Assembly: GCF_000212375.1 (NCBI RefSeq)
Contig: NC_015501.1
Location: forward strand, 1,922,001 to 1,986,000
DNA length: 64,000 nt
Origin: Porphyromonas asaccharolytica DSM 20707
GTDB lineage: Bacteria; Bacteroidota; Bacteroidia; Bacteroidales; Porphyromonadaceae
Direction of reading: 5' to 3'
This document shows, in pieces, positions 1-64,000 of this stretch; the stretch's first letter is position 1; each line of letters starts with the position of its first letter. The notes under the pieces were generated by a model. That model was given only the letters and a program-made list of their open reading frames with translations, searched no databases and was not told where the DNA came from. Made by a program: the position numbers and the translations under genes.

Positions 1-2
1 TG

Positions 3-1235
3 GATGCACTCAAGCAAGGGTGCAAGTATGCACTCGTTGACGACCTTAGCTATATAGATGAAGTCGACGAGTCTGACGCCGACCTTCGTGAGCGACTTAT
101 CTATTACAGAGATGGGGGCTTTGAGGCGCTTCACGAGCTGGCGCTCCTACATAGGGCAAAGTCTGAGGCAACCTTCATAGCAATCACAGGGACCAATGGC
201 AAGACGACTACTAAGGAGCTGGTGGCTGCTGTTTTGTCCGCAAAGTATCGGGTTCATGCCACCCAGGGCAACTACAATAACGAGATAGGCGTTCCCCTCA
301 CCCTACTGCAGGTTCGCCCTGAGCATCAGTTTGTCATCGTCGAGCTAGGAGCTTCGCACATCGGAGACATAGCTTCGCTCTGCAAGCTCGCCCAGCCTCA
401 GTACGGCATCATTACGAATGTGGGGCGTGCTCATCTATCAGGCTTTGGCACGCCCGAGGGGGTGATCAAGGCTAAGAGCGAGCTTTACGCTTATCTGCGA
501 GAGCATAGCGGACAAGCCTTCTGCAATGGAGAGGATAAGACGCTCATCAGCAATCTCAATGGACTACCCACGGTCTACTACAACGGCACCACGTCGCCAC
601 GCGTCACTGGCGCCGTACTCCCAACCGATGAGTCTGGACTACTAAAGATAGAGTGGTGTGACCAAGAGACTGGCGAGAGCTACCAGCTAGCGACAAAGCT
701 AGTCGGCGACTACAACCTCAACAACATCCTGGCAGCCATCACCGTGGGGCTACACTTCGGTCTAGATCCTAAGACGATCAATGAGGCTGTGACCAACTAC
801 CAGCCACGCAATGAGCGATCCCAAGTCCTGCCCCCGACAGCGCAGGGTAACCGTGTCATCCTCGACTGCTACAACGCTAACCCCTCTAGCATGGAGGTAG
901 CACTCAGTAGCTACTTCACGATGGACTGTCAGGGGCTCAATCGCATGCTTATCCTTGGTGACATGAACGAGCTAGGCGATGCAGCAGAGAGCGAGCATAT
1001 CACCGTCATCAGACAGATACAGAGCTATCTCCTGCGCTATCCTAAGATGGTCACTTACTTCTGCGGGCCCAACTTCTTTGCTCTGCAGGCTCGCTACGGG
1101 AGCGAACACTTTATCTTCTTTCCCTCGGCGACTGCTCTCAAGCAATACTTCACCAGACACCAACCGCAGCACAGCTTTATCCTGATCAAAGGTTCTAACT
1201 CGCACCATCTCTCGTCCATTGCGGAGCTATGCTAA
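3..1235 (+). CDS. murF: UDP-N-acetylmuramoyl-tripeptide--D-alanyl-D-alanine ligase, 5' end cut off
   Basis: Cytoplasmic Mur ligase that adds D-Ala-D-Ala to UDP-MurNAc-tripeptide, the last soluble step of the peptidoglycan precursor. The frame is open from the window edge, so the first codons lie outside. The ATP-binding loop TGTNGKTTTKE is encoded near 186-218, followed by the central-domain pattern NYNNEIGVPLT and the later DCYNANPSSM and LGDMNELG motifs typical of MurF. The start at 222 (GTG) would cut through the P-loop and is not the real start. The stop overlaps the rpoN start by 7 bp, which suggests co-transcription. Confidence 0.95.
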   Translation, partial: DALKQGCKYALVDDLSYIDEVDESDADLRERLIYYRDGGFEALHELALLHRAKSEATFIAITGTNGKTTTKELVAAVLSAKYRVHATQGNYNNEIGVPLTLLQVRPEHQFVIVELGASHIGDIASLCKLAQPQYGIITNVGRAHLSGFGTPEGVIKAKSELYAYLREHSGQAFCNGEDKTLISNLNGLPTVYYNGTTSPRVTGAVLPTDESGLLKIEWCDQETGESYQLATKLVGDYNLNNILAAITVGLHFGLDPKTINEAVTNYQPRNERSQVLPPTAQGNRVILDCYNANPSSMEVALSSYFTMDCQGLNRMLILGDMNELGDAAESEHITVIRQIQSYLLRYPKMVTYFCGPNFFALQARYGSEHFIFFPSATALKQYFTRHQPQHSFILIKGSNSHHLSSIAELC

Positions 1236-2707
1236 AGAATCGCCAGCAACAGCAGCTAGAGCAGCGACAGACCCTCACAGCGCGACAGATACAGCAGATA
1301 CAACTGCTGGAGCTACCTGTCACCGAGCTGGAGCAGCGCATCAGCGCTGAGATCGAGCGCAATCCTGCTCTCGAGGAGGCGTATACTGCTCATGACGATT
1401 CAAATGAAAGTAACGCAACCAACGACCAGATCGACTCCTCTTTGAGCCAGTCCGACCAAGATCGGCTCGAGGCGCGCAACGAGTTCGGCAATGACGACGA
1501 GATCCCAGCTTATCGGCTGAGGATGATCGCCGAGAGAGAGCAGCAGCGTGAGGAGATCCCCTTTGCTGCACACGGACTATCTCTCGCAGACTACCTAGAC
1601 AATCAGCTCTCCACCCTAGAGCTCACCGAGCGGCAGCAGTTACTCGTACCTTATATAGTAGGCAACCTTCGAGAGGATGGCTACCTAGACCGCTCACTAC
1701 CACTCATTGCTCAGGATCTACTCCTCAAAGAGTGCGTCGACGCCTCCGAGCAGGAGCTCACCGAGCTACTCCAGATCATTCAGAGCTTAGACCCCGCAGG
1801 CGTAGGTGCTAGGTCGCTACAAGAGTGTCTACTGCTACAACTGCACCGTATGGAGCAGAGCGAGACCGTCGTCAATGCGGAGAAGATCGTCTCTCACTAC
1901 TTCGATGACTTTGCTTACAAACGGTTCGAGCGACTCACTAAGCGAGGCTTTGACCAGAAGCAACTCGAAGAGGTGTCGGCACTCATTCACCAACTTTCCC
2001 CCAAGCCTGGCAACGGCTTTGACTCCTCTGCTGAGACGCTCCTCTCGAAGGTGACACCCGACTTCATCATCACAGAGCATGAGGGCGAGCTCACCCTGAC
2101 CCTCACAGACCAGCGCGAGATACCCGCCCTCACCGTGTCGCCAAGCTACAAGCAGATGATCGCCGACTACCGTGATGCGTCAACTAGTGAACGAGCCAAG
2201 CTCAAGGAGACGATACAGTACACTCGTGATCGCGTCAAGGACGCTGAGTGGTTCATCTCCGCCCTGCAGCAGCGCTACGACACCCTCCGCACCACCATGA
2301 CCATCATCATGACGCTACAGCGAGACTTCTTCCTCTCGGGCGACATCGTAGACCTGCGTCCCATGATCCTTAAGGACGTTGCCGATTTAGCCCGACTAGA
2401 TATCAGCACCATATCACGTGTGAGCAATAGCAAGTACGTGCAGTGCCAGTGGGGCATCTACCCCATCAAGTTCTTCTTTAGCGAAAGCATGCAAGCGAAA
2501 GATGGCAGCGACGTCTCTACCAAAGTGATCAAAGACTGCCTCAAGCAGATCATCGAAAGGGAAGACCCTCTTCACCCGCTCACGGACGATCAACTCACAG
2601 AAGCACTCTCACAGCAAGGCTACGACATAGCGCGTCGCACCACCGCTAAGTACCGACAGCAGCTCGGACTCCCCACAGCTCGCCTGCGTCGCAAGCTGAC
2701 TAAGTAA
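1229..2707 (+). CDS. rpoN: RNA polymerase sigma-54 factor
   Basis: Alternative sigma factor that recognises -24/-12 promoters and needs AAA+ activators. Region I is visible at residues 1-50 (Gln/Leu-rich, with QQIQLLELPVTELEQRI and NPALEE). An acidic linker follows, then the core-binding and DNA-binding domains, and the C-terminal RpoN box ARRTTAKYRQQLG at about residue 468. Its 492 residues match the usual family length. It overlaps murF by 7 bp and is 6 bp upstream of the DUF5686 gene, so the three probably form one transcript. No sigma-54 activator is seen nearby. Confidence 0.97.
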   Translation: MLKNRQQQQLEQRQTLTARQIQQIQLLELPVTELEQRISAEIERNPALEEAYTAHDDSNESNATNDQIDSSLSQSDQDRLEARNEFGNDDEIPAYRLRMIAEREQQREEIPFAAHGLSLADYLDNQLSTLELTERQQLLVPYIVGNLREDGYLDRSLPLIAQDLLLKECVDASEQELTELLQIIQSLDPAGVGARSLQECLLLQLHRMEQSETVVNAEKIVSHYFDDFAYKRFERLTKRGFDQKQLEEVSALIHQLSPKPGNGFDSSAETLLSKVTPDFIITEHEGELTLTLTDQREIPALTVSPSYKQMIADYRDASTSERAKLKETIQYTRDRVKDAEWFISALQQRYDTLRTTMTIIMTLQRDFFLSGDIVDLRPMILKDVADLARLDISTISRVSNSKYVQCQWGIYPIKFFFSESMQAKDGSDVSTKVIKDCLKQIIEREDPLHPLTDDQLTEALSQQGYDIARRTTAKYRQQLGLPTARLRRKLTK

Positions 2708-2713
2708 TCGCTT

Positions 2714-5350
2714 ATGCAAACGAAGCGTAGCTTGCTGATCCTGCTCTGGAGCTTTCTGTGCCTGCTCCCCACCCTCCTCGCCGGACAAGTCTCTAGCAGC
2801 ACCTCCATATCGGGCATCCTCTACGACCAGCAGACAGGAGAGCCAGTCCCCTACGCCTCCATCTCTACTGAGACACGCCAGAGCGTCTCAGGCACAGCGA
2901 GCGACGACAAAGGAGCCTTTACCATCAAGGTACGACACGAGGAAATAGCGCAAGATACCATCGTGCTACAGATTAGCTGTATAGGCTATGAGGGACGGAC
3001 CTTGCGTTTGGACAAATACCAAAATCACAGCTTAGGTCGCATCCCGCTCATCCGTAAAGCGACAGACATGGAGACAGTAGTCGTCAAGCCCAAAAAAGAA
3101 CGCTACCGACGCAAAGGGAACCCCGCTGTGACCATCATGCGCCAAGTGATGCAGCATAAGGAGCACAACCACTTATCCTCCCTGCCCGACTACTCCTACC
3201 AGCTCTACCAGAAGACCCTCCTCGCTCAGGGCGATATCACACGAGGCAAGGGCTACTGGGGCATCCCCAAGTGGCGCATGAAGAGCTTCGTCGATAGCTC
3301 AGCACTCGCTAGGACACCTATCCTCCCCTTCTCCCTACGTGAGCGACACACCGTCTACGCACAGCAGGCCAGACGCACTGAGAACCCGCTACTCCTCGGC
3401 ACACGACACAAAGGGGTCGAGCAGATTGTCGACGAGGGGCTGCTATCGAGCAATATAGACGCACTACTCGCTCCCGTAGACATCTACGACAACGACCTGC
3501 CATTACTCTCCAAAGAGATCATCGGACCCCTGCACTCGCAGCTCGGCATCACCTTCTACAAGTACTACCTCCTAGACACTATTCCAGATGCTTCGGGCAA
3601 TGCTTGCTATCAGATACAGTTCGTACCGATAGAGATGCGTGACGCAGGCTTTTCGGGTACACTACTGGTAGACACCGTGGACTACAGCATCCACGGTGTA
3701 GAGATGCGCCTGCCCACCATCGCCAATGTCAACTGGGTAGATCGCCTAGAGATCACCATCGACTACGCCCCGCAGAGCATCACACGCCCAGACGGACGAC
3801 GTGACACTCTATGGCTCCCCGAGCGGCAGCGGCTCGACGCACTCTTTCGCGTATCCAAGCGACTAGACATCTCAGTCTTAGCACGTGTCACCTCCATCTA
3901 TAGTCACTACCAGACAGGCGCTACAGCGCTACGACCTGAGACACTTGATCCCCGTCTCCTCCTCTCTGCAGACACGCTCCAGCAGCTCATGACACGCGTC
4001 ATCGACGACTACGGGCTGGTCGTTCGTCCCGAGCCGATCGACTCTACCGAGCTGCGCGCCACACAGCTCGTCGACTATGTCCTTCACGACCCTGGGTACA
4101 AACTCTTTTCGCTAGGAGCTAGGATGGCTTCCGTAGGCTTTATCCCGATACCCGCCGAACCACTACACCGTGAGCGTGTCTATGTAGATCTAGGTCCTCT
4201 GGAGACCCTCATCAGTGCCAACATGATCGAGGGCGTACGGCTTCGCCTTGGGGGCATGACCACTGCCAGACTGCACAATCAGCTCTTTGCCGAGGGGTAT
4301 GTCACCTATGGCTTTAAGGACAAAAAGTGGAAGTACTACGCCCGCCTCACCTACGCTGTTAAGCCCAAAGAGCTGCACCCCCATAGCTACCCCCGAAACA
4401 ATTTTGCGCTCTCTGTACGCAACGACCTCTTCTTCCCAGGTGAGGAGAGCTACGGACTATACAAAGATGGCATCGCCTCAATCTTTGGCACCTACGGCAT
4501 CACGCGACGCTACTACGGACTAGACATAGAGGCTTCGCACGAGATAGACTGGTCACCCAGCCTATACTCCAACATATGGGTCGACTACCAGCGCCAACGC
4601 CCCACAGGCACACTCCACTACTACACGATCGATGCCGAGGGCAAGCAGTACGAAGTCGATGAACTACGACAGACCGAGATCGGAGCCTCGCTCAGCTGGA
4701 CACCTGGTCGCACCCCTTACTCTGGACGAAAGCCAGGTAGCATCGTCTCGGCAGACATCTACAAGCCTTCCTTCACAATCTCTGGATCGATCTACCCACG
4801 AGGTCTATGGGGCAACGATCAGACCCACGGCGCACTCCATCTCGCCTACAGCCAGAGACTATACCTCAGCATCCTAGGTGCACTAGACATAACCCTTCAG
4901 AGTGGTATCGCTCTAGGCAACACCCCACAGTCACAGCTCTTCACGCCCTATGGCAATCGTGCCTGGCTACTCGTCCCCGACGCATTTCAGACCATACAAC
5001 CATTAGAGTTCACCGCTGACAAATACCTCGACTTCAAGCTCCTCTATCGTATGGAGGGTCTGCTCTTTAACCGCATTCCACTCGTCAAGCGACTCGGACT
5101 GCGGGAGCTCGTCGGCATCCATGGTTACTGGGGCGACACATCACCACGACACATCACCCCACGCCCAGGACAAATCCTCTTGCCTACCTACGCCGAGCCT
5201 ATGCGCAACGACCTACACCTAGAGCTCTCGGCAGGTCTGAGCAACATCTTCAAGGTGCTCTCCGTCCAATACTTTTACCGCATCACAGGCAAGGGGCTTC
5301 CCGCTCGTCAGCGCCACTCCATCCGCCTAGGTATCTCCGTCTCCTTCTGA
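2714..5350 (+). CDS. DUF5686 / carboxypeptidase-regulatory-like outer-membrane protein
   Basis: The N-terminus is a signal peptide (about residues 1-24, hydrophobic LLILLWSFLCLLPTLLAG). Residues about 32-110 fold like a CarboxypepD_reg-like beta-sandwich (SGILYDQQTGEPVPYASIS, DDKGAFTIK), the domain that opens many Bacteroidetes outer-membrane proteins. The remaining 750 residues match the DUF5686 pattern. The protein ends in a terminal Phe after alternating hydrophobic residues (LGISVSF), as outer-membrane barrels do. The precise role of the family is unknown. Six bases separate it from rpoN. Confidence 0.85.
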   Translation: MQTKRSLLILLWSFLCLLPTLLAGQVSSSTSISGILYDQQTGEPVPYASISTETRQSVSGTASDDKGAFTIKVRHEEIAQDTIVLQISCIGYEGRTLRLDKYQNHSLGRIPLIRKATDMETVVVKPKKERYRRKGNPAVTIMRQVMQHKEHNHLSSLPDYSYQLYQKTLLAQGDITRGKGYWGIPKWRMKSFVDSSALARTPILPFSLRERHTVYAQQARRTENPLLLGTRHKGVEQIVDEGLLSSNIDALLAPVDIYDNDLPLLSKEIIGPLHSQLGITFYKYYLLDTIPDASGNACYQIQFVPIEMRDAGFSGTLLVDTVDYSIHGVEMRLPTIANVNWVDRLEITIDYAPQSITRPDGRRDTLWLPERQRLDALFRVSKRLDISVLARVTSIYSHYQTGATALRPETLDPRLLLSADTLQQLMTRVIDDYGLVVRPEPIDSTELRATQLVDYVLHDPGYKLFSLGARMASVGFIPIPAEPLHRERVYVDLGPLETLISANMIEGVRLRLGGMTTARLHNQLFAEGYVTYGFKDKKWKYYARLTYAVKPKELHPHSYPRNNFALSVRNDLFFPGEESYGLYKDGIASIFGTYGITRRYYGLDIEASHEIDWSPSLYSNIWVDYQRQRPTGTLHYYTIDAEGKQYEVDELRQTEIGASLSWTPGRTPYSGRKPGSIVSADIYKPSFTISGSIYPRGLWGNDQTHGALHLAYSQRLYLSILGALDITLQSGIALGNTPQSQLFTPYGNRAWLLVPDAFQTIQPLEFTADKYLDFKLLYRMEGLLFNRIPLVKRLGLRELVGIHGYWGDTSPRHITPRPGQILLPTYAEPMRNDLHLELSAGLSNIFKVLSVQYFYRITGKGLPARQRHSIRLGISVSF

Positions 5351-5402
5351 CATAATTGAGAGTAGTCTTCTTTTGTCTCGTGAGATTCTCTTTTTTCTTC
5401 CG

Positions 5403-5410
5403 TATATTTG
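5403..5410 (+). promoter_or_regulatory. -7 promoter box (TATATTTG) for the antiporter gene
   Basis: TATATTTG fits the Bacteroidetes -7 consensus TAnnTTTG and lies 88 bp before the nhaP2-like start. A TTTTG run at 5371-5375 is too far away (27 bp rather than about 19) to be a convincing -33 partner. Confidence 0.5.
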
Positions 5411-5497
5411 TAGGAAGTTATACGTCATCTAGCAGAGACGTACAGTACTCATCATACAATCCTTTCAGTATTCTCACTATTTACTCAGCACCAGTTT

Positions 5498-7048
5498 ATG
5501 CTCCTACCCACTGAGACCTTTTTAATTATTGGTTCCATCGTCATCTTCGTCGGTATCCTACTAGGTAAGGTTGGAGCTCGCTTTGGAGTGCCAGCCCTAC
5601 TTCTCTTTTTGCTGACGGGTATGCTCTTTGGCGTAGATGGTATCGGAATACATTTTAGCAACATGCGGGGCGTGCAGTCCATCGGTATTGTAGCGCTCTC
5701 GATCATCCTCTTTTCGGGTGGTATGGGGACCAAGCTCTCGCAGATACGTCCCGTCATAGGCGAAGGTATTGCCCTAAGTACCATCGGAGTGTTGCTCACG
5801 ACCCTCTTCACAGGACTACTCATCTTCTGCGTGACGCATTACCTCTTTGCCTCGCTCACCTTCTCGCTACCTATCGCTATCCTACTGGCGGCCACGATGT
5901 CTAGTACCGACTCCGCCTCAGTCTTTGCGATCCTACGCTCGCAGCGTGTGCATCTTAAGGAAAACCTCAAGCCACTCCTAGAGTTGGAGAGTGGTAGTAA
6001 CGATCCGATGGCCTATATGATTACCGTCGCACTCATTGGCTTCGTCATGGGAGGCGATACCTCCCTATGGGGCGTGGCGGGGAGCCTCGTACTGCAGTTT
6101 CTCTTTGGCATCATCGGTGGATTTTTCTTTGGCTGGCTATGCGTCAAGATGCTCAATAATCTGAACATTCAGAACGAGGTGCTCTACCCCATCGCGCTGC
6201 TTTGCCTCGTTATGATCACCTACGTGAGCACGTGGTATATAGGTGGTAATGGTTATCTAGCAGTCTATATCGCAGGCATCTATCTAGGGAATAGTAAGAT
6301 CACGGCACGAAGGTCTGTGTACGGCTTCTTCGATGGTATCACCTGGCTAGTACAGATCGTACTCTTCATCATGCTAGGGCTACTGGTCAATCCGAGCGAT
6401 ATGCTCCCCGTATTGCTTCCGACGCTCATCATTGCTGTACTGATGATGTTTGTCGCTCGTCCGCTCGCTTGCTTTGTGACGCTACTCCCCTTTCGTCAGC
6501 TATCCTTCAAGGCTCGCCTCTTCACCTCTTGGGTTGGTCTACGTGGAGCGGCACCCATCCTCTTTGCCACCTATCCCGTACTAGCCGAGGTGCCCCAGTC
6601 CAATCATATCTTTACCATAGTTTTCGTCATTACACTGGTATCACTCATCTGTCAGGGTATGACGATCACCCCAGTGGCTCGTGCTCTGCATCTAGCTGAG
6701 CCAGCACCCCCTGAGGGCTACTTCATGGGAGTCGAGATCCCTGAGGAGACCAATACAAGCATGGAGGAGCGTATTGTCGTAGAGGAGATGCTCTCTGAAG
6801 GACATTTGCTTAAGGACTTAGCACTCAATCCCGACGAACTGGTTATCCTCGTACGTCGCCACGATCGCTACATAGTGCCTAAGGGTGGACTACACCTGAA
6901 CCCTAACGACATCCTCCTCATCGTCTCCGAGCGAAATGACTCTGAGCAGAAGTACCTAGAGATCCCGAACGCAGACCTCTTCACACGCTTGAGGAAAACC
7001 CTTGGACAGGTCACTAGCCATAAGAGTAAAAAGAGGTCCGATAGTTAG
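5498..7048 (+). CDS. NhaP2/CvrA-type potassium/proton antiporter
   Basis: Inner-membrane cation/proton antiporter of the CPA1 family, expected to export K+ (or Na+) in exchange for protons. It has about 12 hydrophobic segments over residues 1-400. The conserved core is visible as STDSASVFAILR and LELESGSNDPMAYM, the membrane motifs of NhaP-type exchangers. The C-terminal part (about 410-495) looks like an RCK_C/TrkA-C regulatory domain (EEMLSEGHLLKDLAL, VLIVSERND). Its length of 516 is close to CvrA proteins. A different antiporter, nhaA, lies downstream, but the 430-bp gap and separate promoter argue against an operon. Confidence 0.85.
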   Translation: MLLPTETFLIIGSIVIFVGILLGKVGARFGVPALLLFLLTGMLFGVDGIGIHFSNMRGVQSIGIVALSIILFSGGMGTKLSQIRPVIGEGIALSTIGVLLTTLFTGLLIFCVTHYLFASLTFSLPIAILLAATMSSTDSASVFAILRSQRVHLKENLKPLLELESGSNDPMAYMITVALIGFVMGGDTSLWGVAGSLVLQFLFGIIGGFFFGWLCVKMLNNLNIQNEVLYPIALLCLVMITYVSTWYIGGNGYLAVYIAGIYLGNSKITARRSVYGFFDGITWLVQIVLFIMLGLLVNPSDMLPVLLPTLIIAVLMMFVARPLACFVTLLPFRQLSFKARLFTSWVGLRGAAPILFATYPVLAEVPQSNHIFTIVFVITLVSLICQGMTITPVARALHLAEPAPPEGYFMGVEIPEETNTSMEERIVVEEMLSEGHLLKDLALNPDELVILVRRHDRYIVPKGGLHLNPNDILLIVSERNDSEQKYLEIPNADLFTRLRKTLGQVTSHKSKKRSDS

Positions 7049-7148
7049 ATGACCATATCTATCCTCAGCTAATAGACCTAAACAAATCCACAAATCAAGT
7101 AGCCCAATGAGACGAGTATCGATGTGCAGGGACACACGGTAGTATCCA

Positions 7149-7270
7149 GGTTACTCGTGAGATTTGCGAAATCTAGGCCCACTTACGAAGCTCTCGTGAG
7201 GGGGCTCTTTGGTTTGTGTCAGCCGAGAGCCGTGACTCAGACCTCAATTTCGCCAATCTTACGAGTAGCC
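7149..7270. repeat. Imperfect 24-bp inverted repeat in the nhaP2-nhaA gap
   Basis: The arms 7149-7172 (GGTTACTCGTGAGATTTGCG...) and 7247-7270 are reverse complements with about 4 mismatches. The sequence GGTTACTCGT recurs near 23994, 59854 and 59981 next to the GTAGGGGCGGACC and 127-bp repeats, so this is a member of a dispersed repeat family. The rest of the 430-bp gap contains no convincing gene; a 137-codon frame here has no recognisable product and runs into nhaA in another frame. Confidence 0.7.
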
Positions 7271-7303
7271 CTACTTTATGTAAATAGTTCCCATTTATTT
7301 CGC

Positions 7304-7311
7304 TATCTTTG
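7304..7311 (+). promoter_or_regulatory. -7 promoter box (TATCTTTG) for nhaA
   Basis: TATCTTTG matches TAnnTTTG. It would give nhaA a leader of roughly 165 nt. No TTTG is found at the expected -33 position. Confidence 0.5.
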
Positions 7312-7479
7312 TCCCGAGAGCAATGGCATTATGAGATGCTACTTCAGCACAATCTCTTATTGCTCTAAGACAGCTCTCTATTTTCGCTTAAACAGACTCA
7401 GTTGGACATTGTATGTTACCACTATACGTACGGCATCCATCCTTGAGCCTACGTTAACACATAACAGAACCAGTACTTC

Positions 7480-8844
7480 ATGTCTCCAAACAACCGCCTT
7501 CTTAGACCTATTCAGCGGTTTACAATCCGCAAAGTAGATTCCACCGTCGTACTCTTTCTTGCGACCATCGTAGCACTTATTGTGGCCAATAGCCCTCTCA
7601 GAGATCTATACCATACGCTGCTCGCTATACCGATCAACCTCAACATCCTAGGGCTAGACATATTTCATTATCATGGCGAGCCGATGAGCTTCTTGGTTTT
7701 TGCCAATGATGTCTTGATGGTTTTCTTCTTCTTTGTTGTCGGACTAGATATCAAGCAGCAACTTCTCGTTGGGGAGCTCTCCTCAGTCAAGAAAGCGATG
7801 ATGCCTGTCGTGGGGGCTATAGGCGGTATGATCATGCCTATCCTCCTCTTCTTGCTGATTGCTCCTGCTGGTGATGCCAGCCGAGGTGCTGCCATACCGA
7901 TGGCTACAGATATAGCCTTCGTCCTAGCGGTACTGATGGTACTGAAGGATCATGTACCCGCTTCGCTACGTGTCTTTATGACTACGCTAGCCGTAGCCGA
8001 TGATATAGGAGGTATCATCGTGATAGCGCTCTTTTACTCCTCTGGGATCAACCTGTTGATGCTAGGTCTAGGCTTGGCGACAGTTGCTCTGCTAGCTCTC
8101 CTAGGTCGATCAGGAGTGCGCCATATAGTGATCTACATGATCGGACTCTTTATCGTATGGTTCTTCTTCCTACAGAGCGGTATCCACACCACCATCGCAG
8201 GTGTCATGGTAGCACTGGCGGTCCCTATGACGACCTCTGTCTCTTGCCACCAGCTAGGCAATCTCGCTGGTACAGTCTCTAGGATGCTACCGCATACAGA
8301 GAATACACAAAAAGATCAGACCACACACCTAGATGGAGCTGATATTGCCATGATCAACAGCTTGCGCCAATCTGCTTCACGAGCTATCCCTCCAGTACAG
8401 CGCCTAGAGCATGCACTCACGGGTTGGGTCAACTATTTGATCCTCCCTATCTTTGCTTTTGTCAATGCTGGGATCGACTTCTCCACATTCACTATGGATA
8501 GTATCTCAGCACTTCCCTTTGCAGTGAGTTTGGGACTATTGATTGGCAAGCCTGTTGGCATTTTCCTCTTTACCTATGTCTACATTCTTCTCACGAAGCA
8601 TCAGTGGAGTGACGGGGTCTATCCCGCCATGCTCTTCGCTGTCTCCATATTGGGTGGTATCGGCTTTACGGTCTCCATGTTTATCGCTAGTCTGTCATAC
8701 GATGTACAGCTGCATCTAGACTGGCTCAGCGAGGCCAAGCTGGGTATCCTAACAGGGAGCCTTATCTCGGGCATCATAGGCTATATCACGGTGCTGGCTG
8801 TGGGTAAGCGGCATCAAAAGAAGATGGCTCAAAAAGCAAACTAA
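7480..8844 (+). CDS. nhaA: Na+/H+ antiporter NhaA
   Basis: Inner-membrane electrogenic antiporter that expels Na+ in exchange for protons. Family hallmarks are present: MATDIAF at residues 141-147 and the ion-binding Asp pair D174-D175 in TLAVADDIGG, plus ten or more hydrophobic segments. At 454 residues it is longer than the E. coli protein because of a hydrophilic insert at about 265-300 (HTENTQKDQTTHLDGAD), common in Bacteroidetes versions. The start ATG at 7480 precedes a short basic N-terminus. A T-tailed hairpin follows at 8861. Confidence 0.95.
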   Translation: MSPNNRLLRPIQRFTIRKVDSTVVLFLATIVALIVANSPLRDLYHTLLAIPINLNILGLDIFHYHGEPMSFLVFANDVLMVFFFFVVGLDIKQQLLVGELSSVKKAMMPVVGAIGGMIMPILLFLLIAPAGDASRGAAIPMATDIAFVLAVLMVLKDHVPASLRVFMTTLAVADDIGGIIVIALFYSSGINLLMLGLGLATVALLALLGRSGVRHIVIYMIGLFIVWFFFLQSGIHTTIAGVMVALAVPMTTSVSCHQLGNLAGTVSRMLPHTENTQKDQTTHLDGADIAMINSLRQSASRAIPPVQRLEHALTGWVNYLILPIFAFVNAGIDFSTFTMDSISALPFAVSLGLLIGKPVGIFLFTYVYILLTKHQWSDGVYPAMLFAVSILGGIGFTVSMFIASLSYDVQLHLDWLSEAKLGILTGSLISGIIGYITVLAVGKRHQKKMAQKAN

Positions 8845-8860
8845 GAGACAATGCTCATAT

Positions 8861-9052
8861 ATATCCACGTGGGGATTCTCAATTCTCCACGTGGATATTT
8901 TTTATTCTCCACGTAGGGACGAAACGATTCCTCCGAAGTTTCATTTGATTCCTCCGAAGTTTCATTTCTTCCCTACGTGGAGAATATTTGATCTCCACGT
9001 AGGGATTCTGAAATTTCTCCGTAGGGATCCCGAAATCCTCCCATGGAGATCT
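8861..9052. repeat. CCACGTGG nested-palindrome element, copy A (terminator-like)
   Basis: Three palindromic modules are laid end to end. Module 1 is a perfect 12-bp stem, ATATCCACGTGG (8861-8872) with CCACGTGGATAT (8887-8898), followed by a T-run, and can act as the nhaA terminator. Module 2 has a perfect 16-bp stem starting ATTCTCCACGTAGGGA at 8905, whose loop carries two tandem copies of GATTCCTCCGAAGTTTCATT. Module 3 is a looser stem around ATCTCCACG and CATGGAGAT. Related copies lie at 19375 and 58640. The rest of the 409-bp gap to rprY shows nothing further. Confidence 0.85.
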
Positions 9053-9253
9053 TAGATTGTAGTTCCTGATCACAAATAGCCTGACACAAGTCTGGATCGA
9101 TAGGCACTTAGCTATGAGTGGTGTTTTGACCTTTACGCTGTATTTGGCTTGTGTTAGGTCGCTTATAGGTTACAAAACAGCAAGTGGCGACGAAGGCACT
9201 AGGACCCTCGTCGCCACTTGCTTGTGATGTTTTACCTCTATCTTATGAGGTGA

Positions 9254-9985
9254 TTAGACTCGCTTAATCTGTTCTTTGGGGATCTCTCTCATCGGAGTCA
9301 CGAGACGATAACCCTTTCCGTGCACGTTCTTGATCTCTAGCGAGGGATCGGCCTTGAGGATCTTACGAAGCTTGGTCACATAGACATCCATGCTGCGTGC
9401 GTTGAAGTAGTTGGCATCAGCCCAGATAGTCTTAAGAGCATAGTCTCTCTCGAGGGTCTCATTAGCAAAGACGCAAAAGAGAGAGAGCAACTCGTTCTCC
9501 TTTGTGGTTAAGGTGAGTACCTTACCATCCTCAGTCGTGAGGGTCTGCTTCTTCGTATCGAATAGTAGCTTGCCTAGCTGGTAGAACTGCTGCTCCTCAT
9601 GCTCCTCACCGATGATGCGTCGCATGATTGCTGCGATACGAGCCTCCAGCTCTTGCATGCTAAAGGGCTTTGTGATGTAGTCGTCTGCTCCGAGCTTGAA
9701 GCCACGTAGTACATCTTTCTTTTGATCCTTTGCCGTGACAAATATGATAGGAATATTGGGGTTAGCATCACGTATCTGCTTAGCTAGCTCGAATCCATCC
9801 ATCTTAGGCATCATAACGTCGATAAGGCAGAGTGAATACTCTTTCTTACCAAAGGCTTCTAGCCCCGTCTCGCCATCTGTAAAGAGGTCTACCTCATAGT
9901 CCTTTGCTATAAGGTACTCCTGAAGCATCAAGCCTAAGCTCTCATCATCTTCGCAGAGGAATACTCTAATCTCTTTGTTGTTCAT
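9254..9985 (-). CDS. rprY: Two-component response regulator RprY (OmpR family)
   Basis: DNA-binding response regulator. The receiver domain (about 1-125) shows the acidic pair CEDDE, phospho-acceptor Asp in CLIDVMMPKMDGF, the switch Thr in VTAKD and Lys in DYITKPFSM. A C-terminal winged helix (about 145-235) with VTKLRKILKADPSLEIKNVHGKGYRL follows. The sequence closely resembles RprY of Bacteroides and P. gingivalis, where it is tied to redox/stress control (family knowledge). It lies 68 bp downstream of the kinase gene and is probably co-transcribed. Confidence 0.93.
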   Translation of the reverse strand: MNNKEIRVFLCEDDESLGLMLQEYLIAKDYEVDLFTDGETGLEAFGKKEYSLCLIDVMMPKMDGFELAKQIRDANPNIPIIFVTAKDQKKDVLRGFKLGADDYITKPFSMQELEARIAAIMRRIIGEEHEEQQFYQLGKLLFDTKKQTLTTEDGKVLTLTTKENELLSLFCVFANETLERDYALKTIWADANYFNARSMDVYVTKLRKILKADPSLEIKNVHGKGYRLVTPMREIPKEQIKRV

Positions 9986-10053
9986 AGCTATTATTTGATT
10001 TGTTGTGAATTATTCTGTTTATTGTCGATTAGATACTCTTGAGCGGCAATAGT

Positions 10054-11643
10054 TTAATCTTCATTATCATTCTTTTTAGATTCACTCTGTGCTAGGAATG
10101 GTATGCGAAGTGACATCTTCGTCCCGACTCCCAGCTTACTGAAGACCTTGACCTCGCCTCCCATACCTTGGATAGCTCGCTGTACGTAAGCTAGACCGAG
10201 ACCAAAGCCCTTCACGTCATGGCGGTCACCCGTATGGACACGATAAAACTGATCGAAGATATGCGCTCTATCCTGACGAGAGATACCGATACCATTATCT
10301 TGGATATCTATGATCAGGTAGGTATCATCGTTTCGTGTGGTTAGGGTGATGATCGGAGGTATATCCTCCTTGCGATATTTCAGACTGTTGTCTATCACAT
10401 TAGATATAACGTTCTGAAAGGCGATTTTATCACATAGGACTCTATAGTGCTCAGCCTCCAGAGCTAGCACGAGCTCTCCATGCGCCTCTGTGAGCTTCAT
10501 GACATAGGCACTGCTTAGGTCTCTAATCTCCTCGTGAGCATCTAGCTCCACAGGGTAGGTCTTGAGCACACCACGCTCCATCGTTGAGGACTGCAAGACT
10601 TGATCTACTAGTAGCGTGAGTCGATCTACCTCCTTAAGCATCGTCTGAGTGATACGCTTGCGTCTCTCCTCAGACTCCTCCACAGACGGGTCTTCGAGCA
10701 TCTCACAGGCTAGACGTATGGAGCTCACGGGAGTCTTGAGCTCATGAGTCATGTTGCTTACAAAGTCTTTACGCTCTCGCAAGTAGTGCTGCTGTCGTAC
10801 AAGGATCGCGATTGCCAGTGCGCTGAGCATCACAATCACTAGCAGCGTAGCAGCTGAGGGGAGCGTATAGATTAGATTGCCCATATGGTGGCTATGATCC
10901 ATGAAGATCAACTCAATATAAGGCAACTGTAGCTCATCCTGTGTGTCTAGATAGGAATTTGATTGGACGAAAAGATCCCTCCGCAACACTAGAGGAGCCT
11001 TTCGTGAGGGGACGTAAGTGTCAGGTACGGTCGTATAGACCGACTGCCCCCTACTATCATAGAGTGTAAACTCAAAAGCCTCCGTTATCCCGACCTGTGC
11101 CAACTCGCGCACTAATGCTTTCTGCAAGAAATCTACATTGACCCTCTGTCTGAGAGGCTGATCATTACGCTTGAGGATGGTACGTAGTACCGCCTCATCA
11201 AGGAGATTACGATGATAGAAGTAAGTGTTGAGTAGCTTATTTTGCAATGCTTTTGTGTGCTCTTTGCCCCGCCTATTCACACGAGCCTCTGCCCATGGGG
11301 GACAGGTCGCCCGCTGAGAGTTGCCATAACCATTCCACACCTCGCTACCGTCTGACATATAGCTTGCTGAGAGAGCTCCTGACCCCTCCACACCAGGCTG
11401 GAGAGAGTCTTGCAGACCAAACTTCTGCACATCTTTCTGTGTGAGTACCGAACGTAACTGACGCTCCACCTCATCTTGCTCCAACGACCGAGAGACCTCG
11501 TCCAATGCTCTCTGAGCCAAAGTCTCAAAGTAGTCGTTGTACAAAGCAGTGACATAACTAAAGTTCCTCAACTGCAGCAATATGGATACTGTTGCAATAG
11601 TCACTAGCAAGATGATTATAGTCCAGATAATACGCTTTCCCAC
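10054..11643 (-). CDS. rprX: Sensor histidine kinase RprX
   Basis: Membrane sensor kinase paired with RprY. An N-terminal membrane segment (about 6-25) and a second at about 270-287 (LLVIVMLSALAIAIL) frame a periplasmic sensor region. The cytoplasmic part has the H-box SNMTHELKTPVSSI, followed by the N-box NVISNVIDNSLKYR, G1 box DNGIGIS and G2 GFGLGLAYV. At 529 residues it fits RprX. The gene precedes rprY in the same direction. The signal it senses cannot be read from the sequence. Confidence 0.93.
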   Translation of the reverse strand: MGKRIIWTIIILLVTIATVSILLQLRNFSYVTALYNDYFETLAQRALDEVSRSLEQDEVERQLRSVLTQKDVQKFGLQDSLQPGVEGSGALSASYMSDGSEVWNGYGNSQRATCPPWAEARVNRRGKEHTKALQNKLLNTYFYHRNLLDEAVLRTILKRNDQPLRQRVNVDFLQKALVRELAQVGITEAFEFTLYDSRGQSVYTTVPDTYVPSRKAPLVLRRDLFVQSNSYLDTQDELQLPYIELIFMDHSHHMGNLIYTLPSAATLLVIVMLSALAIAILVRQQHYLRERKDFVSNMTHELKTPVSSIRLACEMLEDPSVEESEERRKRITQTMLKEVDRLTLLVDQVLQSSTMERGVLKTYPVELDAHEEIRDLSSAYVMKLTEAHGELVLALEAEHYRVLCDKIAFQNVISNVIDNSLKYRKEDIPPIITLTTRNDDTYLIIDIQDNGIGISRQDRAHIFDQFYRVHTGDRHDVKGFGLGLAYVQRAIQGMGGEVKVFSKLGVGTKMSLRIPFLAQSESKKNDNED

Positions 11644-11682
11644 GTCAGTTACCTTCTATTTGTACGCAAGTAAGATACCTTA

Positions 11683-12258
11683 TTAGAGCTTGATTTGGTC
11701 TATATGTATGAGCTCCTCTAGATCGATCGTCGTCACGCTCCCATAAGGCAGGATCTGAGCAAAAGCTTCTTGTAGCGTGATGCGACCCGCCATGGCTCTC
11801 ACAGCATTGATGACCCCGCCATGAGAGAAGAGGAGTACACGCTGAGCTCCAGATGTGTAGAGTTCATCCAGTAGGTCTGCGACACGTCTTGCTAAGTCTC
11901 GTAGCGACTCACCCCGAGGGGCTGGCTGATCGATAAAATACTCAAAGAAGGCTGACACCTCTTGCTCTTTCTCGAGGATGCTATTCCAATGCTTCCCCTC
12001 CCAATCGCCAAAGTTCATCTCTTTCAGACGATCATCCACCTCTATACTGGTCTCCTTGGGTACACAGTGCTGCGCCAGCTTGAACGCACGAGACAGTGGA
12101 CTAGAGAGGATGCGATCATACAGAGACAGATCTATCTGAGCTGCCACACGAGGAGCCTCCTCGGCAAATGTGTCTGCCAGCGGTATATCTGTATTGCCAT
12201 AGCAAATGACCTGCCACTCAGGTGATACGGCGGTATGTCTGACCAATGTTATCTGCAT
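11683..12258 (-). CDS. Histidine phosphatase family protein (CobC-like)
   Basis: The phosphoglycerate-mutase-type phosphatase fold is shown by the catalytic LVRHT motif at residues 4-8, the SPLSRAF arginine motif, the EMNFGDWEG acidic block and the second histidine in LLFSHGGVINA. These resemble alpha-ribazole phosphatase (CobC/CblC), but no cobalamin genes are nearby, so the substrate is uncertain. 191 residues is normal for the family. It is 39 bp upstream of rprX on the same strand and may share a transcript with the rpr genes. Confidence 0.85.
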   Translation of the reverse strand: MQITLVRHTAVSPEWQVICYGNTDIPLADTFAEEAPRVAAQIDLSLYDRILSSPLSRAFKLAQHCVPKETSIEVDDRLKEMNFGDWEGKHWNSILEKEQEVSAFFEYFIDQPAPRGESLRDLARRVADLLDELYTSGAQRVLLFSHGGVINAVRAMAGRITLQEAFAQILPYGSVTTIDLEELIHIDQIKL

Positions 12259-12311
12259 CCTTTCGCTTCTTTTTTATCTATTCATATCCAGCGATATGAT
12301 AGGTGATGGAC

Positions 12312-12776
12312 TCACCACCTATCATCATTATTGTTAAAGTCTTTGCCTCGGTTGTCTCGTCGACGACCATGGGCATCACCTCCCTTAGCTTTGTAAGGTT
12401 TATTGCCCTTGGCGTGTCCCTTGGACTCTCTAGACTCATCCCCATATCGGTCTGACCTCATCCTCTTTGGACCAGACTTGGCAGGACGATTGGAGCGACC
12501 TCCGCCTCGTGGGGCGTATTCCAGATCAGCATCTCTAGTCTCTCGCTCCTCCTGCTGAGCCTCCAAGTAGTGCTTCATCGAGAGAGCTTCACGCAGGATA
12601 TCGTTGACAGGGAGTTCCTCGCCGTCTAGCGTCACGATATCATCTTCCACCACAATATCCGTTAGCTCAGCTCGCTCGCCATTGAGCATGACACGCCCAG
12701 CGACGATGTACTTCTCCACTTCACGGCGCGATCCGATACCCGCATCGCTCAGAAGTTTGTTGATACGCAAACTCAT
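12312..12776 (-). CDS. S4-domain RNA-binding protein with Arg/Gly-rich tail
   Basis: Residues 1-60 form an S4 RNA-binding domain (RINKLLSDAGIGSRREVEKYI, GRVMLNG) like the N-terminus of RluB/RsuA-type pseudouridine synthases. The catalytic synthase domain is absent: after about residue 90 the chain is a low-complexity tail rich in Arg, Gly, Lys and Asp (GGGRSNRPAKSG, GDAHGRRRDNRG). There is no sign of a frameshift in the reading frame that would have removed a catalytic part. It could be a free-standing RNA-binding protein of ribosome or rRNA handling; the exact role is unknown. gltX is just upstream. Confidence 0.8.
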   Translation of the reverse strand: MSLRINKLLSDAGIGSRREVEKYIVAGRVMLNGERAELTDIVVEDDIVTLDGEELPVNDILREALSMKHYLEAQQEERETRDADLEYAPRGGGRSNRPAKSGPKRMRSDRYGDESRESKGHAKGNKPYKAKGGDAHGRRRDNRGKDFNNNDDRW

Positions 12777-12829
12777 GATTCAGTCGTTATGTATAAAGTT
12801 TAGTTCATTGATTACTCCAATATGTGTAG

Positions 12830-14362
12830 CTATAGCTTGATCTCATCTATAGCGTGCTGCATACGTCGTATGCTCTCGGGGATGCCCAGCAGGTATATGA
12901 TCTCATGAATACGTGCTCCACGAGGTGCTCCTACAAGTGCCATACGTATACCATTCATCACCTTGCCCATAGGTAGCTCATCTCCATTGATCTTGTCGTA
13001 GAGTGCCTGCTCGATCGTATCCAGCGAGGCCTCACACGGGAGTTCCTCTAGGAGCGTGATCATCTGCTGTAAGTAGCTAGGGGTCTCCGCCTTCCAGTGC
13101 TTCTTGACTCCCTTAGCATCGTACTCAGTGGGAGCAACGAAGAAGTAAAGGACCTCGGGGAGCAAGTCGGGGAGGAGCTGCGCCTTATCGCGGATCGTCA
13201 GAAGCACGTCTCGCAGATGCTCGTCCGTAGGGTTCACACCGTGCTCAGTGAGAGACGGGCGTATATATGTGATGAGACGCTCTACGGGGATCAGCTGTAT
13301 GTACTGATGATTAAACCACTTGGCCTTTTCAAAATCGAAGCGCGCTCCACTCTTGCTACAGCGATCTAACGAAAAAGCAGAGATTAGCTCGGAGGATATA
13401 GGCTCTTGGGGATCGGCAAAAAGCTCTTGATCGGTACCAGGATTCCACCCCAATAGTGCTAAGAAGTTGCTCACAGCCTCTGGTAGATAACCTTGCTCAC
13501 GATAACCCATCGAGATAGAGCCATCCTCAGGATTGCGCCACTCTAGCGGGAAGACTGGGAAGCCCAACTTATCTCCATCACGCTTGCTCAGCTTACCACT
13601 ACCCTGAGGCTTCAGAAGGAGCGACAGGTGTGCAAACTGAGGCATCGAGTCCTTCCACCCGAAAGCCTCATAGAGCAGGACATGCAGCGGTGCACTAGGT
13701 AGCCACTCCTCACCACGGATCACATGAGTGATCTGCATCAAGTGATCATCGACAATGTTGGCTAGATGGTAGGTAGGCAGATCATCTGCACTCTTGTAGA
13801 GCACCTTGTCGTCTAGCTGTGTGGAGCTAATGACCACCTTGCCACGGATCAAGTCATCAACCTCAACCTCTCGGTCAGGGTCAACCTTAAAGCGCACCAC
13901 ATACTCCTCACCAGACTCTAGCAGACGAGTCACCTCCTCGCTAGGGAGCGAGAGGCTATTGCGCATCTTAGAGCGGGTAGAGGCATCATAGCTAAAATTT
14001 GGCATCTCCTGCCGCGCCTGCTCTAGCTCCTCCACAGTATCAAAGGCATAGTACGCTGCACCTTGCTCTATGAGCTGCTGTACGTACTCACGATAGATAT
14101 CCCGTCTCTCGCTCTGGCGATAGGGTCCATAAGGCTGATTGTCACTACCGATGCCCTCATCGATCTCTATCCCTAGCCACCGTAGTGCCTCGATGATATA
14201 ATCTTCAGCTCCAGGCACAAAGCGCTTACTATCCGTATCCTCTATGCGTAGCACCATCGTGCCACCATTATGACGTGCGAAGAGATAATTAAAGAGTGCT
14301 GTCCGCACGCCTCCGATGTGTAGTGGACCCGTGGGACTAGGCGCAAATCTAACTCGAACCAT
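12830..14362 (-). CDS. gltX: Glutamyl-tRNA synthetase
   Basis: Class I aminoacyl-tRNA synthetase that charges tRNA-Glu. The HIGH-type motif is PSPTGPLHIGG (residues about 8-18) and the KMSKS-type motif is KLSKRDGD (about 255). A C-terminal helical anticodon-binding region follows. 510 residues is standard for bacterial GltX. The plausible promoter is the TATCTTTG box at 14474-14481 on the same strand; the S4-protein gene follows 53 bp downstream and may be co-transcribed. Confidence 0.97.
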   Translation of the reverse strand: MVRVRFAPSPTGPLHIGGVRTALFNYLFARHNGGTMVLRIEDTDSKRFVPGAEDYIIEALRWLGIEIDEGIGSDNQPYGPYRQSERRDIYREYVQQLIEQGAAYYAFDTVEELEQARQEMPNFSYDASTRSKMRNSLSLPSEEVTRLLESGEEYVVRFKVDPDREVEVDDLIRGKVVISSTQLDDKVLYKSADDLPTYHLANIVDDHLMQITHVIRGEEWLPSAPLHVLLYEAFGWKDSMPQFAHLSLLLKPQGSGKLSKRDGDKLGFPVFPLEWRNPEDGSISMGYREQGYLPEAVSNFLALLGWNPGTDQELFADPQEPISSELISAFSLDRCSKSGARFDFEKAKWFNHQYIQLIPVERLITYIRPSLTEHGVNPTDEHLRDVLLTIRDKAQLLPDLLPEVLYFFVAPTEYDAKGVKKHWKAETPSYLQQMITLLEELPCEASLDTIEQALYDKINGDELPMGKVMNGIRMALVGAPRGARIHEIIYLLGIPESIRRMQHAIDEIKL

Positions 14363-14473
14363 TGCTGTCTTCCTTTATTACTATTTGTTGCTTACTCAGC
14401 CCTTTAGTTTGTTTTCTTTTAGTAGCACGTAAGCTCAGAAAGCTCTATGTGCCGATTCTGTATAAACGTGCCA

Positions 14474-14481
14474 CAAAGATA
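14474..14481 (-). promoter_or_regulatory. -7 promoter box (TATCTTTG, minus strand) for gltX
   Basis: Read on the minus strand, this is TATCTTTG, a match to TAnnTTTG, about 110 nt ahead of the gltX start codon. No TTTG sits at the ideal -33 distance. Confidence 0.5.
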
Positions 14482-14554
14482 GTAAAAAGTGCGGTCTCCC
14501 TCTATAAGTTCAGCTGTGCGACATAGGAAAGCAACAAGAGTTTGGATTTTTCAC

Positions 14555-14562
14555 TACCTTTG
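14555..14562 (+). promoter_or_regulatory. -7 promoter box (TACCTTTG) for serB
   Basis: TACCTTTG matches TAnnTTTG and is 45 bp before the serB ATG. Together with the opposed gltX box it makes this a divergent promoter region. Confidence 0.5.
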
Positions 14563-14607
14563 GAGAGCTAAAACCATTATTCTAACGACTTATTTTAACC
14601 TAATCAG

Positions 14608-15897
14608 ATGAACACACCATTACTAAATGCTCAGGGCAAACTTATGCTAGCGACCATACAGGGCTACGACCGCCCTGGCGTGACCGCTTCGCTCATGAGC
14701 ATCCTCGCAGAGCATGGCGCATACATTCTAGACATCGGCCAGTCCGACATACATAGTCACCTCAACCTAGGCATCCTCTTCCAGATGAATGAGGATGACT
14801 CAGGATCTGTACTGAAAGATCTACTCTTTAAGGGATATGAACTTGATGTCCAAATACGCTTTACACCTATCTCAACAAACGACTACGGAGAGTGGGTCAA
14901 TGCCCAAGGCAAGAACCGCTACATCATCACCGTTGTAGCACGCAAGATGACCGCTGAGATGCTCTCAGCGGTCGCTGGAGCTGCTGCCGAGCAGGGACTT
15001 AACATTGATAACATACGCCGCCTCACGGGACGTATCCCGCTTGACCCAATGCAACAGGCTCCGATGGCGAGCATCGAGTTCTCCATGCGTGGCAATATCA
15101 AAGATGTCCACACCTTCCAGCTAGACCTCCTACAGATGAGTGGCGAGCTAGATATGGATATATCCTTCCAGAGGGAGAGTATGTTTCGCCGTATGCGCCG
15201 CCTGATCTGCTTCGATATGGACTCGACGCTGATCCAGACCGAGGTCATCGACGAGCTAGCTATGAGGGCTGGCGTAGGCGACCAAGTCAAAGCAATCACC
15301 GAGCGAGCTATGCGTGGTGAGATAGACTTCATCGAGAGCTTTACAGAGCGTGTCGCCCTACTCAAGGGACTGGACGTCTCTGTTATGGAGGATATAGCGC
15401 ACAATCTCCCCATTACCGAGGGATGTGAGCGACTTATGCGCACGCTCAAGGTGATGGGCTACAAGACCGCTATCCTCTCGGGAGGCTTCACCTACTTCGG
15501 GCATTACCTGCAGAAGAAGTTTGATATAGACTACGTCTACGCCAACGAGCTAGAGGTGGCCGATGGCAAGCTCACGGGTCGCTACGTAGGCGACGTAGTC
15601 GATGGTCGCCGCAAGGCTGACCTGCTTCGTCTGATCGCTCAAGTAGAGCGTGTCGACCTGATGCAAACGGTAGCCGTGGGCGATGGAGCCAACGACCTAC
15701 CGATGCTCTCACTAGCAGGACTAGGTATCGCATTCCACGCTAAGCCCAAGGTCAAGGCAAGTGCCGAGCAGCGTATATCTTCCGTTGGTCTCGATGGCAT
15801 CCTCTACTTCCTAGGCTACAAGGACTCGCTCTTTGATGAGCAGATGATAGAGTGCATGAAGGATGGCTCCTGCTCAGCACTCTTCCCCCATCACTAA
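14608..15897 (+). CDS. serB: Phosphoserine phosphatase with N-terminal ACT domains
   Basis: Last step of serine biosynthesis: hydrolyses phosphoserine. Residues 1-185 look like two tandem ACT regulatory domains (LMLATIQGYDRPGVTASLMSIL; YIITVVARKMTAEMLSAVA). The HAD phosphatase begins at about 200 with the nucleophile motif DMDSTLIQTEVIDELA, followed by LSGGFTYF and the metal-binding GDGANDLPML. 429 residues fits the ACT-containing Bacteroidetes form. It heads a run of plus-strand genes. Confidence 0.95.
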   Translation: MNTPLLNAQGKLMLATIQGYDRPGVTASLMSILAEHGAYILDIGQSDIHSHLNLGILFQMNEDDSGSVLKDLLFKGYELDVQIRFTPISTNDYGEWVNAQGKNRYIITVVARKMTAEMLSAVAGAAAEQGLNIDNIRRLTGRIPLDPMQQAPMASIEFSMRGNIKDVHTFQLDLLQMSGELDMDISFQRESMFRRMRRLICFDMDSTLIQTEVIDELAMRAGVGDQVKAITERAMRGEIDFIESFTERVALLKGLDVSVMEDIAHNLPITEGCERLMRTLKVMGYKTAILSGGFTYFGHYLQKKFDIDYVYANELEVADGKLTGRYVGDVVDGRRKADLLRLIAQVERVDLMQTVAVGDGANDLPMLSLAGLGIAFHAKPKVKASAEQRISSVGLDGILYFLGYKDSLFDEQMIECMKDGSCSALFPHH

Positions 15898-15928
15898 ATC
15901 GTCTAACCCTTTACTACCCTATTAATAC

Positions 15929-16249
15929 ATGATACGTCATTGCGTCGTCTTCACGCTACAACTACCAGGCTCCGCTGAGGAGCAGCAGGCTCATCTAGAA
16001 AAGATCAAGAGTCTCCTTGAGAACCTCCCCGAGCAGATCCTCGAGCTTGAGTCGATGGAGGTATTCTTCAACTGCAACCCTAGCGAGGAGTCTACCTTTA
16101 TGCTCCAGGCTGATGTAGAGGATCTCGAGGCTCTATCGGCTTATGCCACACACCCCGATCATGTCCAGATAGTAAATGACCTTATCAAACCATATAAAGT
16201 GGGTCGCACTTGCATTGATTATAAGCTGCACGACCATTATCCTCACTAA
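15929..16249 (+). CDS. Dabb (stress-responsive alpha/beta barrel) domain protein
   Basis: A 106-residue protein with the Dabb/ferredoxin-like pattern: opening [10 protein letters not shown], a helix ([12 protein letters not shown]) and the late segment [29 protein letters not shown]. Family members form small dimeric barrels; substrates are mostly unknown. It is 31 bp downstream of serB and 4 bp upstream of the chosen msrAB start. Confidence 0.85.
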
Positions 16250-16253
16250 CGCT

Positions 16254-17219
16254 ATGGCTAGAGAAAAAGAACAGTCCCAGGAGCTAGACACCATCTACCT
16301 CGCTGGGGGTTGCTTCTGGGGTATGCAGGCCTTCTTTGAAGAGGTCGACGGCGTCGTCTCTACCGAAGTGGGCTATGCCAATGGCACGCTCGGACGACAG
16401 CCCTCTTATGAGGAGGTTTGCACAGGCGAAACGGGCTTTGCCGAGACACTGCGAGTAGTTTACGACGCAGGGCGTGTGCCGCTGAGCTTTATCCTAGAGC
16501 GATACTTCACCGTCATCAACCCCACCACGCTCAACCGCCAAGGAGCCGACCACGGCACCCAGTACCGCACTGGTATCTACTATACTAAAGAGGAGCAGCG
16601 CCCGATCATCGAGAAAGCACTTACTTCGCTACAACAGGCTTATACCGACCCCGTAGTGGTCGAGTGCAAGCCTTTGGACAATTACTACCCCGCCGAGCAA
16701 TACCATCAAGAGTATCTGCGTAAGAACCCAGGCGGTTACTGTCACATCGGGCACACGCAGATAGCGCGCGAGAGCTCTGTACGCTACGTAGACCACGAGG
16801 CGCTCCGCAAGCGTCTCACGCCGATGCAATATCACGTGACGCAGGAGGCTGGCACAGAGCCACCCTTTGACAATGAGTACTACGACCTCACGGAGGCAGG
16901 CATCTACGTGGACGTTGTCTCTGGCAAGCCCCTCTTCCTCAGCTTGGACAAGTTTGACTCGGGTTGCGGTTGGCCTGCCTTTGCGAAGCCTATCGACGAC
17001 CAACTGATCAAGGAGTCGACCGACCGCTCACATGGTATGGTGCGTACGGAGGTGCGTAGCAAAGACTCGGACGCTCACCTCGGACACCTCTTTGAGGATG
17101 GTCCCGTAGAGCTAGGCGGGCTACGCTACTGTATCAACAGTGCTGCGCTGCGCTTCATTCCCCTAGACAGCCTCGAGGCTGAGGGGTATGGCGACTACCT
17201 GCGCTACTTCAAGAAGTAA
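16254..17219 (+). CDS. msrAB: Fused peptide-methionine sulfoxide reductase MsrA/MsrB
   Basis: Repairs oxidised methionine: MsrA acts on the S form and MsrB on the R form. The MsrA catalytic motif [10 protein letters not shown] lies near residue 18, and MsrB follows with [17 protein letters not shown] and the catalytic Cys in [11 protein letters not shown]. The start used here (16254) gives a cytoplasmic enzyme with normal spacing after the Dabb gene. An upstream in-frame ATG at 16176 adds 26 residues that look like a signal peptide ending TNAMA, but it overlaps the Dabb gene by 74 bp; localisation is therefore open. Confidence 0.93.
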
Positions 17220-17221
17220 CT

Positions 17222-18475
17222 GTGACAAGGGTTCTACACCTTAGTACCTATGGAGCTAATAGCGGTGCTGGCATCGCAGCTCTGCGACTGCTAGAGGCTG
17301 AGCGGAGCTACGGCTTAGACGCTGAGCTACTGCTCATGGCTTCTAGCTCGGAGCCCCTAGCAGGTGTACACGCCCTAAGCAATGATCGGAGACTTTACCG
17401 AGCCTGGCAATGCAAGCTTTGGAGCGAGCGCGCCCTCGTTGCCTTGCTCAACGGCTTCAACCGCGAGCAAACATTCAAAACCTCGCTAGGCTGGCTCGGC
17501 ATCTCTATGCGCACACTGCGCCCTTATCTTACCAATGTAGATGTCATCCATCTACACTGGACGCAGCACGCTTTCCTCTCGCTCCGCACCCTCGAGGAGC
17601 TCTGCAAGCTCGGGCTACCCGTCGTCATCACGCTACATGACTACTGGTGGGCGCAAGGCATCGAGCAGATGGAGACCAAGGCTGGCGAACTGTCAGCCCC
17701 CCTGCGCCGACTAGACCGACGAGTACAGCAGTGCAAAGCCGAGCTAATGGCGCACTACCCTATTCATTGGGTGACCGTCTCCAATAGCCTGAGAAACGCC
17801 GTATCACGCTCCTCCATCGTGCCACGCTTAGGCATCAGCACCATTGGCAATGTACTCTCCGCCCAGTATTATCAGCAAGCACAGAGCCAAGGGTGCCAAT
17901 CCTCCAGCGAGCGAGCACTTTATCGCATCCTCTTCGTAGCAACGCGTGTCGATGACCCGATCAAAGGGTGGAGCTACCTCACCGCTGCTATGCAACAACT
18001 AGCCGAGCTGGCGGGCAAGCAAACAGCGCAAATGCAGCTCACACTCGTTGGCACCATATCTGACAGCACACGCCTCAAGCAGATCCCCATCCCCGTACAG
18101 CATCTAGGCAGTATCTCCGATGCGGAGCGACTACGCTCCCTTTACGCTGAGAGCTCCGTCCTCATCTCAACCAGTGAGCGCGAGAGCTTTGGTCAGACAC
18201 TCCTAGAGGCACTTGCCTGCGGTACCCCCATCATCGCTAGAGACTCGGGAGGTCCCGCAGATATACTCATCAATGGGATCAATGGCACCCTCGTGGCACA
18301 CGACACACCACAAGAGATGGCGACCGCTCTCTGGCAGCACTTCACAGGAGCTACTGAGTACGAGCCCGAAGCGTGCCGCACCTCCGCCATGCGCTTTGCT
18401 CCCACCTCCATAGTCCAGCAGTATGCCCAGCTTTACGCCCAGTTAATAGATGACACCCAGCGAGCAAACCGATGA
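17222..18475 (+). CDS. Glycosyltransferase family 4 protein
   Basis: GT-B fold sugar transferase, probably for cell-surface glycan. It opens with HLSTYGANSGAGIAALRL, has the DVIHLHWTQHAF strand, and the C-terminal donor-binding signature SERESFGQTLLEALACGTPIIARDSGGPADI. GTG at 17222 is taken as start, 2 bp after msrAB; no better ATG precedes the N-terminal motif. The 3' end overlaps the next glycosyltransferase by 4 bp, so the two are translationally coupled and likely work in the same pathway. Confidence 0.88.
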   Translation: MTRVLHLSTYGANSGAGIAALRLLEAERSYGLDAELLLMASSSEPLAGVHALSNDRRLYRAWQCKLWSERALVALLNGFNREQTFKTSLGWLGISMRTLRPYLTNVDVIHLHWTQHAFLSLRTLEELCKLGLPVVITLHDYWWAQGIEQMETKAGELSAPLRRLDRRVQQCKAELMAHYPIHWVTVSNSLRNAVSRSSIVPRLGISTIGNVLSAQYYQQAQSQGCQSSSERALYRILFVATRVDDPIKGWSYLTAAMQQLAELAGKQTAQMQLTLVGTISDSTRLKQIPIPVQHLGSISDAERLRSLYAESSVLISTSERESFGQTLLEALACGTPIIARDSGGPADILINGINGTLVAHDTPQEMATALWQHFTGATEYEPEACRTSAMRFAPTSIVQQYAQLYAQLIDDTQRANR

Positions 18476-19200
18476 CTACCACACCTCTACTAACCATCAT
18501 CACCATCTGCTACAATGCGGAGGCGACCATCGCCCCCACCCTGCGCAGCCTTGCCGAGCAGAGCGACCAACGCTTTGAGTACCTTGTCATCGATGGTGCA
18601 TCCCAAGACAGTACGCTCTCACTCGTTCAGACGCTCTACCCTCGTGCTACCATTTACTCTGAGCCAGATCATGGACTCTACGATGCGATGAATAAGGGAT
18701 TGCGCCATGCCACTGGCACCTACATCTGGTATCTCAATGCGGGCGACACGCTACGCACACCCGACACGGTCCGCACCGTCTGTGCTGCCCTTGAGACACA
18801 CCAGCCCGACCTCCTCTATGGCGACACGATGATTGTAGATGGAGCTTACCAAGACCTCTATCCTCGTAGGTTGCGCCCGCCCCATCAGCTGACGCAGCAC
18901 TCCTTTGCCAATGGCATGCTCATCTGCCACCAAGCTTTCATACCACGACGCAAGCTCGCCCCGCTCTACGACCTGCGCTACCGCTACTCGGCAGACTACG
19001 ACTGGTGCATCAAGATCATAGACGCCATCCAGAGCCAGTACCGCATCGACGACTATTTCGTCAACTACCTCAACGAAGGGGTCACCACACGCAACCACCG
19101 AGCCTCGCTCCTCGAGCGGCTTCGCATCATGGCTCGACGGTACGGCTGGCCGACCGCCATCGTACGACACGTCAGCTTCCTCTTCTGTCGTCAGCGATAA
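18472..19200 (+). CDS. Glycosyltransferase family 2 protein
   Basis: GT-A fold inverting transferase. The N-terminus LLTIITICYNAEATIAPTLRSLAEQ is the nucleotide-sugar-binding start of family 2, followed by VIDGASQDST and the metal-binding region (LNAGDTLR). 242 residues with no membrane anchor suggests a peripheral cytoplasmic enzyme. Only two transferases sit here, so this is not a full polysaccharide locus. A nested-palindrome repeat follows the gene. Confidence 0.9.
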   Translation: MTTTPLLTIITICYNAEATIAPTLRSLAEQSDQRFEYLVIDGASQDSTLSLVQTLYPRATIYSEPDHGLYDAMNKGLRHATGTYIWYLNAGDTLRTPDTVRTVCAALETHQPDLLYGDTMIVDGAYQDLYPRRLRPPHQLTQHSFANGMLICHQAFIPRRKLAPLYDLRYRYSADYDWCIKIIDAIQSQYRIDDYFVNYLNEGVTTRNHRASLLERLRIMARRYGWPTAIVRHVSFLFCRQR

Positions 19201-19297
19201 GAGTGGATTCGTGGCCCGTTACGACCATCTCATAGCAAGCTATTCGCAACTTATGGTCATGACGAAGGAGACTGCAGGATAGAGACCCTGTTTCATA

Positions 19298-19640
19298 GGC
19301 TAATTTCTATTTTGAGGTGCTGGAAGAAATAATTTAGACTGACGTATTCTAATCAACTGAGACTATAAAACAGAATATCCACGTGGGGATTCTCAATTCT
19401 CCACGTGGATATTTTTTATTCTCCACGTAGGGACGAAACGATTCCTCCGAAGTTTCATTTGATTCCTCCGAAGTTTCATTTCGTCTCCACGTGGAGAATT
19501 TTTATTTCCTCCGTGGGGATTTAGAAATCTCCACGTGGAGATCTACCCCTTCTAAGGGAAAGTCTTATCGGGGCATAAGAGATCCTGTCGATCACATGTC
19601 AGTGCAGGCCCCTTTCAGCACCCCAAAATAGAAATTAGCC
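19298..19640. repeat. CCACGTGG nested-palindrome element, copy B, bounded by 29-bp inverted repeats
   Basis: The outer arms 19298-19326 (GGCTAATTTCTATTTTGAGG...) and 19612-19640 are reverse complements with two mismatches, giving a 343-bp MITE-like unit. Inside, 19375-19543 repeats the modules of copy A: the 12-bp stem ATATCCACGTGG/CCACGTGGATAT with T-run, the ATTCTCCACGT stem holding two GATTCCTCCGAAGTTTCATT repeats, and a third stem ending CCACGTGGAGAT. No transposase is encoded. Nothing else is seen in the 650 bp between the glycosyltransferase and gyrA; a 62-codon minus-strand frame overlapping the right arm is probably spurious. Confidence 0.8.
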
Positions 19641-19850
19641 ATTTCACACGTCAGCTCTACCCTACTCCAGGACGGATCTTCATCGAATAGAGATATTTTT
19701 CGTAACTTAGCCATCTGAAAGTAGAGGTCTCTTTCAGCTATTAGCTCGATGAGTGGCACCTGCTGAGTGAGGGTGGACAACTCGGGGCTCTTCGCTCCGA
19801 ACCTGATCTACCAGCCTCTACGACCAAGCGAATAAAACACAATTGACTCT

Positions 19851-22433
19851 ATGGAAGATAGTATAGATAGGATTATCCCAGTGGATATTGAGGACGAGAT
19901 GAAGACCTCTTACATTGACTACTCAATGTCTGTCATCGTCTCTCGTGCACTCCCCGATGTGCGTGACGGGCTCAAGCCTGTGCATCGACGTGTACTCTAC
20001 TCGATGAATGAGAGTGGCAATACCTACAATAATCCTACCCGCAAGTGTGCACGCGCCGTCGGTGATATCTTAGGTAAGTATCACCCCCATGGCGACAGCT
20101 CCGTATACAATACACTGGTACGTCTCGCGCAGGGCTGGAATATGCGCTACCCGCTCGTACAGGGACAGGGTAACTTTGGTTCTATCGACGGGGACTCACC
20201 CGCTGCGATGCGTTACACCGAGTCGAGGCTCAATCAGTTTGCCCAGGAGATGCTCCGAGATATTGACATGGAGACGGTGGACTTTCAGGACAACTTCGAC
20301 GGAGACTTTAAGGAGCCTACTGTACTACCCTGTCGCATTCCTAACCTTCTGATCAATGGTGCCGCTGGTATCGCCGTCGGTATGGCGACCAATATGGCTC
20401 CGCACAACCTTACTGAGACGCTCAATGCTTGTATCGCTTACATAGATGCCCGTGGTGAGATCACGGTCGATGAGCTGATGCAGTATGTCAAGGCGCCAGA
20501 CTTCCCCACGGGTGGTGTCATCTACGGCTATGAGGGGGTCAAAGAGGCCTTCCGCACAGGCCGCGGACGTATCGTCATACGTGGCAAGGCGGACATAGAG
20601 GAGTACCATGGACATGAGCGCATAGTCATCCGTGAGATACCCTATCAGGTACGCAAGAGCGATATGGTCGCTAAGATTGCTCAGCTGGTCAACGAGAAGA
20701 AGATCGATGGCATCAGCGACATATCCGATGAGTCGAGCAATAAGGGTATCCGCATTGTCATCGATATAAAGAAGGATGCCAACGCAGGTGTCGTCCTCAA
20801 CTACCTATATAAGTACTCCGATCTGGAGAGCTACTTTAGTGTCAATAACATTGCGCTAGTTCACGGTCGCCCTCGCCTGCTCAACCTTAAGGACCTTATC
20901 GGGCACTTCGTCGATCACCGCCACGATGTGGTGACACGTCGTGCTCAGTATGAGCTTCGCAAGGCGCAGGAGCGTATCCACATATTGGAGGGCTTGATCA
21001 TTGCGGTAGACCACATTGACGAGGTCATACGCATCATCCGCTCTAGTGAGGAGACACGCGAGGCGATGAACCGACTGATGGAGGCATTCAACCTCTCGGA
21101 GCTACAGGCGCGTGCTATCGTAGATATGCGTCTACGACAGCTCACGAAGCTCGATATTGACAAGTTGCAGCATGAGTACAATGAGCTCAAGGAGCGTATC
21201 GACTACCTAAACCTCTTCCTCAGTGACATCAATATGCGTATGGAGCTGATACAGGAGGAGTGCCGTGAGATCATCGACAAGTATGGCGATGAGCGTCGCT
21301 CAGAGATCGTATATGCTTCGGAAGATCTCAATCCTGAGGACTTCTACGCCGATGAGGATATGGTGATCACCATCTCTCACCTAGGATATATCAAGCGTAC
21401 GCCCCTCTCGGAGTTCCGCACGCAGACACGTGGCGGTGTCGGCGTCAAGGGTGCCGATAGTCGTGACGAGGACTTTGTCGAGTACATCTATTCGGCGACG
21501 ATGCATGCCACGATGATGCTCTTTACCGCTACGGGACGTGTCTACTGGCTCAGAGTCTTTGAAATACCAGAGGGCTCCAAGAGCTCTAAGGGCAGACATA
21601 TACAGAACCTACTAGACCTAGACGAGGAAAATCGTGTCACGGCTTTCTTGCGTATCAAGGACTTGACGACCGATAAGGAGTTTGTCAATACACACTACCT
21701 TGTCTTCGCTACCGAGCAGGGCTTGATCAAGAAGACGCTCCTAGCTCACTACGCCAACCCACGCAAGACGGGTGTCCGTGCGATCAACCTACGTGGCGAT
21801 GATCAGGTCGTTTCGGTGGCTCTCTCGAATGGTAACTGCGAGATATTCCTTGCCAACCGCAATGGGCGCTGTGTCCGCTTCAACGAGCAGGAGGTACGTC
21901 CTATGGGTCGCACAGCGACAGGTGTTCGTGGTATCCGTCTCGATGATGATCCCAACGACAAGGTAGTCGGTATGGTCGTACATCGCTTGAAGAACAGTGA
22001 CGAGACCATCCTCGTCATCAGCGAGAAGGGCTATGGTAAGCGTTCGCTCATCGATGACTACCGCATCACCAAGCGTGGCGCCAAGGGTGTCAAGACAATC
22101 AACGTGACAGACAAGACAGGTCAGCTCATCGATATACGTGCCGTAGAGGATGACGACAACATCATGATCATCAATAAGAGTGGCGTCGCTATACGCCTCT
22201 CTATGGAGCAGGTACGTGTCATGGGACGCGCTACTCAGGGGGTCAAGATGATAGATCTCAATAAACGTTCGGACGAAATCGCATCTATATGTAATGTAGT
22301 GGCTGAGGAAGAGGAGCCGGAGCTTCTCGATGAGGCTGACCTAGACGACCCCTCTGAGTTTGTCCCTCAGGAGGAGGATCTCCAAGGATCAGACCCAGAC
22401 GACGAGCTAGAGGGTAGTGAAGATCAAGAGTAG
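19851..22433 (+). CDS. gyrA: DNA gyrase subunit A
   Basis: Breakage-reunion subunit of gyrase. Catalytic Tyr122 is in AAMRYTE, and the quinolone-determining region reads KYHPHGDSSVYNTLVRL (77-92), numbered exactly as in E. coli, with Ser83 present and Asn at position 87. The C-terminal beta-pinwheel has the GyrA-box-like segment QTRGGVGVKG, and the protein ends with an acidic tail (about 830-860). 860 residues is typical. The gene stands alone, followed by a TPR protein 61 bp downstream. Confidence 0.98.
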   Translation: MEDSIDRIIPVDIEDEMKTSYIDYSMSVIVSRALPDVRDGLKPVHRRVLYSMNESGNTYNNPTRKCARAVGDILGKYHPHGDSSVYNTLVRLAQGWNMRYPLVQGQGNFGSIDGDSPAAMRYTESRLNQFAQEMLRDIDMETVDFQDNFDGDFKEPTVLPCRIPNLLINGAAGIAVGMATNMAPHNLTETLNACIAYIDARGEITVDELMQYVKAPDFPTGGVIYGYEGVKEAFRTGRGRIVIRGKADIEEYHGHERIVIREIPYQVRKSDMVAKIAQLVNEKKIDGISDISDESSNKGIRIVIDIKKDANAGVVLNYLYKYSDLESYFSVNNIALVHGRPRLLNLKDLIGHFVDHRHDVVTRRAQYELRKAQERIHILEGLIIAVDHIDEVIRIIRSSEETREAMNRLMEAFNLSELQARAIVDMRLRQLTKLDIDKLQHEYNELKERIDYLNLFLSDINMRMELIQEECREIIDKYGDERRSEIVYASEDLNPEDFYADEDMVITISHLGYIKRTPLSEFRTQTRGGVGVKGADSRDEDFVEYIYSATMHATMMLFTATGRVYWLRVFEIPEGSKSSKGRHIQNLLDLDEENRVTAFLRIKDLTTDKEFVNTHYLVFATEQGLIKKTLLAHYANPRKTGVRAINLRGDDQVVSVALSNGNCEIFLANRNGRCVRFNEQEVRPMGRTATGVRGIRLDDDPNDKVVGMVVHRLKNSDETILVISEKGYGKRSLIDDYRITKRGAKGVKTINVTDKTGQLIDIRAVEDDDNIMIINKSGVAIRLSMEQVRVMGRATQGVKMIDLNKRSDEIASICNVVAEEEEPELLDEADLDDPSEFVPQEEDLQGSDPDDELEGSEDQE

Positions 22434-22494
22434 ACTTCTCCAGCCAGACACTACAAGAGAACTAGATTATAAACCAGTAACATCTACTTGAAAT

Positions 22495-23697
22495 ATGAAA
22501 ACAACACGCAAAGTAACCCTAGTGCTACTCGTGCTGATGAGTGCACTAACATTCGGATGCGCACAGACCTCAAACGTCAGAGGCGCTGACCGCTTATCTG
22601 ATGGCAGCAAGCCCAACTATCCCGAGGCTCGCAATCTAATCAAGCAGGCTATTGAAAACCCTGAGACAAAGGACGACCCCAAGACATGGTACACAGCAGG
22701 GCTGATCGAGGAGCGGGCTTTCACAGGTGAAAATCAAAAGAGCCTCAAGGGTGAGCCTCAAGACCTCCCCAATATGTACGCTGCGCTACTCGCTATGCAC
22801 GAGTACTACACAAAGACCTACGAGATCGATCACCAGCCCAACGACAAGGGCAAGGTACGCCCTAAGTTTGAGAAGAAGATCTCTAAGGCTTACGAGGACA
22901 ATCTCCTCTACTACATCAATGCCGGAGGATACTACATGGAGCAGAAGGACTTTAAGAATGCGCTCAAGGCATTCCAGGCTTTTAGAGAGATCAAGCGCTC
23001 CCCTCTATTCGAGGGTGAGAAGATCGCTCAGCCCGACTCCAACTCTATGATGGTGGACTTCTTTGCTATCATCACAGCCTATCAGGCTGGGGACAAGCAG
23101 CTGGCTATCAAGTATGGTGAGGAGCTCAAGGGCAATGGCTATCGTCAGAACGAGGTCTACCAGATCCTCGCACAGACCTACATCGAGGAGGGCGATACGG
23201 CCAACTACATTACGACCATGCAAGAGGGTCTCAAGCTCTTCCCCAAGGAGCCATACTACTCTGTCAACCTGATCAATACTTACATCGTACAGAACAAGTA
23301 TGACGAGGCACGCACCTTCCTTGCTCAGGCTATCGAGCTCAACCCCGAGAACCCTCAGCTCTATGACGTGATGGGTAAGCTCTACGAGGAGAGCAATGAG
23401 GAGGAAGCGATCAAGTGGTTTAGCAAAGCTCTAGAGGTAGATCCCAACTACGTCGAGTCGCTCTGTAACATCGGACGTATCTACTACAACAAAGCTGTAG
23501 AGGTCTCTGACAAGGAGGAAGGCGGTATGGCTGCTGCTCAGAAGAAGCGCACAGCACTACTCAACAAGGCTCTCCCCTACCTCCAGAAGGCTTACAGCAT
23601 CAATCCAGACGCATCTTACTACCTACTCGGTAATATCTACTACGCACTGGGAGACAACGCTAAGTACGAGGAGATCCAAGCTGCTCACGGCAACTAA
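22495..23697 (+). CDS. Exported tetratricopeptide-repeat protein
   Basis: The N-terminus is a signal sequence (about 1-22, VTLVLLVLMSALTFGC). The Cys at 22 could be a lipidation site, though TFGC is not a canonical lipobox. Several TPR units follow (KNALKAFQAFREIK, NEEEAIKWFSKALEVDPNYVESLCNIGRIYY, YLLGNIYYALGDN). It resembles periplasmic or lipoprotein TPR scaffolds of Porphyromonadaceae; partner and role are not evident. A strong bidirectional terminator follows at 23736. Confidence 0.85.
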   Translation: MKTTRKVTLVLLVLMSALTFGCAQTSNVRGADRLSDGSKPNYPEARNLIKQAIENPETKDDPKTWYTAGLIEERAFTGENQKSLKGEPQDLPNMYAALLAMHEYYTKTYEIDHQPNDKGKVRPKFEKKISKAYEDNLLYYINAGGYYMEQKDFKNALKAFQAFREIKRSPLFEGEKIAQPDSNSMMVDFFAIITAYQAGDKQLAIKYGEELKGNGYRQNEVYQILAQTYIEEGDTANYITTMQEGLKLFPKEPYYSVNLINTYIVQNKYDEARTFLAQAIELNPENPQLYDVMGKLYEESNEEEAIKWFSKALEVDPNYVESLCNIGRIYYNKAVEVSDKEEGGMAAAQKKRTALLNKALPYLQKAYSINPDASYYLLGNIYYALGDNAKYEEIQAAHGN

Positions 23698-23735
23698 TTA
23701 CAAAGACTCGCTAGCCTCGAGCTAAGCAACTAGAC

Positions 23736-23780
23736 AAAAAGGAGACAGAGACCCACGCGTGGGGTGTCTGTCTCCTTTTT
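23736..23780 (+). terminator. Rho-independent terminator after the TPR gene
   Basis: AAAAAGGAGACAGA pairs with TCTGTCTCCTTTTT around a G+C-rich centre (CCCACGCGTGGG). The A-run and T-run at either end let it work in both directions. Confidence 0.85.
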
Positions 23781-23908
23781 ATTTAGTGCGCTCACGAGTC
23801 AATTACGCAAATACTACGAATAACGATTTGCTTGCATTTGAACTTAGAAAGCGAACACTAGAGTTACAGCGTCTAATGGCTGAACTTGTCATGTTGATGT
23901 GGTCCCAT

Positions 23909-23988
23909 GTAGGGGCGGACCTGCGTGTCCGCCCACAAGGCATACTGCGCTCCGATGAGGACGGGCGGACACATCGGTCCGCCCCTAC
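23909..23988. repeat. GTAGGGGCGGACC inverted-repeat element, copy 1
   Basis: Outer arms GTAGGGGCGGACC (23909-23921) and GGTCCGCCCCTAC (23976-23988) are perfect complements. Inner arms GTGTCCGCCC (23925-23934) and GGGCGGACAC (23963-23972) pair too, and each outer/inner half can instead fold alone (GGGCGGAC with GTCCGCCC). A second copy lies at 59537-59616 with the same outer arms and similar flanks (GTTACAGCGT upstream). GGTTACTCGT follows immediately, as in other repeats of this window. Confidence 0.85.
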
Positions 23989-24035
23989 AGCGGGTTACTC
24001 GTAAGGATTGCGGAGTCTAGTGCAGCCGTGGACTC

Positions 24036-24066
24036 TTTGTCGTTCGGTCAAAGATCTGTAACTTTG
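24036..24066 (+). promoter_or_regulatory. Full Bacteroidetes promoter (TTTG-N19-TAACTTTG), near-leaderless
   Basis: TTTG at 24036-24039 and TAACTTTG at 24059-24066 are separated by exactly 19 bp, the consensus geometry. The ATG of the T9SS plug gene begins at 24072, only 5 bases after the -7 box, so the expected transcript start falls at or next to the start codon. Confidence 0.7.
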
Positions 24067-24071
24067 GGACG

Positions 24072-25343
24072 ATGAATAAGCTATGGACGCTTTGCTTGCT
24101 CCTCCTAGCCCTCGCAGGCTCACTCTCGGGAGGAGAGATATTCCCGCATCACATCTATACGGCAGAGGTACAGACTCTACAGTGTCAGGTGTGGCGTGAC
24201 GGGGAGCCGATCGCTATACCCTACCCGATCGCCCGCTTGGCTAGCAGCGATGAGGAGATCGTGGTGAGCTTTGACCTCGAGGACCCTATCCCGCACCGCA
24301 TCCACTACCAGCTAGTGCTGTGCGATGCCGACTGGCAGGTCAATGATCGTATGGCGCTCAGCGAATACCTCGACGGCTGGATCGGAGCGCGCTGGCAAAC
24401 GGACGAGAGCACCCCCTCAGAAGCCACGAGCGTCGCTTATCGTTACTACGAGCTACGCCTCGGAGGGGCCTCCGTGCTACAACCACTGCTCTCGGGCAAC
24501 TATCGTCTCACCGCTTGGTGCGAAGAGCTACAAGAGGAGCCTATTTTCGTCACCAGCTTTGCCCTCTATGAGCCTCTCGCCGAGGTCGCTCAGCAGGTGG
24601 TGCCAACGACCCCTCAGGGCAACTACTCCCGCTTTCAGCAAGTGGAGCTAGAGCTAACCTTTCCTCCCACACTAGCCACCGATCCGCTCACGGAGCTTCT
24701 CGTCACTGTCGGACAAAACGGCTCCTCCACCCGCTACCAGCTACTCACCCGCCCCACCTCCCTCGCTCCTGGGCGTCTCACCTTCAGGGGGCATGATGGG
24801 GCCACTTTCGCGGCGGGCAATGAGTGGCGCGCCTTCGAGATATTGTCACCCTACGAGGCGAATATGGGCGTGGAGCATCTCAACAGTCAGGAGACACCCA
24901 CTAAGGCTGACCTTTATCTAGATCACCCGACGAATGGTAGCTACATTACGCTCTCCGATGCCAATGGGTATCGCAAGGTGCGCCAGACAGACTACGACCC
25001 GTACTACGACGAGACCATAACAGACTACTATCTCGTCACCTGGCGACTAGCTCTAGAGGACCCGCTCAGGTATGGCACACCGTTCATCGAGGGGGCAGCC
25101 TTCGACGCACTGCCCAAGGAGCAGCGCACGCTGCGCTACAATCGCGAGACAGGCTACTTCGAGCTGTCGCTCCTCGTCAAGGGTGGCTACGTCAGCTACC
25201 GATACAGTACCGCACCATCGCCCGCTCCCCTAGCCAGCAACGCTATCGAGGGCGACTACTACCAGACAGAGAACCAATACACGACCCTAGTCTACCTCAT
25301 CTCCCCCATGCTACGCTACCAGAGACTAGTAGCCGTAGAGTAA
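24072..25343 (+). CDS. Type IX secretion system plug protein (DUF5103)
   Basis: Signal peptide at about 1-20 (LLLLALAGSLSGG). The sequence has the DUF5103/T9SS-plug pattern: an N-terminal beta-domain with HRIHYQLVLCDADWQVNDRMALSEYLDGW, then the later part with TDYYLVTWRLALEDP and ETGYFELSLLVKGGYVSYRY. In the type IX system this protein occupies the SprA translocon pore from the periplasm (family knowledge). 423 residues fits. It is 17 bp upstream of the GH3-like gene. Confidence 0.82.
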   Translation: MNKLWTLCLLLLALAGSLSGGEIFPHHIYTAEVQTLQCQVWRDGEPIAIPYPIARLASSDEEIVVSFDLEDPIPHRIHYQLVLCDADWQVNDRMALSEYLDGWIGARWQTDESTPSEATSVAYRYYELRLGGASVLQPLLSGNYRLTAWCEELQEEPIFVTSFALYEPLAEVAQQVVPTTPQGNYSRFQQVELELTFPPTLATDPLTELLVTVGQNGSSTRYQLLTRPTSLAPGRLTFRGHDGATFAAGNEWRAFEILSPYEANMGVEHLNSQETPTKADLYLDHPTNGSYITLSDANGYRKVRQTDYDPYYDETITDYYLVTWRLALEDPLRYGTPFIEGAAFDALPKEQRTLRYNRETGYFELSLLVKGGYVSYRYSTAPSPAPLASNAIEGDYYQTENQYTTLVYLISPMLRYQRLVAVE

Positions 25344-25360
25344 CTTCCAGATGTAATACT

Positions 25361-26872
25361 ATGGACAAAAAGACCGCAACCATCTATCGCCTCATGTACC
25401 TCCGGCTCAAGAGCATCGAGCAGTACGCTAAGCAGAGCGAAGCTATCCAAATGCGCCAGTTCAAGCGCATCATGCGTGTACTAAATGGCACCGCCTACGA
25501 GCAGTCCCTCACGAGCGAACCTATCCGCACCTACAGCGACTACCAGCGCATCATCCCTATCGTCGAGTACGAAGAACTACGCCCCTGGGTAGAGCGTATG
25601 CTACAGGGAGAGCGCAATCAGCTGATCAAGGGTAGTTGCCGCTGGTTCGCCACCTCCAGTGGCACCTCGGGAGGTCGCAGCAAATACCTTCCCGTGCCTG
25701 GGTTGCATCTGCAGAGTTGCCATTATCAGGGAGCCAAAGATGCGCTCTGGCTTTACCTAGACACACGACCCGACAGCGAGTTCTTTGCGCACAAGAGCTT
25801 AGTCATCGGGGGGAGCCACAAGCCGACTGAGTTTGCCGCAGGCACCCATACGGGCGACCTATCCGCCATATTGGTGGAAAACATGCCAGCCCTAGGACAG
25901 ATGTACCGCGTTCCCTCGAAGCAGACCCTCCTCATGAGCGAATGGACCGCCAAGATGCGACAGATCGTCCAGGAGGTGGCGACAGCAGATGTGGGCAGTC
26001 TCTCGGGCGTGCCGAGCTGGATGCTCGAGACCATCATGGCGATTCTAGAGTATACAGGACGGGACAACCTCTCGGAGGTGTGGCCTCACCTCGAGGTCTT
26101 CTTTCACGGAGGAATCAGCTTTGATCCGTACCGTGAGCGCTACCGCCAAGTCGTCCCGTCCGAGCGGATGCAGTACCGAGAGACCTACAATGCGAGCGAG
26201 GGCTTCTTTGGCGTTCAGGACGACCCCACCTCTAGCTCTATGCTCCTGATGCAGGACTACGGCATCTTCTATGAGTTCATCCCAATGTCTCAGTTTGACG
26301 TCCCTGACCGTCAGGCCATACCGCTAGCCGACGTACAGAAAGGGGTCAACTATGCACTCGTCATCTCCACCCTCGGAGGGCTCTACCGCTACATCATCGG
26401 CGACACGGTCATGTTCACCGAGCTGCACCCCTACAAGTTCATCATCACGGGACGTACGCAGAGCTTTATCAATGCCTTCGGTGAGGAGCTGATGGTCCAC
26501 AACACGACCACAGCCATCTCGCGCGTCGCCCAGGAGATGGGCGTCACGGTACGCGACTACACAGTGGCACCGCGCTTCTGCCTAGAGACGGCCAATGGCT
26601 ATCACGAGTGGATCGTAGAGTTTGACACACCGCCAGCCGATCCAGACCACTTCATCGAGCGCATCGACCAAGAGCTCCGCACGCTCAATAGCGACTACGA
26701 GGCAAAGCGCTATGCCGACATGGCACTCCTGAAGCCCCGTCTAGTGGTTGCTCGTCGAGGACTCTTCAACGACTGGCTCGAGGAGCAAGGCAAGCTCGGC
26801 GGGCAGCACAAGATACCCCGCCTACGGAGCAATGCCGATCTCAACGATCGCCTCATCGAGCTCAACAAGTAG
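25361..26872 (+). CDS. GH3 auxin-responsive-promoter family protein
   Basis: Adenylate-forming enzyme fold of the GH3 family: ATSSGTSGGRSKYLPV is the phosphate-binding loop, followed by RETYNASEGFFGVQDD, LYRYIIGDTVMFTELHPYKFIITGRTQSFINAFGEEL and the conserved C-terminal segment KLGGQHKIPRL. In plants the family conjugates amino acids to hormones; the bacterial substrate is unknown. 503 residues is the usual bacterial length. It is the last core gene before the accessory region. Confidence 0.9.
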   Translation: MDKKTATIYRLMYLRLKSIEQYAKQSEAIQMRQFKRIMRVLNGTAYEQSLTSEPIRTYSDYQRIIPIVEYEELRPWVERMLQGERNQLIKGSCRWFATSSGTSGGRSKYLPVPGLHLQSCHYQGAKDALWLYLDTRPDSEFFAHKSLVIGGSHKPTEFAAGTHTGDLSAILVENMPALGQMYRVPSKQTLLMSEWTAKMRQIVQEVATADVGSLSGVPSWMLETIMAILEYTGRDNLSEVWPHLEVFFHGGISFDPYRERYRQVVPSERMQYRETYNASEGFFGVQDDPTSSSMLLMQDYGIFYEFIPMSQFDVPDRQAIPLADVQKGVNYALVISTLGGLYRYIIGDTVMFTELHPYKFIITGRTQSFINAFGEELMVHNTTTAISRVAQEMGVTVRDYTVAPRFCLETANGYHEWIVEFDTPPADPDHFIERIDQELRTLNSDYEAKRYADMALLKPRLVVARRGLFNDWLEEQGKLGGQHKIPRLRSNADLNDRLIELNK

Positions 26873-27000
26873 CCACAACATCAATCAGGTATAAACCTAC
26901 AAAAGGCAAGAACCTCTTGCACAATTAGGAGAAATTTCTGAAACACTATCTGTCATCTACCAACACAACATAAATCAAATAAATGGCAGAATGAGACATT

Positions 27001-27449
27001 GAACGGCAACTGGTCTCTCATATCGCCAAATATCTTCTGGAAGTGGATAGAAGCTTTGCATTTGTGGCACCGCAGAAGCATTTTGAAGTGGACGATTCTG
27101 ATTTCTATGCCGACCTCATCCTCTATAACACCCAACTACATACATAGGTAGTTGTCGAACTTAAAGCCACACCTTTCAAACCTGAATATATGGGACAACT
27201 TAACTTCTAAAACAATGTAATGGATGATACTCTCCGTAGCGAGCACGACAACAAGACCATCGGCTTGCTCCTCTGCAATGGAGGGATAAAGAGGTAGTGC
27301 AATATGACCTCTCTGTCTATGATCAATCAATCGGGGTCAGCGATTATCAACAGACAAAAGCTATTCCCGACGACCCTCGCTCCACCCTCTCCAGGATCGA
27401 GGAAGTAGAGGCGGAATTTAGTAAAACAACAAGACGCATAAATAATTAA
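27001..27449 (+). pseudogene. Broken YhcG/DUF1016 nuclease, C-terminal part
   Basis: Translation from 27001 gives ERQLVSHIAKYLLEV, FAFVAPQKHFEVDDSDFYADLILYN and VVVELKATPFKPEYMGQLNF, the PD-(D/E)xK domain of DUF1016 proteins. It is interrupted by TAG at 27145 and TAA at 27208, and needs a frameshift near 27285 to continue as VVQYDLSVYDQSIGVSDYQQTKAIP to the stop at 27447. The N-terminal half is missing. YhcG-type proteins are often found in restriction or defence islands. The ATPase-TOPRIM gene begins 6 bp later. Confidence 0.8.
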
Positions 27450-27455
27450 AATCAC

Positions 27456-29057
27456 ATGAGTACATTATTATTACCAAATGAAATGGTGGAATCTGTGTCC
27501 AACTTTGTCATTATTGGGGCAAATGGAAGTGGAAAGAGCCATTTAGGAGCTTGGATTGAAGAGAATCAGAATGAGGGCATAAACGTGTTGAGAATTTCAG
27601 CACAAAGAGCACTTACTATCCCTAAAACGATAATGGTACAGAGCGAAGAAGTTTCCTGGAATAAAATTTACTACGGAAATGAAACAGATAAAAGAAAAGA
27701 TCATAAATGGGGATGGGGAAATCCTACATCAACTCTTGTAAATGATTACGAAAGCGTATTGTCTGCAGTCTTCGCTAGGGATAATAAAGAAAACAAAGCT
27801 TACGTGGATGAATGTAAACAATTAGAAGCACAAGAAAAACCACACAACAATGTCCCTAAAATGATCTCAGACCTTATGATCGAAGTGTGGAATTCTGTGT
27901 TTCCTCATCGGAAGATAAAATTAGAGGATGCCTGTATTAAAGTTGCTCTTCCTAATGATGAAACTGCGACATATCAAGCGAATAACATGTCTGATGGAGA
28001 ACGTGTCGCTATTTATTTAATAGGACAATGTCTTATTGCCCCAGCTAAAACTATTGTTGTAATAGATGAACCCGAAATTCATTTACATAAGACGATTATG
28101 CATAAGTTATGGGATGAGATTGAAAAATGTTGTTCTGATAAAACTCTTGTGTATATAACACATGACTTAGATTTTGCAGCCTCTAGAAAGGATTCTACTA
28201 AGATCTGGGTAAAATCATATCAAGGGAACTCGACTTGGGAGTATTCTATTCTTGACTCTAATGGTGATATTCCCGATAGGCTCTACTTCGAAGTTCTTGG
28301 AAGCAGAAAACCAGTATTATTCGTTGAAGGAGAGAAAGGTAGTTATGACACCCATCTATATTCATATATTTATGATGGCTATAATATAATTCCTTGCGGC
28401 AATTGTTATAACGTAATTGCCATGACCAAAGCCTTCAATAATGAAAAAGTCAGAAGTCTACACAACAACAACATATTTGGTATTGTTGACAGAGACTATA
28501 TGACTCGTGAAGAGATAACTAGCCTTGAAAATCACAATATAAAAGTATTGCATATTGCCGAAATAGAGAATTTATATCTCCTTGAGGGAGTTATCAGAGC
28601 TGTTGCCGAAAATCAAGGATTATCTGCTGATGAGAAATTCGAATCAGTTAAGACGTTTGTTTTTAAAGAGTTTTCCAAAGAAAAAGAATCGCAAATATGT
28701 AAGATGTGCGAAAGAGACATACACCATAGACTGAAGGGTTATAGTGTAGGAAAGAACGCAACAAAAGTTTATATAGGAGAACAGCTAAAGGCTCTTGTTG
28801 AGCAAATTGACACGAATGGCATGTATGAAGAATATGAAAATCAGATTGATCAAATTATAGCAAAACAGAATTATGATGAACTCCTTTTACGATACAATCG
28901 AAAAAGCCTGCACAAAAGAGTCTCTCCATTCTTTGATCTAGCTTCAAATAATTATCCTGAGTTAGTCTTACGCTTACTTAAAACTGAAAGAGGAAAATCT
29001 ATTATAGATTCGATGAGAAGTAGGTGTCCTAATCTACCTGAAGTACAAGAATTATAG
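27456..29057 (+). CDS. ATPase-TOPRIM (DUF4435) fusion, PARIS-like defence protein
   Basis: Single 533-residue protein with two halves. Residues 1-280 are an ABC-type AAA ATPase: Walker A GANGSGKS (21-28), signature-like NMSDGERVA (177-185), Walker B IVVIDEPEIHLH (200-211) and switch histidine THD (235-237). Residues 285-533 look like the TOPRIM nuclease DUF4435: VLFVEGEKGSYD (287-298) supplies the Glu and FGIVDRDY (341-348) the DxD pair. In PARIS the ATPase (AriA) and TOPRIM nuclease (AriB) are usually separate, with fused forms known; an OLD-like protein is the alternative. Codon use is A+T-rich, unlike the core genes, which points to transfer. Confidence 0.75.
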   Translation: MSTLLLPNEMVESVSNFVIIGANGSGKSHLGAWIEENQNEGINVLRISAQRALTIPKTIMVQSEEVSWNKIYYGNETDKRKDHKWGWGNPTSTLVNDYESVLSAVFARDNKENKAYVDECKQLEAQEKPHNNVPKMISDLMIEVWNSVFPHRKIKLEDACIKVALPNDETATYQANNMSDGERVAIYLIGQCLIAPAKTIVVIDEPEIHLHKTIMHKLWDEIEKCCSDKTLVYITHDLDFAASRKDSTKIWVKSYQGNSTWEYSILDSNGDIPDRLYFEVLGSRKPVLFVEGEKGSYDTHLYSYIYDGYNIIPCGNCYNVIAMTKAFNNEKVRSLHNNNIFGIVDRDYMTREEITSLENHNIKVLHIAEIENLYLLEGVIRAVAENQGLSADEKFESVKTFVFKEFSKEKESQICKMCERDIHHRLKGYSVGKNATKVYIGEQLKALVEQIDTNGMYEEYENQIDQIIAKQNYDELLLRYNRKSLHKRVSPFFDLASNNYPELVLRLLKTERGKSIIDSMRSRCPNLPEVQEL

Positions 29058-29170
29058 ACTCCCTGTCCTCTTCCTGAAAAAAGTACACAGTTGGGAAGGT
29101 GTTACTGAGATGATACACGGGTTGTTTTTGTTAATCCTGTGAGCGTTCTCATCTGTTAGTTTTGCTCCTG

Positions 29171-30211
29171 CTAGGGTACACGACTTGTCGTCGTCTTTAC
29201 TGCGGAGGTACACAAAGATAGGTCTTTGTTGGGAGTTAAGCGGCATGAGCTCGGAGATTTGAGGCTCAGAGCTTTGGGAGAATTGTTCTTAGCTATCTGG
29301 TTCTTAGAGGGTTGGGTGGTTAGAGGGTTGGGGTAATTTGGTATGAGCATCTGCATCGGAGTCTTCTTGTTGATGGCTCGATGAGGTCGCGCTGTGTTAT
29401 AGAGAGCAATCGTTTGAGAGAGGATCTCTCGAACTTGATCTATGGGCTTATCCTCGAAGTTGTAAAGCCAGTCGTTCTTGATGATCCCGTTAAGTCGCTC
29501 AGCCATAGCGTTGTGAAGGGGGTTTCCGGTCTGGGTGACGCTGGTTACGATGCCTAGGCTGGCCTCGTAGTCCGTCATCTGCTTGGAGACATATTGACAG
29601 CCTCGGTCGCTATGGAAGATGAGCCCTTTGAGGTCAAAGCCATGCTTCTGATAGAAGTCAACGGTCTGTCTTAGTGCGTTGTAGGGACCCTCTGTGGAGA
29701 GCGTGGGCTGCAGGTCAAAGCCGGTGATGATGCGGCTATAAGCGTCCATCGTCAGGGAGAGATATGCGAAGCCCCCTAAACATTTGACGTAGGTTATGTC
29801 TGAGACGGTGAGCCGGCAATGGTCGGTGGCTATGTACTTAGGGGTGGTGTTCAGGTGGTCTTGGAAGCCGTGATTGACCACTCCCTTGGTCGTCTGGGGT
29901 GGACGCTTGCGCTTGCGACTTCTTAGTAGCATATCGTTGGCTCCTAACACTTTGTAGAGCCAGTCTCGACCTACTTGGAAGGTCCCTTTGAAGTATTCGT
30001 TGGCACACTGCTGGATGGTGTCTACGCCTGCTTTGGGGAGCTGACCGCGCACATACTGGCAATAGTGTAGGACGGAAGCTACTTTGACATCTTCGTCTTG
30101 CTCGGTGAAGGTGTGCTTGTAGTAGCCTTTGCGGCTGACTTCTAACAGCTGACAAAGGTAGGTTATGGAGAGCTTTTGATCTCTCTCTTTGGCGGACTCA
30201 AGCTGTCTCAC
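29171..30211 (-). CDS. IS3-family transposase OrfB (DDE integrase domain)
   Basis: Catalytic subunit of the IS. An HTH_21-like N-terminal part (about 30-80) precedes the integrase core with first Asp in VSDITYV, second Asp in FHSDRGCQYVS and Glu in NAMAERLNGIIKNDW. The C-terminal 45 residues run towards the left inverted repeat and are probably untidy coding. It overlaps orfA by 14 bp, in the +1 phase relative to orfA; the GTG at 30211 may be an internal start. Confidence 0.92.
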   Translation of the reverse strand: MRQLESAKERDQKLSITYLCQLLEVSRKGYYKHTFTEQDEDVKVASVLHYCQYVRGQLPKAGVDTIQQCANEYFKGTFQVGRDWLYKVLGANDMLLRSRKRKRPPQTTKGVVNHGFQDHLNTTPKYIATDHCRLTVSDITYVKCLGGFAYLSLTMDAYSRIITGFDLQPTLSTEGPYNALRQTVDFYQKHGFDLKGLIFHSDRGCQYVSKQMTDYEASLGIVTSVTQTGNPLHNAMAERLNGIIKNDWLYNFEDKPIDQVREILSQTIALYNTARPHRAINKKTPMQMLIPNYPNPLTTQPSKNQIAKNNSPKALSLKSPSSCRLTPNKDLSLCTSAVKTTTSRVP

Positions 30212-30611
30212 GGCTGCAAATCGGTCTTTTTTTTAGATCAATGTGGTAGCGATTCAAGACCACTTCGAGTAGTGTCTTGTTGACTAATGCCTTGCTCTCA
30301 GCCTGGAAGAGGGCTGCTTTGAGACGAGCGTTTTCACGCTTGAGTTCTGCGTACTCTGGATCTACGTCTTTGTTCTTGTTTGTCTTGCTCATAGTGCTAC
30401 TGGTGCTTTGGTTGGGTAACTCTACATCAAAGGTACGCAACCAATTTCGAATGGTGCGTGTGGTAATGCCGTAGCGCTGGCTGGTGGTGGCAATGCTGTC
30501 ACCGGTGGCTAGGAGGTCGTCAATGACTCTCCACTTGAAATCTAGGGGATATCCCTTTCGTCCTAGTTTACTTTTTTCTTGTTTCATAGTTGTTGGGGTT
30601 GGCTTCCCCAA
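30198..30611 (-). CDS. IS3-family transposase OrfA (helix-turn-helix)
   Basis: DNA-binding subunit: HTH segment FKWRVIDDLLATGDSIATTSQRYGITTRTIRNWLRTF (about 25-60) followed by a leucine-zipper-like coiled coil (EYAELKRENARLKAALFQAESKAL). An A8 run at 30227-30234 (minus-strand A) lies just before the stop, a site where IS3 elements usually shift frame. 137 residues. The upstream ATG at 30594 or so (MKQEKSKLGRKG) is an equally possible start. Confidence 0.88.
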   Translation of the reverse strand: MGKPTPTTMKQEKSKLGRKGYPLDFKWRVIDDLLATGDSIATTSQRYGITTRTIRNWLRTFDVELPNQSTSSTMSKTNKNKDVDPEYAELKRENARLKAALFQAESKALVNKTLLEVVLNRYHIDLKKRPICSRETA

Positions 30612-30654
30612 CTGTGTACTATTTCAGGAGAGGACACTATGCTATTTCATTTCG

Positions 30655-30662
30655 TATCTTTG
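30655..30662 (+). promoter_or_regulatory. -7 promoter box (TATCTTTG) for the XRE gene
   Basis: TATCTTTG matches TAnnTTTG, 19 bp beyond the IS end and 26 bp before the XRE start codon. The -33 region would fall in the IS terminal repeat, so the IS may have altered this promoter. Confidence 0.5.
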
Positions 30663-30687
30663 CGCTATCAAAAGAACATTGAACGCG

Positions 30688-30882
30688 ATGGATAAACCTA
30701 TGAATCGAATAAAAGAAGTGCTTGAGGAGAAAGGAATTAAGCAAACATGGCTTGCTGAAAAACTCGGCAAGAGTTTCAGCATTGTAAATTCCTATGTCTG
30801 TAACAGACGCCAGGCAAGCCTCGAATCCCTCTTCCAAATAGCGGAGATACTAGGGGTAAAACCAAGAGACCTTATAGAATAA
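30688..30882 (+). CDS. XRE-family helix-turn-helix regulator
   Basis: A 64-residue Cro/C1-type DNA-binding protein: MNRIKEVLEEKGIKQTWLAEKLGKSFSIVNSYVCNRRQASLESLFQIAEILGVKPRDLIE covers the five-helix fold. The start ATG 30688 was chosen because the reading frame upstream runs into the IS. It lies 42 bp before the 1060-residue nuclease/repeat gene on the same strand, and is the likely repressor of that gene and itself, as in other small-regulator plus effector pairs. Confidence 0.88.
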   Translation: MDKPMNRIKEVLEEKGIKQTWLAEKLGKSFSIVNSYVCNRRQASLESLFQIAEILGVKPRDLIE

Positions 30883-30924
30883 TGATTAGAGATAATAAGA
30901 TAACACTATCTGCTAGAACCTAAA

Positions 30925-33900
30925 ATGGAACAACAGTCAAATACAATTACAACAGAGCATGAACTCGTCGCATATTATCGTGAATTAAGACCTGAGGAAT
31001 TCTCTGACTCGAAAATTGAGTATGAAATTCCTCTAACAAAAGAATTATTTGAAAAACAGCTCGAAATACTATCTACTAAAAAGATGCAGAGCAATTTTGA
31101 GAATTTCATCGTGAGATGTGTCGAAAGGCTTATTACACCTAACATCAAGCCTCAAACTGGTCCTGATGGAGGTGGTGATGGCAAGGTGGATGCTGAAACC
31201 TACGAAGTAACGACCTATATTTCAGACAAATGGTATGTAGCTGATGGTGGTGCATCAGAAAAAGAGAAATGGGCTTTTGCTATTAGCTGTAAGAAACAGT
31301 GGAAACCAAAGGTTACAACAGATATAGAAAAGATTGCAAATACCAAACGAGGATATACGAGAGCTCTTTTTTTCTCTAATCAATTCATAAAGTCCAGTAT
31401 AAGAGCTGATGTTGAAACAGATTTATCAAATAAATTCAATATTGAAGTTTCGATTTTCGATGCACTTTGGTGTATAAATGCAGTCTTTCATCATGGATGC
31501 AAAGACATAGCCTTGGATTGTTTGAATTTTTCCGATGAGTACAAAAAGAAAAGGGAGAAAATAGGAATCTTGGATAAACAGAGGCAGGAGCGGCTGGAGG
31601 AAATCGAAAAGAGTATTTTATCACGTCAAATAAATGATGTTGATACAGGCTATATAGATGAATTGCAAGAGGCTTGTATTCTCAGCAGAGGTTTAGAGCG
31701 TCCACGTATTGAAACTGAAGGTCGTTTTAGTCGGGCGTTACGTGAGTGTGAATATCATGGTTCCACTCAACAAAAGTTCAATATAATCTATGATCATGCT
31801 TGGACTAGTTTCTTCTGGTTTGAGGATATTGATGCAGTTCACGAGGATTTTTTGAAACTTAAAGAATTTGTAAATGATAACTGTTCTGTTATTCGCATAG
31901 AGAAGATTACGAACATATTAACTAATTTGATCAATTCAGAACGAGCAGGGCTAATTGATTCAAAAAAGGTAGAACCGGAAATTAAATACATAAAAGAACT
32001 GTGTAATACATTAGAAAAAAGAGGAGATAAGCCCTCTAGTCTCTTATTTTTGCGTTTGTATATTGCCGAGCAAAGGTTAATAAGTCGTTTATTGTCTAAA
32101 GAACAAATAAATGAAGACATTGATGCAATCAGACCACTACTATTAGAAGCCCCTTCTCATCTTGAAATCGGCTTTGAAGTTCAATACCAAATAATTACAA
32201 ATTTAAACGAAGTGATTGATGATAATCCAAAATATGAAGACTTTGTTGATGAGCTTACGTCAATAGTGAGGAAAACAAACTCAGAGCAAGCAGCTGCAAG
32301 AATAGAAATGGATCGTGCCATAGCTTTAGTAAATAAAAAAATGTTTAAGCAAGCAATTCGTCATTTCAGTTTTTGCATACATCCTTTTGAAAAAGAAGAA
32401 TGTATGGAAGAGTTAATCAAAACTTCTGGCATGATGGGTATTGCAATGTATGAGATCGGTTTACCTTTTAGTGCAATGGCTTACCTAGTAAAAGCAGCTT
32501 CGATGTTGCTCAAAACATTTTACGCCTCTGGCAATATTCCACATCTTTTGATGACAGTGTTGCAGAAACTTTGTGAGATTGAGTTAATGCTTGGAAGGCT
32601 TGTTATGTATTTGAACTGGTATGAACTAATGATGACGATTTCCCATAATGGACAGTTTGCTGAAGAGGAAAATTTTAACAAGACTAATATACTTCATGAT
32701 GGAGCTTGGGCATGTCGTTTTGCTGCATCTGATTTGGGAAATCCAGTGATGAGTTTTCTGCCAGATATACTAGAAAGAATAGGGATGTTTCAATCTTCAG
32801 AATATTTAAAGTTTTCTCTAGGATATGCAGATGGATTAGATGAAGAAGTTAGAAATATTTTTGCTCAAGATGGCTGGCAGGATAAAATGCTTAATCAACC
32901 CGTGTTTGAGCAGTTCTTATGTGATTTGAATATTTCTACTAACGGACATGTAAAGTTGCAAACAACCGTAAATAACTGCACCCTATATGTTGCTTATGAA
33001 AACAGTTGTCAAAACCAAATTGTTGCGGAAATATTCTTAGGGGCAATCGAGTCAATACTAGCAACAATGGAAATATTCGAAGTATTAACCATTACTCCCA
33101 AAGTGTATATTGAAATTACTGAAACAACGGGCAAGTCAGAATTAAGACCATTAGAAAGATCAAATGAATATGAGCTCTGTATTAATTTGAATTATAGTGA
33201 CAAGGATTTGTGGGAATGTATTTCTATGTTTATAGCATCTTTCTTTAGTCGAAATTCTATGTCAAAAGAAGATTTGATGAAGATGCTTCAGAGTAAACAA
33301 GACGGTGAGAAACTTATGGATAGAGTAAGTAACTTATTGCAAGTAAAGCAGTCGATATCTAATGTCCTTGGAAATACATTTAAGAATAAAATAGAGAATT
33401 GGAAAAAGGAGTCAGATAAAACTTACCCATTGCGAAAAGATTCATTTGAATATAAGCCACAGAGTTATCGTAACGAAAAGCAACAGAATGTATCATTTTA
33501 TACGACTAATTCTGATATGGAGATATGGGATGATGCTGGTTGGAGCGGTTGTGGATTTATGTTTGATAAATTGGGAACTACACCTCCAATTTTTGGTCTT
33601 GCCTTTGAAAACTTAGACCGTGGAAGAGATATTGTTGCAGAATGGAGTGCTAAATTAGAAAAAGGAGAACATTCCGTAATCATTTACATCATTAGAGGTG
33701 TTGATCGGAACCATCCAACATCTTATCGAGTTTGTGTAGCACCAGATGTAAAAAAAGAAGAAATTAAAGAAGGTCGCTATTTTGCCTCTATGTGTCGAAA
33801 ACACACGATGAAGCCTAGAAACAATTGGAATCTTGATACTTTTGAGCGTTTATACAAACAATTTAGTGGTTGTTGGTTTACGGCATTTCAAATAGATAAC

Positions 33901-34107
33901 GATAAGCAGATAATAATGCCCGAAAATTTTAACGATGCATTTAAGTTTACGACTATCGAATTCCGAAATGCTTGGGAAATAAGACTAGATGATATGGCAA
34001 CTTTAGCATTGGAGCCTGATGATGAACCTTTTATACCAGAAAGCAAAAAAGATATAGCACCTGTATTAGAAGTAATGGATATGTTTCGAAAGTTAAGAGC
34101 TAATTAG
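30925..34107 (+). CDS. Large protein: N-terminal Mrr-like nuclease plus helical repeats
   Basis: 1060 residues, A+T-rich coding. Residues 57-180 resemble an Mrr/PD-(D/E)xK restriction domain: GPDGGGDGKVDAE (79-91) with the metal-binding Asp, ISCKKQW (120-126) with the catalytic Lys, and the RALFFSNQF strand that follows in Mrr folds. Residues about 210-700 are helix-rich and TPR-like (RAIALVNKKMFKQAIRHFSFC, AMYEIGLPFSAMAYLVKAASML). The last 200 residues (WDDAGWSGCGFMFDK, FSGCWFTAFQI) match nothing I recognise. A nuclease coupled to a repeat sensor, under an XRE regulator, in a defence island, suggests an anti-phage effector; this is inference. Confidence 0.7.
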   Translation: MEQQSNTITTEHELVAYYRELRPEEFSDSKIEYEIPLTKELFEKQLEILSTKKMQSNFENFIVRCVERLITPNIKPQTGPDGGGDGKVDAETYEVTTYISDKWYVADGGASEKEKWAFAISCKKQWKPKVTTDIEKIANTKRGYTRALFFSNQFIKSSIRADVETDLSNKFNIEVSIFDALWCINAVFHHGCKDIALDCLNFSDEYKKKREKIGILDKQRQERLEEIEKSILSRQINDVDTGYIDELQEACILSRGLERPRIETEGRFSRALRECEYHGSTQQKFNIIYDHAWTSFFWFEDIDAVHEDFLKLKEFVNDNCSVIRIEKITNILTNLINSERAGLIDSKKVEPEIKYIKELCNTLEKRGDKPSSLLFLRLYIAEQRLISRLLSKEQINEDIDAIRPLLLEAPSHLEIGFEVQYQIITNLNEVIDDNPKYEDFVDELTSIVRKTNSEQAAARIEMDRAIALVNKKMFKQAIRHFSFCIHPFEKEECMEELIKTSGMMGIAMYEIGLPFSAMAYLVKAASMLLKTFYASGNIPHLLMTVLQKLCEIELMLGRLVMYLNWYELMMTISHNGQFAEEENFNKTNILHDGAWACRFAASDLGNPVMSFLPDILERIGMFQSSEYLKFSLGYADGLDEEVRNIFAQDGWQDKMLNQPVFEQFLCDLNISTNGHVKLQTTVNNCTLYVAYENSCQNQIVAEIFLGAIESILATMEIFEVLTITPKVYIEITETTGKSELRPLERSNEYELCINLNYSDKDLWECISMFIASFFSRNSMSKEDLMKMLQSKQDGEKLMDRVSNLLQVKQSISNVLGNTFKNKIENWKKESDKTYPLRKDSFEYKPQSYRNEKQQNVSFYTTNSDMEIWDDAGWSGCGFMFDKLGTTPPIFGLAFENLDRGRDIVAEWSAKLEKGEHSVIIYIIRGVDRNHPTSYRVCVAPDVKKEEIKEGRYFASMCRKHTMKPRNNWNLDTFERLYKQFSGCWFTAFQIDNDKQIIMPENFNDAFKFTTIEFRNAWEIRLDDMATLALEPDDEPFIPESKKDIAPVLEVMDMFRKLRAN

Positions 34108-34295
34108 ACATGAAAAATGACTTATAAGAGAAAAGAATTTGATGGTTCTGCTATTATGACTTTGGATATAAACAATCAAAATGAGAACTCATGAGCATTT
34201 TATGCGTAAGCGTACTTTAAAAATTATTAGACATTCTCCTAAAATGGGATGGGTAAAGATTGCTCAATACTACACATGAAGATAAAGGAAAAATT

Positions 34296-35762
34296 ATGAT
34301 AACGAAAAAGGGACTTCAACAAATGCTTTCGGACACTGAGAGCTACAATATCGAGAGGACAGAATCGACTGGTAATATGGATAAGTTTTGTCAGGCTATA
34401 TGCGCTTTCTCAAATGATATTTCGGATAGTGGGAAGAGTGGCTATCTCATTATTGGAGCCAAGGACAATGGAGAGTTGTCAGGTTTGCAGGTTGATGATA
34501 AACTCTTATTGCAGATTGCCAATATTCGGACGGATGGCAACATTCTCCCTCAGCCCATCATGACAGTGGAGAAATTCAGTTTTGGTGAGGGGGATGTATT
34601 GGTTGCAGAAGTTCAACCTTCAGAGTTTCCGCCTGTACGTTATCGTGGTCGTGTTTGGGTGCGTGTCGGTCCTCGAAAAAGCACTGCAACAGAGGCAGAA
34701 GAAAAAATACTCACCGAAAGGCGACTCTCCAACGTTCATACTTTTGATGCTATGCCTTGTTTGGGAACGAGCATTGACGACTTGGATGTATCTCACATTC
34801 GTAAGGAGTTTTTGCCCAAGGCTGTGGCAGAGGATGTTCTCGGTGAAGACAAACGAGATATTACGGATCAACTTGCCTCTCTTGGCTTATATGATTTGCG
34901 TTATAACTGTCCGACTAATGGGGCTATTGTCCTATTCGGAAAGAATCCTGAACGACACGTACATGGGGCGTATATTCAATATGTCCGCTTCAAGGGTAAG
35001 GATCGTGCGGGTGATATTCTCAATGAACATAAGTTTAGCGGAAATCTTTGTAGGGTATTGCCTAAGATTGATGCTTTTGTCGAGACAAGTATCTCACAAA
35101 AGCGTCCTATTCCTGTGAGTGTACTTCGGGAAGAAACAGTTCCCAAGTACCCATATTGGGCTACTCGAGAGTTGTTGATGAATGCTATCATGCACAGGGA
35201 TTACGAGGGAAACGCTCCTATTCAGTTTTATGAGTACGACGACCGCATCGAGATTCAAAACCCTGGAGGATTGTACGGCAAGGTTAGTCCCGATAATTTC
35301 CCCAATGTTAGCGATTATCGGAATCCCTTTATTGCCGAAGCAATGAAAGTCTTGGGCTATGTGAACCGATTCAGCCGTGGAGTCTATCGAGTTCAGAAGG
35401 AGTTGGAAGAAAACGGTAACGGGCAAGCCTCTTTTGATTTTTCACTGATTACAGCTTTTCGGGTAGTTGAGAATGTTTCTCAAAAGTATTTTGAAGAAGG
35501 CTTTGGAGGAGAAACTACCCAAGAAAAGCCTAAGAAAGACCCAAGAAAAGCCCAAGAAAGACCCAAGAAAAGCCCAAGAAAAATAGAGGATGAAATATTA
35601 GATGAAATAAAAAACTTTCCGCAAGTTACGAGGAAAGATTTAGCAAAAAGGTTAAACAGAACGGAGGATAGTATTCGTTATTATCTTAGGAGGATGGTTA
35701 AAGAAGGAGTTATCAAGCACGAAGGCTCTACAAAGGCTGGAAAGTGGATAATAATCAAATAA
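34296..35762 (+). CDS. AlbA_2 / HATPase_c_4 / winged-helix transcriptional regulator
   Basis: Schlafen-type AlbA_2 domain at about 10-125 (CQAICAFSNDI, GYLIIGAKDNGELSGLQ, RYRGRVWVRVG), then a GHKL-type HATPase_c_4 domain at 270-380 (ELLMNAIMHRDYEGNAPIQFYEYDDRIEIQNPGGLYG), and a C-terminal winged helix (VTRKDLAKRLNRTEDSIRYYLRRMVKEGVIKHEG). Between them is a basic spacer of tandem RKAQERPKKSPRK units. ATG 34296 follows AAAGGAA; the ATG at 34260 lies in a different-looking segment. Such proteins are common neighbours of defence genes and are annotated as ATP-dependent helicase-like or regulators. Confidence 0.85.
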   Translation: MITKKGLQQMLSDTESYNIERTESTGNMDKFCQAICAFSNDISDSGKSGYLIIGAKDNGELSGLQVDDKLLLQIANIRTDGNILPQPIMTVEKFSFGEGDVLVAEVQPSEFPPVRYRGRVWVRVGPRKSTATEAEEKILTERRLSNVHTFDAMPCLGTSIDDLDVSHIRKEFLPKAVAEDVLGEDKRDITDQLASLGLYDLRYNCPTNGAIVLFGKNPERHVHGAYIQYVRFKGKDRAGDILNEHKFSGNLCRVLPKIDAFVETSISQKRPIPVSVLREETVPKYPYWATRELLMNAIMHRDYEGNAPIQFYEYDDRIEIQNPGGLYGKVSPDNFPNVSDYRNPFIAEAMKVLGYVNRFSRGVYRVQKELEENGNGQASFDFSLITAFRVVENVSQKYFEEGFGGETTQEKPKKDPRKAQERPKKSPRKIEDEILDEIKNFPQVTRKDLAKRLNRTEDSIRYYLRRMVKEGVIKHEGSTKAGKWIIIK

Positions 35763-35832
35763 AATGTGAAGAATGTGTTGTACATAAGAGAAGAAACCAC
35801 ATTCTTTCTACAGTTTTGAGAAGGATAGTAGA

Positions 35833-36030
35833 ATGTTCACAGGAGAGTGGCAGGCAACATTCGAACCAGTAGAAGGTGGTAAAACTATGTTCACTGCAAC
35901 AGAAAAGATAGAATACAAGAATCTATTCTATCGTTTGGTTGGGTATGCTTTTATGGACTTAAACAAGTTTATGACCACATACCAAGAAGAACTTACAGCT
36001 CGGATAGAACTTGAGAAAGCAGAGCAATAA
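35833..36030 (+). pseudogene. SRPBCC-family protein, C-terminal fragment
   Basis: Encodes only GEWQATFEPVEGGKTMFTATEKIEYKNLFYRLVGYAFMDLNKFMTTYQEELTARIE, which resembles the last 60 residues of an SRPBCC (START-like) ligand-binding protein. The first two thirds of the fold are missing, so the piece is unlikely to work. Confidence 0.6.
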
Positions 36031-36194
36031 AGACAATATAACCGATTGTTTGTAATCGATTTAAGAAGTCATATTTGTACCATGCTATCGTAATCTACTG
36101 TAAATAAATATAGATTTGTTTTGAATAGGGAAATCCCTTCGCCCCTCTGCTAATAACTTTGTATCCTTGCAGAGTCACATTAAATTGTATTTTT

Positions 36195-36590
36195 ATGATA
36201 GGAAATCGAACTTACTATGGAGAGTATTCTCTTGAACGCTGGATAGAGTTGGTGGTCAAGGGAAATATTGTTCTCCCCGAGTATCAAAGACATTTTGTTT
36301 GGAATCAGAAAGACCTTAAGCGTCTAATTAAATCACTCAATGAAGGACAGTTTGTTCAGCCTGTAACTATAGGGTTGTATAACAAGGCCAACAAGTAGAA
36401 AATCAATTTACTCTTAGATGGACAACAGCGACTCTCTTCCATCTTATTAGCCTATCTAGGCTATTTCTCTAAAAAAGAAATGTTCGAAACACCAGATCAA
36501 GAGATTGCAATAGAGGATGATAGTGCTTTCGATGAAGCGGGTGATAATCAGAATACGGAGATAAAGTCTATAAAATGGACTATAAGAGAC
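36195..36590 (+). pseudogene. Broken DUF262 (GmrS/ParB-like) protein, N-terminal part
   Basis: Begins MIGNRTYYGEYSLERWIELVVKGNIVLPEYQRHFVWNQKDLKRLIKSL, stops at TAG 36396, and continues in the same frame with LLLDGQQRLSSILLAYLGYF, the DGQQR motif of DUF262. Similarity ends near 36590 at a sharp junction (GAGACTGTTGCACATTC). DUF262 proteins form the core of GmrSD-type restriction of modified DNA. This is a second defence gene lost to mutation in the same island. Confidence 0.75.
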
Positions 36591-36683
36591 TGTTGCACAT
36601 TCAAGTTTAGACGTTTGGGATTGACTTTTTGCTGATTTTTGTCTTATCTGGCTTGAGAAACTGCCTTGTTGTTTGATTATTCT

Positions 36684-36720
36684 CCTCTGTAAAAGCTCCA
36701 AATATGAGCTTTTACAGAGG
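36684..36720. terminator. Perfect 15-bp hairpin downstream of the relaxase gene
   Basis: CCTCTGTAAAAGCTC (36684-36698) and GAGCTTTTACAGAGG (36706-36720) with a 7-nt loop. It sits 56 bp beyond the relaxase stop and may end that transcript, although no T-run follows on the minus strand. It could equally be an IS-end relic. Confidence 0.5.
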
Positions 36721-36775
36721 ATTTCTAGCACTTATCTCATAGCAAGCGCTCCTCTTATAGAGGCTTCTTCATTTT

Positions 36776-37972
36776 CTAATAATTTATTGAGGTATAACTG
36801 GGGAGCTCTTTTGATGTTGTAGCAAATGGCTTCAAGTATATTTTGTGCATGCGTCTTAGCCAATCCCCGACTTCTTCTTTCAATTGAGAGGAATAAGTGC
36901 CATACAATGTTTCATCCATAAATGGATTGTAGGTCGGATTGGAGAGGTAGGTATTAAATGTATTGGCCGAGTACCCCTTGCCTAGTCGGGAGCCATTGAG
37001 TGCAATGCCATTCGCATCGTCTATGAACGTAATACCATAGATACGCCCGCTCTCATTCTTTCGGATAACCATTCGCAAGCCTTGCTCCTCCAATCGATGT
37101 CGCAGTACTTCCTCTGTTTGGGGAGAAGTACGCATTACTTGTAGGACTTTCTCCCTTACGGCTGGTATCAGTGGCTTGATAGCTTGCTTAGATTGTTGCA
37201 TCCTATTCTGCACGGCTGTATAGCCCACACCACGACCGATCTCCGAGGCATGGATGGGTGTACTGACCTTATCGCCTTTATCATCAGTCGGTACATAGAC
37301 CAGCCCATCGTACTTCTTCCCTCGAAACTCTGTTTTGACTTCTTCCACGGCAAGATTGTAGTGGGAAAGAATGGCATTGAGTTCTCCCAGCGAACAGAAG
37401 CGATAATGCTTCAGAACAGAACGAGCTATAGATGCTACCTGCTCTTTGATATTTCCCTTTGCCATATCCACCCTTGCGAGCTTTTGTAGAGACTTGTCTG
37501 TAACCTCTGTGCTGGGAATTAGATGGTACTTCTTCTCCAACGCATCCGTAATTTTCTTGCTTCGTCTGCCCTCGAACTTGTCATTGATCTTTCTACCATA
37601 ACCATCTACTCTTAGCGACACGATGTGTATATGCTCACGGGCAATATCATTGTGCTTGAACACAATGTAGGGTTGCTTACCATAGCCCAGAGCCTCCATA
37701 TATTCCTTAGCAATCTGCGATAGCGTTTCATCGGACAGCTTCTCATCTGGATGCGGATTGAGCGAGCAATGGAAGACCGTCTTCTTTGTTCGACACTTTT
37801 CGGGTATCAATGCTTGCATATCTGCAAGTACCTCCGACATCGTATATTCGCCCGCTCTGTTTTGGTACAAGCCATGTGCCAATAAGAGTGTCGCTTCCTT
37901 CTTATTCACCTTCTTGAAGTTGTAGCCGAGTGCACCCCCGAGGTTCTCCGTTGCTGAAATCTTGGCAATCAT
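36776..37972 (-). CDS. MOBP-type relaxase (MobB)
   Basis: Nicks oriT and leads the transferred strand. The three-histidine motif is visible in FKHNDIAREHIHIVSLRVDGYGRKI (about 103-127), and the N-terminus MIAKISATENLGGALGYN fits Bacteroidetes MobB relaxases. 398 residues. Its ATG overlaps the MobA-like stop by 1 nt (TAATG), so both are made from one transcript. The usual next gene, the coupling ATPase, is absent; sequence beyond the stop is relic DNA. Confidence 0.9.
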   Translation of the reverse strand: MIAKISATENLGGALGYNFKKVNKKEATLLLAHGLYQNRAGEYTMSEVLADMQALIPEKCRTKKTVFHCSLNPHPDEKLSDETLSQIAKEYMEALGYGKQPYIVFKHNDIAREHIHIVSLRVDGYGRKINDKFEGRRSKKITDALEKKYHLIPSTEVTDKSLQKLARVDMAKGNIKEQVASIARSVLKHYRFCSLGELNAILSHYNLAVEEVKTEFRGKKYDGLVYVPTDDKGDKVSTPIHASEIGRGVGYTAVQNRMQQSKQAIKPLIPAVREKVLQVMRTSPQTEEVLRHRLEEQGLRMVIRKNESGRIYGITFIDDANGIALNGSRLGKGYSANTFNTYLSNPTYNPFMDETLYGTYSSQLKEEVGDWLRRMHKIYLKPFATTSKELPSYTSINY

Positions 37973-38382
37973 TACTTGCGGTAATCAATGGTCAGAGAGA
38001 TAGCCTGCTCCTGCAAGGCAATAATCTGAGCTGATAGTTGCTCCAGTTTCTCAAGCAGTATCTGAGCTGTCTTCACGCCATGATAGCTGTTGATGGCTCG
38101 TACAGCTTGGTTATACAGCACGCCTATCTTATGTATCTGGGCAGTCAACTCGGAGAGCTTACGATAGTACTCCACGGCAGACTTATCTACCGTTATCACC
38201 TTGAAATGCTCTCCCAATATCCTTGCCCGCACGAAGTCGGACTTCGTTTCCGCCCCTGATTTATAGAACAAGTCAATCGCCCGTTGCTGGTCTTTCGGGT
38301 CAGGCAAGCGTACATGCCAGTTGTCCCAGCGAGGTTTTTCTGCCGCTTTTCGTTCAGAACGATGCTCCTCTTTCTTATCCAT
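37972..38382 (-). CDS. Relaxosome accessory protein (MobA/MobC-like)
   Basis: A small helical DNA-binding accessory protein: WDNWHVRLPDPKDQQRAIDLFYKSGAETKSDFVRARILG is the ribbon-helix-helix-like part, followed by the family segment SELTAQIHKIGVLYNQAVRAIN. ATG 38382 (MDKKEEHR) was chosen; the longer frame adds an unlikely Cys-rich leader. It is coupled to the relaxase gene and faces the repeat-rich gap that should hold oriT. Confidence 0.82.
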   Translation of the reverse strand: MDKKEEHRSERKAAEKPRWDNWHVRLPDPKDQQRAIDLFYKSGAETKSDFVRARILGEHFKVITVDKSAVEYYRKLSELTAQIHKIGVLYNQAVRAINSYHGVKTAQILLEKLEQLSAQIIALQEQAISLTIDYRK

Positions 38383-38701
38383 ATCTATTTGTTTTCTAAT
38401 TACGACTTTGGAGTAATTCATCTCCCCTTCGGGGCAAGGGTCTTTGTGGTACAAACTGCGGTTTGTGTTACAAAGACACACCTTGCCAATATCAAGAAGT
38501 GATACGATGAAGTATCCACCCCTCGGGGGTGTCTACTTCGGAGAGAAAAGCTCCACGACTTCTATCTGCCTGCAAAGTTACAGCGACCTTGTAACTAATT
38601 CACTATAAACGATATTCCTATGATTTCACTCCTTTTCCTCATGCTTCACTAGAGGTTGAGACTTAGGTTAAGAGCTAGTTATTTTGCAACCAAACTCAAT
38701 C
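38383..38701. other. Gap between mobA and the repeat array; probable oriT region
   Basis: No gene is visible. In CTnDOT-type elements oriT lies upstream of the mob genes, so it is expected here, but I cannot point to a nick site. A CCACCCCTCGGGGGTG palindrome at 38516-38531 is the clearest small structure. Confidence 0.4.
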
Positions 38702-38970
38702 TTGAGTTAAGTCAAAACCTAACTCTTGAGCTGAGTCAATTTTGAGTTGAGTCAAAACCTAACTCTTGAGCTAAGTCAATTTTGAGCTGAGTCAAAACCT
38801 AACTCTTGAGCTAAGTCAATTTTGAGCTGAGTCAAAACCTAACTCTTGAGTTAAGTCAATTTTGAGTTAAGTCAAAACCTAACACTTGAGCTAAGTCAAT
38901 TTTGAGTTAAGTCAAAACCTAACTCTTGAGTTCAGTCAATTTTGAGTTGAGTCAAAACCTAACTCTTGAG
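38702..38970. repeat. Array of 14-mer TTGAGYTRAGTCAA in 40-bp pairs
   Basis: Thirteen near-identical 14-mers start at 38702, 38726, 38742, 38766, 38782, 38806, 38822, 38846, 38862, 38886, 38902, 38926 and 38942, with a partial copy at 38966. Spacing alternates strictly 24 and 16 bp (40-bp period). Each pair is joined by ACCTAACTC. The variation is confined to C/T and A/G at the two central positions. It ends 54 bp before traA, so it could be a binding array for TraA/ParA-type or relaxosome proteins. Confidence 0.92.
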
Positions 38971-39033
38971 TCAGATTTAGAGTGAAACAATTGCCCCATA
39001 GGCTTATAACATAAGTAGTAACCAAAGAACGAT

Positions 39034-39825
39034 ATGGACAGATCAAACAACCGCCCGCTCTACCTAGGCTTCGCTTCACAAAAGGGAGGAGTCGGTAAGA
39101 GTACGCTAGCCGAAGTGCTAGCATCTATTTTATACTACGAGAAGGATATCCCGCTTGTCGTAGTGGACTGCGATGGCACGCAGGAGTCATTTTTCAAGCT
39201 CAGAGAGCGTGACAGAGACCTTATTGGAACCTCTCCAGATATAGGGAAAGCACTCCACGAGCGACTTGCCCAATATGGGAAGAAGTCTTACCAGATTATC
39301 CGAAGCAATCTAGAGCAGGCGATAAGCAATACAGAGCAATACTTGAGTAAAGCACCGATAGCTCCCCAACTCGTCATATTCGACTTCCCAGGTCATGTTG
39401 CTACCAGTGCTATGATGGAGCTATCCATTATGATGGACTATATCATCTCCCCCATAGAGGCTGACCCGCAATCGCTGGCATCAAGCTTTGCTTATGCCAA
39501 GACAATCCAAGAGCTAGGTGTAGGCTTTGCCGAGTCTCAAATCCAAGATCTCTTTTTGCTTTGGAACAAAGTAAATCGCAGTGCCAGCACTGTGGTCATT
39601 GAACTGTTCAGTCAGCATGCCCAAGAGCAGGGCTTGAAGATCCTAGACGCTCGTATCTATCACTCCGTTCGCTTCAGTCGTGAGCTAGCTCAAGGGGGTG
39701 TCAAGGGAGTCTTTCGTTGCTCTTATCTACCTCCAGCTACCACGCTACGCCCTCAGACGGGTGTGGATGAATGGGTCGAAGAGGTGATGCAAAAGCTAGA
39801 ACTACAAAAAGGTACAAGCGTATGA
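39034..39825 (+). CDS. traA: ParA-family ATPase TraA
   Basis: First gene of the transfer operon. Deviant Walker A motif FASQKGGVGKSTLAEVL (14-30), Walker A' Asp in VVVDCDGTQES and Walker B-like LVIFDFPGH mark a MinD/ParA ATPase. In CTnDOT-type elements TraA opens the tra operon; its role may be element positioning. 263 residues. Its TGA overlaps the next ATG (ATGA). Confidence 0.88.
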   Translation: MDRSNNRPLYLGFASQKGGVGKSTLAEVLASILYYEKDIPLVVVDCDGTQESFFKLRERDRDLIGTSPDIGKALHERLAQYGKKSYQIIRSNLEQAISNTEQYLSKAPIAPQLVIFDFPGHVATSAMMELSIMMDYIISPIEADPQSLASSFAYAKTIQELGVGFAESQIQDLFLLWNKVNRSASTVVIELFSQHAQEQGLKILDARIYHSVRFSRELAQGGVKGVFRCSYLPPATTLRPQTGVDEWVEEVMQKLELQKGTSV

Positions 39826-40355
39826 GCTCACTTAAAGAACAGCGAGAGCGACTGCTCCAAGCTAAGATGAGAGAGATGGCAAATATAGGGGTCACCAAGC
39901 GTACCGCAGAGAATATCCCAGACTTTGATGAGCCGATAGATTTGGATGAAGAGCCAACGCTTGAAGAGGAGTATAATGTCGTCTCAGAGACCGAGGAAAC
40001 AACATCCTCTACTCCGACCTCCTCTCCTCAAGCATCTCAGCGTCACAGCTCTAAAAGAAAGCTTTCGGACAAGGGGGAGGAGAAGCCTAATCCTAGGAGT
40101 TGCTCATCGACACTAGAGTTTGCAGCATACGAAGAGCGTTTCCTGACATCTGTACGAGACGGACGCAACAAGTCTGGCTTCAGCATTCATACCGAAGTGC
40201 TACAGCTACTTCGAAATGTGGTGAGTGATCTCCGTGTAGAGACCTCCATCACAAGCTATATTGAAAACATCATACTGGATCACTTGAAAACGCACCAGGA
40301 GCTATTAAACCAAATCGTCTCTCAGCGGAGACGAGATAAGACTATTGACCTATGA
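39822..40355 (+). CDS. traB: Conjugal transfer protein TraB (DUF3408)
   Basis: 177 residues from ATG 39822, which overlaps the traA stop. The N-terminal half is acidic and of low complexity (EEPTLEEEYNVVSETEETTSSTPTSS). The C-terminal half carries the DUF3408 pattern YEERFLTSVRDGRNKSGFSIHTEVLQLLRNVVSDLRVETSITSYIENIILDHL, resembling a ribbon-helix-helix DNA-binding fold. A second DUF3408 gene (traC) often follows, but not here. Confidence 0.85.
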   Translation: MSSLKEQRERLLQAKMREMANIGVTKRTAENIPDFDEPIDLDEEPTLEEEYNVVSETEETTSSTPTSSPQASQRHSSKRKLSDKGEEKPNPRSCSSTLEFAAYEERFLTSVRDGRNKSGFSIHTEVLQLLRNVVSDLRVETSITSYIENIILDHLKTHQELLNQIVSQRRRDKTIDL

Positions 40356-41107
40356 TTGAAGAGACATTGAGATGCTTACTGCTCTTATTAGGGATTGTGT
40401 GGGTAATCTTTGGCATCACATATTGGCGGAGACTCTTGAACAGCTCCAAGCAAGACCCTACAAGAAAGGCTACAGCCAAGAAAGAAAAGACGGAAAAGGC
40501 AGACTCCAATCAAGAGTCTAAGGACCTAGTTAGAGACGAACTAGTCGGCAAGAGTAAGCCTTTTGTTTCCTCATCTTTCCCAATGGTTCCTAAGAGTTCC
40601 TCGTCTGAAAAAGCGGACGATAATCCCGCTACATTTGCAGAGTTAGATAGTGATAAGTCAACGCAAAGAGATGACGCTAGAGAGCCTTTAGAAGAGGAAA
40701 GCGAAACTATCCCTGAGGCAGAAAACGAGATACAAGTCACCTACACGATGGAGGATCTAGATGAGGAGAGCATCCTGCGGGAGGAGTTACAGATTGCCAG
40801 CGAAGCACTGCCCGAACTCTCCCCGACCGCCATCTTAGCAAGAGATTTATCTCGTATTAGCCAATGGAGCAAGCAAGAGGATTCACTGACTAATGAAAAT
40901 GAAGAGGAGGTGTGCCAGACGCTCCGCACCCTGCGAGGAACGGAGCTTATGGATCGGCTCAAAGAGTACACGCTACAAGTGGAGGAAGCTCACCGCAATC
41001 TCTTTGCAGCCCTGCGGAAAGCTGAAGAGCTAGAAGAGGAACCCGCACCTTCCCAAGTAGAGGCAGAAGCGGGTGAAGAAGAGAAACCGCTCTCTTACTA
41101 CTTGTAA
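40352..41107 (+). CDS. traD: Conjugal transfer protein TraD
   Basis: Membrane-anchored protein of unknown function: one transmembrane segment at about 7-26 (LRCLLLLLGIVWVIFGITYW), then a long, acidic, Glu/Ser-rich and low-complexity tail. The first codon overlaps the traB stop. Assignment rests on position between traB and traE and on the N-terminal anchor. Confidence 0.65.
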   Translation: MIEETLRCLLLLLGIVWVIFGITYWRRLLNSSKQDPTRKATAKKEKTEKADSNQESKDLVRDELVGKSKPFVSSSFPMVPKSSSSEKADDNPATFAELDSDKSTQRDDAREPLEEESETIPEAENEIQVTYTMEDLDEESILREELQIASEALPELSPTAILARDLSRISQWSKQEDSLTNENEEEVCQTLRTLRGTELMDRLKEYTLQVEEAHRNLFAALRKAEELEEEPAPSQVEAEAGEEEKPLSYYL

Positions 41108-41161
41108 CCCAACAATAGAACAGCAAGATTATTCTTTAACAACTTGATATAACGACAGACA

Positions 41162-41479
41162 ATGAACAGACGAATGATTAGCAAGGAACGCCTAGCGATG
41201 CTTGCCCTGACCCTGATGATGACAGGTGCGACAGCCTTTGCCCAAGGCAATGGTATGGCGGGCATCAACGAAGCGACCAAGATGGTCACTTCCTATTTTG
41301 ACCCAGCCACCAAGCTCATCTATGCCATTGGGGCAGTGGTGGGCTTGATAGGCGGTGTCAAGGTGTACAATAAGTTTAGCTCAGGAGACCCCGATACGAG
41401 CAAGACAGCTGCAAGCTGGTTTGGAGCTTGTATCTTCCTCATCGTAGCTGCTACCATCCTGCGTAGCTTCTTCCTCTAA
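41162..41479 (+). CDS. traE: Conjugal transfer protein TraE (DUF4134)
   Basis: 105 residues: a signal-like first segment (MLALTLMMTGATAFAQ, cut after AQ), then GMAGINEATKMVTSYFDPATKLIYAIGAVVGLIGGVKVYNKFSSGDPDTSKTAASWFGACIFL, the DUF4134 signature with two hydrophobic helices. It is the counterpart of the VirB2-type pilin/core subunit by position and topology (inference). The gene ends with traF starting at its last base. Confidence 0.9.
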   Translation: MNRRMISKERLAMLALTLMMTGATAFAQGNGMAGINEATKMVTSYFDPATKLIYAIGAVVGLIGGVKVYNKFSSGDPDTSKTAASWFGACIFLIVAATILRSFFL

Positions 41480-41805
41480 TGGCTAGTTGGGAAGTAAATA
41501 AAGGAGTCGGTCGGACGGTGGAGTTCAAGGGATTGAAGGCTCACTACCTCTTCCTGTTTGCAGGAGGATTACTGGGTATCTTCATCCTTGTAGTGATTCT
41601 CTATCTCTGTGGCATCAGTCAGATCATCTGCTTGGGCATAGGCGTAGTGGGTGCCACCGTTGTGGTGTGGCAAACGTTCGCCATGAATCGCAAGTATGGT
41701 CAATATGGATTGATGAAGCGAGGAGCTATAAGAAGACACCCGAGGTATCTCTTGAACCGCCGTTCGGTTTATCAGCTTTTTCACCAACTCAATAGCTCTA
41801 GATGA
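41479..41805 (+). CDS. traF: Conjugal transfer protein TraF (DUF4133)
   Basis: 108 residues, basic N-terminus then two adjacent membrane helices (HYLFLFAGGLLGIFILVVILYLCG and QIICLGIGVVGATVVVWQTF). The pattern VNKGVGRTVEFKGLKAHYLFLFAGG fits DUF4133, the VirB3-like inner-membrane part of the secretion channel. Overlaps traG by 4 bp. Confidence 0.88.
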   Translation: MASWEVNKGVGRTVEFKGLKAHYLFLFAGGLLGIFILVVILYLCGISQIICLGIGVVGATVVVWQTFAMNRKYGQYGLMKRGAIRRHPRYLLNRRSVYQLFHQLNSSR

Positions 41806-44321
41806 TGAGAAACAGAAGCAAGATAACCATCTTGGAGTCAAAGTTCCCCTTGCTGAGTGTAGAGCATGGGTGCATTGTCAGTAAGGATGCTGATGTGACG
41901 GTTGCTTTTCGAGTGGAGCTACCCGAGCTTTTTACAGTCACATCTGCAGAGTATGAGACGATGCACTCTACTTGGCATAAAGCAATCAAGGTGCTACCCA
42001 ACTTCACGATCGTCCACAAGCAAGATTGGTTCATCAAGGAGTGCTACCATACAACTTGCAAGCGTGGTCAGGAAAAGCCTTTGAGCTTTCTCGCTCGTGC
42101 CTCTGAGAGACATTTCAATGAGCGACCCTATCTAAACCATACCGTCTACCTCTTTATCACGAAGAGCAATCGACAGCGTATGGCACAGCAGAGTAGCTTC
42201 TCAACGCTTTGTAGAGGTCATCTACTCCCTAAAGAGATTACCAACGAAGAGGAGATGGTGAAGTTTATGGAGTCGGTGGATCAGTTCGAACGCATCATCA
42301 ATGAATCCGAATTGATAAAGCTGGCTCGAATGAGCGAGGCTGAGCTGGTTGGCTCTAGGGAGCAAGCTGCTCTCTTAGATCGCTACTTCACTCTATCAGA
42401 TAGCAGACACGGCACATTGGAGGATATACGTCTAGGGGCAGACCTTGTACGTGTGGGAGACAATATGCTGTGCCTACATACGCTCTCGGATACGGATGAT
42501 CTACCCACTACGGTCAGTACCGATGGTCGCTATGAGCGATTATCAACAGACCGCTCGGACTGCCGCCTCTCCTTTGCCTCTCCAGTGGGGCTGATGCTCC
42601 CCTGCAACCATATCTACAATCAATACCTCTTCATTGAAGATAGCGAGGCTAACTTGCAGCGTTTTGAGAAGCAGGCTAGAAATATGCACTCTCTAGCGCG
42701 CTACAGCCGTAGTAATCAAATCAACGAAGAGTGGATACAGGAGTATCTCAACACAGCACACTCTCAGGGACTCACCTCCATTAGAGCTCACTTTAATGTC
42801 TTGGCATGGAGTGACGATGAAGAGGAGCTACGACAAGTCAAGAATGATGTGGGCTCTGCACTTGCCTTGATGGAGTGCCGTCCTAGACATAACACCATCG
42901 ATACAGCGACCCTCTACTGGGCGGCTATCCCGGGTAATGCAGGGGACTTTCCCGCAGAAGAGTCTTTCTACACCTTCATTGAGCCGGCTCTCTGTTTCTT
43001 CACGGCAGAGACCAACTACAAGGACTCACTCTCACCCTTTGGGATTAAGATGGCAGACAGATTATCTGGTAAGCCGATACATCTCGACATATCTGATCTG
43101 CCGATGAAGCAAGGAATCATTACCAACCGTAACAAGTTTATCTTGGGACCTTCCGGCAGTGGTAAGAGTTTCTTTACGAACCATATGGTACGACAATATT
43201 ACGAACAGGGGGCGCATGTCCTCTTGGTTGATACGGGTAACTCGTATCAAGGGTTGTGCGAACTAATCCATCGTAAGACAAAGGGAGAGGATGGAGTCTA
43301 CTTCACCTACACCCATGACCATCCTATCTCCTTCAATCCTTTTTATACGGATGACAAGTTCTTTGATGTTGAGAAACGGGAGAGTATCTGCACCCTACTG
43401 ATGACGCTTTGGAAGAGTGCCGATGAGCGGGTCACCAAGACTGAGGCTGGAGAGCTGGGCTCTGCTGTCAATGCCTATATCGAACTCATCTGCTCAGATG
43501 CTAGTATTGTCCCGAACTTCAATAGCTTCTACGAATACCTTAGAGATGTCTATCGAAAAGATATGGAGCAGCGAGATATCAAGGTGACGCTCTCAGACTT
43601 CAATATCAATAACCTTCTGACTACGCTCAAGCAGTACTACAAAGGTGGTCGTTACGACTTCCTACTGAACTCGGATAAGAACATAGACCTGCTCTCTAAA
43701 CGGTTTATCGTCTTCGAGATTGACCAAGTGAAGGACAATAAAGACCTCTTCCCCGTGGTGACCATTATCATCATGGAAGCCTTTATCAATAAGATGCGCC
43801 GACTGAAGGGTATCCGCAAGATGATCCTTATCGAGGAGGCCTGGAAGGCGATTGCTTCGGAGAATATGGCGGACTACATTAAGTATCTCTACAAAACGGT
43901 CAGAAAGTATTTCGGAGAGGCTATTGTGGTGACGCAGGAGGTAGACGATATCATCTCTTCACCCGTAGTGAAGGAGAGTATCATCAATAACTCCGACTGC
44001 AAGATCCTACTGGACCAGCGTAAGTACATGACCAAGTTTGATGGTATCCAATCGATGCTGGGTCTCTCCGAAAAGGAGAAGAGCCAAATCCTCTCAATCA
44101 ATCAGAACAATGATCCTCACCGACTCTACAAAGAGGTGTGGGTCGGGCTGGGAGGTATGCAGAGTGCCGTCTATGCTACAGAGGTGAGTATGGAGGAGTA
44201 TCTCACCTATACGACAGAGGAGCGAGAGAAGCTGGAAGTCATGCAACGTGCGGAGCATCTGGGAGGAGACATTGAGTCGGCCATCCGACAGCTCGCCATA
44301 GAGAAAAGAGATAAGCAATAA
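41802..44321 (+). CDS. traG: TraG conjugation ATPase (VirB4-like)
   Basis: Energises the type IV secretion channel. Walker A FILGPSGSGKSFFTNH is at about residues 447-461, Walker B-like MILIEEAWKAIAS in the C-terminal half, and the TraG-type N-terminal domain precedes them. 839 residues matches Bacteroidetes TraG. Coding is intact; the motif YFGEAIVVTQEVDDII fits the VirB4 arginine-finger region. Confidence 0.95.
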   Translation: MMRNRSKITILESKFPLLSVEHGCIVSKDADVTVAFRVELPELFTVTSAEYETMHSTWHKAIKVLPNFTIVHKQDWFIKECYHTTCKRGQEKPLSFLARASERHFNERPYLNHTVYLFITKSNRQRMAQQSSFSTLCRGHLLPKEITNEEEMVKFMESVDQFERIINESELIKLARMSEAELVGSREQAALLDRYFTLSDSRHGTLEDIRLGADLVRVGDNMLCLHTLSDTDDLPTTVSTDGRYERLSTDRSDCRLSFASPVGLMLPCNHIYNQYLFIEDSEANLQRFEKQARNMHSLARYSRSNQINEEWIQEYLNTAHSQGLTSIRAHFNVLAWSDDEEELRQVKNDVGSALALMECRPRHNTIDTATLYWAAIPGNAGDFPAEESFYTFIEPALCFFTAETNYKDSLSPFGIKMADRLSGKPIHLDISDLPMKQGIITNRNKFILGPSGSGKSFFTNHMVRQYYEQGAHVLLVDTGNSYQGLCELIHRKTKGEDGVYFTYTHDHPISFNPFYTDDKFFDVEKRESICTLLMTLWKSADERVTKTEAGELGSAVNAYIELICSDASIVPNFNSFYEYLRDVYRKDMEQRDIKVTLSDFNINNLLTTLKQYYKGGRYDFLLNSDKNIDLLSKRFIVFEIDQVKDNKDLFPVVTIIIMEAFINKMRRLKGIRKMILIEEAWKAIASENMADYIKYLYKTVRKYFGEAIVVTQEVDDIISSPVVKESIINNSDCKILLDQRKYMTKFDGIQSMLGLSEKEKSQILSINQNNDPHRLYKEVWVGLGGMQSAVYATEVSMEEYLTYTTEEREKLEVMQRAEHLGGDIESAIRQLAIEKRDKQ

Positions 44322-44347
44322 TAGTAACAATCAAATACCTAGTGACA

Positions 44348-44977
44348 ATGAAAAAGTATCTGCTGATGGCTCTCTTTGCAATGAGCCTATTTATCCCTCA
44401 AGCCCACGCTCAGTGGGTGGTTACCGACCCTGGGAACTTTGCTGGCAACATAGCTAACTCCATTAAGGAGATTGCCACCGCGTCGAAGACGGTCAAAAAC
44501 ACGCTAAGTGGTTTTAAGGAGGTGGAGAAACTGTACAACGACACCAAGAAGTACTACGATGCACTCAAGCAGGTTAACAACCTTATAGGCGATGCCTACA
44601 AGGTGAAGGAGTGCATCCTAATGGTGGGAGACATATCAGAGATCTATGTAACCTCCTACAAGAAGATGCTAACGGACCCAAACTTCCGCCCCACAGAGCT
44701 AGCCGCGATGGCTGCTGGCTATGCCAAGCTCTTGGAACTGAGTGGCGAGAGTCTTAAGGAGCTGAAGTCTGTAGCTAAGAGCAAGGTGTTCTCGATGAAT
44801 GATAGCGAGCGTATGCAGATGATAGACCGCATCTATACGACACTACGTGAGTATCGATCGATTGTTTCTTACTACACCCGAAAGAATATCTCCGTGAGCT
44901 ATGTACGTGCTCACGAGAAGAATGATCTGGCATCGGTCAAAGCGCTTTATGGAAATCCAGAGAGCCGATATTGGTAA
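44348..44977 (+). CDS. traI: Conjugal transfer protein TraI (DUF4141)
   Basis: 209 residues beginning MKKYLLMALFAMSLFIPQAHAQ, a clear signal peptide, so ATG 44348 is preferred to the GTG two codons upstream. The mature part is helical (KEIATASKTVKNTLSGFKEVEKLYNDTKKYYDALKQVNNLIG), as in DUF4141, likely a periplasmic VirB5-like component. No traH-like gene is seen between traG and traI. Confidence 0.85.
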   Translation: MKKYLLMALFAMSLFIPQAHAQWVVTDPGNFAGNIANSIKEIATASKTVKNTLSGFKEVEKLYNDTKKYYDALKQVNNLIGDAYKVKECILMVGDISEIYVTSYKKMLTDPNFRPTELAAMAAGYAKLLELSGESLKELKSVAKSKVFSMNDSERMQMIDRIYTTLREYRSIVSYYTRKNISVSYVRAHEKNDLASVKALYGNPESRYW

Positions 44978-45009
44978 GAACATCTATGTAAAGATAGCCG
45001 TTAGGATCT

Positions 45010-46047
45010 ATGGACTTTGCATCACTACATGAATTACTCCGCTCCACCTATCAGGAGATGATGCCTCTCTGTGGAGAGATGACGGGCATTGCCAAGGGGA
45101 TTGCGGGATTAGGAGCGCTCTTCTATGTAGCCGTAAGGGTGTGGTCTTCGTTGTCTCGTGCCGAGCCGATTGACCTTTTCCCCTTACTGAGACCTTTTGT
45201 GCTGGGCTTCTGTATTATGTTCTTCCCAACGATTGTGCTGGGTACGATGAATACGATTCTCTCTCCTGTGGTACAAGGTACAGAGCGAATGGTCAATAAG
45301 CAGACGGTACAACTAGACAAGTTGATCGCTAAGCGTGACAAACTACAAGAGGCTGCCTATCTCCGTAATCCCGAGACGGCTTACTTGGTTTCCAATGAAG
45401 CTTTTGACCAAAAGATAGAGGAGATGGGGATCATCGGGCCGAGCGATGCGGTGACCATCGCTGGGATGTATGCCGAACGTGCTGCTTACAAAACAAAGCA
45501 GTGGCTGATGAAGCAACTCCATGACCTCATAGAGTTGCTATACCATGCAGCTGCTCTGATTATTGATACGCTCCGTACCTTCTTTCTTATCGTGCTGAGC
45601 ATACTGGGACCAATCGTCTTTGGTATTGCGGTTTGGGATGGCTTGTCGGGGTCGCTTACGGCTTGGTTCTCACGCTACATATCGGTCTATCTGTGGTTAC
45701 CCGTGAGCTCTGTCCTCTCGGCTCTCCTCACAAAGATACAGGTGTTGATGGTGCAGAAGGATATTGCAGCATTGAGTGACCCTAACTATTTGCCCGATTC
45801 GGGTAGCTGGTACTACATTGTCTTCTTCCTGATTGGTATCGTGGGGTACTTCTGTGTTCCTACGGTAGCGGGCTGGATTATAGAGGCTGGTGGTGGTATC
45901 GGGGCATACGGACGCAATGTCAATCAGACGGCGCAACGAGGTGCTCAAGGTGCCTATACGGGAGGTAAAGCGGTAGCTGGTGCCACGGGGTCTATGGCCG
46001 GCAACGTAGGCGGACGTATCAAAGGGGCACTTATCAAGGGGAAATAG
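45010..46047 (+). CDS. traJ: Conjugal transfer protein TraJ (VirB6-like)
   Basis: 345-residue polytopic membrane protein with about six helices (LFPLLRPFVLGFCIMFFPTIVLG, LIIDTLRTFFLIVLSILGPIVFGIAVW, YIVFFLIGIVGYFCVPTVAGWII) and a Gly/Ala-rich tail (GAQGAYTGGKAVAGATGSMAGN). It matches CTn TraJ and is the VirB6-type channel base by topology. It is followed by a 384-bp gap that holds an operator-like repeat array. Confidence 0.9.
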   Translation: MDFASLHELLRSTYQEMMPLCGEMTGIAKGIAGLGALFYVAVRVWSSLSRAEPIDLFPLLRPFVLGFCIMFFPTIVLGTMNTILSPVVQGTERMVNKQTVQLDKLIAKRDKLQEAAYLRNPETAYLVSNEAFDQKIEEMGIIGPSDAVTIAGMYAERAAYKTKQWLMKQLHDLIELLYHAAALIIDTLRTFFLIVLSILGPIVFGIAVWDGLSGSLTAWFSRYISVYLWLPVSSVLSALLTKIQVLMVQKDIAALSDPNYLPDSGSWYYIVFFLIGIVGYFCVPTVAGWIIEAGGGIGAYGRNVNQTAQRGAQGAYTGGKAVAGATGSMAGNVGGRIKGALIKGK

Positions 46048-46195
46048 CGTCCCTTCAGCCGAAGGGTGGCTATGACACGCTTGATGAGGATGCGATGACC
46101 ACGTGACGGTCGTATGACGGTCAGGTGGGTAGGATTAGCTCCTCCTATGTGGGTTAATGTAGCAGCTGGGGAGGTAAGCGTAGTGCCTGCCGTGT

Positions 46196-46394
46196 GGCAC
46201 TACAGTTTCCTACCCGTGGCACTGGAGTTTCCTGCCTATGAAACTAGAGTTTCCTACCTATGAAACTAGAGTTTCCTACCTATGAAACTGCAGTTCCCTC
46301 CGTATGAAACTGCAGTGCCAAGTGGGGTTGGCACTCGAGTTTCACCCGTATGGCACTACAGTGCCAAGGCGCATTGGCACTAGACTACCCCTCA
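46196..46394. repeat. Nine-unit 22-bp array of (GGCACT or GAAACT)-NN-AGT sites between traJ and traK
   Basis: Units start at 46196, 46218, 46240, 46262, 46284, 46306, 46330, 46352 and 46376, a spacing of 22 bp with two steps of 24 bp. Each core is a near-palindrome such as GAAACTAGAGTTTC, GAAACTGCAGTGCC or GGCACTACAGTGCC, with half-sites drawn from two types (GAAACT/AGTTTC and GGCACT/AGTGCC). Two helical turns per unit would place bound dimers on one DNA face. No gene fits in 46048-46431. Confidence 0.88.
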
Positions 46395-46431
46395 GAAGTT
46401 TTTAGAGATAAGACAATTAGAATAATGGAAT

Positions 46432-47055
46432 ATGGAATTCAAATCACTCACAAACATAGAGACCTCTTTCAAGCAGATTAGGCTCTACGCCATCATCTTT
46501 GCGATAGTCTGCATAGCGGTCAGTAGCTATGCGGTCTACGCTTCGTACAGCTTTGCTAAGAAGCAGCGTGAGAAGGTGTACGTACTAGACCAAGGGAAGT
46601 CTCTGATGCTGGCTCTGAGCCAAGACGCTTCGATGAACCGCCCGGTGGAGGCTCGAGAGCATGTAAGACGCTTTCACGAGCTTTTCTTCACGATTGCGCC
46701 CGACAAGGATGCTATCGAGAAGAATATGGAGCGTGCTTTCCAACTATGCGACAAGTCCGCCTTTAACTACTACAAGGATCTAGCAGAGAAGGGGTACTAC
46801 AATCGAGCTATCTCGGGCAATGTCAACCAACGTATAGAGATTGACTCCATACGGTGTGACTTTGACTCTTACCCCTACGAAGTAACCACCTTTGCTCGGC
46901 AGTTTATTATCCGACAGAGCAATGTCACGGAGCGGAGCTTGGTGACTAGTTGCTCGCTGCAAAACTCGGTTCGCTCGGACAACAATCCGCAAGGGTTTCT
47001 GATGGAGCACTTCCTCGTACGAGAGAATCGTGACATCCAAACTTACAAGCGATAA
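46432..47055 (+). CDS. traK: Conjugal transfer protein TraK (VirB8-like)
   Basis: 207 residues with a short cytoplasmic N-terminus, one membrane helix (LYAIIFAIVCIAVSSYAVYASYSF, about 19-42) and a periplasmic domain, the VirB8 topology. MEFKSLTNIETSFKQIRLY and HEFFTIAPDKDAIEKNMERA-like segments match Bacteroidetes TraK. Reads into traL with 4 bp between. Confidence 0.9.
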   Translation: MEFKSLTNIETSFKQIRLYAIIFAIVCIAVSSYAVYASYSFAKKQREKVYVLDQGKSLMLALSQDASMNRPVEAREHVRRFHELFFTIAPDKDAIEKNMERAFQLCDKSAFNYYKDLAEKGYYNRAISGNVNQRIEIDSIRCDFDSYPYEVTTFARQFIIRQSNVTERSLVTSCSLQNSVRSDNNPQGFLMEHFLVRENRDIQTYKR

Positions 47056-47059
47056 GTCT

Positions 47060-47347
47060 ATGAAGCGAAGAAGTAGACCTACCCTCAGAAGAAGCTATTT
47101 GAGGGGGCAGGTACGGCTAAGAGAGCGGTGCAATATGCTAACGAACAGACAGCGACAGATTATTGTCTATGGACTGAGTTTCGTCTACCTAGTCTGCTCA
47201 ATCTGGATGGTGGCACAATTCTTCCTCCCGCACCGTGAGGAGATGCCACCTATCCCTATGGGGGAGCTGGTGGACAGCCCGATACAGAGGGATACAACCT
47301 ACATCAAGAGAATGGAACATTTAGCGATTAGTAACTATGGAGCATAA
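47060..47347 (+). CDS. traL: Conjugal transfer protein TraL
   Basis: 95 residues from ATG 47060 (5 bp after the traK stop). A basic N-terminus is followed by one membrane helix (QIIVYGLSFVYLVCSIWMVAQFF). The gene assignment relies on position between traK and traM and on size. It overlaps traM by 11 bp. The longer start at 47030 lies inside traK and is less likely. Confidence 0.75.
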   Translation: MKRRSRPTLRRSYLRGQVRLRERCNMLTNRQRQIIVYGLSFVYLVCSIWMVAQFFLPHREEMPPIPMGELVDSPIQRDTTYIKRMEHLAISNYGA

Positions 47348-48584
47348 ACAGAAAGAACAATTGAAGAAGGTGTTAGTCTTCGCAGGGCTAGGGATTATCT
47401 TTGCCCTTGCTATGTGGTTTATATTTGCACCCGCCACTAAGGAGCAAACGGACGCTGGTGAGGGGTTGAATGACAACATCCCACAAGCTACGACCGAAAA
47501 GCTTACGGAGAATAAACTCAAAGCCTACGAACTAGTTGACCATACAACTCAAGAGGAGCAAGCTCGTGAGGAGGTGGGGAGACTGGCGGAGTACTTTCAG
47601 CAGGAGGGAAACTCGTCTGAGAGCAACCCGCAGGAGGCGGTCGTTGGCAATAAGATTGAGTCTTCAATGCAACGCTACGAGGAGAACAACCGTCTGCTAG
47701 CGGACTTCTACGGCTCTGACCCTTATGAGGAGGAGCGAGAAGCTATGCAACAGGAGATTGATGACCTCAGACGCGAACTGCACGAGCTTAGCCAACAAGA
47801 CGATGACGAGGAAGCTAAGCAACTAGCTCTTATGGAGAAGAGCTACCAAATGGCGGCTAAGTACTTGCCCGCAGCTGGTGCCTCTCCTGCCCATGGAGCT
47901 ATGCCTATGGGTGAGCAGTCTCAGATGGTCTCTCCGCCTAGCGGTGGAGCTGCCAAGGAAGAGGCTCCAATGGAGATTATAGCTGACCACAAGCCGTTGG
48001 TATCAGCACTGGACCAGCCAATGAGTGACGAGGAGTTTATAGAGATGTACGGAGCTAAGGAGCGGAATATGAGCTTTCATTCGCTCTCTAATAACTCCGC
48101 ACACACTGACGGTCGCAATACCCTTTGCGTAGTGGTGGACAAAACAACGACTCTTAAAGAGGGTGACTACGTTGCCCTTCGCCTGCTGGAGACGGCTCGT
48201 GTGCAGCAAACTTCAATCCCAAAGCATAGTCTCTTGATGGCACAAGCTAAGATAGATGGCAACCGAATGCAGCTACTGATTAAGAGCATAGAGGTGAATG
48301 GTCGCATTCTGCCAGTCAAACTATCTGCCTATGATACAGACGGACAGATGGGAGTCTATATTCCTGGCTCTGAAGAGGTGTCAGCACTCAAGGAGATGGG
48401 GGCAAATGTCGGGGGATCAATGGGAACCTCTTTCACCTTTTCCTCTTCGGCTAAAGACCAAATCATCTCCGAGGTGACTAGAGGCGTGATGCAGGGAGCT
48501 GGACAACTACTACAGAAGAAGCTCCGCACGATTAAGGTGACGCTCAAAGGAGGATATAGACTATTCCTTGTACAGACGAAGTAA
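47337..48584 (+). CDS. traM: Conjugal transfer protein TraM (VirB10-like)
   Basis: 415 residues. One N-terminal membrane helix (VLVFAGLGIIFALAMWFIFAP, about 13-33), a long coiled-coil and low-complexity periplasmic middle (DDLRRELHELSQQDDDEEAK), and a C-terminal beta-rich domain (TTLKEGDYVALRLLETARVQ, ISEVTRGVMQGAGQLLQKKLR) that fits TraM of CTns, equivalent to VirB10 spanning inner and outer membranes. Confidence 0.9.
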   Translation: MEHKQKEQLKKVLVFAGLGIIFALAMWFIFAPATKEQTDAGEGLNDNIPQATTEKLTENKLKAYELVDHTTQEEQAREEVGRLAEYFQQEGNSSESNPQEAVVGNKIESSMQRYEENNRLLADFYGSDPYEEEREAMQQEIDDLRRELHELSQQDDDEEAKQLALMEKSYQMAAKYLPAAGASPAHGAMPMGEQSQMVSPPSGGAAKEEAPMEIIADHKPLVSALDQPMSDEEFIEMYGAKERNMSFHSLSNNSAHTDGRNTLCVVVDKTTTLKEGDYVALRLLETARVQQTSIPKHSLLMAQAKIDGNRMQLLIKSIEVNGRILPVKLSAYDTDGQMGVYIPGSEEVSALKEMGANVGGSMGTSFTFSSSAKDQIISEVTRGVMQGAGQLLQKKLRTIKVTLKGGYRLFLVQTK

Positions 48585-48620
48585 GCTTTTAGAACTCTAA
48601 CAATAACAACTGATATACTT

Positions 48621-49562
48621 ATGAAGAAATGGATTTTATCTATCGTAGTTTGTGCTACGATAACGCTTCCCGCTATGGCACAACAAGTAGAGGGAAACAA
48701 TCAACTACTGAGTAGCGGAGACCTTTACCAAGGGATGAGCCGATCGATACCGAATGGACGGGTCGTATTGCCCTACGGGCTGGAGGTCACGTTTGAAAAG
48801 ACGGTGCATCTCATCTTTCCTGCAGCTATACGCTATGTAGACCTCGGGTCGCAAAACATTATTGCAGGGAAGGCTGACGATGCGGAGAATGTGCTACGTG
48901 TAAAGGCTGCCGTTCGAGAGTTTGAGACGGAGACCAATATGAGCGTCATCTGTGAGGATGGTTCATTTTACGCATTCAATGTGAAGTATGCGGATGAACC
49001 AGAGAAGCTCAGCATTGAGATGAAGGACTTTCTATCTCCTACGGAGGGAAGACTGCCGAGCAATCGTGCGGACATCTACTTCAAGGAGCTGGGAAGTGAG
49101 TCGCCCATATTGGTTAAGCTGATTATGAAGAGCATCTACCAAAATGATAAGCGAATTATCAAGCATGTTGGAGCGAAGCAATTCGGGATGCGCTTCTTAC
49201 TTCGTGGATTATATGCCCACAATGGGTTGCTTTACTTCCATGTCCGTATGGATAATGAGTCTAATATGCCGTATGCGGTGGACTTCATTACGTTCAAGGT
49301 GGTGGACAAGAAGGTGGCGAAGCATACAGCTATACAGGAGCGAATGCTACAACCTTTACGTGCCTTTCATCAAGTGATGTGGATTGGGGCGGGACGCTCT
49401 GAGAGAATAGTCTTTGCTTTGGAGCAGTTCACGCTATCGGAGGATAAGCAGCTGGAAGTGACGCTCTATGAGCGAAATGGCAGTCGCACGCTCACTTTCT
49501 ATGTGGAGCCTGAAGACCTTTTGCTCACTAAGAAGATTGACAACCTTAAACTGAAGTGGTGA
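48621..49562 (+). CDS. traN: Conjugal transfer protein TraN (VirB9-like)
   Basis: 313 residues with signal peptide (MKKWILSIVVCATITLPAMAQ). The mature chain is beta-rich, with VHLIFPAAIRYVDLGSQNIIAGKADDAENVLRVKAA, the DUF4138/TraN pattern, and partners TraM in the outer-membrane core complex by analogy with VirB9. Its final base is shared with the traO start. Confidence 0.92.
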   Translation: MKKWILSIVVCATITLPAMAQQVEGNNQLLSSGDLYQGMSRSIPNGRVVLPYGLEVTFEKTVHLIFPAAIRYVDLGSQNIIAGKADDAENVLRVKAAVREFETETNMSVICEDGSFYAFNVKYADEPEKLSIEMKDFLSPTEGRLPSNRADIYFKELGSESPILVKLIMKSIYQNDKRIIKHVGAKQFGMRFLLRGLYAHNGLLYFHVRMDNESNMPYAVDFITFKVVDKKVAKHTAIQERMLQPLRAFHQVMWIGAGRSERIVFALEQFTLSEDKQLEVTLYERNGSRTLTFYVEPEDLLLTKKIDNLKLKW

Positions 49563-50143
49563 TGAAGAGATGGTTATCCATGATGGTCTGCGTGATGGTG
49601 GCTATGGCTGCTGCTATGCCATCGTACGCACAGAGACTAATCCCTAGGCAAAATAGCGTTGAGCTGGTCGGCTCTATGCCGATTATCAAGGGGGAGAAAC
49701 TATTCGCAAAGGAGAGCTTTGGGGTAGGTCTAGCGTTCGCACACTACTTCAAGCGAGCGAACTACGCTTTTCTCTTGGCGGAATATGAGCAGCAAGGGTT
49801 GACTTATCGCTCTTACAATGTTCCACTGCGTGATGCGCTACTGCATTTTGGCTATATGCACCCGATACTCTCAGATCGGGGGAAGAATGTCTTTGGCTAC
49901 TTGGGTCTATCCGCTCTCTGCGGTTATGAAGAGCTGAACGAGGATAAACGATTACTACCCGATGGGGCTACACTCCTGGACCGATCTCGCTTTACTTATG
50001 GTGGGGCGATACATAGCTCGGTGGAACTGTTCCTAACAGACAATCTGCTCTTCGTCCTCAAAGCTCAAGGGCGACTGTTCTTCGGCTCTGACCTGCATCG
50101 TTTTCGTCCTGCTATCTCAGCAGGACTCAAGTTCAATATCTAA
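49562..50143 (+). CDS. traO: Conjugal transfer protein TraO
   Basis: 193 residues from ATG 49562 (MKRWLSMMVCVMVAMAAAMPSYAQ), a signal peptide; the GTG at 49556 is inside traN. The mature chain looks like a small outer-membrane barrel (VGLAFAHYFKRANYAFLLAEYEQQGL, FTYGGAIHSSVELFLTDNLLFVLK, ending in an Ile after alternating residues), as in CTn TraO. Confidence 0.88.
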   Translation: MKRWLSMMVCVMVAMAAAMPSYAQRLIPRQNSVELVGSMPIIKGEKLFAKESFGVGLAFAHYFKRANYAFLLAEYEQQGLTYRSYNVPLRDALLHFGYMHPILSDRGKNVFGYLGLSALCGYEELNEDKRLLPDGATLLDRSRFTYGGAIHSSVELFLTDNLLFVLKAQGRLFFGSDLHRFRPAISAGLKFNI

Positions 50144-50155
50144 CTACCAACAACA

Positions 50156-50587
50156 ATGAAAAAGTTCCTAGTGAATACGATATGGGCTGTGGGAGGGGTT
50201 GCCCTCGCCCTCTTTTGTCTATCTGCTTGTACTCGCGAGCTGGATGTACAGCAGGCTTATGACTTCTCGCTCGAAGTGATGCCTGTGCAGAACTCCATAG
50301 CTAAGGGGGAAACGGCTGAAATACGCTGTAGTCTCAAAAGAAGTGGTCGCTTTGCCAATACGCAATACACGATCCGTTACTTCCAGCCGGATGGCAAGGG
50401 TTGCTTGAAGATGGATGATGGCACTATATTCAAACCGAATGACCGCTATCCGCTCACGAAAGATGCCTTCCGGCTCTATTACACTTCACGCTCTACTGAT
50501 CGACAAACGATTGATATCTACGTGGAGGACAACTTCGGACAGCTTCAGCAACGGACTTTCAACTTCAACAATGAGCGTACAGAATAA
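50156..50587 (+). CDS. traQ: Conjugal transfer protein TraQ (DUF3872)
   Basis: 143 residues. A signal/lipoprotein start (VALALFCLSACTREL, Cys likely lipidated) and a small beta-sandwich with the DUF3872 segment YDFSLEVMPVQNSIAKGETAEIRCSLKRSGRF. In CTnDOT traP lies between traO and traQ; here only 12 bp separate them, so traP is missing. A 272-bp A+T-rich gap follows, with only a doubtful 60-codon frame at 50670. Confidence 0.88.
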   Translation: MKKFLVNTIWAVGGVALALFCLSACTRELDVQQAYDFSLEVMPVQNSIAKGETAEIRCSLKRSGRFANTQYTIRYFQPDGKGCLKMDDGTIFKPNDRYPLTKDAFRLYYTSRSTDRQTIDIYVEDNFGQLQQRTFNFNNERTE

Positions 50588-50859
50588 TGAGATTTTCTTT
50601 ATGATTTGCTGAATAAGTATTTTTAGTAACTTTTATGTGCAAGGCGACTAGTTGTGATAGCCAGTCGTCTTGTTTATTTACATTAAAAACATTAGTTATT
50701 TATCTATGGCAAAATTTGTTTTCTTCATATTGTTATGTCTTGATACAACAAAAGCAGTAACTTTGCTATTGCAAAACAACAATCACAGGAAAGGATGTTT
50801 AATCCAAACCACCTGTGAAATAGAAGTGTTTGTAGATAACTATTTGTTGTAGACAATAT

Positions 50860-51597
50860 ATGAGAAAGAAGAACAACACGATAATATTAGAAAGAGGAGA
50901 CAGGTTATACAGGTATGACATCTGCACTGGCTTACCAAGCAAATGGGACGATAATTTTCATAATACAGAATATGCAGGAAGTCAATTTGGCAATAAGAAT
51001 TGTATAGGTGCTATATTCTTATATGACAAAGAAATTTCTGCCAAACAAGTATTAGCTACAGCAATAAATAATCAACAGGATAAGGGGATATCAATTAAAA
51101 ACGGTACCATCACGACTGTAACTGTTAATGAAGAGATTAAGCTATTAGATCTAGAGAAAGGTCTTTCTAGATGCTGTCATATTATCTCACTTCTGCATGA
51201 ATTGAGAATAGAAATCACAAATCAAAGTTTTACAAATTATCAAAAGGGACAAACATTTGAGACAATCCACTCTGACTTAGAAAAACTTTATTCGCAAGAT
51301 CCTTCCATTAAAAATAAGGCAGCAACAAGAATAGATGAGTTCTTCTTTAACCATACTCCATTACTTGGTCAATTACTCACAGATTTCCAAAATGGAATAG
51401 AATTCAGACATCAACTATGCGAAAAAGGATTTGAAGGGTATATATTTATGGAGTTATTTTCTAGCAACACATATTGTATATTTTCTCCTGACAAACTATC
51501 CCTCCCTTCACATTCTACAATTTCAGTTGACAAAGATGAAGAACTTCAAGAATTAATTAAATCCAACAGGAAAGGAGGACTAGAGATAGTTAACTGA
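50860..51597 (+). CDS. RES-like (ADP-ribosyltransferase-fold) protein, tentative
   Basis: 245 residues, A+T-rich codons, unlike the tra genes. The first 70 residues, ERGDRLYRYDICTGLPSKWDDN then YAGSQFGNKNCIGAIFLYDKEISAKQVLATAI, recall the RES domain layout (Arg, then GxRF/GxQFG, then strand and helix), followed by a DLEKG strand. The conserved RES glutamate is not obvious, so the call is weak. RES toxins degrade NAD+. The rest (about 110-245) is unrecognised. 130 bp separate it from the HNH gene, which shares its composition, so the two came in together. Confidence 0.4.
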   Translation: MRKKNNTIILERGDRLYRYDICTGLPSKWDDNFHNTEYAGSQFGNKNCIGAIFLYDKEISAKQVLATAINNQQDKGISIKNGTITTVTVNEEIKLLDLEKGLSRCCHIISLLHELRIEITNQSFTNYQKGQTFETIHSDLEKLYSQDPSIKNKAATRIDEFFFNHTPLLGQLLTDFQNGIEFRHQLCEKGFEGYIFMELFSSNTYCIFSPDKLSLPSHSTISVDKDEELQELIKSNRKGGLEIVN

Positions 51598-51727
51598 GTG
51601 ATGGTTTTTATAAAACAACTACTAACAGAAGCAAGAGTCATTTATTGATTAAAAGAAAACAGGAAGGCTTAGAATATTATCTATTAGTATTTCCGTCTTA
51701 ACAAATAACTAAAAGAGAAATCACACT

Positions 51728-52672
51728 ATGCAACAATTACCATTTAATGAAATGCTTAAAAACTTAATAGAACACTATGATATAGTAAAGCATTATCACT
51801 TAAACACCGAAGAGGAGATATTACTTGACTCAACAGAATCAACCAGTTGTAGATTTTGTGGCAAACAAGAACCAAATGTGACATTTAATAGTGCTGCACA
51901 CACAATCCCACATAGCATTGGAAACAGAACTCTTAAATCAAAGTACGAATGCGACACATGTAATCAACTTTTTGGCAAGTATGAAAGTCAATTTACCCAA
52001 TACATGAAATTCGCCCATGTGTTTGCACAGGTGAGCAAAGGAGGAGGCTCTAAAGTTCCAAAGTTCAAAAACAATTCCTCTGAAAAATCTAATATTAGAG
52101 TAGAAAATGGAAACTTTAATGTTACCTGCGTTGAAGGAGAAGACCTGAGGTGTGATATAGATAAAGAGCATAAAAAAGTTAAAATCACAGGGAAAAGAAG
52201 TTATATTCCACAAGATGTATTCAAGGCAATTGTCAAGATGGCATTATCTATAATGCCCGAAGAAGAAATGATTTATTTCAGCGACACCTTACAATGGCTT
52301 CAAGGAAAAAGGACTTGTGGCGGAAAACTTATTGTTATACAGAGGATGTATATAGGGATCAATCCATTTATGTTCGATTCTTGTATGATATTCAAACGAA
52401 AGAACGACTCAATGCAAGTTCCAGCATATATTTTTGGCCTTGCCTACTATAGTTTCTTTATTCAGATAGCCATTCCTCTATGCAAAAAAGACTTAAGCAA
52501 ACAAGGAGCTAACATGACAATGCCATATATTCCGACTCCACTTGACGAAAAAAAAGTACATTGTTCAATAGAGTGTCATGACCTTACTTCAACGAAAAAA
52601 GTAATTAATGAAGATATTGTTATGACTCTTAGTTTTTCTGATATGGAAGAACTGGATCTCCAACAATCATAA
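51728..52672 (+). CDS. HNH endonuclease domain protein
   Basis: 314 residues, A+T-rich. The N-terminal zinc-dependent HNH module is CRFCGKQE (C41, C44), FNSAAHTIPHSIGNRTL (H58 and N66 region) and YECDTCNQLFG (C75, C78), so the two CxxC pairs hold the zinc and AH-N forms the metal finger. The C-terminal 220 residues are unrecognised. A nuclease next to a putative NAD-modifying toxin, inserted into the tra region, suggests a defence cargo; this is inference. Confidence 0.75.
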   Translation: MQQLPFNEMLKNLIEHYDIVKHYHLNTEEEILLDSTESTSCRFCGKQEPNVTFNSAAHTIPHSIGNRTLKSKYECDTCNQLFGKYESQFTQYMKFAHVFAQVSKGGGSKVPKFKNNSSEKSNIRVENGNFNVTCVEGEDLRCDIDKEHKKVKITGKRSYIPQDVFKAIVKMALSIMPEEEMIYFSDTLQWLQGKRTCGGKLIVIQRMYIGINPFMFDSCMIFKRKNDSMQVPAYIFGLAYYSFFIQIAIPLCKKDLSKQGANMTMPYIPTPLDEKKVHCSIECHDLTSTKKVINEDIVMTLSFSDMEELDLQQS

Positions 52673-52682
52673 GATTTCATAC

Positions 52683-53960
52683 CTAATTATACGCTTTGCC
52701 CCGTTCGGCGATTTGTCCAATGTTGCGTTGGACGAGAGCGAGGATTTGGTCGTGGTACTCGGTGGTGGAGTTGCAGACACCACGGCTTTGAACGACTTTG
52801 AGGGTCTCAAGACTGAGTTCGATGGTCTCTATGCGTTTGCCATTGATGGTGGCGGAGAGAATGAGGGAACTAGGCTTGAGGTGGTACTCGCTTGCAAAGA
52901 CACAATGGTGCATCGCTGTACCTTCCTCTATGTGCTCTTGTACACTTTCAAGCACTCGAACTTGGATAATGCCGTCGGTAAAGGCAATACCAAAGAACTT
53001 ACCCTTTTGCTCTCTAAAGAGGGCTTCGGCTTCTTTAGCTTGAAGTCGTCTTTGCTTCTGCACTTCCTGCTCCCGCTGTCGCTCTACTGCTTTTACGGCT
53101 TGGTCGTGAGCTTCTCTGAGGTCATTAGGACAGATATACTTCGGGCTGTGTAGGTCTTTGCCTAAGATGTGAAGCATACGGATAAGGTCGCACCAAAGAG
53201 TGGCATCCTCAATCGTATAGCCATTGCGGATGCAGATACGAATGGAACCCCAATAGTGTTCTATACTACGATCGTTGTTGCGTACAAGGTAGCGGAGCAA
53301 TTCGTGCTGACCGGCTTTGAGGAGGGTCTCCGCCTTGCTATTCGTCAGCAGTGCGAGGAATAGCTCAAATGGGGTGAGGTTATGGAAGTTATCACGATAA
53401 CCATTCCGCCTGAGTATAGGTAGTACTCGCTTGTGAGGATAGATTTCAGTCGGTACGATGTCGTAAAAGTCTCTATTTGGGCGAACCTCCAAATCACTAT
53501 GAAGTAACCAGCTGTCTATCCAGCTATTCATAGTGCGAAGCCGAGCAATGGTTACGAACTTGCCCTTTGGGGAGAGCCAGAGCTGTAGCACTTCGGTTAT
53601 CGTGTACACCGCAGAATAACCATAGATGTAACTTTGTTGGAGAAAGAGGTGTCGCACCACCTGGAAACCCTTGTAGGTAGTAAGTATTGTGAGATATTCT
53701 GACTGCTTGAAAACCCTCTGTCGGGTGGTAGTCACCTCCAACTCTGAGGAGCAATGAAAGCAACTGACTCTATCGCTATGATTGTGACGTTCGCTCCAGC
53801 GGTATCCGCACTCCATACAAGTATACTCGCCTTTGATAGTACGCTTGGCAAGATGAGGAAAGCAATGCTTCTTTGCCCAATTCTTTTGAGTTTCGGTTAT
53901 CTTGGAGAGGTGACGGCTCAGTTCCGCCACCTCTTTCTGTAATTTAGTTCTTGGTTTCAT
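52683..53960 (-). CDS. PcfJ-like protein
   Basis: 425 residues. Zinc-ribbon near the N-terminus (CMECGYRW and CFHCSSEL), then the PcfJ pattern SILTTYKGFQVVRHLF, and the C-terminal EGTAMHHCVFASEYHLKPSSLILSATINGKRIETIEL, which is the hallmark of PcfJ proteins of conjugative elements. Function is not known in detail. It overlaps the PcfK-like gene by 17 bp. Confidence 0.85.
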   Translation of the reverse strand: MKPRTKLQKEVAELSRHLSKITETQKNWAKKHCFPHLAKRTIKGEYTCMECGYRWSERHNHSDRVSCFHCSSELEVTTTRQRVFKQSEYLTILTTYKGFQVVRHLFLQQSYIYGYSAVYTITEVLQLWLSPKGKFVTIARLRTMNSWIDSWLLHSDLEVRPNRDFYDIVPTEIYPHKRVLPILRRNGYRDNFHNLTPFELFLALLTNSKAETLLKAGQHELLRYLVRNNDRSIEHYWGSIRICIRNGYTIEDATLWCDLIRMLHILGKDLHSPKYICPNDLREAHDQAVKAVERQREQEVQKQRRLQAKEAEALFREQKGKFFGIAFTDGIIQVRVLESVQEHIEEGTAMHHCVFASEYHLKPSSLILSATINGKRIETIELSLETLKVVQSRGVCNSTTEYHDQILALVQRNIGQIAERGKAYN

Positions 53961-54360
53961 AGGTCAAAGAGTGTCTTCTGAATGGTGACTGCTTCTGCTT
54001 GTTTGACTGTTGTGCTTTAGCTCGCTTGGTGAGCTGCGGGTATTGCTTGATAGCTTCCTGCCGTGCTTGCTTTTTCTCTTCTTCGGAGAGCTCTACAACG
54101 TGATTGACTACAACATTGCAACCAGAGACTTTGTCCACCTCTATATCATCTTCATCATAGTAGTGAACTGCCATTGAGTATATCTCCTCATCGGCAAAAC
54201 CATTACAACCACTTCTTTGCACCTCACTCAAGATATAGAGAATGCACTCCTCTATGTTCTTATGGGGCTTCTGTAGATTGGGCGCAAACAAAGGGTCTGT
54301 CATCGCACGTCCATTAAGGTATTCTGCTATCGTTCGGGTAAATTGTTCTGTTCCTTTCAT
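53944..54360 (-). CDS. PcfK-like protein
   Basis: 138 residues with the PcfK pattern EQFTRTIAEYLNGRAMTDPLFAPNLQKPHKNIEECILYILSEVQRSGCNGFADEEIYSMAVHYYDEDDI. It is always paired with PcfJ in Bacteroidetes and enterococcal conjugative elements; function is unclear. 22 bp downstream of the preceding minus-strand gene. Confidence 0.85.
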   Translation of the reverse strand: MKGTEQFTRTIAEYLNGRAMTDPLFAPNLQKPHKNIEECILYILSEVQRSGCNGFADEEIYSMAVHYYDEDDIEVDKVSGCNVVVNHVVELSEEEKKQARQEAIKQYPQLTKRAKAQQSNKQKQSPFRRHSLTYETKN

Positions 54361-54382
54361 TGTCTTATCGGTATTAGTGCTG

Positions 54383-54814
54383 TTACTGCTTGGGTATCTC
54401 TACGATTTGGTTGATAGGTCCATAGAGGTAGTTGCGTAGGCTGGTGCGGTCGGGAGCATAGTACTCTGCCCACTGTCCATATTGATTGACGAGGCACTTC
54501 TTCAATACATCGATGAAGTCAAATCGCCATCCTTGTAGGGGAACAGCTGTGCGGAAATAGGTGTTTGAGTTCACCGCTTCACAGAGCCAATCCTTATCCT
54601 CACGGCTCATTCGCTCGCCACGATTAAGCTTTGCTCTCAGGAGATATACAGAGCTGTCACAAAGGCTTTCCAATGGGGGGACGTCCCAATGGACGAACTT
54701 GGTAGCCAACGCCTGCTCACTTTGTTCAAACTCAGAACTTATGCGGTAATGAGAGGAGGAGCTATATCCTTTTTCTTTCGTTGATGATGTCATATTTACT
54801 TTCTGCTTATTCAT
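54383..54814 (-). CDS. Conserved hypothetical CTn protein
   Basis: 143 residues from ATG 54814 (MNKQKVNMTSST), just downstream of a GGTCTCTT stretch. The longer frame back to 55144 would translate a folded RNA region and is rejected. The sequence (HWDVPPLESLCDSSVYLLRAKLNRGERMSREDKDWLCEAVN) has no domain I recognise. Position before PcfK/PcfJ suggests a shared transcript whose leader carries the hairpin at 54879-55011. Confidence 0.7.
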   Translation of the reverse strand: MNKQKVNMTSSTKEKGYSSSSHYRISSEFEQSEQALATKFVHWDVPPLESLCDSSVYLLRAKLNRGERMSREDKDWLCEAVNSNTYFRTAVPLQGWRFDFIDVLKKCLVNQYGQWAEYYAPDRTSLRNYLYGPINQIVEIPKQ

Positions 54815-54878
54815 AAGAGACCTTTTTTTTATGCGTTCAAAGATCGGAGTATGCTGATTCCTTTTTTCAAGCAAAAAC

Positions 54879-55011
54879 AAGGTAGCGGGGCGAGACTTAC
54901 ACAAGGTTTTGGCGGAAAATACTACCCGAAGCGAACAGCATAGGTGTGGAGATTTTCCAGACAAACCGAATGGCCCGACCTTGTGAAAGTCTTTAAGCCC
55001 CGTACTACCTT
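54879..55011 (-). ncRNA. Strongly folded 133-nt leader or structured RNA upstream of the hypothetical/PcfK/PcfJ genes
   Basis: Nested pairings on one axis: outer AAGGTAGCGGGGC (54879-54891) with GCCCCGTACTACCTT (54997-55011, two-base bulge), middle GACTTACACAAGGT (54894-54907) with ACCTTGTGAAAGTC (54978-54991, one mismatch), inner GGAAAAT (54914-54920) with ATTTTCC (54952-54958). Since the fold is palindromic it is possible on both strands; the minus strand leads into the gene starting at 54814, 65 nt later. Could be a leader, an sRNA or an element-specific DNA site. Confidence 0.6.
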
Positions 55012-55178
55012 TGCGATGAAAAAGAATCAGCTCCCGATTTGACCACTGCATAACGGGGGAGCTATGACTGAGAAGCAGAAGTGCAATGCCTAAACACAAG
55101 AAGCAAAAAGGGTGACCAGCCTCACAAAAGCGCCAGTCACCCAAAGAGTTGTTTCTCTGAAGAGAAAGAGGTGCTATA

Positions 55179-55526
55179 TCATAGCACGCAAAGTAGTATT
55201 ACGGCTAGTACAACAATCCAAAAGAGGTAGCGTAGAAGCGTAAATGTGATTTGCAGAATGGTACGAACGATGAATCGTAGTACCACAAAACCAATCAGTA
55301 TCAATAGAGCCGTTACGACCTGTGCTGTGACTAACTTAGAGAGTAAGTACACTCCACCCGATAGGATACCCATAAGTAAGGCAAGTCGGATGATGCGAGA
55401 CCATTTGATGCCGTTGCTCGAAGTTGTTTTGGACGCAACTTGTAATGGTTCCTCTTTATCTGCAGGAACACTTGCCCGTATGAAGGCTGGACTGTGCAGG
55501 TCTTTGTTCATGAGAGATTTATTCAT
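55179..55526 (-). CDS. Small membrane protein of conjugative element
   Basis: 115 residues. A polar N-terminal 40 residues, then three hydrophobic segments: IRLALLMGILSGGVYLL, VVTALLILIGFVVLRFIV and LLRYLFWIVVLAVILLCVL. No family recognised. An internal ATG at 55511 (MNKDLHSPAF) is a possible start. A CTn accessory function is likely from position only. Confidence 0.6.
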   Translation of the reverse strand: MNKSLMNKDLHSPAFIRASVPADKEEPLQVASKTTSSNGIKWSRIIRLALLMGILSGGVYLLSKLVTAQVVTALLILIGFVVLRFIVRTILQITFTLLRYLFWIVVLAVILLCVL

Positions 55527-55678
55527 ATTCGGAGTCTTTTAGAGTTTTCAAGAGCAGAGCCAAGAGACTATGCGACATAAAGACAAGAGATAGAATATAC
55601 TCTTGACGTATGGAGCAGAGAGACTATCTTGGCTCTTGAAGCTCAAAAGGCTCACGAGAGAGGGATAATCTACATTGT

Positions 55679-56152
55679 CTACTCTAATGCATTCACATCG
55701 CCTATCATGGGAAGTTGATTAGCTTCGATAAGAAGTACAACTGTTCCTGTCAGTTCTGTGTAGAGCGCATCATACTCAGGTGTTGCAACAAATTCATCCG
55801 TAAGATTGTATTTGTCAAAGGTCTCTTGGATCGCTCGATTCTTTAGCAATATCGGAGCAAGTCGTTCGGGGAGTGGGGAGGGGAGCTCCTTTTCAAACTC
55901 ATTCTCCAAGACGGACACAAGCGTGTCGTATTTGGAGAAATGCAGGTCATGATACAGCACTTCACTTGCCATACTCTCTGCTTCGGGATATGAGAATCCT
56001 TCTTCTACAGCATCACAGTAGGTAGTAAGAGCTTCATCAGCTCGTGCCGTGATAAATGGCTTGTCTTCCACCTTTTCAGGAAAATGCTCACTAAGGTAGC
56101 TCTCTAGCTTTAAGCGGAAGTAGGATAGTTCTTTCTTATTCGTTGTCTTCAT
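55679..56152 (-). CDS. DUF1896 family protein
   Basis: 157 residues from ATG 56152 (MKTTNKKELSYFRLKLESYLSEHFPEK). The pattern ADEALTTYCDAVEEGFSYPEAESMASEVLYHDLHFSKYDTL is DUF1896, a family almost confined to Bacteroidetes mobile elements. The GTG at 56179 directly after the integrase stop is a poorer start. Role unknown; it accompanies the integrase here, as in other CTns. Confidence 0.85.
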   Translation of the reverse strand: MKTTNKKELSYFRLKLESYLSEHFPEKVEDKPFITARADEALTTYCDAVEEGFSYPEAESMASEVLYHDLHFSKYDTLVSVLENEFEKELPSPLPERLAPILLKNRAIQETFDKYNLTDEFVATPEYDALYTELTGTVVLLIEANQLPMIGDVNALE

Positions 56153-56179
56153 CTTCTTATTTGGTTTTAATGGTTGCAC

Positions 56180-57421
56180 TTATTGCCAGCTATTCTCCCC
56201 GATACCCATTGCCGTATTGAACTTGCCTAGTTTGTCAGCAAACTGCTCCATGTCATGTTCAATCTTCTTATTGGTAATCCGGGCATAGATTTGCGTTGTT
56301 CGGATATTGGTATGCCCCAGCATCTTAGATACACTCTCTATCGGAACTCCCTTGCTCAGTGACATTGTCGCAAAGGTATGTCGAGCTAGGTGGAAAGTCA
56401 AGTTCTTCTTGATACCACATATATCTGCAATCTCTTTGAGGTATGAATTGGTCTTCTGATTGCTAAGGATAGGGAAGAGCTTGCCATCACGATAAGTTTG
56501 GTGGCTATATTTACTGATAATGCGCTTAGGGATGTCGAGGAGCAGCACATTGGTCTCCACGCTTGTCTTCTGTCGCTTAGTCATAATCCACTCTTTGCCA
56601 CCAAGCATCACGATATTGTCGGGTGTAAGATTAGCCACATCAATGTAAGCTAAACCTGTAAAGCAGGAAAAGATGAAAATGTCTCGTACCAGCTCCAATC
56701 TCGGGATATTCAACTCCTTGTTGACGATCTGTAAGACCTCTTCATCAGTCAAGAACCCTCTATTCACTGGTTCTAAGTGAAATCGGAAGTTGACAAATGG
56801 GTCGTGATGTAGTACGCCCAACTTTTGTCCCAAAATGACGATAGTCTTGAAGGTCTTCATCGTTTTAGTGGCTGTATTAGGATTTTGCCCCACCACTGTG
56901 CGTAGGTACAGGTCAAAATCATGTATAATCATATAGGTTAGCTCCGTGAGCTTGAGGTCTCTGCGTCTGAGTTTATCTTTTAGGAACTCAGAAAAGCGTC
57001 TTTTGCAGACCTTATACTTTTGAAGAGTGGGCGCAGAGACTGAGATGCCAACTCGAGCTGCAACATCTTCATTGTGTTTGTCGAAGAGTTGCATGATGGT
57101 ATCTATATCTTGTTTTTTGCCAAGATGTTCTGACTTGATACGCTCTAACGAAAGCTCATCAGTCATTTCTAACTTGCGAAAGATGGCTTGTAAACCACTT
57201 TGGATGTTATCCAGTTGCAAGTTCGTATTCAGAGCTTCGGTGTGACGCCCTTTTACTCGCTCTTTTTCGCGATCCCATTGGGACTGCACGATGGTGATGC
57301 CAGTGGAGCCTAGTGACATCCGTTCATTGTTGAGATAGATGCGTAGCATTACTGGCGTTTTTCCTTCCTTGTTCACATAGTTGCTGCGAAGGTAGAATGC
57401 TGTTCTGAAAATTGATTGCAT
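56180..57421 (-). CDS. Tyrosine integrase of the conjugative element
   Basis: 413 residues from ATG 57421 (MQSIFRTAFYLRSNYVNKEGK). The N-terminal arm-binding domain and SAM-like core-binding domain (VSAPTLQKYKVCKRRFSEFL) precede the catalytic domain with HLARHTFATMSLSKG (His, Arg, His) and LGHTNIRTTQIYARI (catalytic Tyr). The usual first catalytic Arg position reads FTGLAYIDVANLT, so Ala replaces Arg, as in several CTnDOT-type integrases where this residue is not Arg. It lies about 360 bp from tRNA-Ser. Confidence 0.92.
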   Translation of the reverse strand: MQSIFRTAFYLRSNYVNKEGKTPVMLRIYLNNERMSLGSTGITIVQSQWDREKERVKGRHTEALNTNLQLDNIQSGLQAIFRKLEMTDELSLERIKSEHLGKKQDIDTIMQLFDKHNEDVAARVGISVSAPTLQKYKVCKRRFSEFLKDKLRRRDLKLTELTYMIIHDFDLYLRTVVGQNPNTATKTMKTFKTIVILGQKLGVLHHDPFVNFRFHLEPVNRGFLTDEEVLQIVNKELNIPRLELVRDIFIFSCFTGLAYIDVANLTPDNIVMLGGKEWIMTKRQKTSVETNVLLLDIPKRIISKYSHQTYRDGKLFPILSNQKTNSYLKEIADICGIKKNLTFHLARHTFATMSLSKGVPIESVSKMLGHTNIRTTQIYARITNKKIEHDMEQFADKLGKFNTAMGIGENSWQ

Positions 57422-57700
57422 ACATTGTCTGTTTTTATTGTAGCCAAGCATAGAAAGTTTGCGACCAGAAAAGCTACACATTTATGGTGCTATAACTCTC
57501 TACAACTCGCCTACAAAGTTGCACATAATTGTTTGAACTACAGCAATGTACAAGTACTCTAAACAGACTCTCTACGTACTCTTGGCTACAATTATTTTTT
57601 GCGAGAAAAAAGTGTAGCCAGATTGTAGCCATTGGAGAGTATTTTGGGCGTTTCGGCTATCTCTGTAACTACTCTGAAGAGGTATAGGACTATAAAACAA
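57422..57700. other. Gap between integrase and tRNA-Ser terminator
   Basis: No gene is visible. The element's right end and its att core should lie here or in the tRNA flank, but I found no matching repeat near the left side of the accessory region, so the junction is unresolved. Confidence 0.3.
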
Positions 57701-57732
57701 AAGTATCGTAACTCGTTGGAATTACGATACTT
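57701..57732 (-). terminator. Rho-independent terminator of tRNA-Ser(CGA)
   Basis: AAGTATCGTAA (57701-57711) and TTACGATACTT (57722-57732) form a perfect 11-bp stem with a 10-nt loop; on the minus strand a TTTTGTTTT run follows. It sits 48 bp past the tRNA 3' end. Confidence 0.75.
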
Positions 57733-57780
57733 ATACTTTTTCGGTAGTGCTCTCTAGCGGTACTGCCAGAGTACTTAAAG

Positions 57781-57868
57781 CGGAGAGAGAGGGATTCAAA
57801 CCCCCGAAGCGGACAAGCCGCTTTCCGGATTTCGAGTCCGGCCCATTCGGTCACTCTGGCATCTCTCC
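57781..57868 (-). tRNA. tRNA-Ser(CGA)
   Basis: 88-nt type II tRNA: acceptor GGAGAGA pairs with TCTCTCC, anticodon arm CCGGA-CTCGAAA-TCCGG gives anticodon CGA, a long variable arm (AAGCGGCTTGTCCGCTT) is present, and the T-arm has GGTTTGAATCC. CCA is not encoded. The integrative element ends beside its 3' end. Confidence 0.95.
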
Positions 57869-58040
57869 TAAGGGGGAGAAGTTCCTTACCCCCAATTACA
57901 GAGTACAAAGGTAGCAACTATAATCCAAATGAGCAACTGTTAGCTTCCTCAAAACGGGCACGTACGAGATCGAATTATCCCCCTTGTTTCTTCCTTCAAA
58001 AAAAGGCAAAGATCGTAGCAATGAACTGAAGAATATTTGC

Positions 58041-58048
58041 TATATTTG
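58041..58048 (+). promoter_or_regulatory. -7 promoter box (TATATTTG) for ferritin
   Basis: TATATTTG matches TAnnTTTG, 50 bp before the ferritin ATG. No TTTG is found at the -33 position. Confidence 0.5.
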
Positions 58049-58097
58049 CAGCGGCGGACGGTAAGTACCCGCCCAGTAAAACTTAAATCAAAGCAAT

Positions 58098-58583
58098 ATG
58101 AAGATCAACGAAAAAATGGCCGCTATGGTCAATGCTCAAGTCAACGAAGAGTTTCACGCAGCATACCTTTACCTCGCTATGTCTTTTCAAATGGAGGAAG
58201 AGGGGTACAATGGATTCGCCCACTGGTTCCTTCAGCAGTATCACGAGGAGATCGAGCATGCCCTAGAGATAGCGCACTACCTACAGGCACGCTCTGGACA
58301 GCCACATATCACAGGCATACCTGAGATGTCACAGCACTTTGGTACGCCCATCGAGCTCTTTGAGGCTGCATACAAGCATGAGTGCCATGTGACGGAGCTA
58401 ATACACAACATATACAAAGAGGCTCTAGAGACGAGTGACTACGCTACTAGCTCTTTCTTTAAGCGCTACATAGATGAGCAGGTCGAGGAGGAGAACAGCG
58501 TACTCGGTATCATCGATCAGCTACGCATGGCTGGCGAGAAGGGTATCTATCTCGTCAACGCACACCTCTCTAAGAGACAATAG
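58098..58583 (+). CDS. ftnA: Ferritin
   Basis: Iron-storage ferritin, 161 residues. Ferroxidase ligands are visible: Glu in VNEEFHAAYLY, the EExxH of YHEEIEHALEIAHYL, Glu in AAYKHECHVTELIHNIY and EQVEEENSVL. Forms a 24-mer shell that oxidises and stores Fe. ATG 58098 fits with MKINEKMAAMVNAQ. A CCACGTGG element follows at 58640. Confidence 0.96.
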   Translation: MKINEKMAAMVNAQVNEEFHAAYLYLAMSFQMEEEGYNGFAHWFLQQYHEEIEHALEIAHYLQARSGQPHITGIPEMSQHFGTPIELFEAAYKHECHVTELIHNIYKEALETSDYATSSFFKRYIDEQVEEENSVLGIIDQLRMAGEKGIYLVNAHLSKRQ

Positions 58584-58639
58584 ATAGAGCAAGACTATGC
58601 GATGAGACATAGTCCTCAAGGAATGTAATATAAAACGGA

Positions 58640-58897
58640 ATAGCCACGTGGAGATTTGACATTGCCCACGTGGCTATTTTTGATTTCCTACGTAAGGACG
58701 AATCATTTCCTCCGAAGTTTCGTTTGATTCCTCCGAAGTTTCATTTCATTCCTACGTAGGCATTTTTAATTTGCCACGTGGAGATTTGAGAATTTCCACG
58801 TGGGGGGCTACCCCCTTCTAAAGCAAAATCTATCGTGCCCTGAAAGATCTTGTCTGTCACGTGTCACCTCTACACCCACCTCAACATAGGAATTAGC
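58640..58897. repeat. CCACGTGG nested-palindrome element, copy C
   Basis: First stem ATAGCCACGTGG (58640-58651) with CCACGTGGCTAT (58666-58677): position 4 is G-C here but T-A in copies A and B, so pairing is kept by a compensating change. Two CCTCCGAAGTTTCRTTT repeats follow, then stems around CCTACGTAGG and CCACGTGGAGAT / TTTCCACGTGGGG. The right end at 58873-58894 reads CACCTCAACATAGGAATTAG..., related to the copy B outer arm. Lies downstream of ferritin; nothing else is seen before tRNA-Tyr. Confidence 0.8.
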
Positions 58898-59007
58898 CGC
58901 CATTAGCCCATTTTTTCTTTAGATTGGTCTAGATGGTTGCAAAGACAAAAGTTTTTTGTACCTTTGCACTCACGAAGGCGTTAGCAGAGCAATCTGTACG
59001 ACCTCGG

Positions 59008-59090
59008 GGGCAGTTACCAGAGTGGCCAAATGGGGCTGACTGTAACTCAGCTGGCGCAAGCCTACGGTGGTTCGAATCCATCACTGCCCA
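59008..59090 (+). tRNA. tRNA-Tyr(GTA)
   Basis: 83-nt type II tRNA: acceptor GGGCAGT with ACTGCCC, anticodon arm GCTGA-CTGTAAC-TCAGC (anticodon GTA), variable arm TGGCGCAAGCCTA and T-arm GGTTCGAATCC. Lies 76 bp before tRNA-Gly. Confidence 0.95.
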
Positions 59091-59166
59091 CGATGAGGTT
59101 TACGTCTTCAAGCGACTAAGTCTGCAAGCCGTCAATAGGCTATGGATAGATAAAGTCGCATAGTAT

Positions 59167-59239
59167 GCGGAAGTAGCTCAGTTGATAGAGCATCAGCCTT
59201 CCAAGCTGAGGGTCGCGGGTTTGAGCCCCGTCTTCCGCT
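59167..59239 (+). tRNA. tRNA-Gly(TCC)
   Basis: Acceptor GCGGAAG with CTTCCGC, D-arm GCTCAGTTGATAGAGC, anticodon loop CTTCCAA (TCC), T-arm GCGGGTTTGAGCCCCGT. The genome encodes a CCA directly after the discriminator base (59240-59242). Confidence 0.95.
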
Positions 59240-59396
59240 CCAAGTAGATAAACAATTGATAGAGCGGCACTTGTCGCTCTATTTTCGTATCATAGGGTAA
59301 CACCTTGTAGGGACGCTCGGCTCATGCATCCATTACATCAAACCGACACGAATAATGTTGTATCAAACCGAGACGTGTAACCCTTTGTAGGGACGC

Positions 59397-59486
59397 TCGG
59401 TCGAGCGTCTGTTGTCGAACGACAAGATGCGTATTGACACCATAATCTTTGATACAACGGACGCACGAGCCGTGCGTCCCTACAGA
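59397..59486. repeat. Single copy related to the 127-bp tandem repeat
   Basis: Starts GTAGGGACGCTCGGTCGAGC and shares TTGTCGAACGACAAG, the GCGTATTGACACCATAATC stretch and CACGAGCCGTGCGTCC with the tandem copies at 59728 onwards. It begins and ends with complementary GTAGGGACGC / GCGTCCCTAC, so the whole 90 bp can form one hairpin. Confidence 0.75.
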
Positions 59487-59536
59487 TCGAGGTTACAGCG
59501 TTTGATGAATGGAATTGTCGTGCTGACGTAGCTTGT

Positions 59537-59616
59537 GTAGGGGCGGACCTACGTGTCCGCCCGCAAAATAGACTGCGCTCAGGTGAGGACGGGCGGACAC
59601 ACAGGTCCGCCCCTAC
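59537..59616. repeat. GTAGGGGCGGACC inverted-repeat element, copy 2
   Basis: Outer arms GTAGGGGCGGACC (59537-59549) and GGTCCGCCCCTAC (59604-59616) are perfect complements; inner GTGTCCGCCC and GGGCGGACAC also pair. Same build as the copy at 23909, with loop sequence ACTGCGCTC shared. This part of the 1-kb gap has no gene; short frames here are products of the repeats. Confidence 0.85.
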
Positions 59617-59727
59617 GGTGGGAGCCCCCACCCCGACGAGCGGTTCACCCGAAGAGAAGTCGACCGAGCTTGCGAAACGAGAAAAAACTTCGCATTTTAC
59701 TTGCATATGAACTTAGAAAGCAGCGGA

Positions 59728-60010
59728 TTACTCGTCTCGCTCCGATGGAGACGGACGCACCGACGGTATGCGTCCGTTGTCGAACGACAAGATGCGTATT
59801 GACACCATAATCTTTGATACAACGGACGCACGAGCCGTGCGTCCCTACAGCGGGTTACTCGTCTCGCTCCGATGGAGACGGACGCACCGACGGTATGCGT
59901 CCGTTGTCGAACGACAAGACGCGTATTGACACCATAATCTTTGATACAACGGACGCACGAGCCGTGCGTCCCTACAGCGGGTTACTCGCTTCGCTTCGAT
60001 GGAGACGGAC
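59728..60010. repeat. Tandem 127-bp repeat, about 2.2 copies
   Basis: TTACTCG anchors occur at 59728, 59855 and 59982, an exact 127-bp period. Each unit has the CTCCGATGGAGACGGACGCA region, TTGTCGAACGACAA, and ends CACGAGCCGTGCGTCCCTAC. Copies differ at only a few bases (for example AGATGCG versus AGACGCG). It lies between tRNA-Gly and the exbBD operon and codes for nothing convincing. An 11-C homopolymer lies just beyond at 60097-60107. Confidence 0.9.
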
Positions 60011-60169
60011 GCCCTTCCACATACACTTGTCGCGCGAATGAATCTTTGCGCTATACTATTCCAAACGTGTAAACCTATCCATAGCTAAAGTACTAGCCCC
60101 CCCCCCCACTTTACTACAGACTCCTTTTTATGCCACGCTCTCGATGAAGTGTCTTCACAGAGAGTCTAT

Positions 60170-60214
60170 AAAAAGAGAGGAGGGAGCTACATCTCTTTTA
60201 GTAGCACCCTCCTC
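60170..60214 (-). terminator. Rho-independent terminator of the ExbB/ExbD operon
   Basis: On the minus strand GAGGAGGGTGCTAC pairs with GTAGCTCCCTCCTC (one mismatch, loop of 10) and is followed by a TCTTTTT run. It lies 45 bp past the last exbD-like stop. Confidence 0.8.
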
Positions 60215-60258
60215 ATTATTAAGTGATAGAGTCTATTGCTTAGCGCAACGTGTCTCTT

Positions 60259-60735
60259 TTAGTTATCTCGCTTAGGTCTTGCTGAGTATGATATATTCAG
60301 AGCATCAGCACGACGTAGCTCTTGCTTGATATCTGCTATGATTTTCATCTTGGTAGAGGCATCGCCCTTGATAGAGATGGTCATCAGCTTGCGACGCTCA
60401 TCCTGTATCTGAGCCTCTTGATCCTTGACAAAGCCATAAACAGCAGAGGCATCCGTAGTAATCTGGTCATTGAGCTGAATAGCTGGCGCTGTACCAAACT
60501 TAGACTGGAGCTCAGGTATAGGCTTGCCTACGTAGATAAAGGATACAAGGGACTTCTCCTCCAACTTGGTTAGCTCTGTCGCTGTGGGGAGATTCTGAAA
60601 GGCTACCTTCGGAGTGACCTCTCGAATACTCGTCACCATCATGATGAAAAACAGAAAGGCAAAAATCAAGTCTGGCAATGAGGATGTATTCAGCTCAGGC
60701 ATCGTACGCCCTCCAGCTTGTTTGAACTTACCCAT
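60259..60735 (-). CDS. ExbD/TolR-family biopolymer transport protein (second copy)
   Basis: 158 residues: one N-terminal helix with the proton-channel Asp (SSLPDLIFAFLFFIMMVTS, about 18-36) and a periplasmic domain. It works with the ExbB/TolQ-like protein and the other ExbD to couple proton flow to outer-membrane energisation. Only 23 bp from the upstream exbD gene. Confidence 0.88.
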   Translation of the reverse strand: MGKFKQAGGRTMPELNTSSLPDLIFAFLFFIMMVTSIREVTPKVAFQNLPTATELTKLEEKSLVSFIYVGKPIPELQSKFGTAPAIQLNDQITTDASAVYGFVKDQEAQIQDERRKLMTISIKGDASTKMKIIADIKQELRRADALNISYSARPKRDN

Positions 60736-60758
60736 AATAATGCGCTATAAGTTGAAGA

Positions 60759-61364
60759 TTAGGAGTTGAGTGGCATCTCAGAGATGTGCATCGGATAGCA
60801 GTCGACTACCACCTTCTGCTTGTCTGGTGTAAGGTCATTGTACGGCTGACCATACTCCTTCTGAGCGACGATATCCCATACCTCATTGTAAGCACGAAGT
60901 AGCTCGTTCTGTACGTCGATATACATCTGATAGCTGGTCTCGACCTCGTTCTTGAGCGAGATAGCATACGAAGATATCGTCACGAGTCGATCTCCTAGTC
61001 CTGCGATGTAGCGAGTCTCCTTCTCTGGGAGATGCGGCAAATCTTGAGGGTTAAGGATAAACTCGACAGTACGATCTTTAAGCCTATCAAGAGGTACGAT
61101 AGCCATATCGTCACGTCCTGACGCATCTTTTTTGATGATAGCTATCTGATCCGAGCGGTTCACAAGGATACGAAGTACGTTACGATCACGTATCTCAATA
61201 TCTTGGTGCTGCTGCTCGGGGGGAACCAACGGCGGTAGGCGCCTCTTTAGTCCCTGATCGGTGTCCATTGAAGTAGTAATCAAGAAGAAGATCAGAAGAA
61301 TAAAAGAGATGTCGGCCATGGATGACCCATTGATACTGGGTACCTTCTTTTTAGTTTTAGACAT
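60759..61364 (-). CDS. ExbD/TolR-family biopolymer transport protein (first copy)
   Basis: 201 residues. The membrane helix MADISFILLIFFLITTSMD (about 16-35) holds the proton-binding Asp. The periplasmic part is longer than in classical ExbD. Bacteroidetes commonly have two ExbD-type subunits in this operon. It overlaps nothing; 26 bp downstream of the small membrane-protein gene. Confidence 0.88.
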   Translation of the reverse strand: MSKTKKKVPSINGSSMADISFILLIFFLITTSMDTDQGLKRRLPPLVPPEQQHQDIEIRDRNVLRILVNRSDQIAIIKKDASGRDDMAIVPLDRLKDRTVEFILNPQDLPHLPEKETRYIAGLGDRLVTISSYAISLKNEVETSYQMYIDVQNELLRAYNEVWDIVAQKEYGQPYNDLTPDKQKVVVDCYPMHISEMPLNS

Positions 61365-61390
61365 TGCTCTTTACTGATATGTTTGATTAC

Positions 61391-61861
61391 TTACTTGGCA
61401 AGACGCTTGCGGATGCCACCCCAGATGACACCTACGATGATAAGAGCCACGAGCGTGTATGCAGTGTAGATACACATATCGATGGTCTTAAGCCACCCTG
61501 GAGTGTTGTATTGTGCTGAATCCTCGTTGACAGACATAGGGGTACCATCGCCTATAGCATAGGTGATAGCAAGTATGACTATCAATAGGATGAAGACTAA
61601 GAGGCTCTGAAGAGCTCTCTTAGGATTAGCGCGGAATCCTTGTATCAAAGAGATAATCGAGAATGCAAGGGTCGCAATAAGCGTCAGCGCTACAAGCGCA
61701 TAGCCCCAATACAAGACTAAATCTGTATTGGCATAGACCTTATTGCCCGAAGCATCTAGCTCGACTCCCCCGACGAAGAACGCAAGGCAGACCGCAACGG
61801 AGACTACTAAGAGTACTAGTAGTGTCCAGCTAGAGATCTTACGAATTTTGGTTACTGCCAT
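61391..61861 (-). CDS. Four-helix membrane protein of the ExbBD operon
   Basis: 156 residues with four predicted helices (WTLLVLLVVSVAVCLAFFVG, LVLYWGYALVALTLIATLAFS, ALQSLLVFILLIVILAITYAIG, IDMCIYTAYTLVALIIVGVIWGGI). No family name known to me. It lies between exbB and exbD genes with 9 and 26 bp gaps, so it probably belongs to the same complex; this position is conserved in Porphyromonas as far as I recall. Confidence 0.75.
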   Translation of the reverse strand: MAVTKIRKISSWTLLVLLVVSVAVCLAFFVGGVELDASGNKVYANTDLVLYWGYALVALTLIATLAFSIISLIQGFRANPKRALQSLLVFILLIVILAITYAIGDGTPMSVNEDSAQYNTPGWLKTIDMCIYTAYTLVALIIVGVIWGGIRKRLAK

Positions 61862-61870
61862 GGTTGCGTA

Positions 61871-62698
61871 TTACTTATGGAGGTTGTACTTGATAGCAAA
61901 GTCAACTAGCGTGATTGAAGCATCCTCCATACGATTGAGGATAGACTCAACCTTAGATAGGATGTAATTGTAGAAGACCTGTAGGATCATGGCGACGATC
62001 AGACCACCGATGGTCGTGATTAGAGCCACCTTCATACCACCAGCGACGACCGTCGGGCTGATATCACCTACCTTCTCAATCTTATCGAATGCCATGACCA
62101 TACCAACGACGGTACCAAGGAATCCGAGTGAAGGAGCAATAGCGATGAAGAGGGTAATCCAAGAGAGGTTCTTCTCAAGAAGTCCACCCTGTACACCTCC
62201 GTAGGAGACGATAGAACGCTCGACAACGTCGATGCCCTGATCAAAGCGCATGAGTGCTTGGTATGCGATGGAAGCAACAGGACCGCGTGTGTTGCGTGCG
62301 ATCTCCTTAGCTCCGTTCATGTCACCGCGGTTGAGAGCCTCCTCGAGCTTGCGTAGGAATGCCTCGTAGTTATTGTCTGCTAGGTTGAGGTAGATGATAC
62401 GCTCTAGGCAGAGAACAAGACCGAGGATCAAGACGAGTGCGATGAGTGCCATAAAGTCAGCACCACCCTCGATGAACTTGGTCTTAAGAGCCTGGTGGAA
62501 AGACTGATCAGCGGTAGCATCTTGCTCCATGACAGCCTCCATGTCGACTTCGACAGCCTCTTCAACGGGAGTAGGTGTCACCTGCTCTGTAGTTGCAGAG
62601 TCTACAGCATCTGCGGTAGCCTCCTGTGCGTAGGTCATCTGTGTGAGGCCCAGTGTGAGTAGAGCCATGCATGATAACGTTGCAAATAACTTTTTCAT
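61871..62698 (-). CDS. ExbB/TolQ/MotA-family proton channel protein
   Basis: 275 residues. An N-terminal signal-like helix and a Glu/Thr-rich periplasmic insert (about 25-70) precede the MotA/TolQ/ExbB core: VLILGLVLCLERIIYL, the cytoplasmic loop, then FIAIAPSLGFLGTVVGMVMAFDKI and MKVALITTIGGLIVAMILQVFYNYI. First gene of a four-gene minus-strand operon. Probably energises TonB-type outer-membrane transport. Confidence 0.92.
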   Translation of the reverse strand: MKKLFATLSCMALLTLGLTQMTYAQEATADAVDSATTEQVTPTPVEEAVEVDMEAVMEQDATADQSFHQALKTKFIEGGADFMALIALVLILGLVLCLERIIYLNLADNNYEAFLRKLEEALNRGDMNGAKEIARNTRGPVASIAYQALMRFDQGIDVVERSIVSYGGVQGGLLEKNLSWITLFIAIAPSLGFLGTVVGMVMAFDKIEKVGDISPTVVAGGMKVALITTIGGLIVAMILQVFYNYILSKVESILNRMEDASITLVDFAIKYNLHK

Positions 62699-62746
62699 TG
62701 CGATAGTTGTGTTAGTTGATTATTTCTAGTTTGATTGTTATTACTG

Positions 62747-62834
62747 CGGAGAGAGAGGGATTCGAACCCTCGAAACGCTTTCGACGTTTACACGCTTTCC
62801 AGGCGTGCCTCTTCAGCCACTCGAGCATCTCTCC
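62747..62834 (-). tRNA. tRNA-Ser(GGA)
   Basis: 88-nt type II tRNA: GGAGAGA/TCTCTCC acceptor, anticodon arm CACGC-CTGGAAA-GCGTG (GGA), long variable arm GTAAACGTCGAAAGCGTTTC and T-arm GGTTCGAATCC. Only 48 bp upstream of the exbB start on the same strand. Confidence 0.95.
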
Positions 62835-63032
62835 TTATGGGACTATTCTTCTTGTTCTTTCCTACTATGTTTGCTTGTTCTTTCCAGCTATGTGTCTCAG
62901 TAAATCGGTTCTCTTGATCCGTTTAGTAGTGCAAATCTAAAGAATTTTGGCGACTTAGCACGCATCTAGACCTTTGATCTCTCTTTTCTCAACCTAATCG
63001 AGGGATCGTTGCGATCCTCTCATCATCTAGGA

Positions 63033-63824
63033 CTAAGCGATTAAGTCTAAGGAAAAGAGTCGTATAGCGTTACTTGTCGTATGCTCTGCCAGGCTCTCTA
63101 GTGAGATGCCAATCTGATCTGCGACATAGCTAGCTGTATGAACTAAATATGCTGGCTCATTGCGCTTCCCCCGCTGGGGAATAGGAGCCAAATAGGGTGC
63201 GTCTGTCTCTAGTAACATCTTGTCTAGAGGGATCTGAGACAGTAGTCGAGCGGTGCGAGACCGCTTATAGGTTACGTTGCCATTGACCCCTATCATCATC
63301 AGTGGCAAGTGATCCAATATGCGCTGCAGCTGTGTCTCTTCGCCTTCGAAGCAGTGAAAAACTCCACGGAGCTTCTCGGGAGCGAAGTGAGAGGTCAAGA
63401 GGTCGATTGTCTCGTCCAGGGCTGACCGTACATGTAGTATCACCGGTAGATCTAGCTCTGTAGCCCATCCGACCTGCTCGATGAGAGCTTTCTGCTGCTC
63501 GTCAACGTAGGTACGATCCCAGTAGAAGTCTAGTCCGACCTCCCCTATCGCTACGATTGCCTCACTAGACTCAGCTATGTATTGGCGTAGCTGACGTAGC
63601 TGCTCTGCGTAGTCTGTCTCCACGGAGGTGGGGTGCAGTCCTAGAGCCATCGCTGTACGATCAGGATAGGTGTGGTGCGTCTCGACTAGTAGAGGGAGTG
63701 ACGTGAGATCTACATTGGGCATAACCATATAGCCTACCCCCGCCTGACCGGCTGCTGAGATGACCGCCTCTCTATCAGAGTCATACTCGACACCATATAT
63801 ATGTGTGTGGGTATCTATCAGCAT
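63033..63824 (-). CDS. tatD: TatD-family metal-dependent hydrolase
   Basis: 263 residues. Metal-binding motif LIDTHTHIYG at 2-11, AIGEVGLDFYWD (Glu ligand), ILHVRSA (His), FHCFEGEE and LLETDAPYLAP (Asp) are TatD hallmarks. TatD enzymes are 3'-5' nucleases linked to DNA-damage and protein quality control. 263 residues is normal. Confidence 0.95.
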   Translation of the reverse strand: MLIDTHTHIYGVEYDSDREAVISAAGQAGVGYMVMPNVDLTSLPLLVETHHTYPDRTAMALGLHPTSVETDYAEQLRQLRQYIAESSEAIVAIGEVGLDFYWDRTYVDEQQKALIEQVGWATELDLPVILHVRSALDETIDLLTSHFAPEKLRGVFHCFEGEETQLQRILDHLPLMMIGVNGNVTYKRSRTARLLSQIPLDKMLLETDAPYLAPIPQRGKRNEPAYLVHTASYVADQIGISLESLAEHTTSNAIRLFSLDLIA

Positions 63825-63902
63825 ATCCCTGTCCTACCTCTACCAAAGGGAAGCTCTCCCTTTCGCTACAAGCTTGCTAGTCCTTCGCTAAGGACTAAGC
63901 AT

Positions 63903-64000
63903 TTAAGTGTTGCGCTCAGCTATTTTGGATACAAAAGCTCGCAACTGCGTAGCCTCTCTACCCAAAGCGGATTCCAAAGCGTCTAGTGCCTTCTGCGCCT
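63903..64000 (-). CDS. C-terminal end of a protein, possibly a polyprenyl synthetase
   Basis: The minus-strand frame reads AQKALDALESALGREATQLRAFVSKIAERN then TAA, cut by the window edge. The helical, charge-rich end fits the C-terminus of polyprenyl diphosphate synthases, which neighbour tatD in relatives, but about 31 residues cannot prove it. Confidence 0.4.
   Translation of the reverse strand, partial: AQKALDALESALGREATQLRAFVSKIAERNT

Follow-up and report, generated by a model that had tools for sequence, protein, structure and literature searches.

A gene resembling fused PARIS (AriA-AriB) in Porphyromonas asaccharolytica and its relatives, including a Bacteroidales clade next to menA-like genes

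What does a single gene that joins an ABC-type ATPase to a TOPRIM nuclease do on the chromosome of Porphyromonas asaccharolytica? Is it a guard against phages, a resident cellular gene, or the remnant of something larger? The question is raised by an open reading frame, here called ariAB, in a stretch of 64,000 nucleotides that we refer to as the window (Table 1). A preliminary description of this DNA had likened the product to the PARIS proteins AriA-AriB and suggested that a fused, short version in a conjugative element would be a new variant. In our opinion the gene probably encodes a fused PARIS abortive-infection protein of the AAA_21 type, carried on laterally acquired DNA; we infer its anti-phage function by analogy with studied systems.

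Table 1. Features of the window discussed in the text (positions count from the first nucleotide of the window)
Feature	Position	Strand	Basis
Left edge of foreign DNA	26883..26888	.	Collinearity with relatives
yhcG/DUF1016 nuclease pseudogene remnant, directly upstream of ariAB	26983..27425	+	Homologue alignment
ariAB, fused ATPase-TOPRIM gene, 533 aa	27456..29057	+	ORF, Pfam, PADLOC, dN/dS, structure model
AriA-like ABC ATPase half, residues 1-258	27456..28229	+	Pfam, fold, motif alignment; 3' limit approximate
Joint between halves, ~25 residues (259-283)	28230..28304	+	Limits chosen by the authors
AriB-like (DUF4435) TOPRIM nuclease and helical part, residues 284-533	28305..29054	+	Pfam, fold, alignment
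Insertion sequence, read by us as IS3-type	29064..30636	-	Transposase and integrase-core families, inverted repeat; termini read by eye
Conjugation and integration genes	36776..57481	.	Pfam
Relaxase	36776-37972	-	Pfam
MobC	37972-38481	-	Pfam
TraG	41802-44321	+	Pfam
TraM	47337-48584	+	Pfam
DUF4138	48621-49562	+	Pfam
Tyrosine integrase	56180-57481	-	Pfam
tRNA-Ser(CGA), right edge of element	57780..57868	-	

The frame is intact over 533 codons in the ORF listing; it starts with ATG, and an in-frame TAA can be read as the third codon 5' of this start. One chain holds an AriA-like ABC/OLD ATPase and an AriB-like TOPRIM nuclease with complete catalytic motifs. The first half has Walker A GANGSGKS (residues 21-28), the signature SDGE (179-182), Walker B D204-E205 and the H-loop H236; the second has the TOPRIM residues E291-G292 and D345-x-D347, followed by E371-N372 and K483. 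Pfam finds DUF4435 (PF14491; 2e-18, 67.5 bits against a cut-off of 27, residues 284-470) and AAA_21 (PF13304; 1.1e-14, 55.6 bits, cut-off 27), and K27, E291, D345 and D347 are kept in all 62 aligned family proteins, the window's included. Since both Pfam families exceed their cut-offs and the fused AriAB model of PADLOC (PDLC02982) matches at 1.3e-158, the motif set is not a matter of chance. The statement in the preliminary description that all these motifs stand intact in one chain of 533 residues is borne out by the ORF, by Pfam and by the alignment.

Three marks of PARIS that a sequence can show are present in the window protein: an ABC/OLD-type ATPase with Walker A, signature, Walker B and H-loop, a DUF4435/AriB TOPRIM nuclease with Glu and DxD, and the fusion of the two in one ORF. 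The separate PADLOC models match it at 4.8e-18 (AriA) and 8e-18 (AriB), a second fused model (PDLC02981, 694 positions) at 1.1e-15; among the best 25 of 41 NCBIfam matches none passes its own cut-off. The reading as PARIS is probable; the claim of novelty fails. Rousset et al. 2022 (PMC9122126) report ariAB both as a cassette of two genes and as a single-gene fusion, so the one-chain form has been on record since 2022 and the window gene is one more fused PARIS. In comparison with the AAA_21+DUF4435 type of fused PARIS (PDLC02982; Rousset et al. 2022), the window protein has nearly the whole length, the domain order and the motifs in common, and we found no type-defining difference. We infer that PDLC02982 is the AAA_21+DUF4435 profile of Rousset. 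Nor can the protein be called short, as residues 7-525 span positions 38-565 of the 570 in that model.

Relatives are also numerous enough to speak against a new variant. At 1e-60 the window protein is matched in 33 of 393 Bacteroidales genomes, its own genome counted, and relatives occur in 53 of 72,556 plasmid records, 32 of them covering more than 80% of the query. With a threshold of E 1e-30 the PADLOC AriAB model finds 8 of 395 Bacteroidota genomes, and a search at E 0.001 finds 9 of 61 relatives, 4 of these weak and partial (the window's genome counted in both). Within the genus, among the window's genome and 25 others, matches are confined to the window's genome and G009. There are 24 viral-contig loci, three of them weak and partial; a scan with the single protein finds none of the viral contigs and two loci in genome contigs. 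Of 50,697 phage records two match, both being Oenococcus phage phi9805. A limited literature search found no paper on PARIS in Porphyromonas. Two loci have unusual arrangements. A Paraburkholderia sabiae plasmid (L082:9348-15705) has a two-gene AAA ATPase and DUF4435 pair directly 5' of a fused AAA-DUF4435 gene, which is followed by a gene for a PDDEXK (YhcG-like, 24%) nuclease. In L050 (the same place as L007), two ORFs, 7956-9179 and 9149-9898, overlap by 31 bp and are split at the ATPase/TOPRIM joint, matching query residues 16-285 and 288-527; this may be either a natural two-gene form or a frameshift.

How well do the predicted structures agree with PARIS? The comparison gives an AriA-like fold for the ATPase half and an AriB-like fold for the nuclease half. 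The joint is partly structured in the prediction. The pTM of the whole-chain model is 0.57, so it does not fix the arrangement of the halves. With two-gene PARIS of E. coli B185 (AriA + AriB; PDB 8ux9 and 8v45-8v49, all of which we take to be this system) the folds of both halves are alike. Unlike it, the window protein is one chain whose effector cannot be released, and its ATPase half is about 200 residues shorter than AriA (about 258 against 464). Because this half is so much smaller, the sensing part may be absent or different. Likeness of the nuclease half to AriB chains was not found by sequence profile: its search of PDB gave 25 rows at chance level (up to E 10) and no AriB chain.

Other single-chain proteins combine an ABC ATPase with a following TOPRIM domain, among them OLD nucleases and GajA of Gabija, and the window protein might be such a DNA nuclease and not an AriB-type tRNase. 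On fold alone the ATPase half cannot be assigned to AriA in particular, since PtuA of retron Ec83 and of Septu comes within 1 Z of it; in a PDB profile search retron Ec83 (3.3e-10) ranks above AriA, and no AriA is among the PDB matches to the single window sequence. Foldseek is weak for both halves (the best E, 1.5e-6, is to a cohesin head) and places AriB and the OLD C-terminal region equal for the nuclease half, at E 8.9e-3 each. The neighbourhood speaks for neither Gabija nor Septu. Beside ariAB are the yhcG remnant and the insertion sequence, with no GajB helicase, and among the nine further ORFs scanned, out to 38.5 kb, Pfam recognises neither a helicase family nor an HNH. One domain of the AlbA_2 protein (34260-35762) bears a Pfam name taken from the RecG C-terminus; it is not GajB-like. 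No PtuB HNH partner, as in Septu or retrons with PtuA, adjoins ariAB; an HNH is encoded at 51728-52672, more than 22 kb away. We regard an OLD-family or Gabija-like nuclease as improbable.

If the protein is a fused PARIS, what would it have guarded? A possible answer comes from L048 (genome G059), the nearest relative that reads as one uninterrupted gene (52% identity). Here hsdM (931-3393), yhcG (3406-4506), hsdS (4509-5741), ariAB (5747-7321) and hsdR (7328-10420) follow each other on one strand with gaps of 12, 2, 5 and 6 bp, and each of the four neighbours of ariAB is named by Pfam. The PrrC gene likewise sits beside its restriction operon. What sets PARIS off is a phage anti-restriction protein or one like it (Ocr, Arn, Ptr1/Ptr2), and a place between hsdS and hsdR is what would be expected of a guard against such proteins, by analogy with PrrC. 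PrrC/EcoprrI and PARIS inside Salmonella BREX work alike, as suicide guards tied to a restriction-type system. The layout of L048 resembles theirs, a guard within a restriction operon, whereas the window keeps no such operon, only a yhcG remnant. That remnant, described as broken in the preliminary description and indeed so, corresponds to residues 255-402 of a 402-residue homologue, with three stops, a change of frame and a truncated 5' end; its position beside ariAB fits an origin in a type I restriction operon.

Two generalizations were tried and rejected. Type I restriction is not the rule for fused ariAB: HsdS and HSDR_N were looked for in 33 genomes or records, 20 being short virus records and L002 being judged from the ORFs it contains, and both lie beside the fused gene in G059, a single case among those examined. 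YhcG is not a fixed partner either and belongs mainly to the closest kin of the window gene. BLASTP over L002, L003 and L023-L058 finds YhcG-like ORFs in L002, L003 (=L047) and L048; when the loci of the 62 tree members are searched by tblastn, L048 comes up once more, together with a weak match (24%) downstream in plasmid locus L082. In L003 a 402-aa YhcG gene (Pfam YhcG_C and DUF1016_N) lies 26 bp before ariAB and itself follows an integrase gene. That locus (L003:6766-9586, G009) holds the other copy of the genus, split by a frame change near residue 208 behind a full yhcG, the reverse of the window. An invertible switch was considered for L002, where the first 84 residues are on the opposite strand, and rejected: the pieces are separated by a run of unknown bases, a scaffold gap, and for this reason the flip looks like a scaffolding artefact.

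The surroundings of ariAB suggest foreign DNA. In three close relatives (L071, L072, L073) collinearity with the window ends at the left edge given in Table 1, after a gene (25361-26872) whose protein is 95-97% identical between them and the window, and the DNA carrying ariAB is absent at that place in all three. The right edge is sharp, the match of G018 to the region beginning exactly at 57780. The insertion sequence begins 6 bp past the ariAB stop and has transposase ORFs at 29171-30211 and 30198-30611 and imperfect terminal inverted repeats. After it come a small HTH gene, a 1060-aa ORF, the AlbA_2 protein, a GmrSD_N fragment and then the conjugation genes. The fragment, of 79 aa and matching GmrSD_N positions 7-48 of 199 in Pfam, is the DUF262 gene that had correctly been called broken. 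The 1060-aa ORF (30925-34107) is matched convincingly by no Pfam family and, up to E 1, by nothing in PADLOC or NCBIfam; its N-terminal GPDGGGD...ISCK stretch presumably resembles the PD-(D/E)XK nuclease motif. Tandem 40-bp repeats at 38653-39010 separate the mob genes from a ParA-like gene at 39034 and may serve as origin of transfer or as partition site. The stretch 58638-58803 has many copies in related genomes, and the window holds two copies (23908-23994 and 59536-59622) of an 87-bp repeat that can form a hairpin.

Conjugation and integrase genes are present, but one clean element from 26.9 to 57.8 kb is not upheld. We do not claim it because no left attachment site was found and because the DNA following the gene end at 26872 in G018 corresponds to positions 1448535-1452290 of the window's genome (G000). 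The 17-mer from the 3' end of tRNA-Ser, with up to three mismatches allowed, finds only two tRNA-Ser genes and nothing near 26.9 kb; one further place in the genome itself, with one mismatch, is elsewhere. No 10-mer is common to 26801-27500 and 57301-57950. The left edge may, from this comparison of sequences, be a rearrangement.

Could ariAB be a stranded remnant of a restriction operon, its frame still intact, unexpressed for want of a promoter and decaying? Such a fate is compatible with the protein being PARIS, and we think it possible, if rather unlikely. The upstream yhcG is broken and has lost its 5' part along with any promoter there, the insertion sequence follows immediately, and neither HsdS nor HSDR_N has a match in G000. 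On the + strand, 24066 to 29157 is free of the TAnnTTTG box, which we take to be the -7 motif of Bacteroidota; the whole window has 52 against 28.9 expected. Another promoter type or read-through from upstream is possible. Against decay, the frame and the catalytic residues are intact, and dN/dS is 0.20-0.22 with L002 (433 codons) and 0.24-0.32 with L003, whose two pieces were compared separately; these values average over both branches and are in line with past constraint on the gene. The comparison with L005 is saturated.

A different possibility is that the protein is a resident cellular one without any anti-phage role, and here the family tree is instructive. We counted motifs and built a maximum-likelihood tree for 62 distinct family ORFs of 500 aa or more, the window's included, leaving out the L002 fragment, the split L003 and L050, and duplicates. 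The order-wide search gave 34 places, 30 with loci; G407:C123 is in the tree as L054, and G587, G476 and G681 were left out. Four long end branches (L058, L057, L053, L084) are unsure in position. One clade of 24 rows (100/100), separate from the branch of the window, comprises 23 rows from Bacteroidales genomes in six families and one viral contig. In 17 of these (L085-L090, L094, L096, L098-L101, L104-L107, L110), and nowhere else in the tree, a menA-like gene lies directly downstream on the same strand, at a distance of -7 to 26 bp by tblastn. In L114, the copy used as query, the downstream gene is of the UbiA family by Pfam (PF01040), and we read it as menA. Mapping the menA link onto the tree takes three changes, possibly a gain and two losses. 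A limited literature search found no paper on DUF4435 with menA.

The position of this clade and its family-wise grouping suggest a resident gene with a core chromosomal place. Nevertheless, PADLOC AriAB recognises all 24 with E-values of 1e-20 or lower, and the TOPRIM residues E291, D345 and D347 are intact, as in all 62 proteins. Its ATPase motifs are altered: DE stands at Walker B in 4 of its 24 proteins (ED in 16) but in 35 of the 38 outside it, and SDGE serves as signature in 7 of the 24, compared with 36 of the 38. With the profile of the clade at 1e-60, 6 of 395 genomes of the class match, the window's included, so in our sample it is not widespread beyond its order. Since one clade appears to have a core chromosomal place, membership in the family is no proof of defence. 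For the window protein itself we find a resident role very improbable. It pairs (100/100) with L048 of the type I restriction operon inside an 11-row set (96/93) without menA links, it lies on DNA that three close relatives lack at that place, and its ATPase motifs are canonical.

We return to the window protein as a fused PARIS. In the two-gene system six AriA hold three AriB inactive; a phage protein, Ocr for example, binds AriA, and AriB is released, dimerises and cuts tRNA-Lys (PMC11455837 and PMC12409363, which also describes AriB residues K60 and K64). By extension, the ATPase part of the fusion would assemble, sense a phage protein that is made early in infection and unleash the nuclease part, which would cut host tRNA and stop growth. 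In the fusion the nuclease would stay tethered by its joint of about 25 residues. Since the joint would prevent release, activation should occur by re-pairing within the assembly, bringing together the TOPRIM halves of neighbouring chains.

A speculative suggestion, which we offer tentatively, is that what is now called fused PARIS is two things. The branch of the window would be a mobile guard, able to live in type I restriction operons and obliged to switch on within one chain with no release of the nuclease. The other would be a resident Bacteroidales gene upstream of menA, its ATPase motifs changed (Walker B DE to ED) and its tRNase-like site kept: a tamed cellular PARIS, or else the ancestral stock of the guard. 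Fused forms matter because the published mechanism needs the release of AriB, which is impossible in a fusion. The menA-linked clade matters because surveys that score AAA+DUF4435 fusions as defence would include a gene with the appearance of a core operon component.
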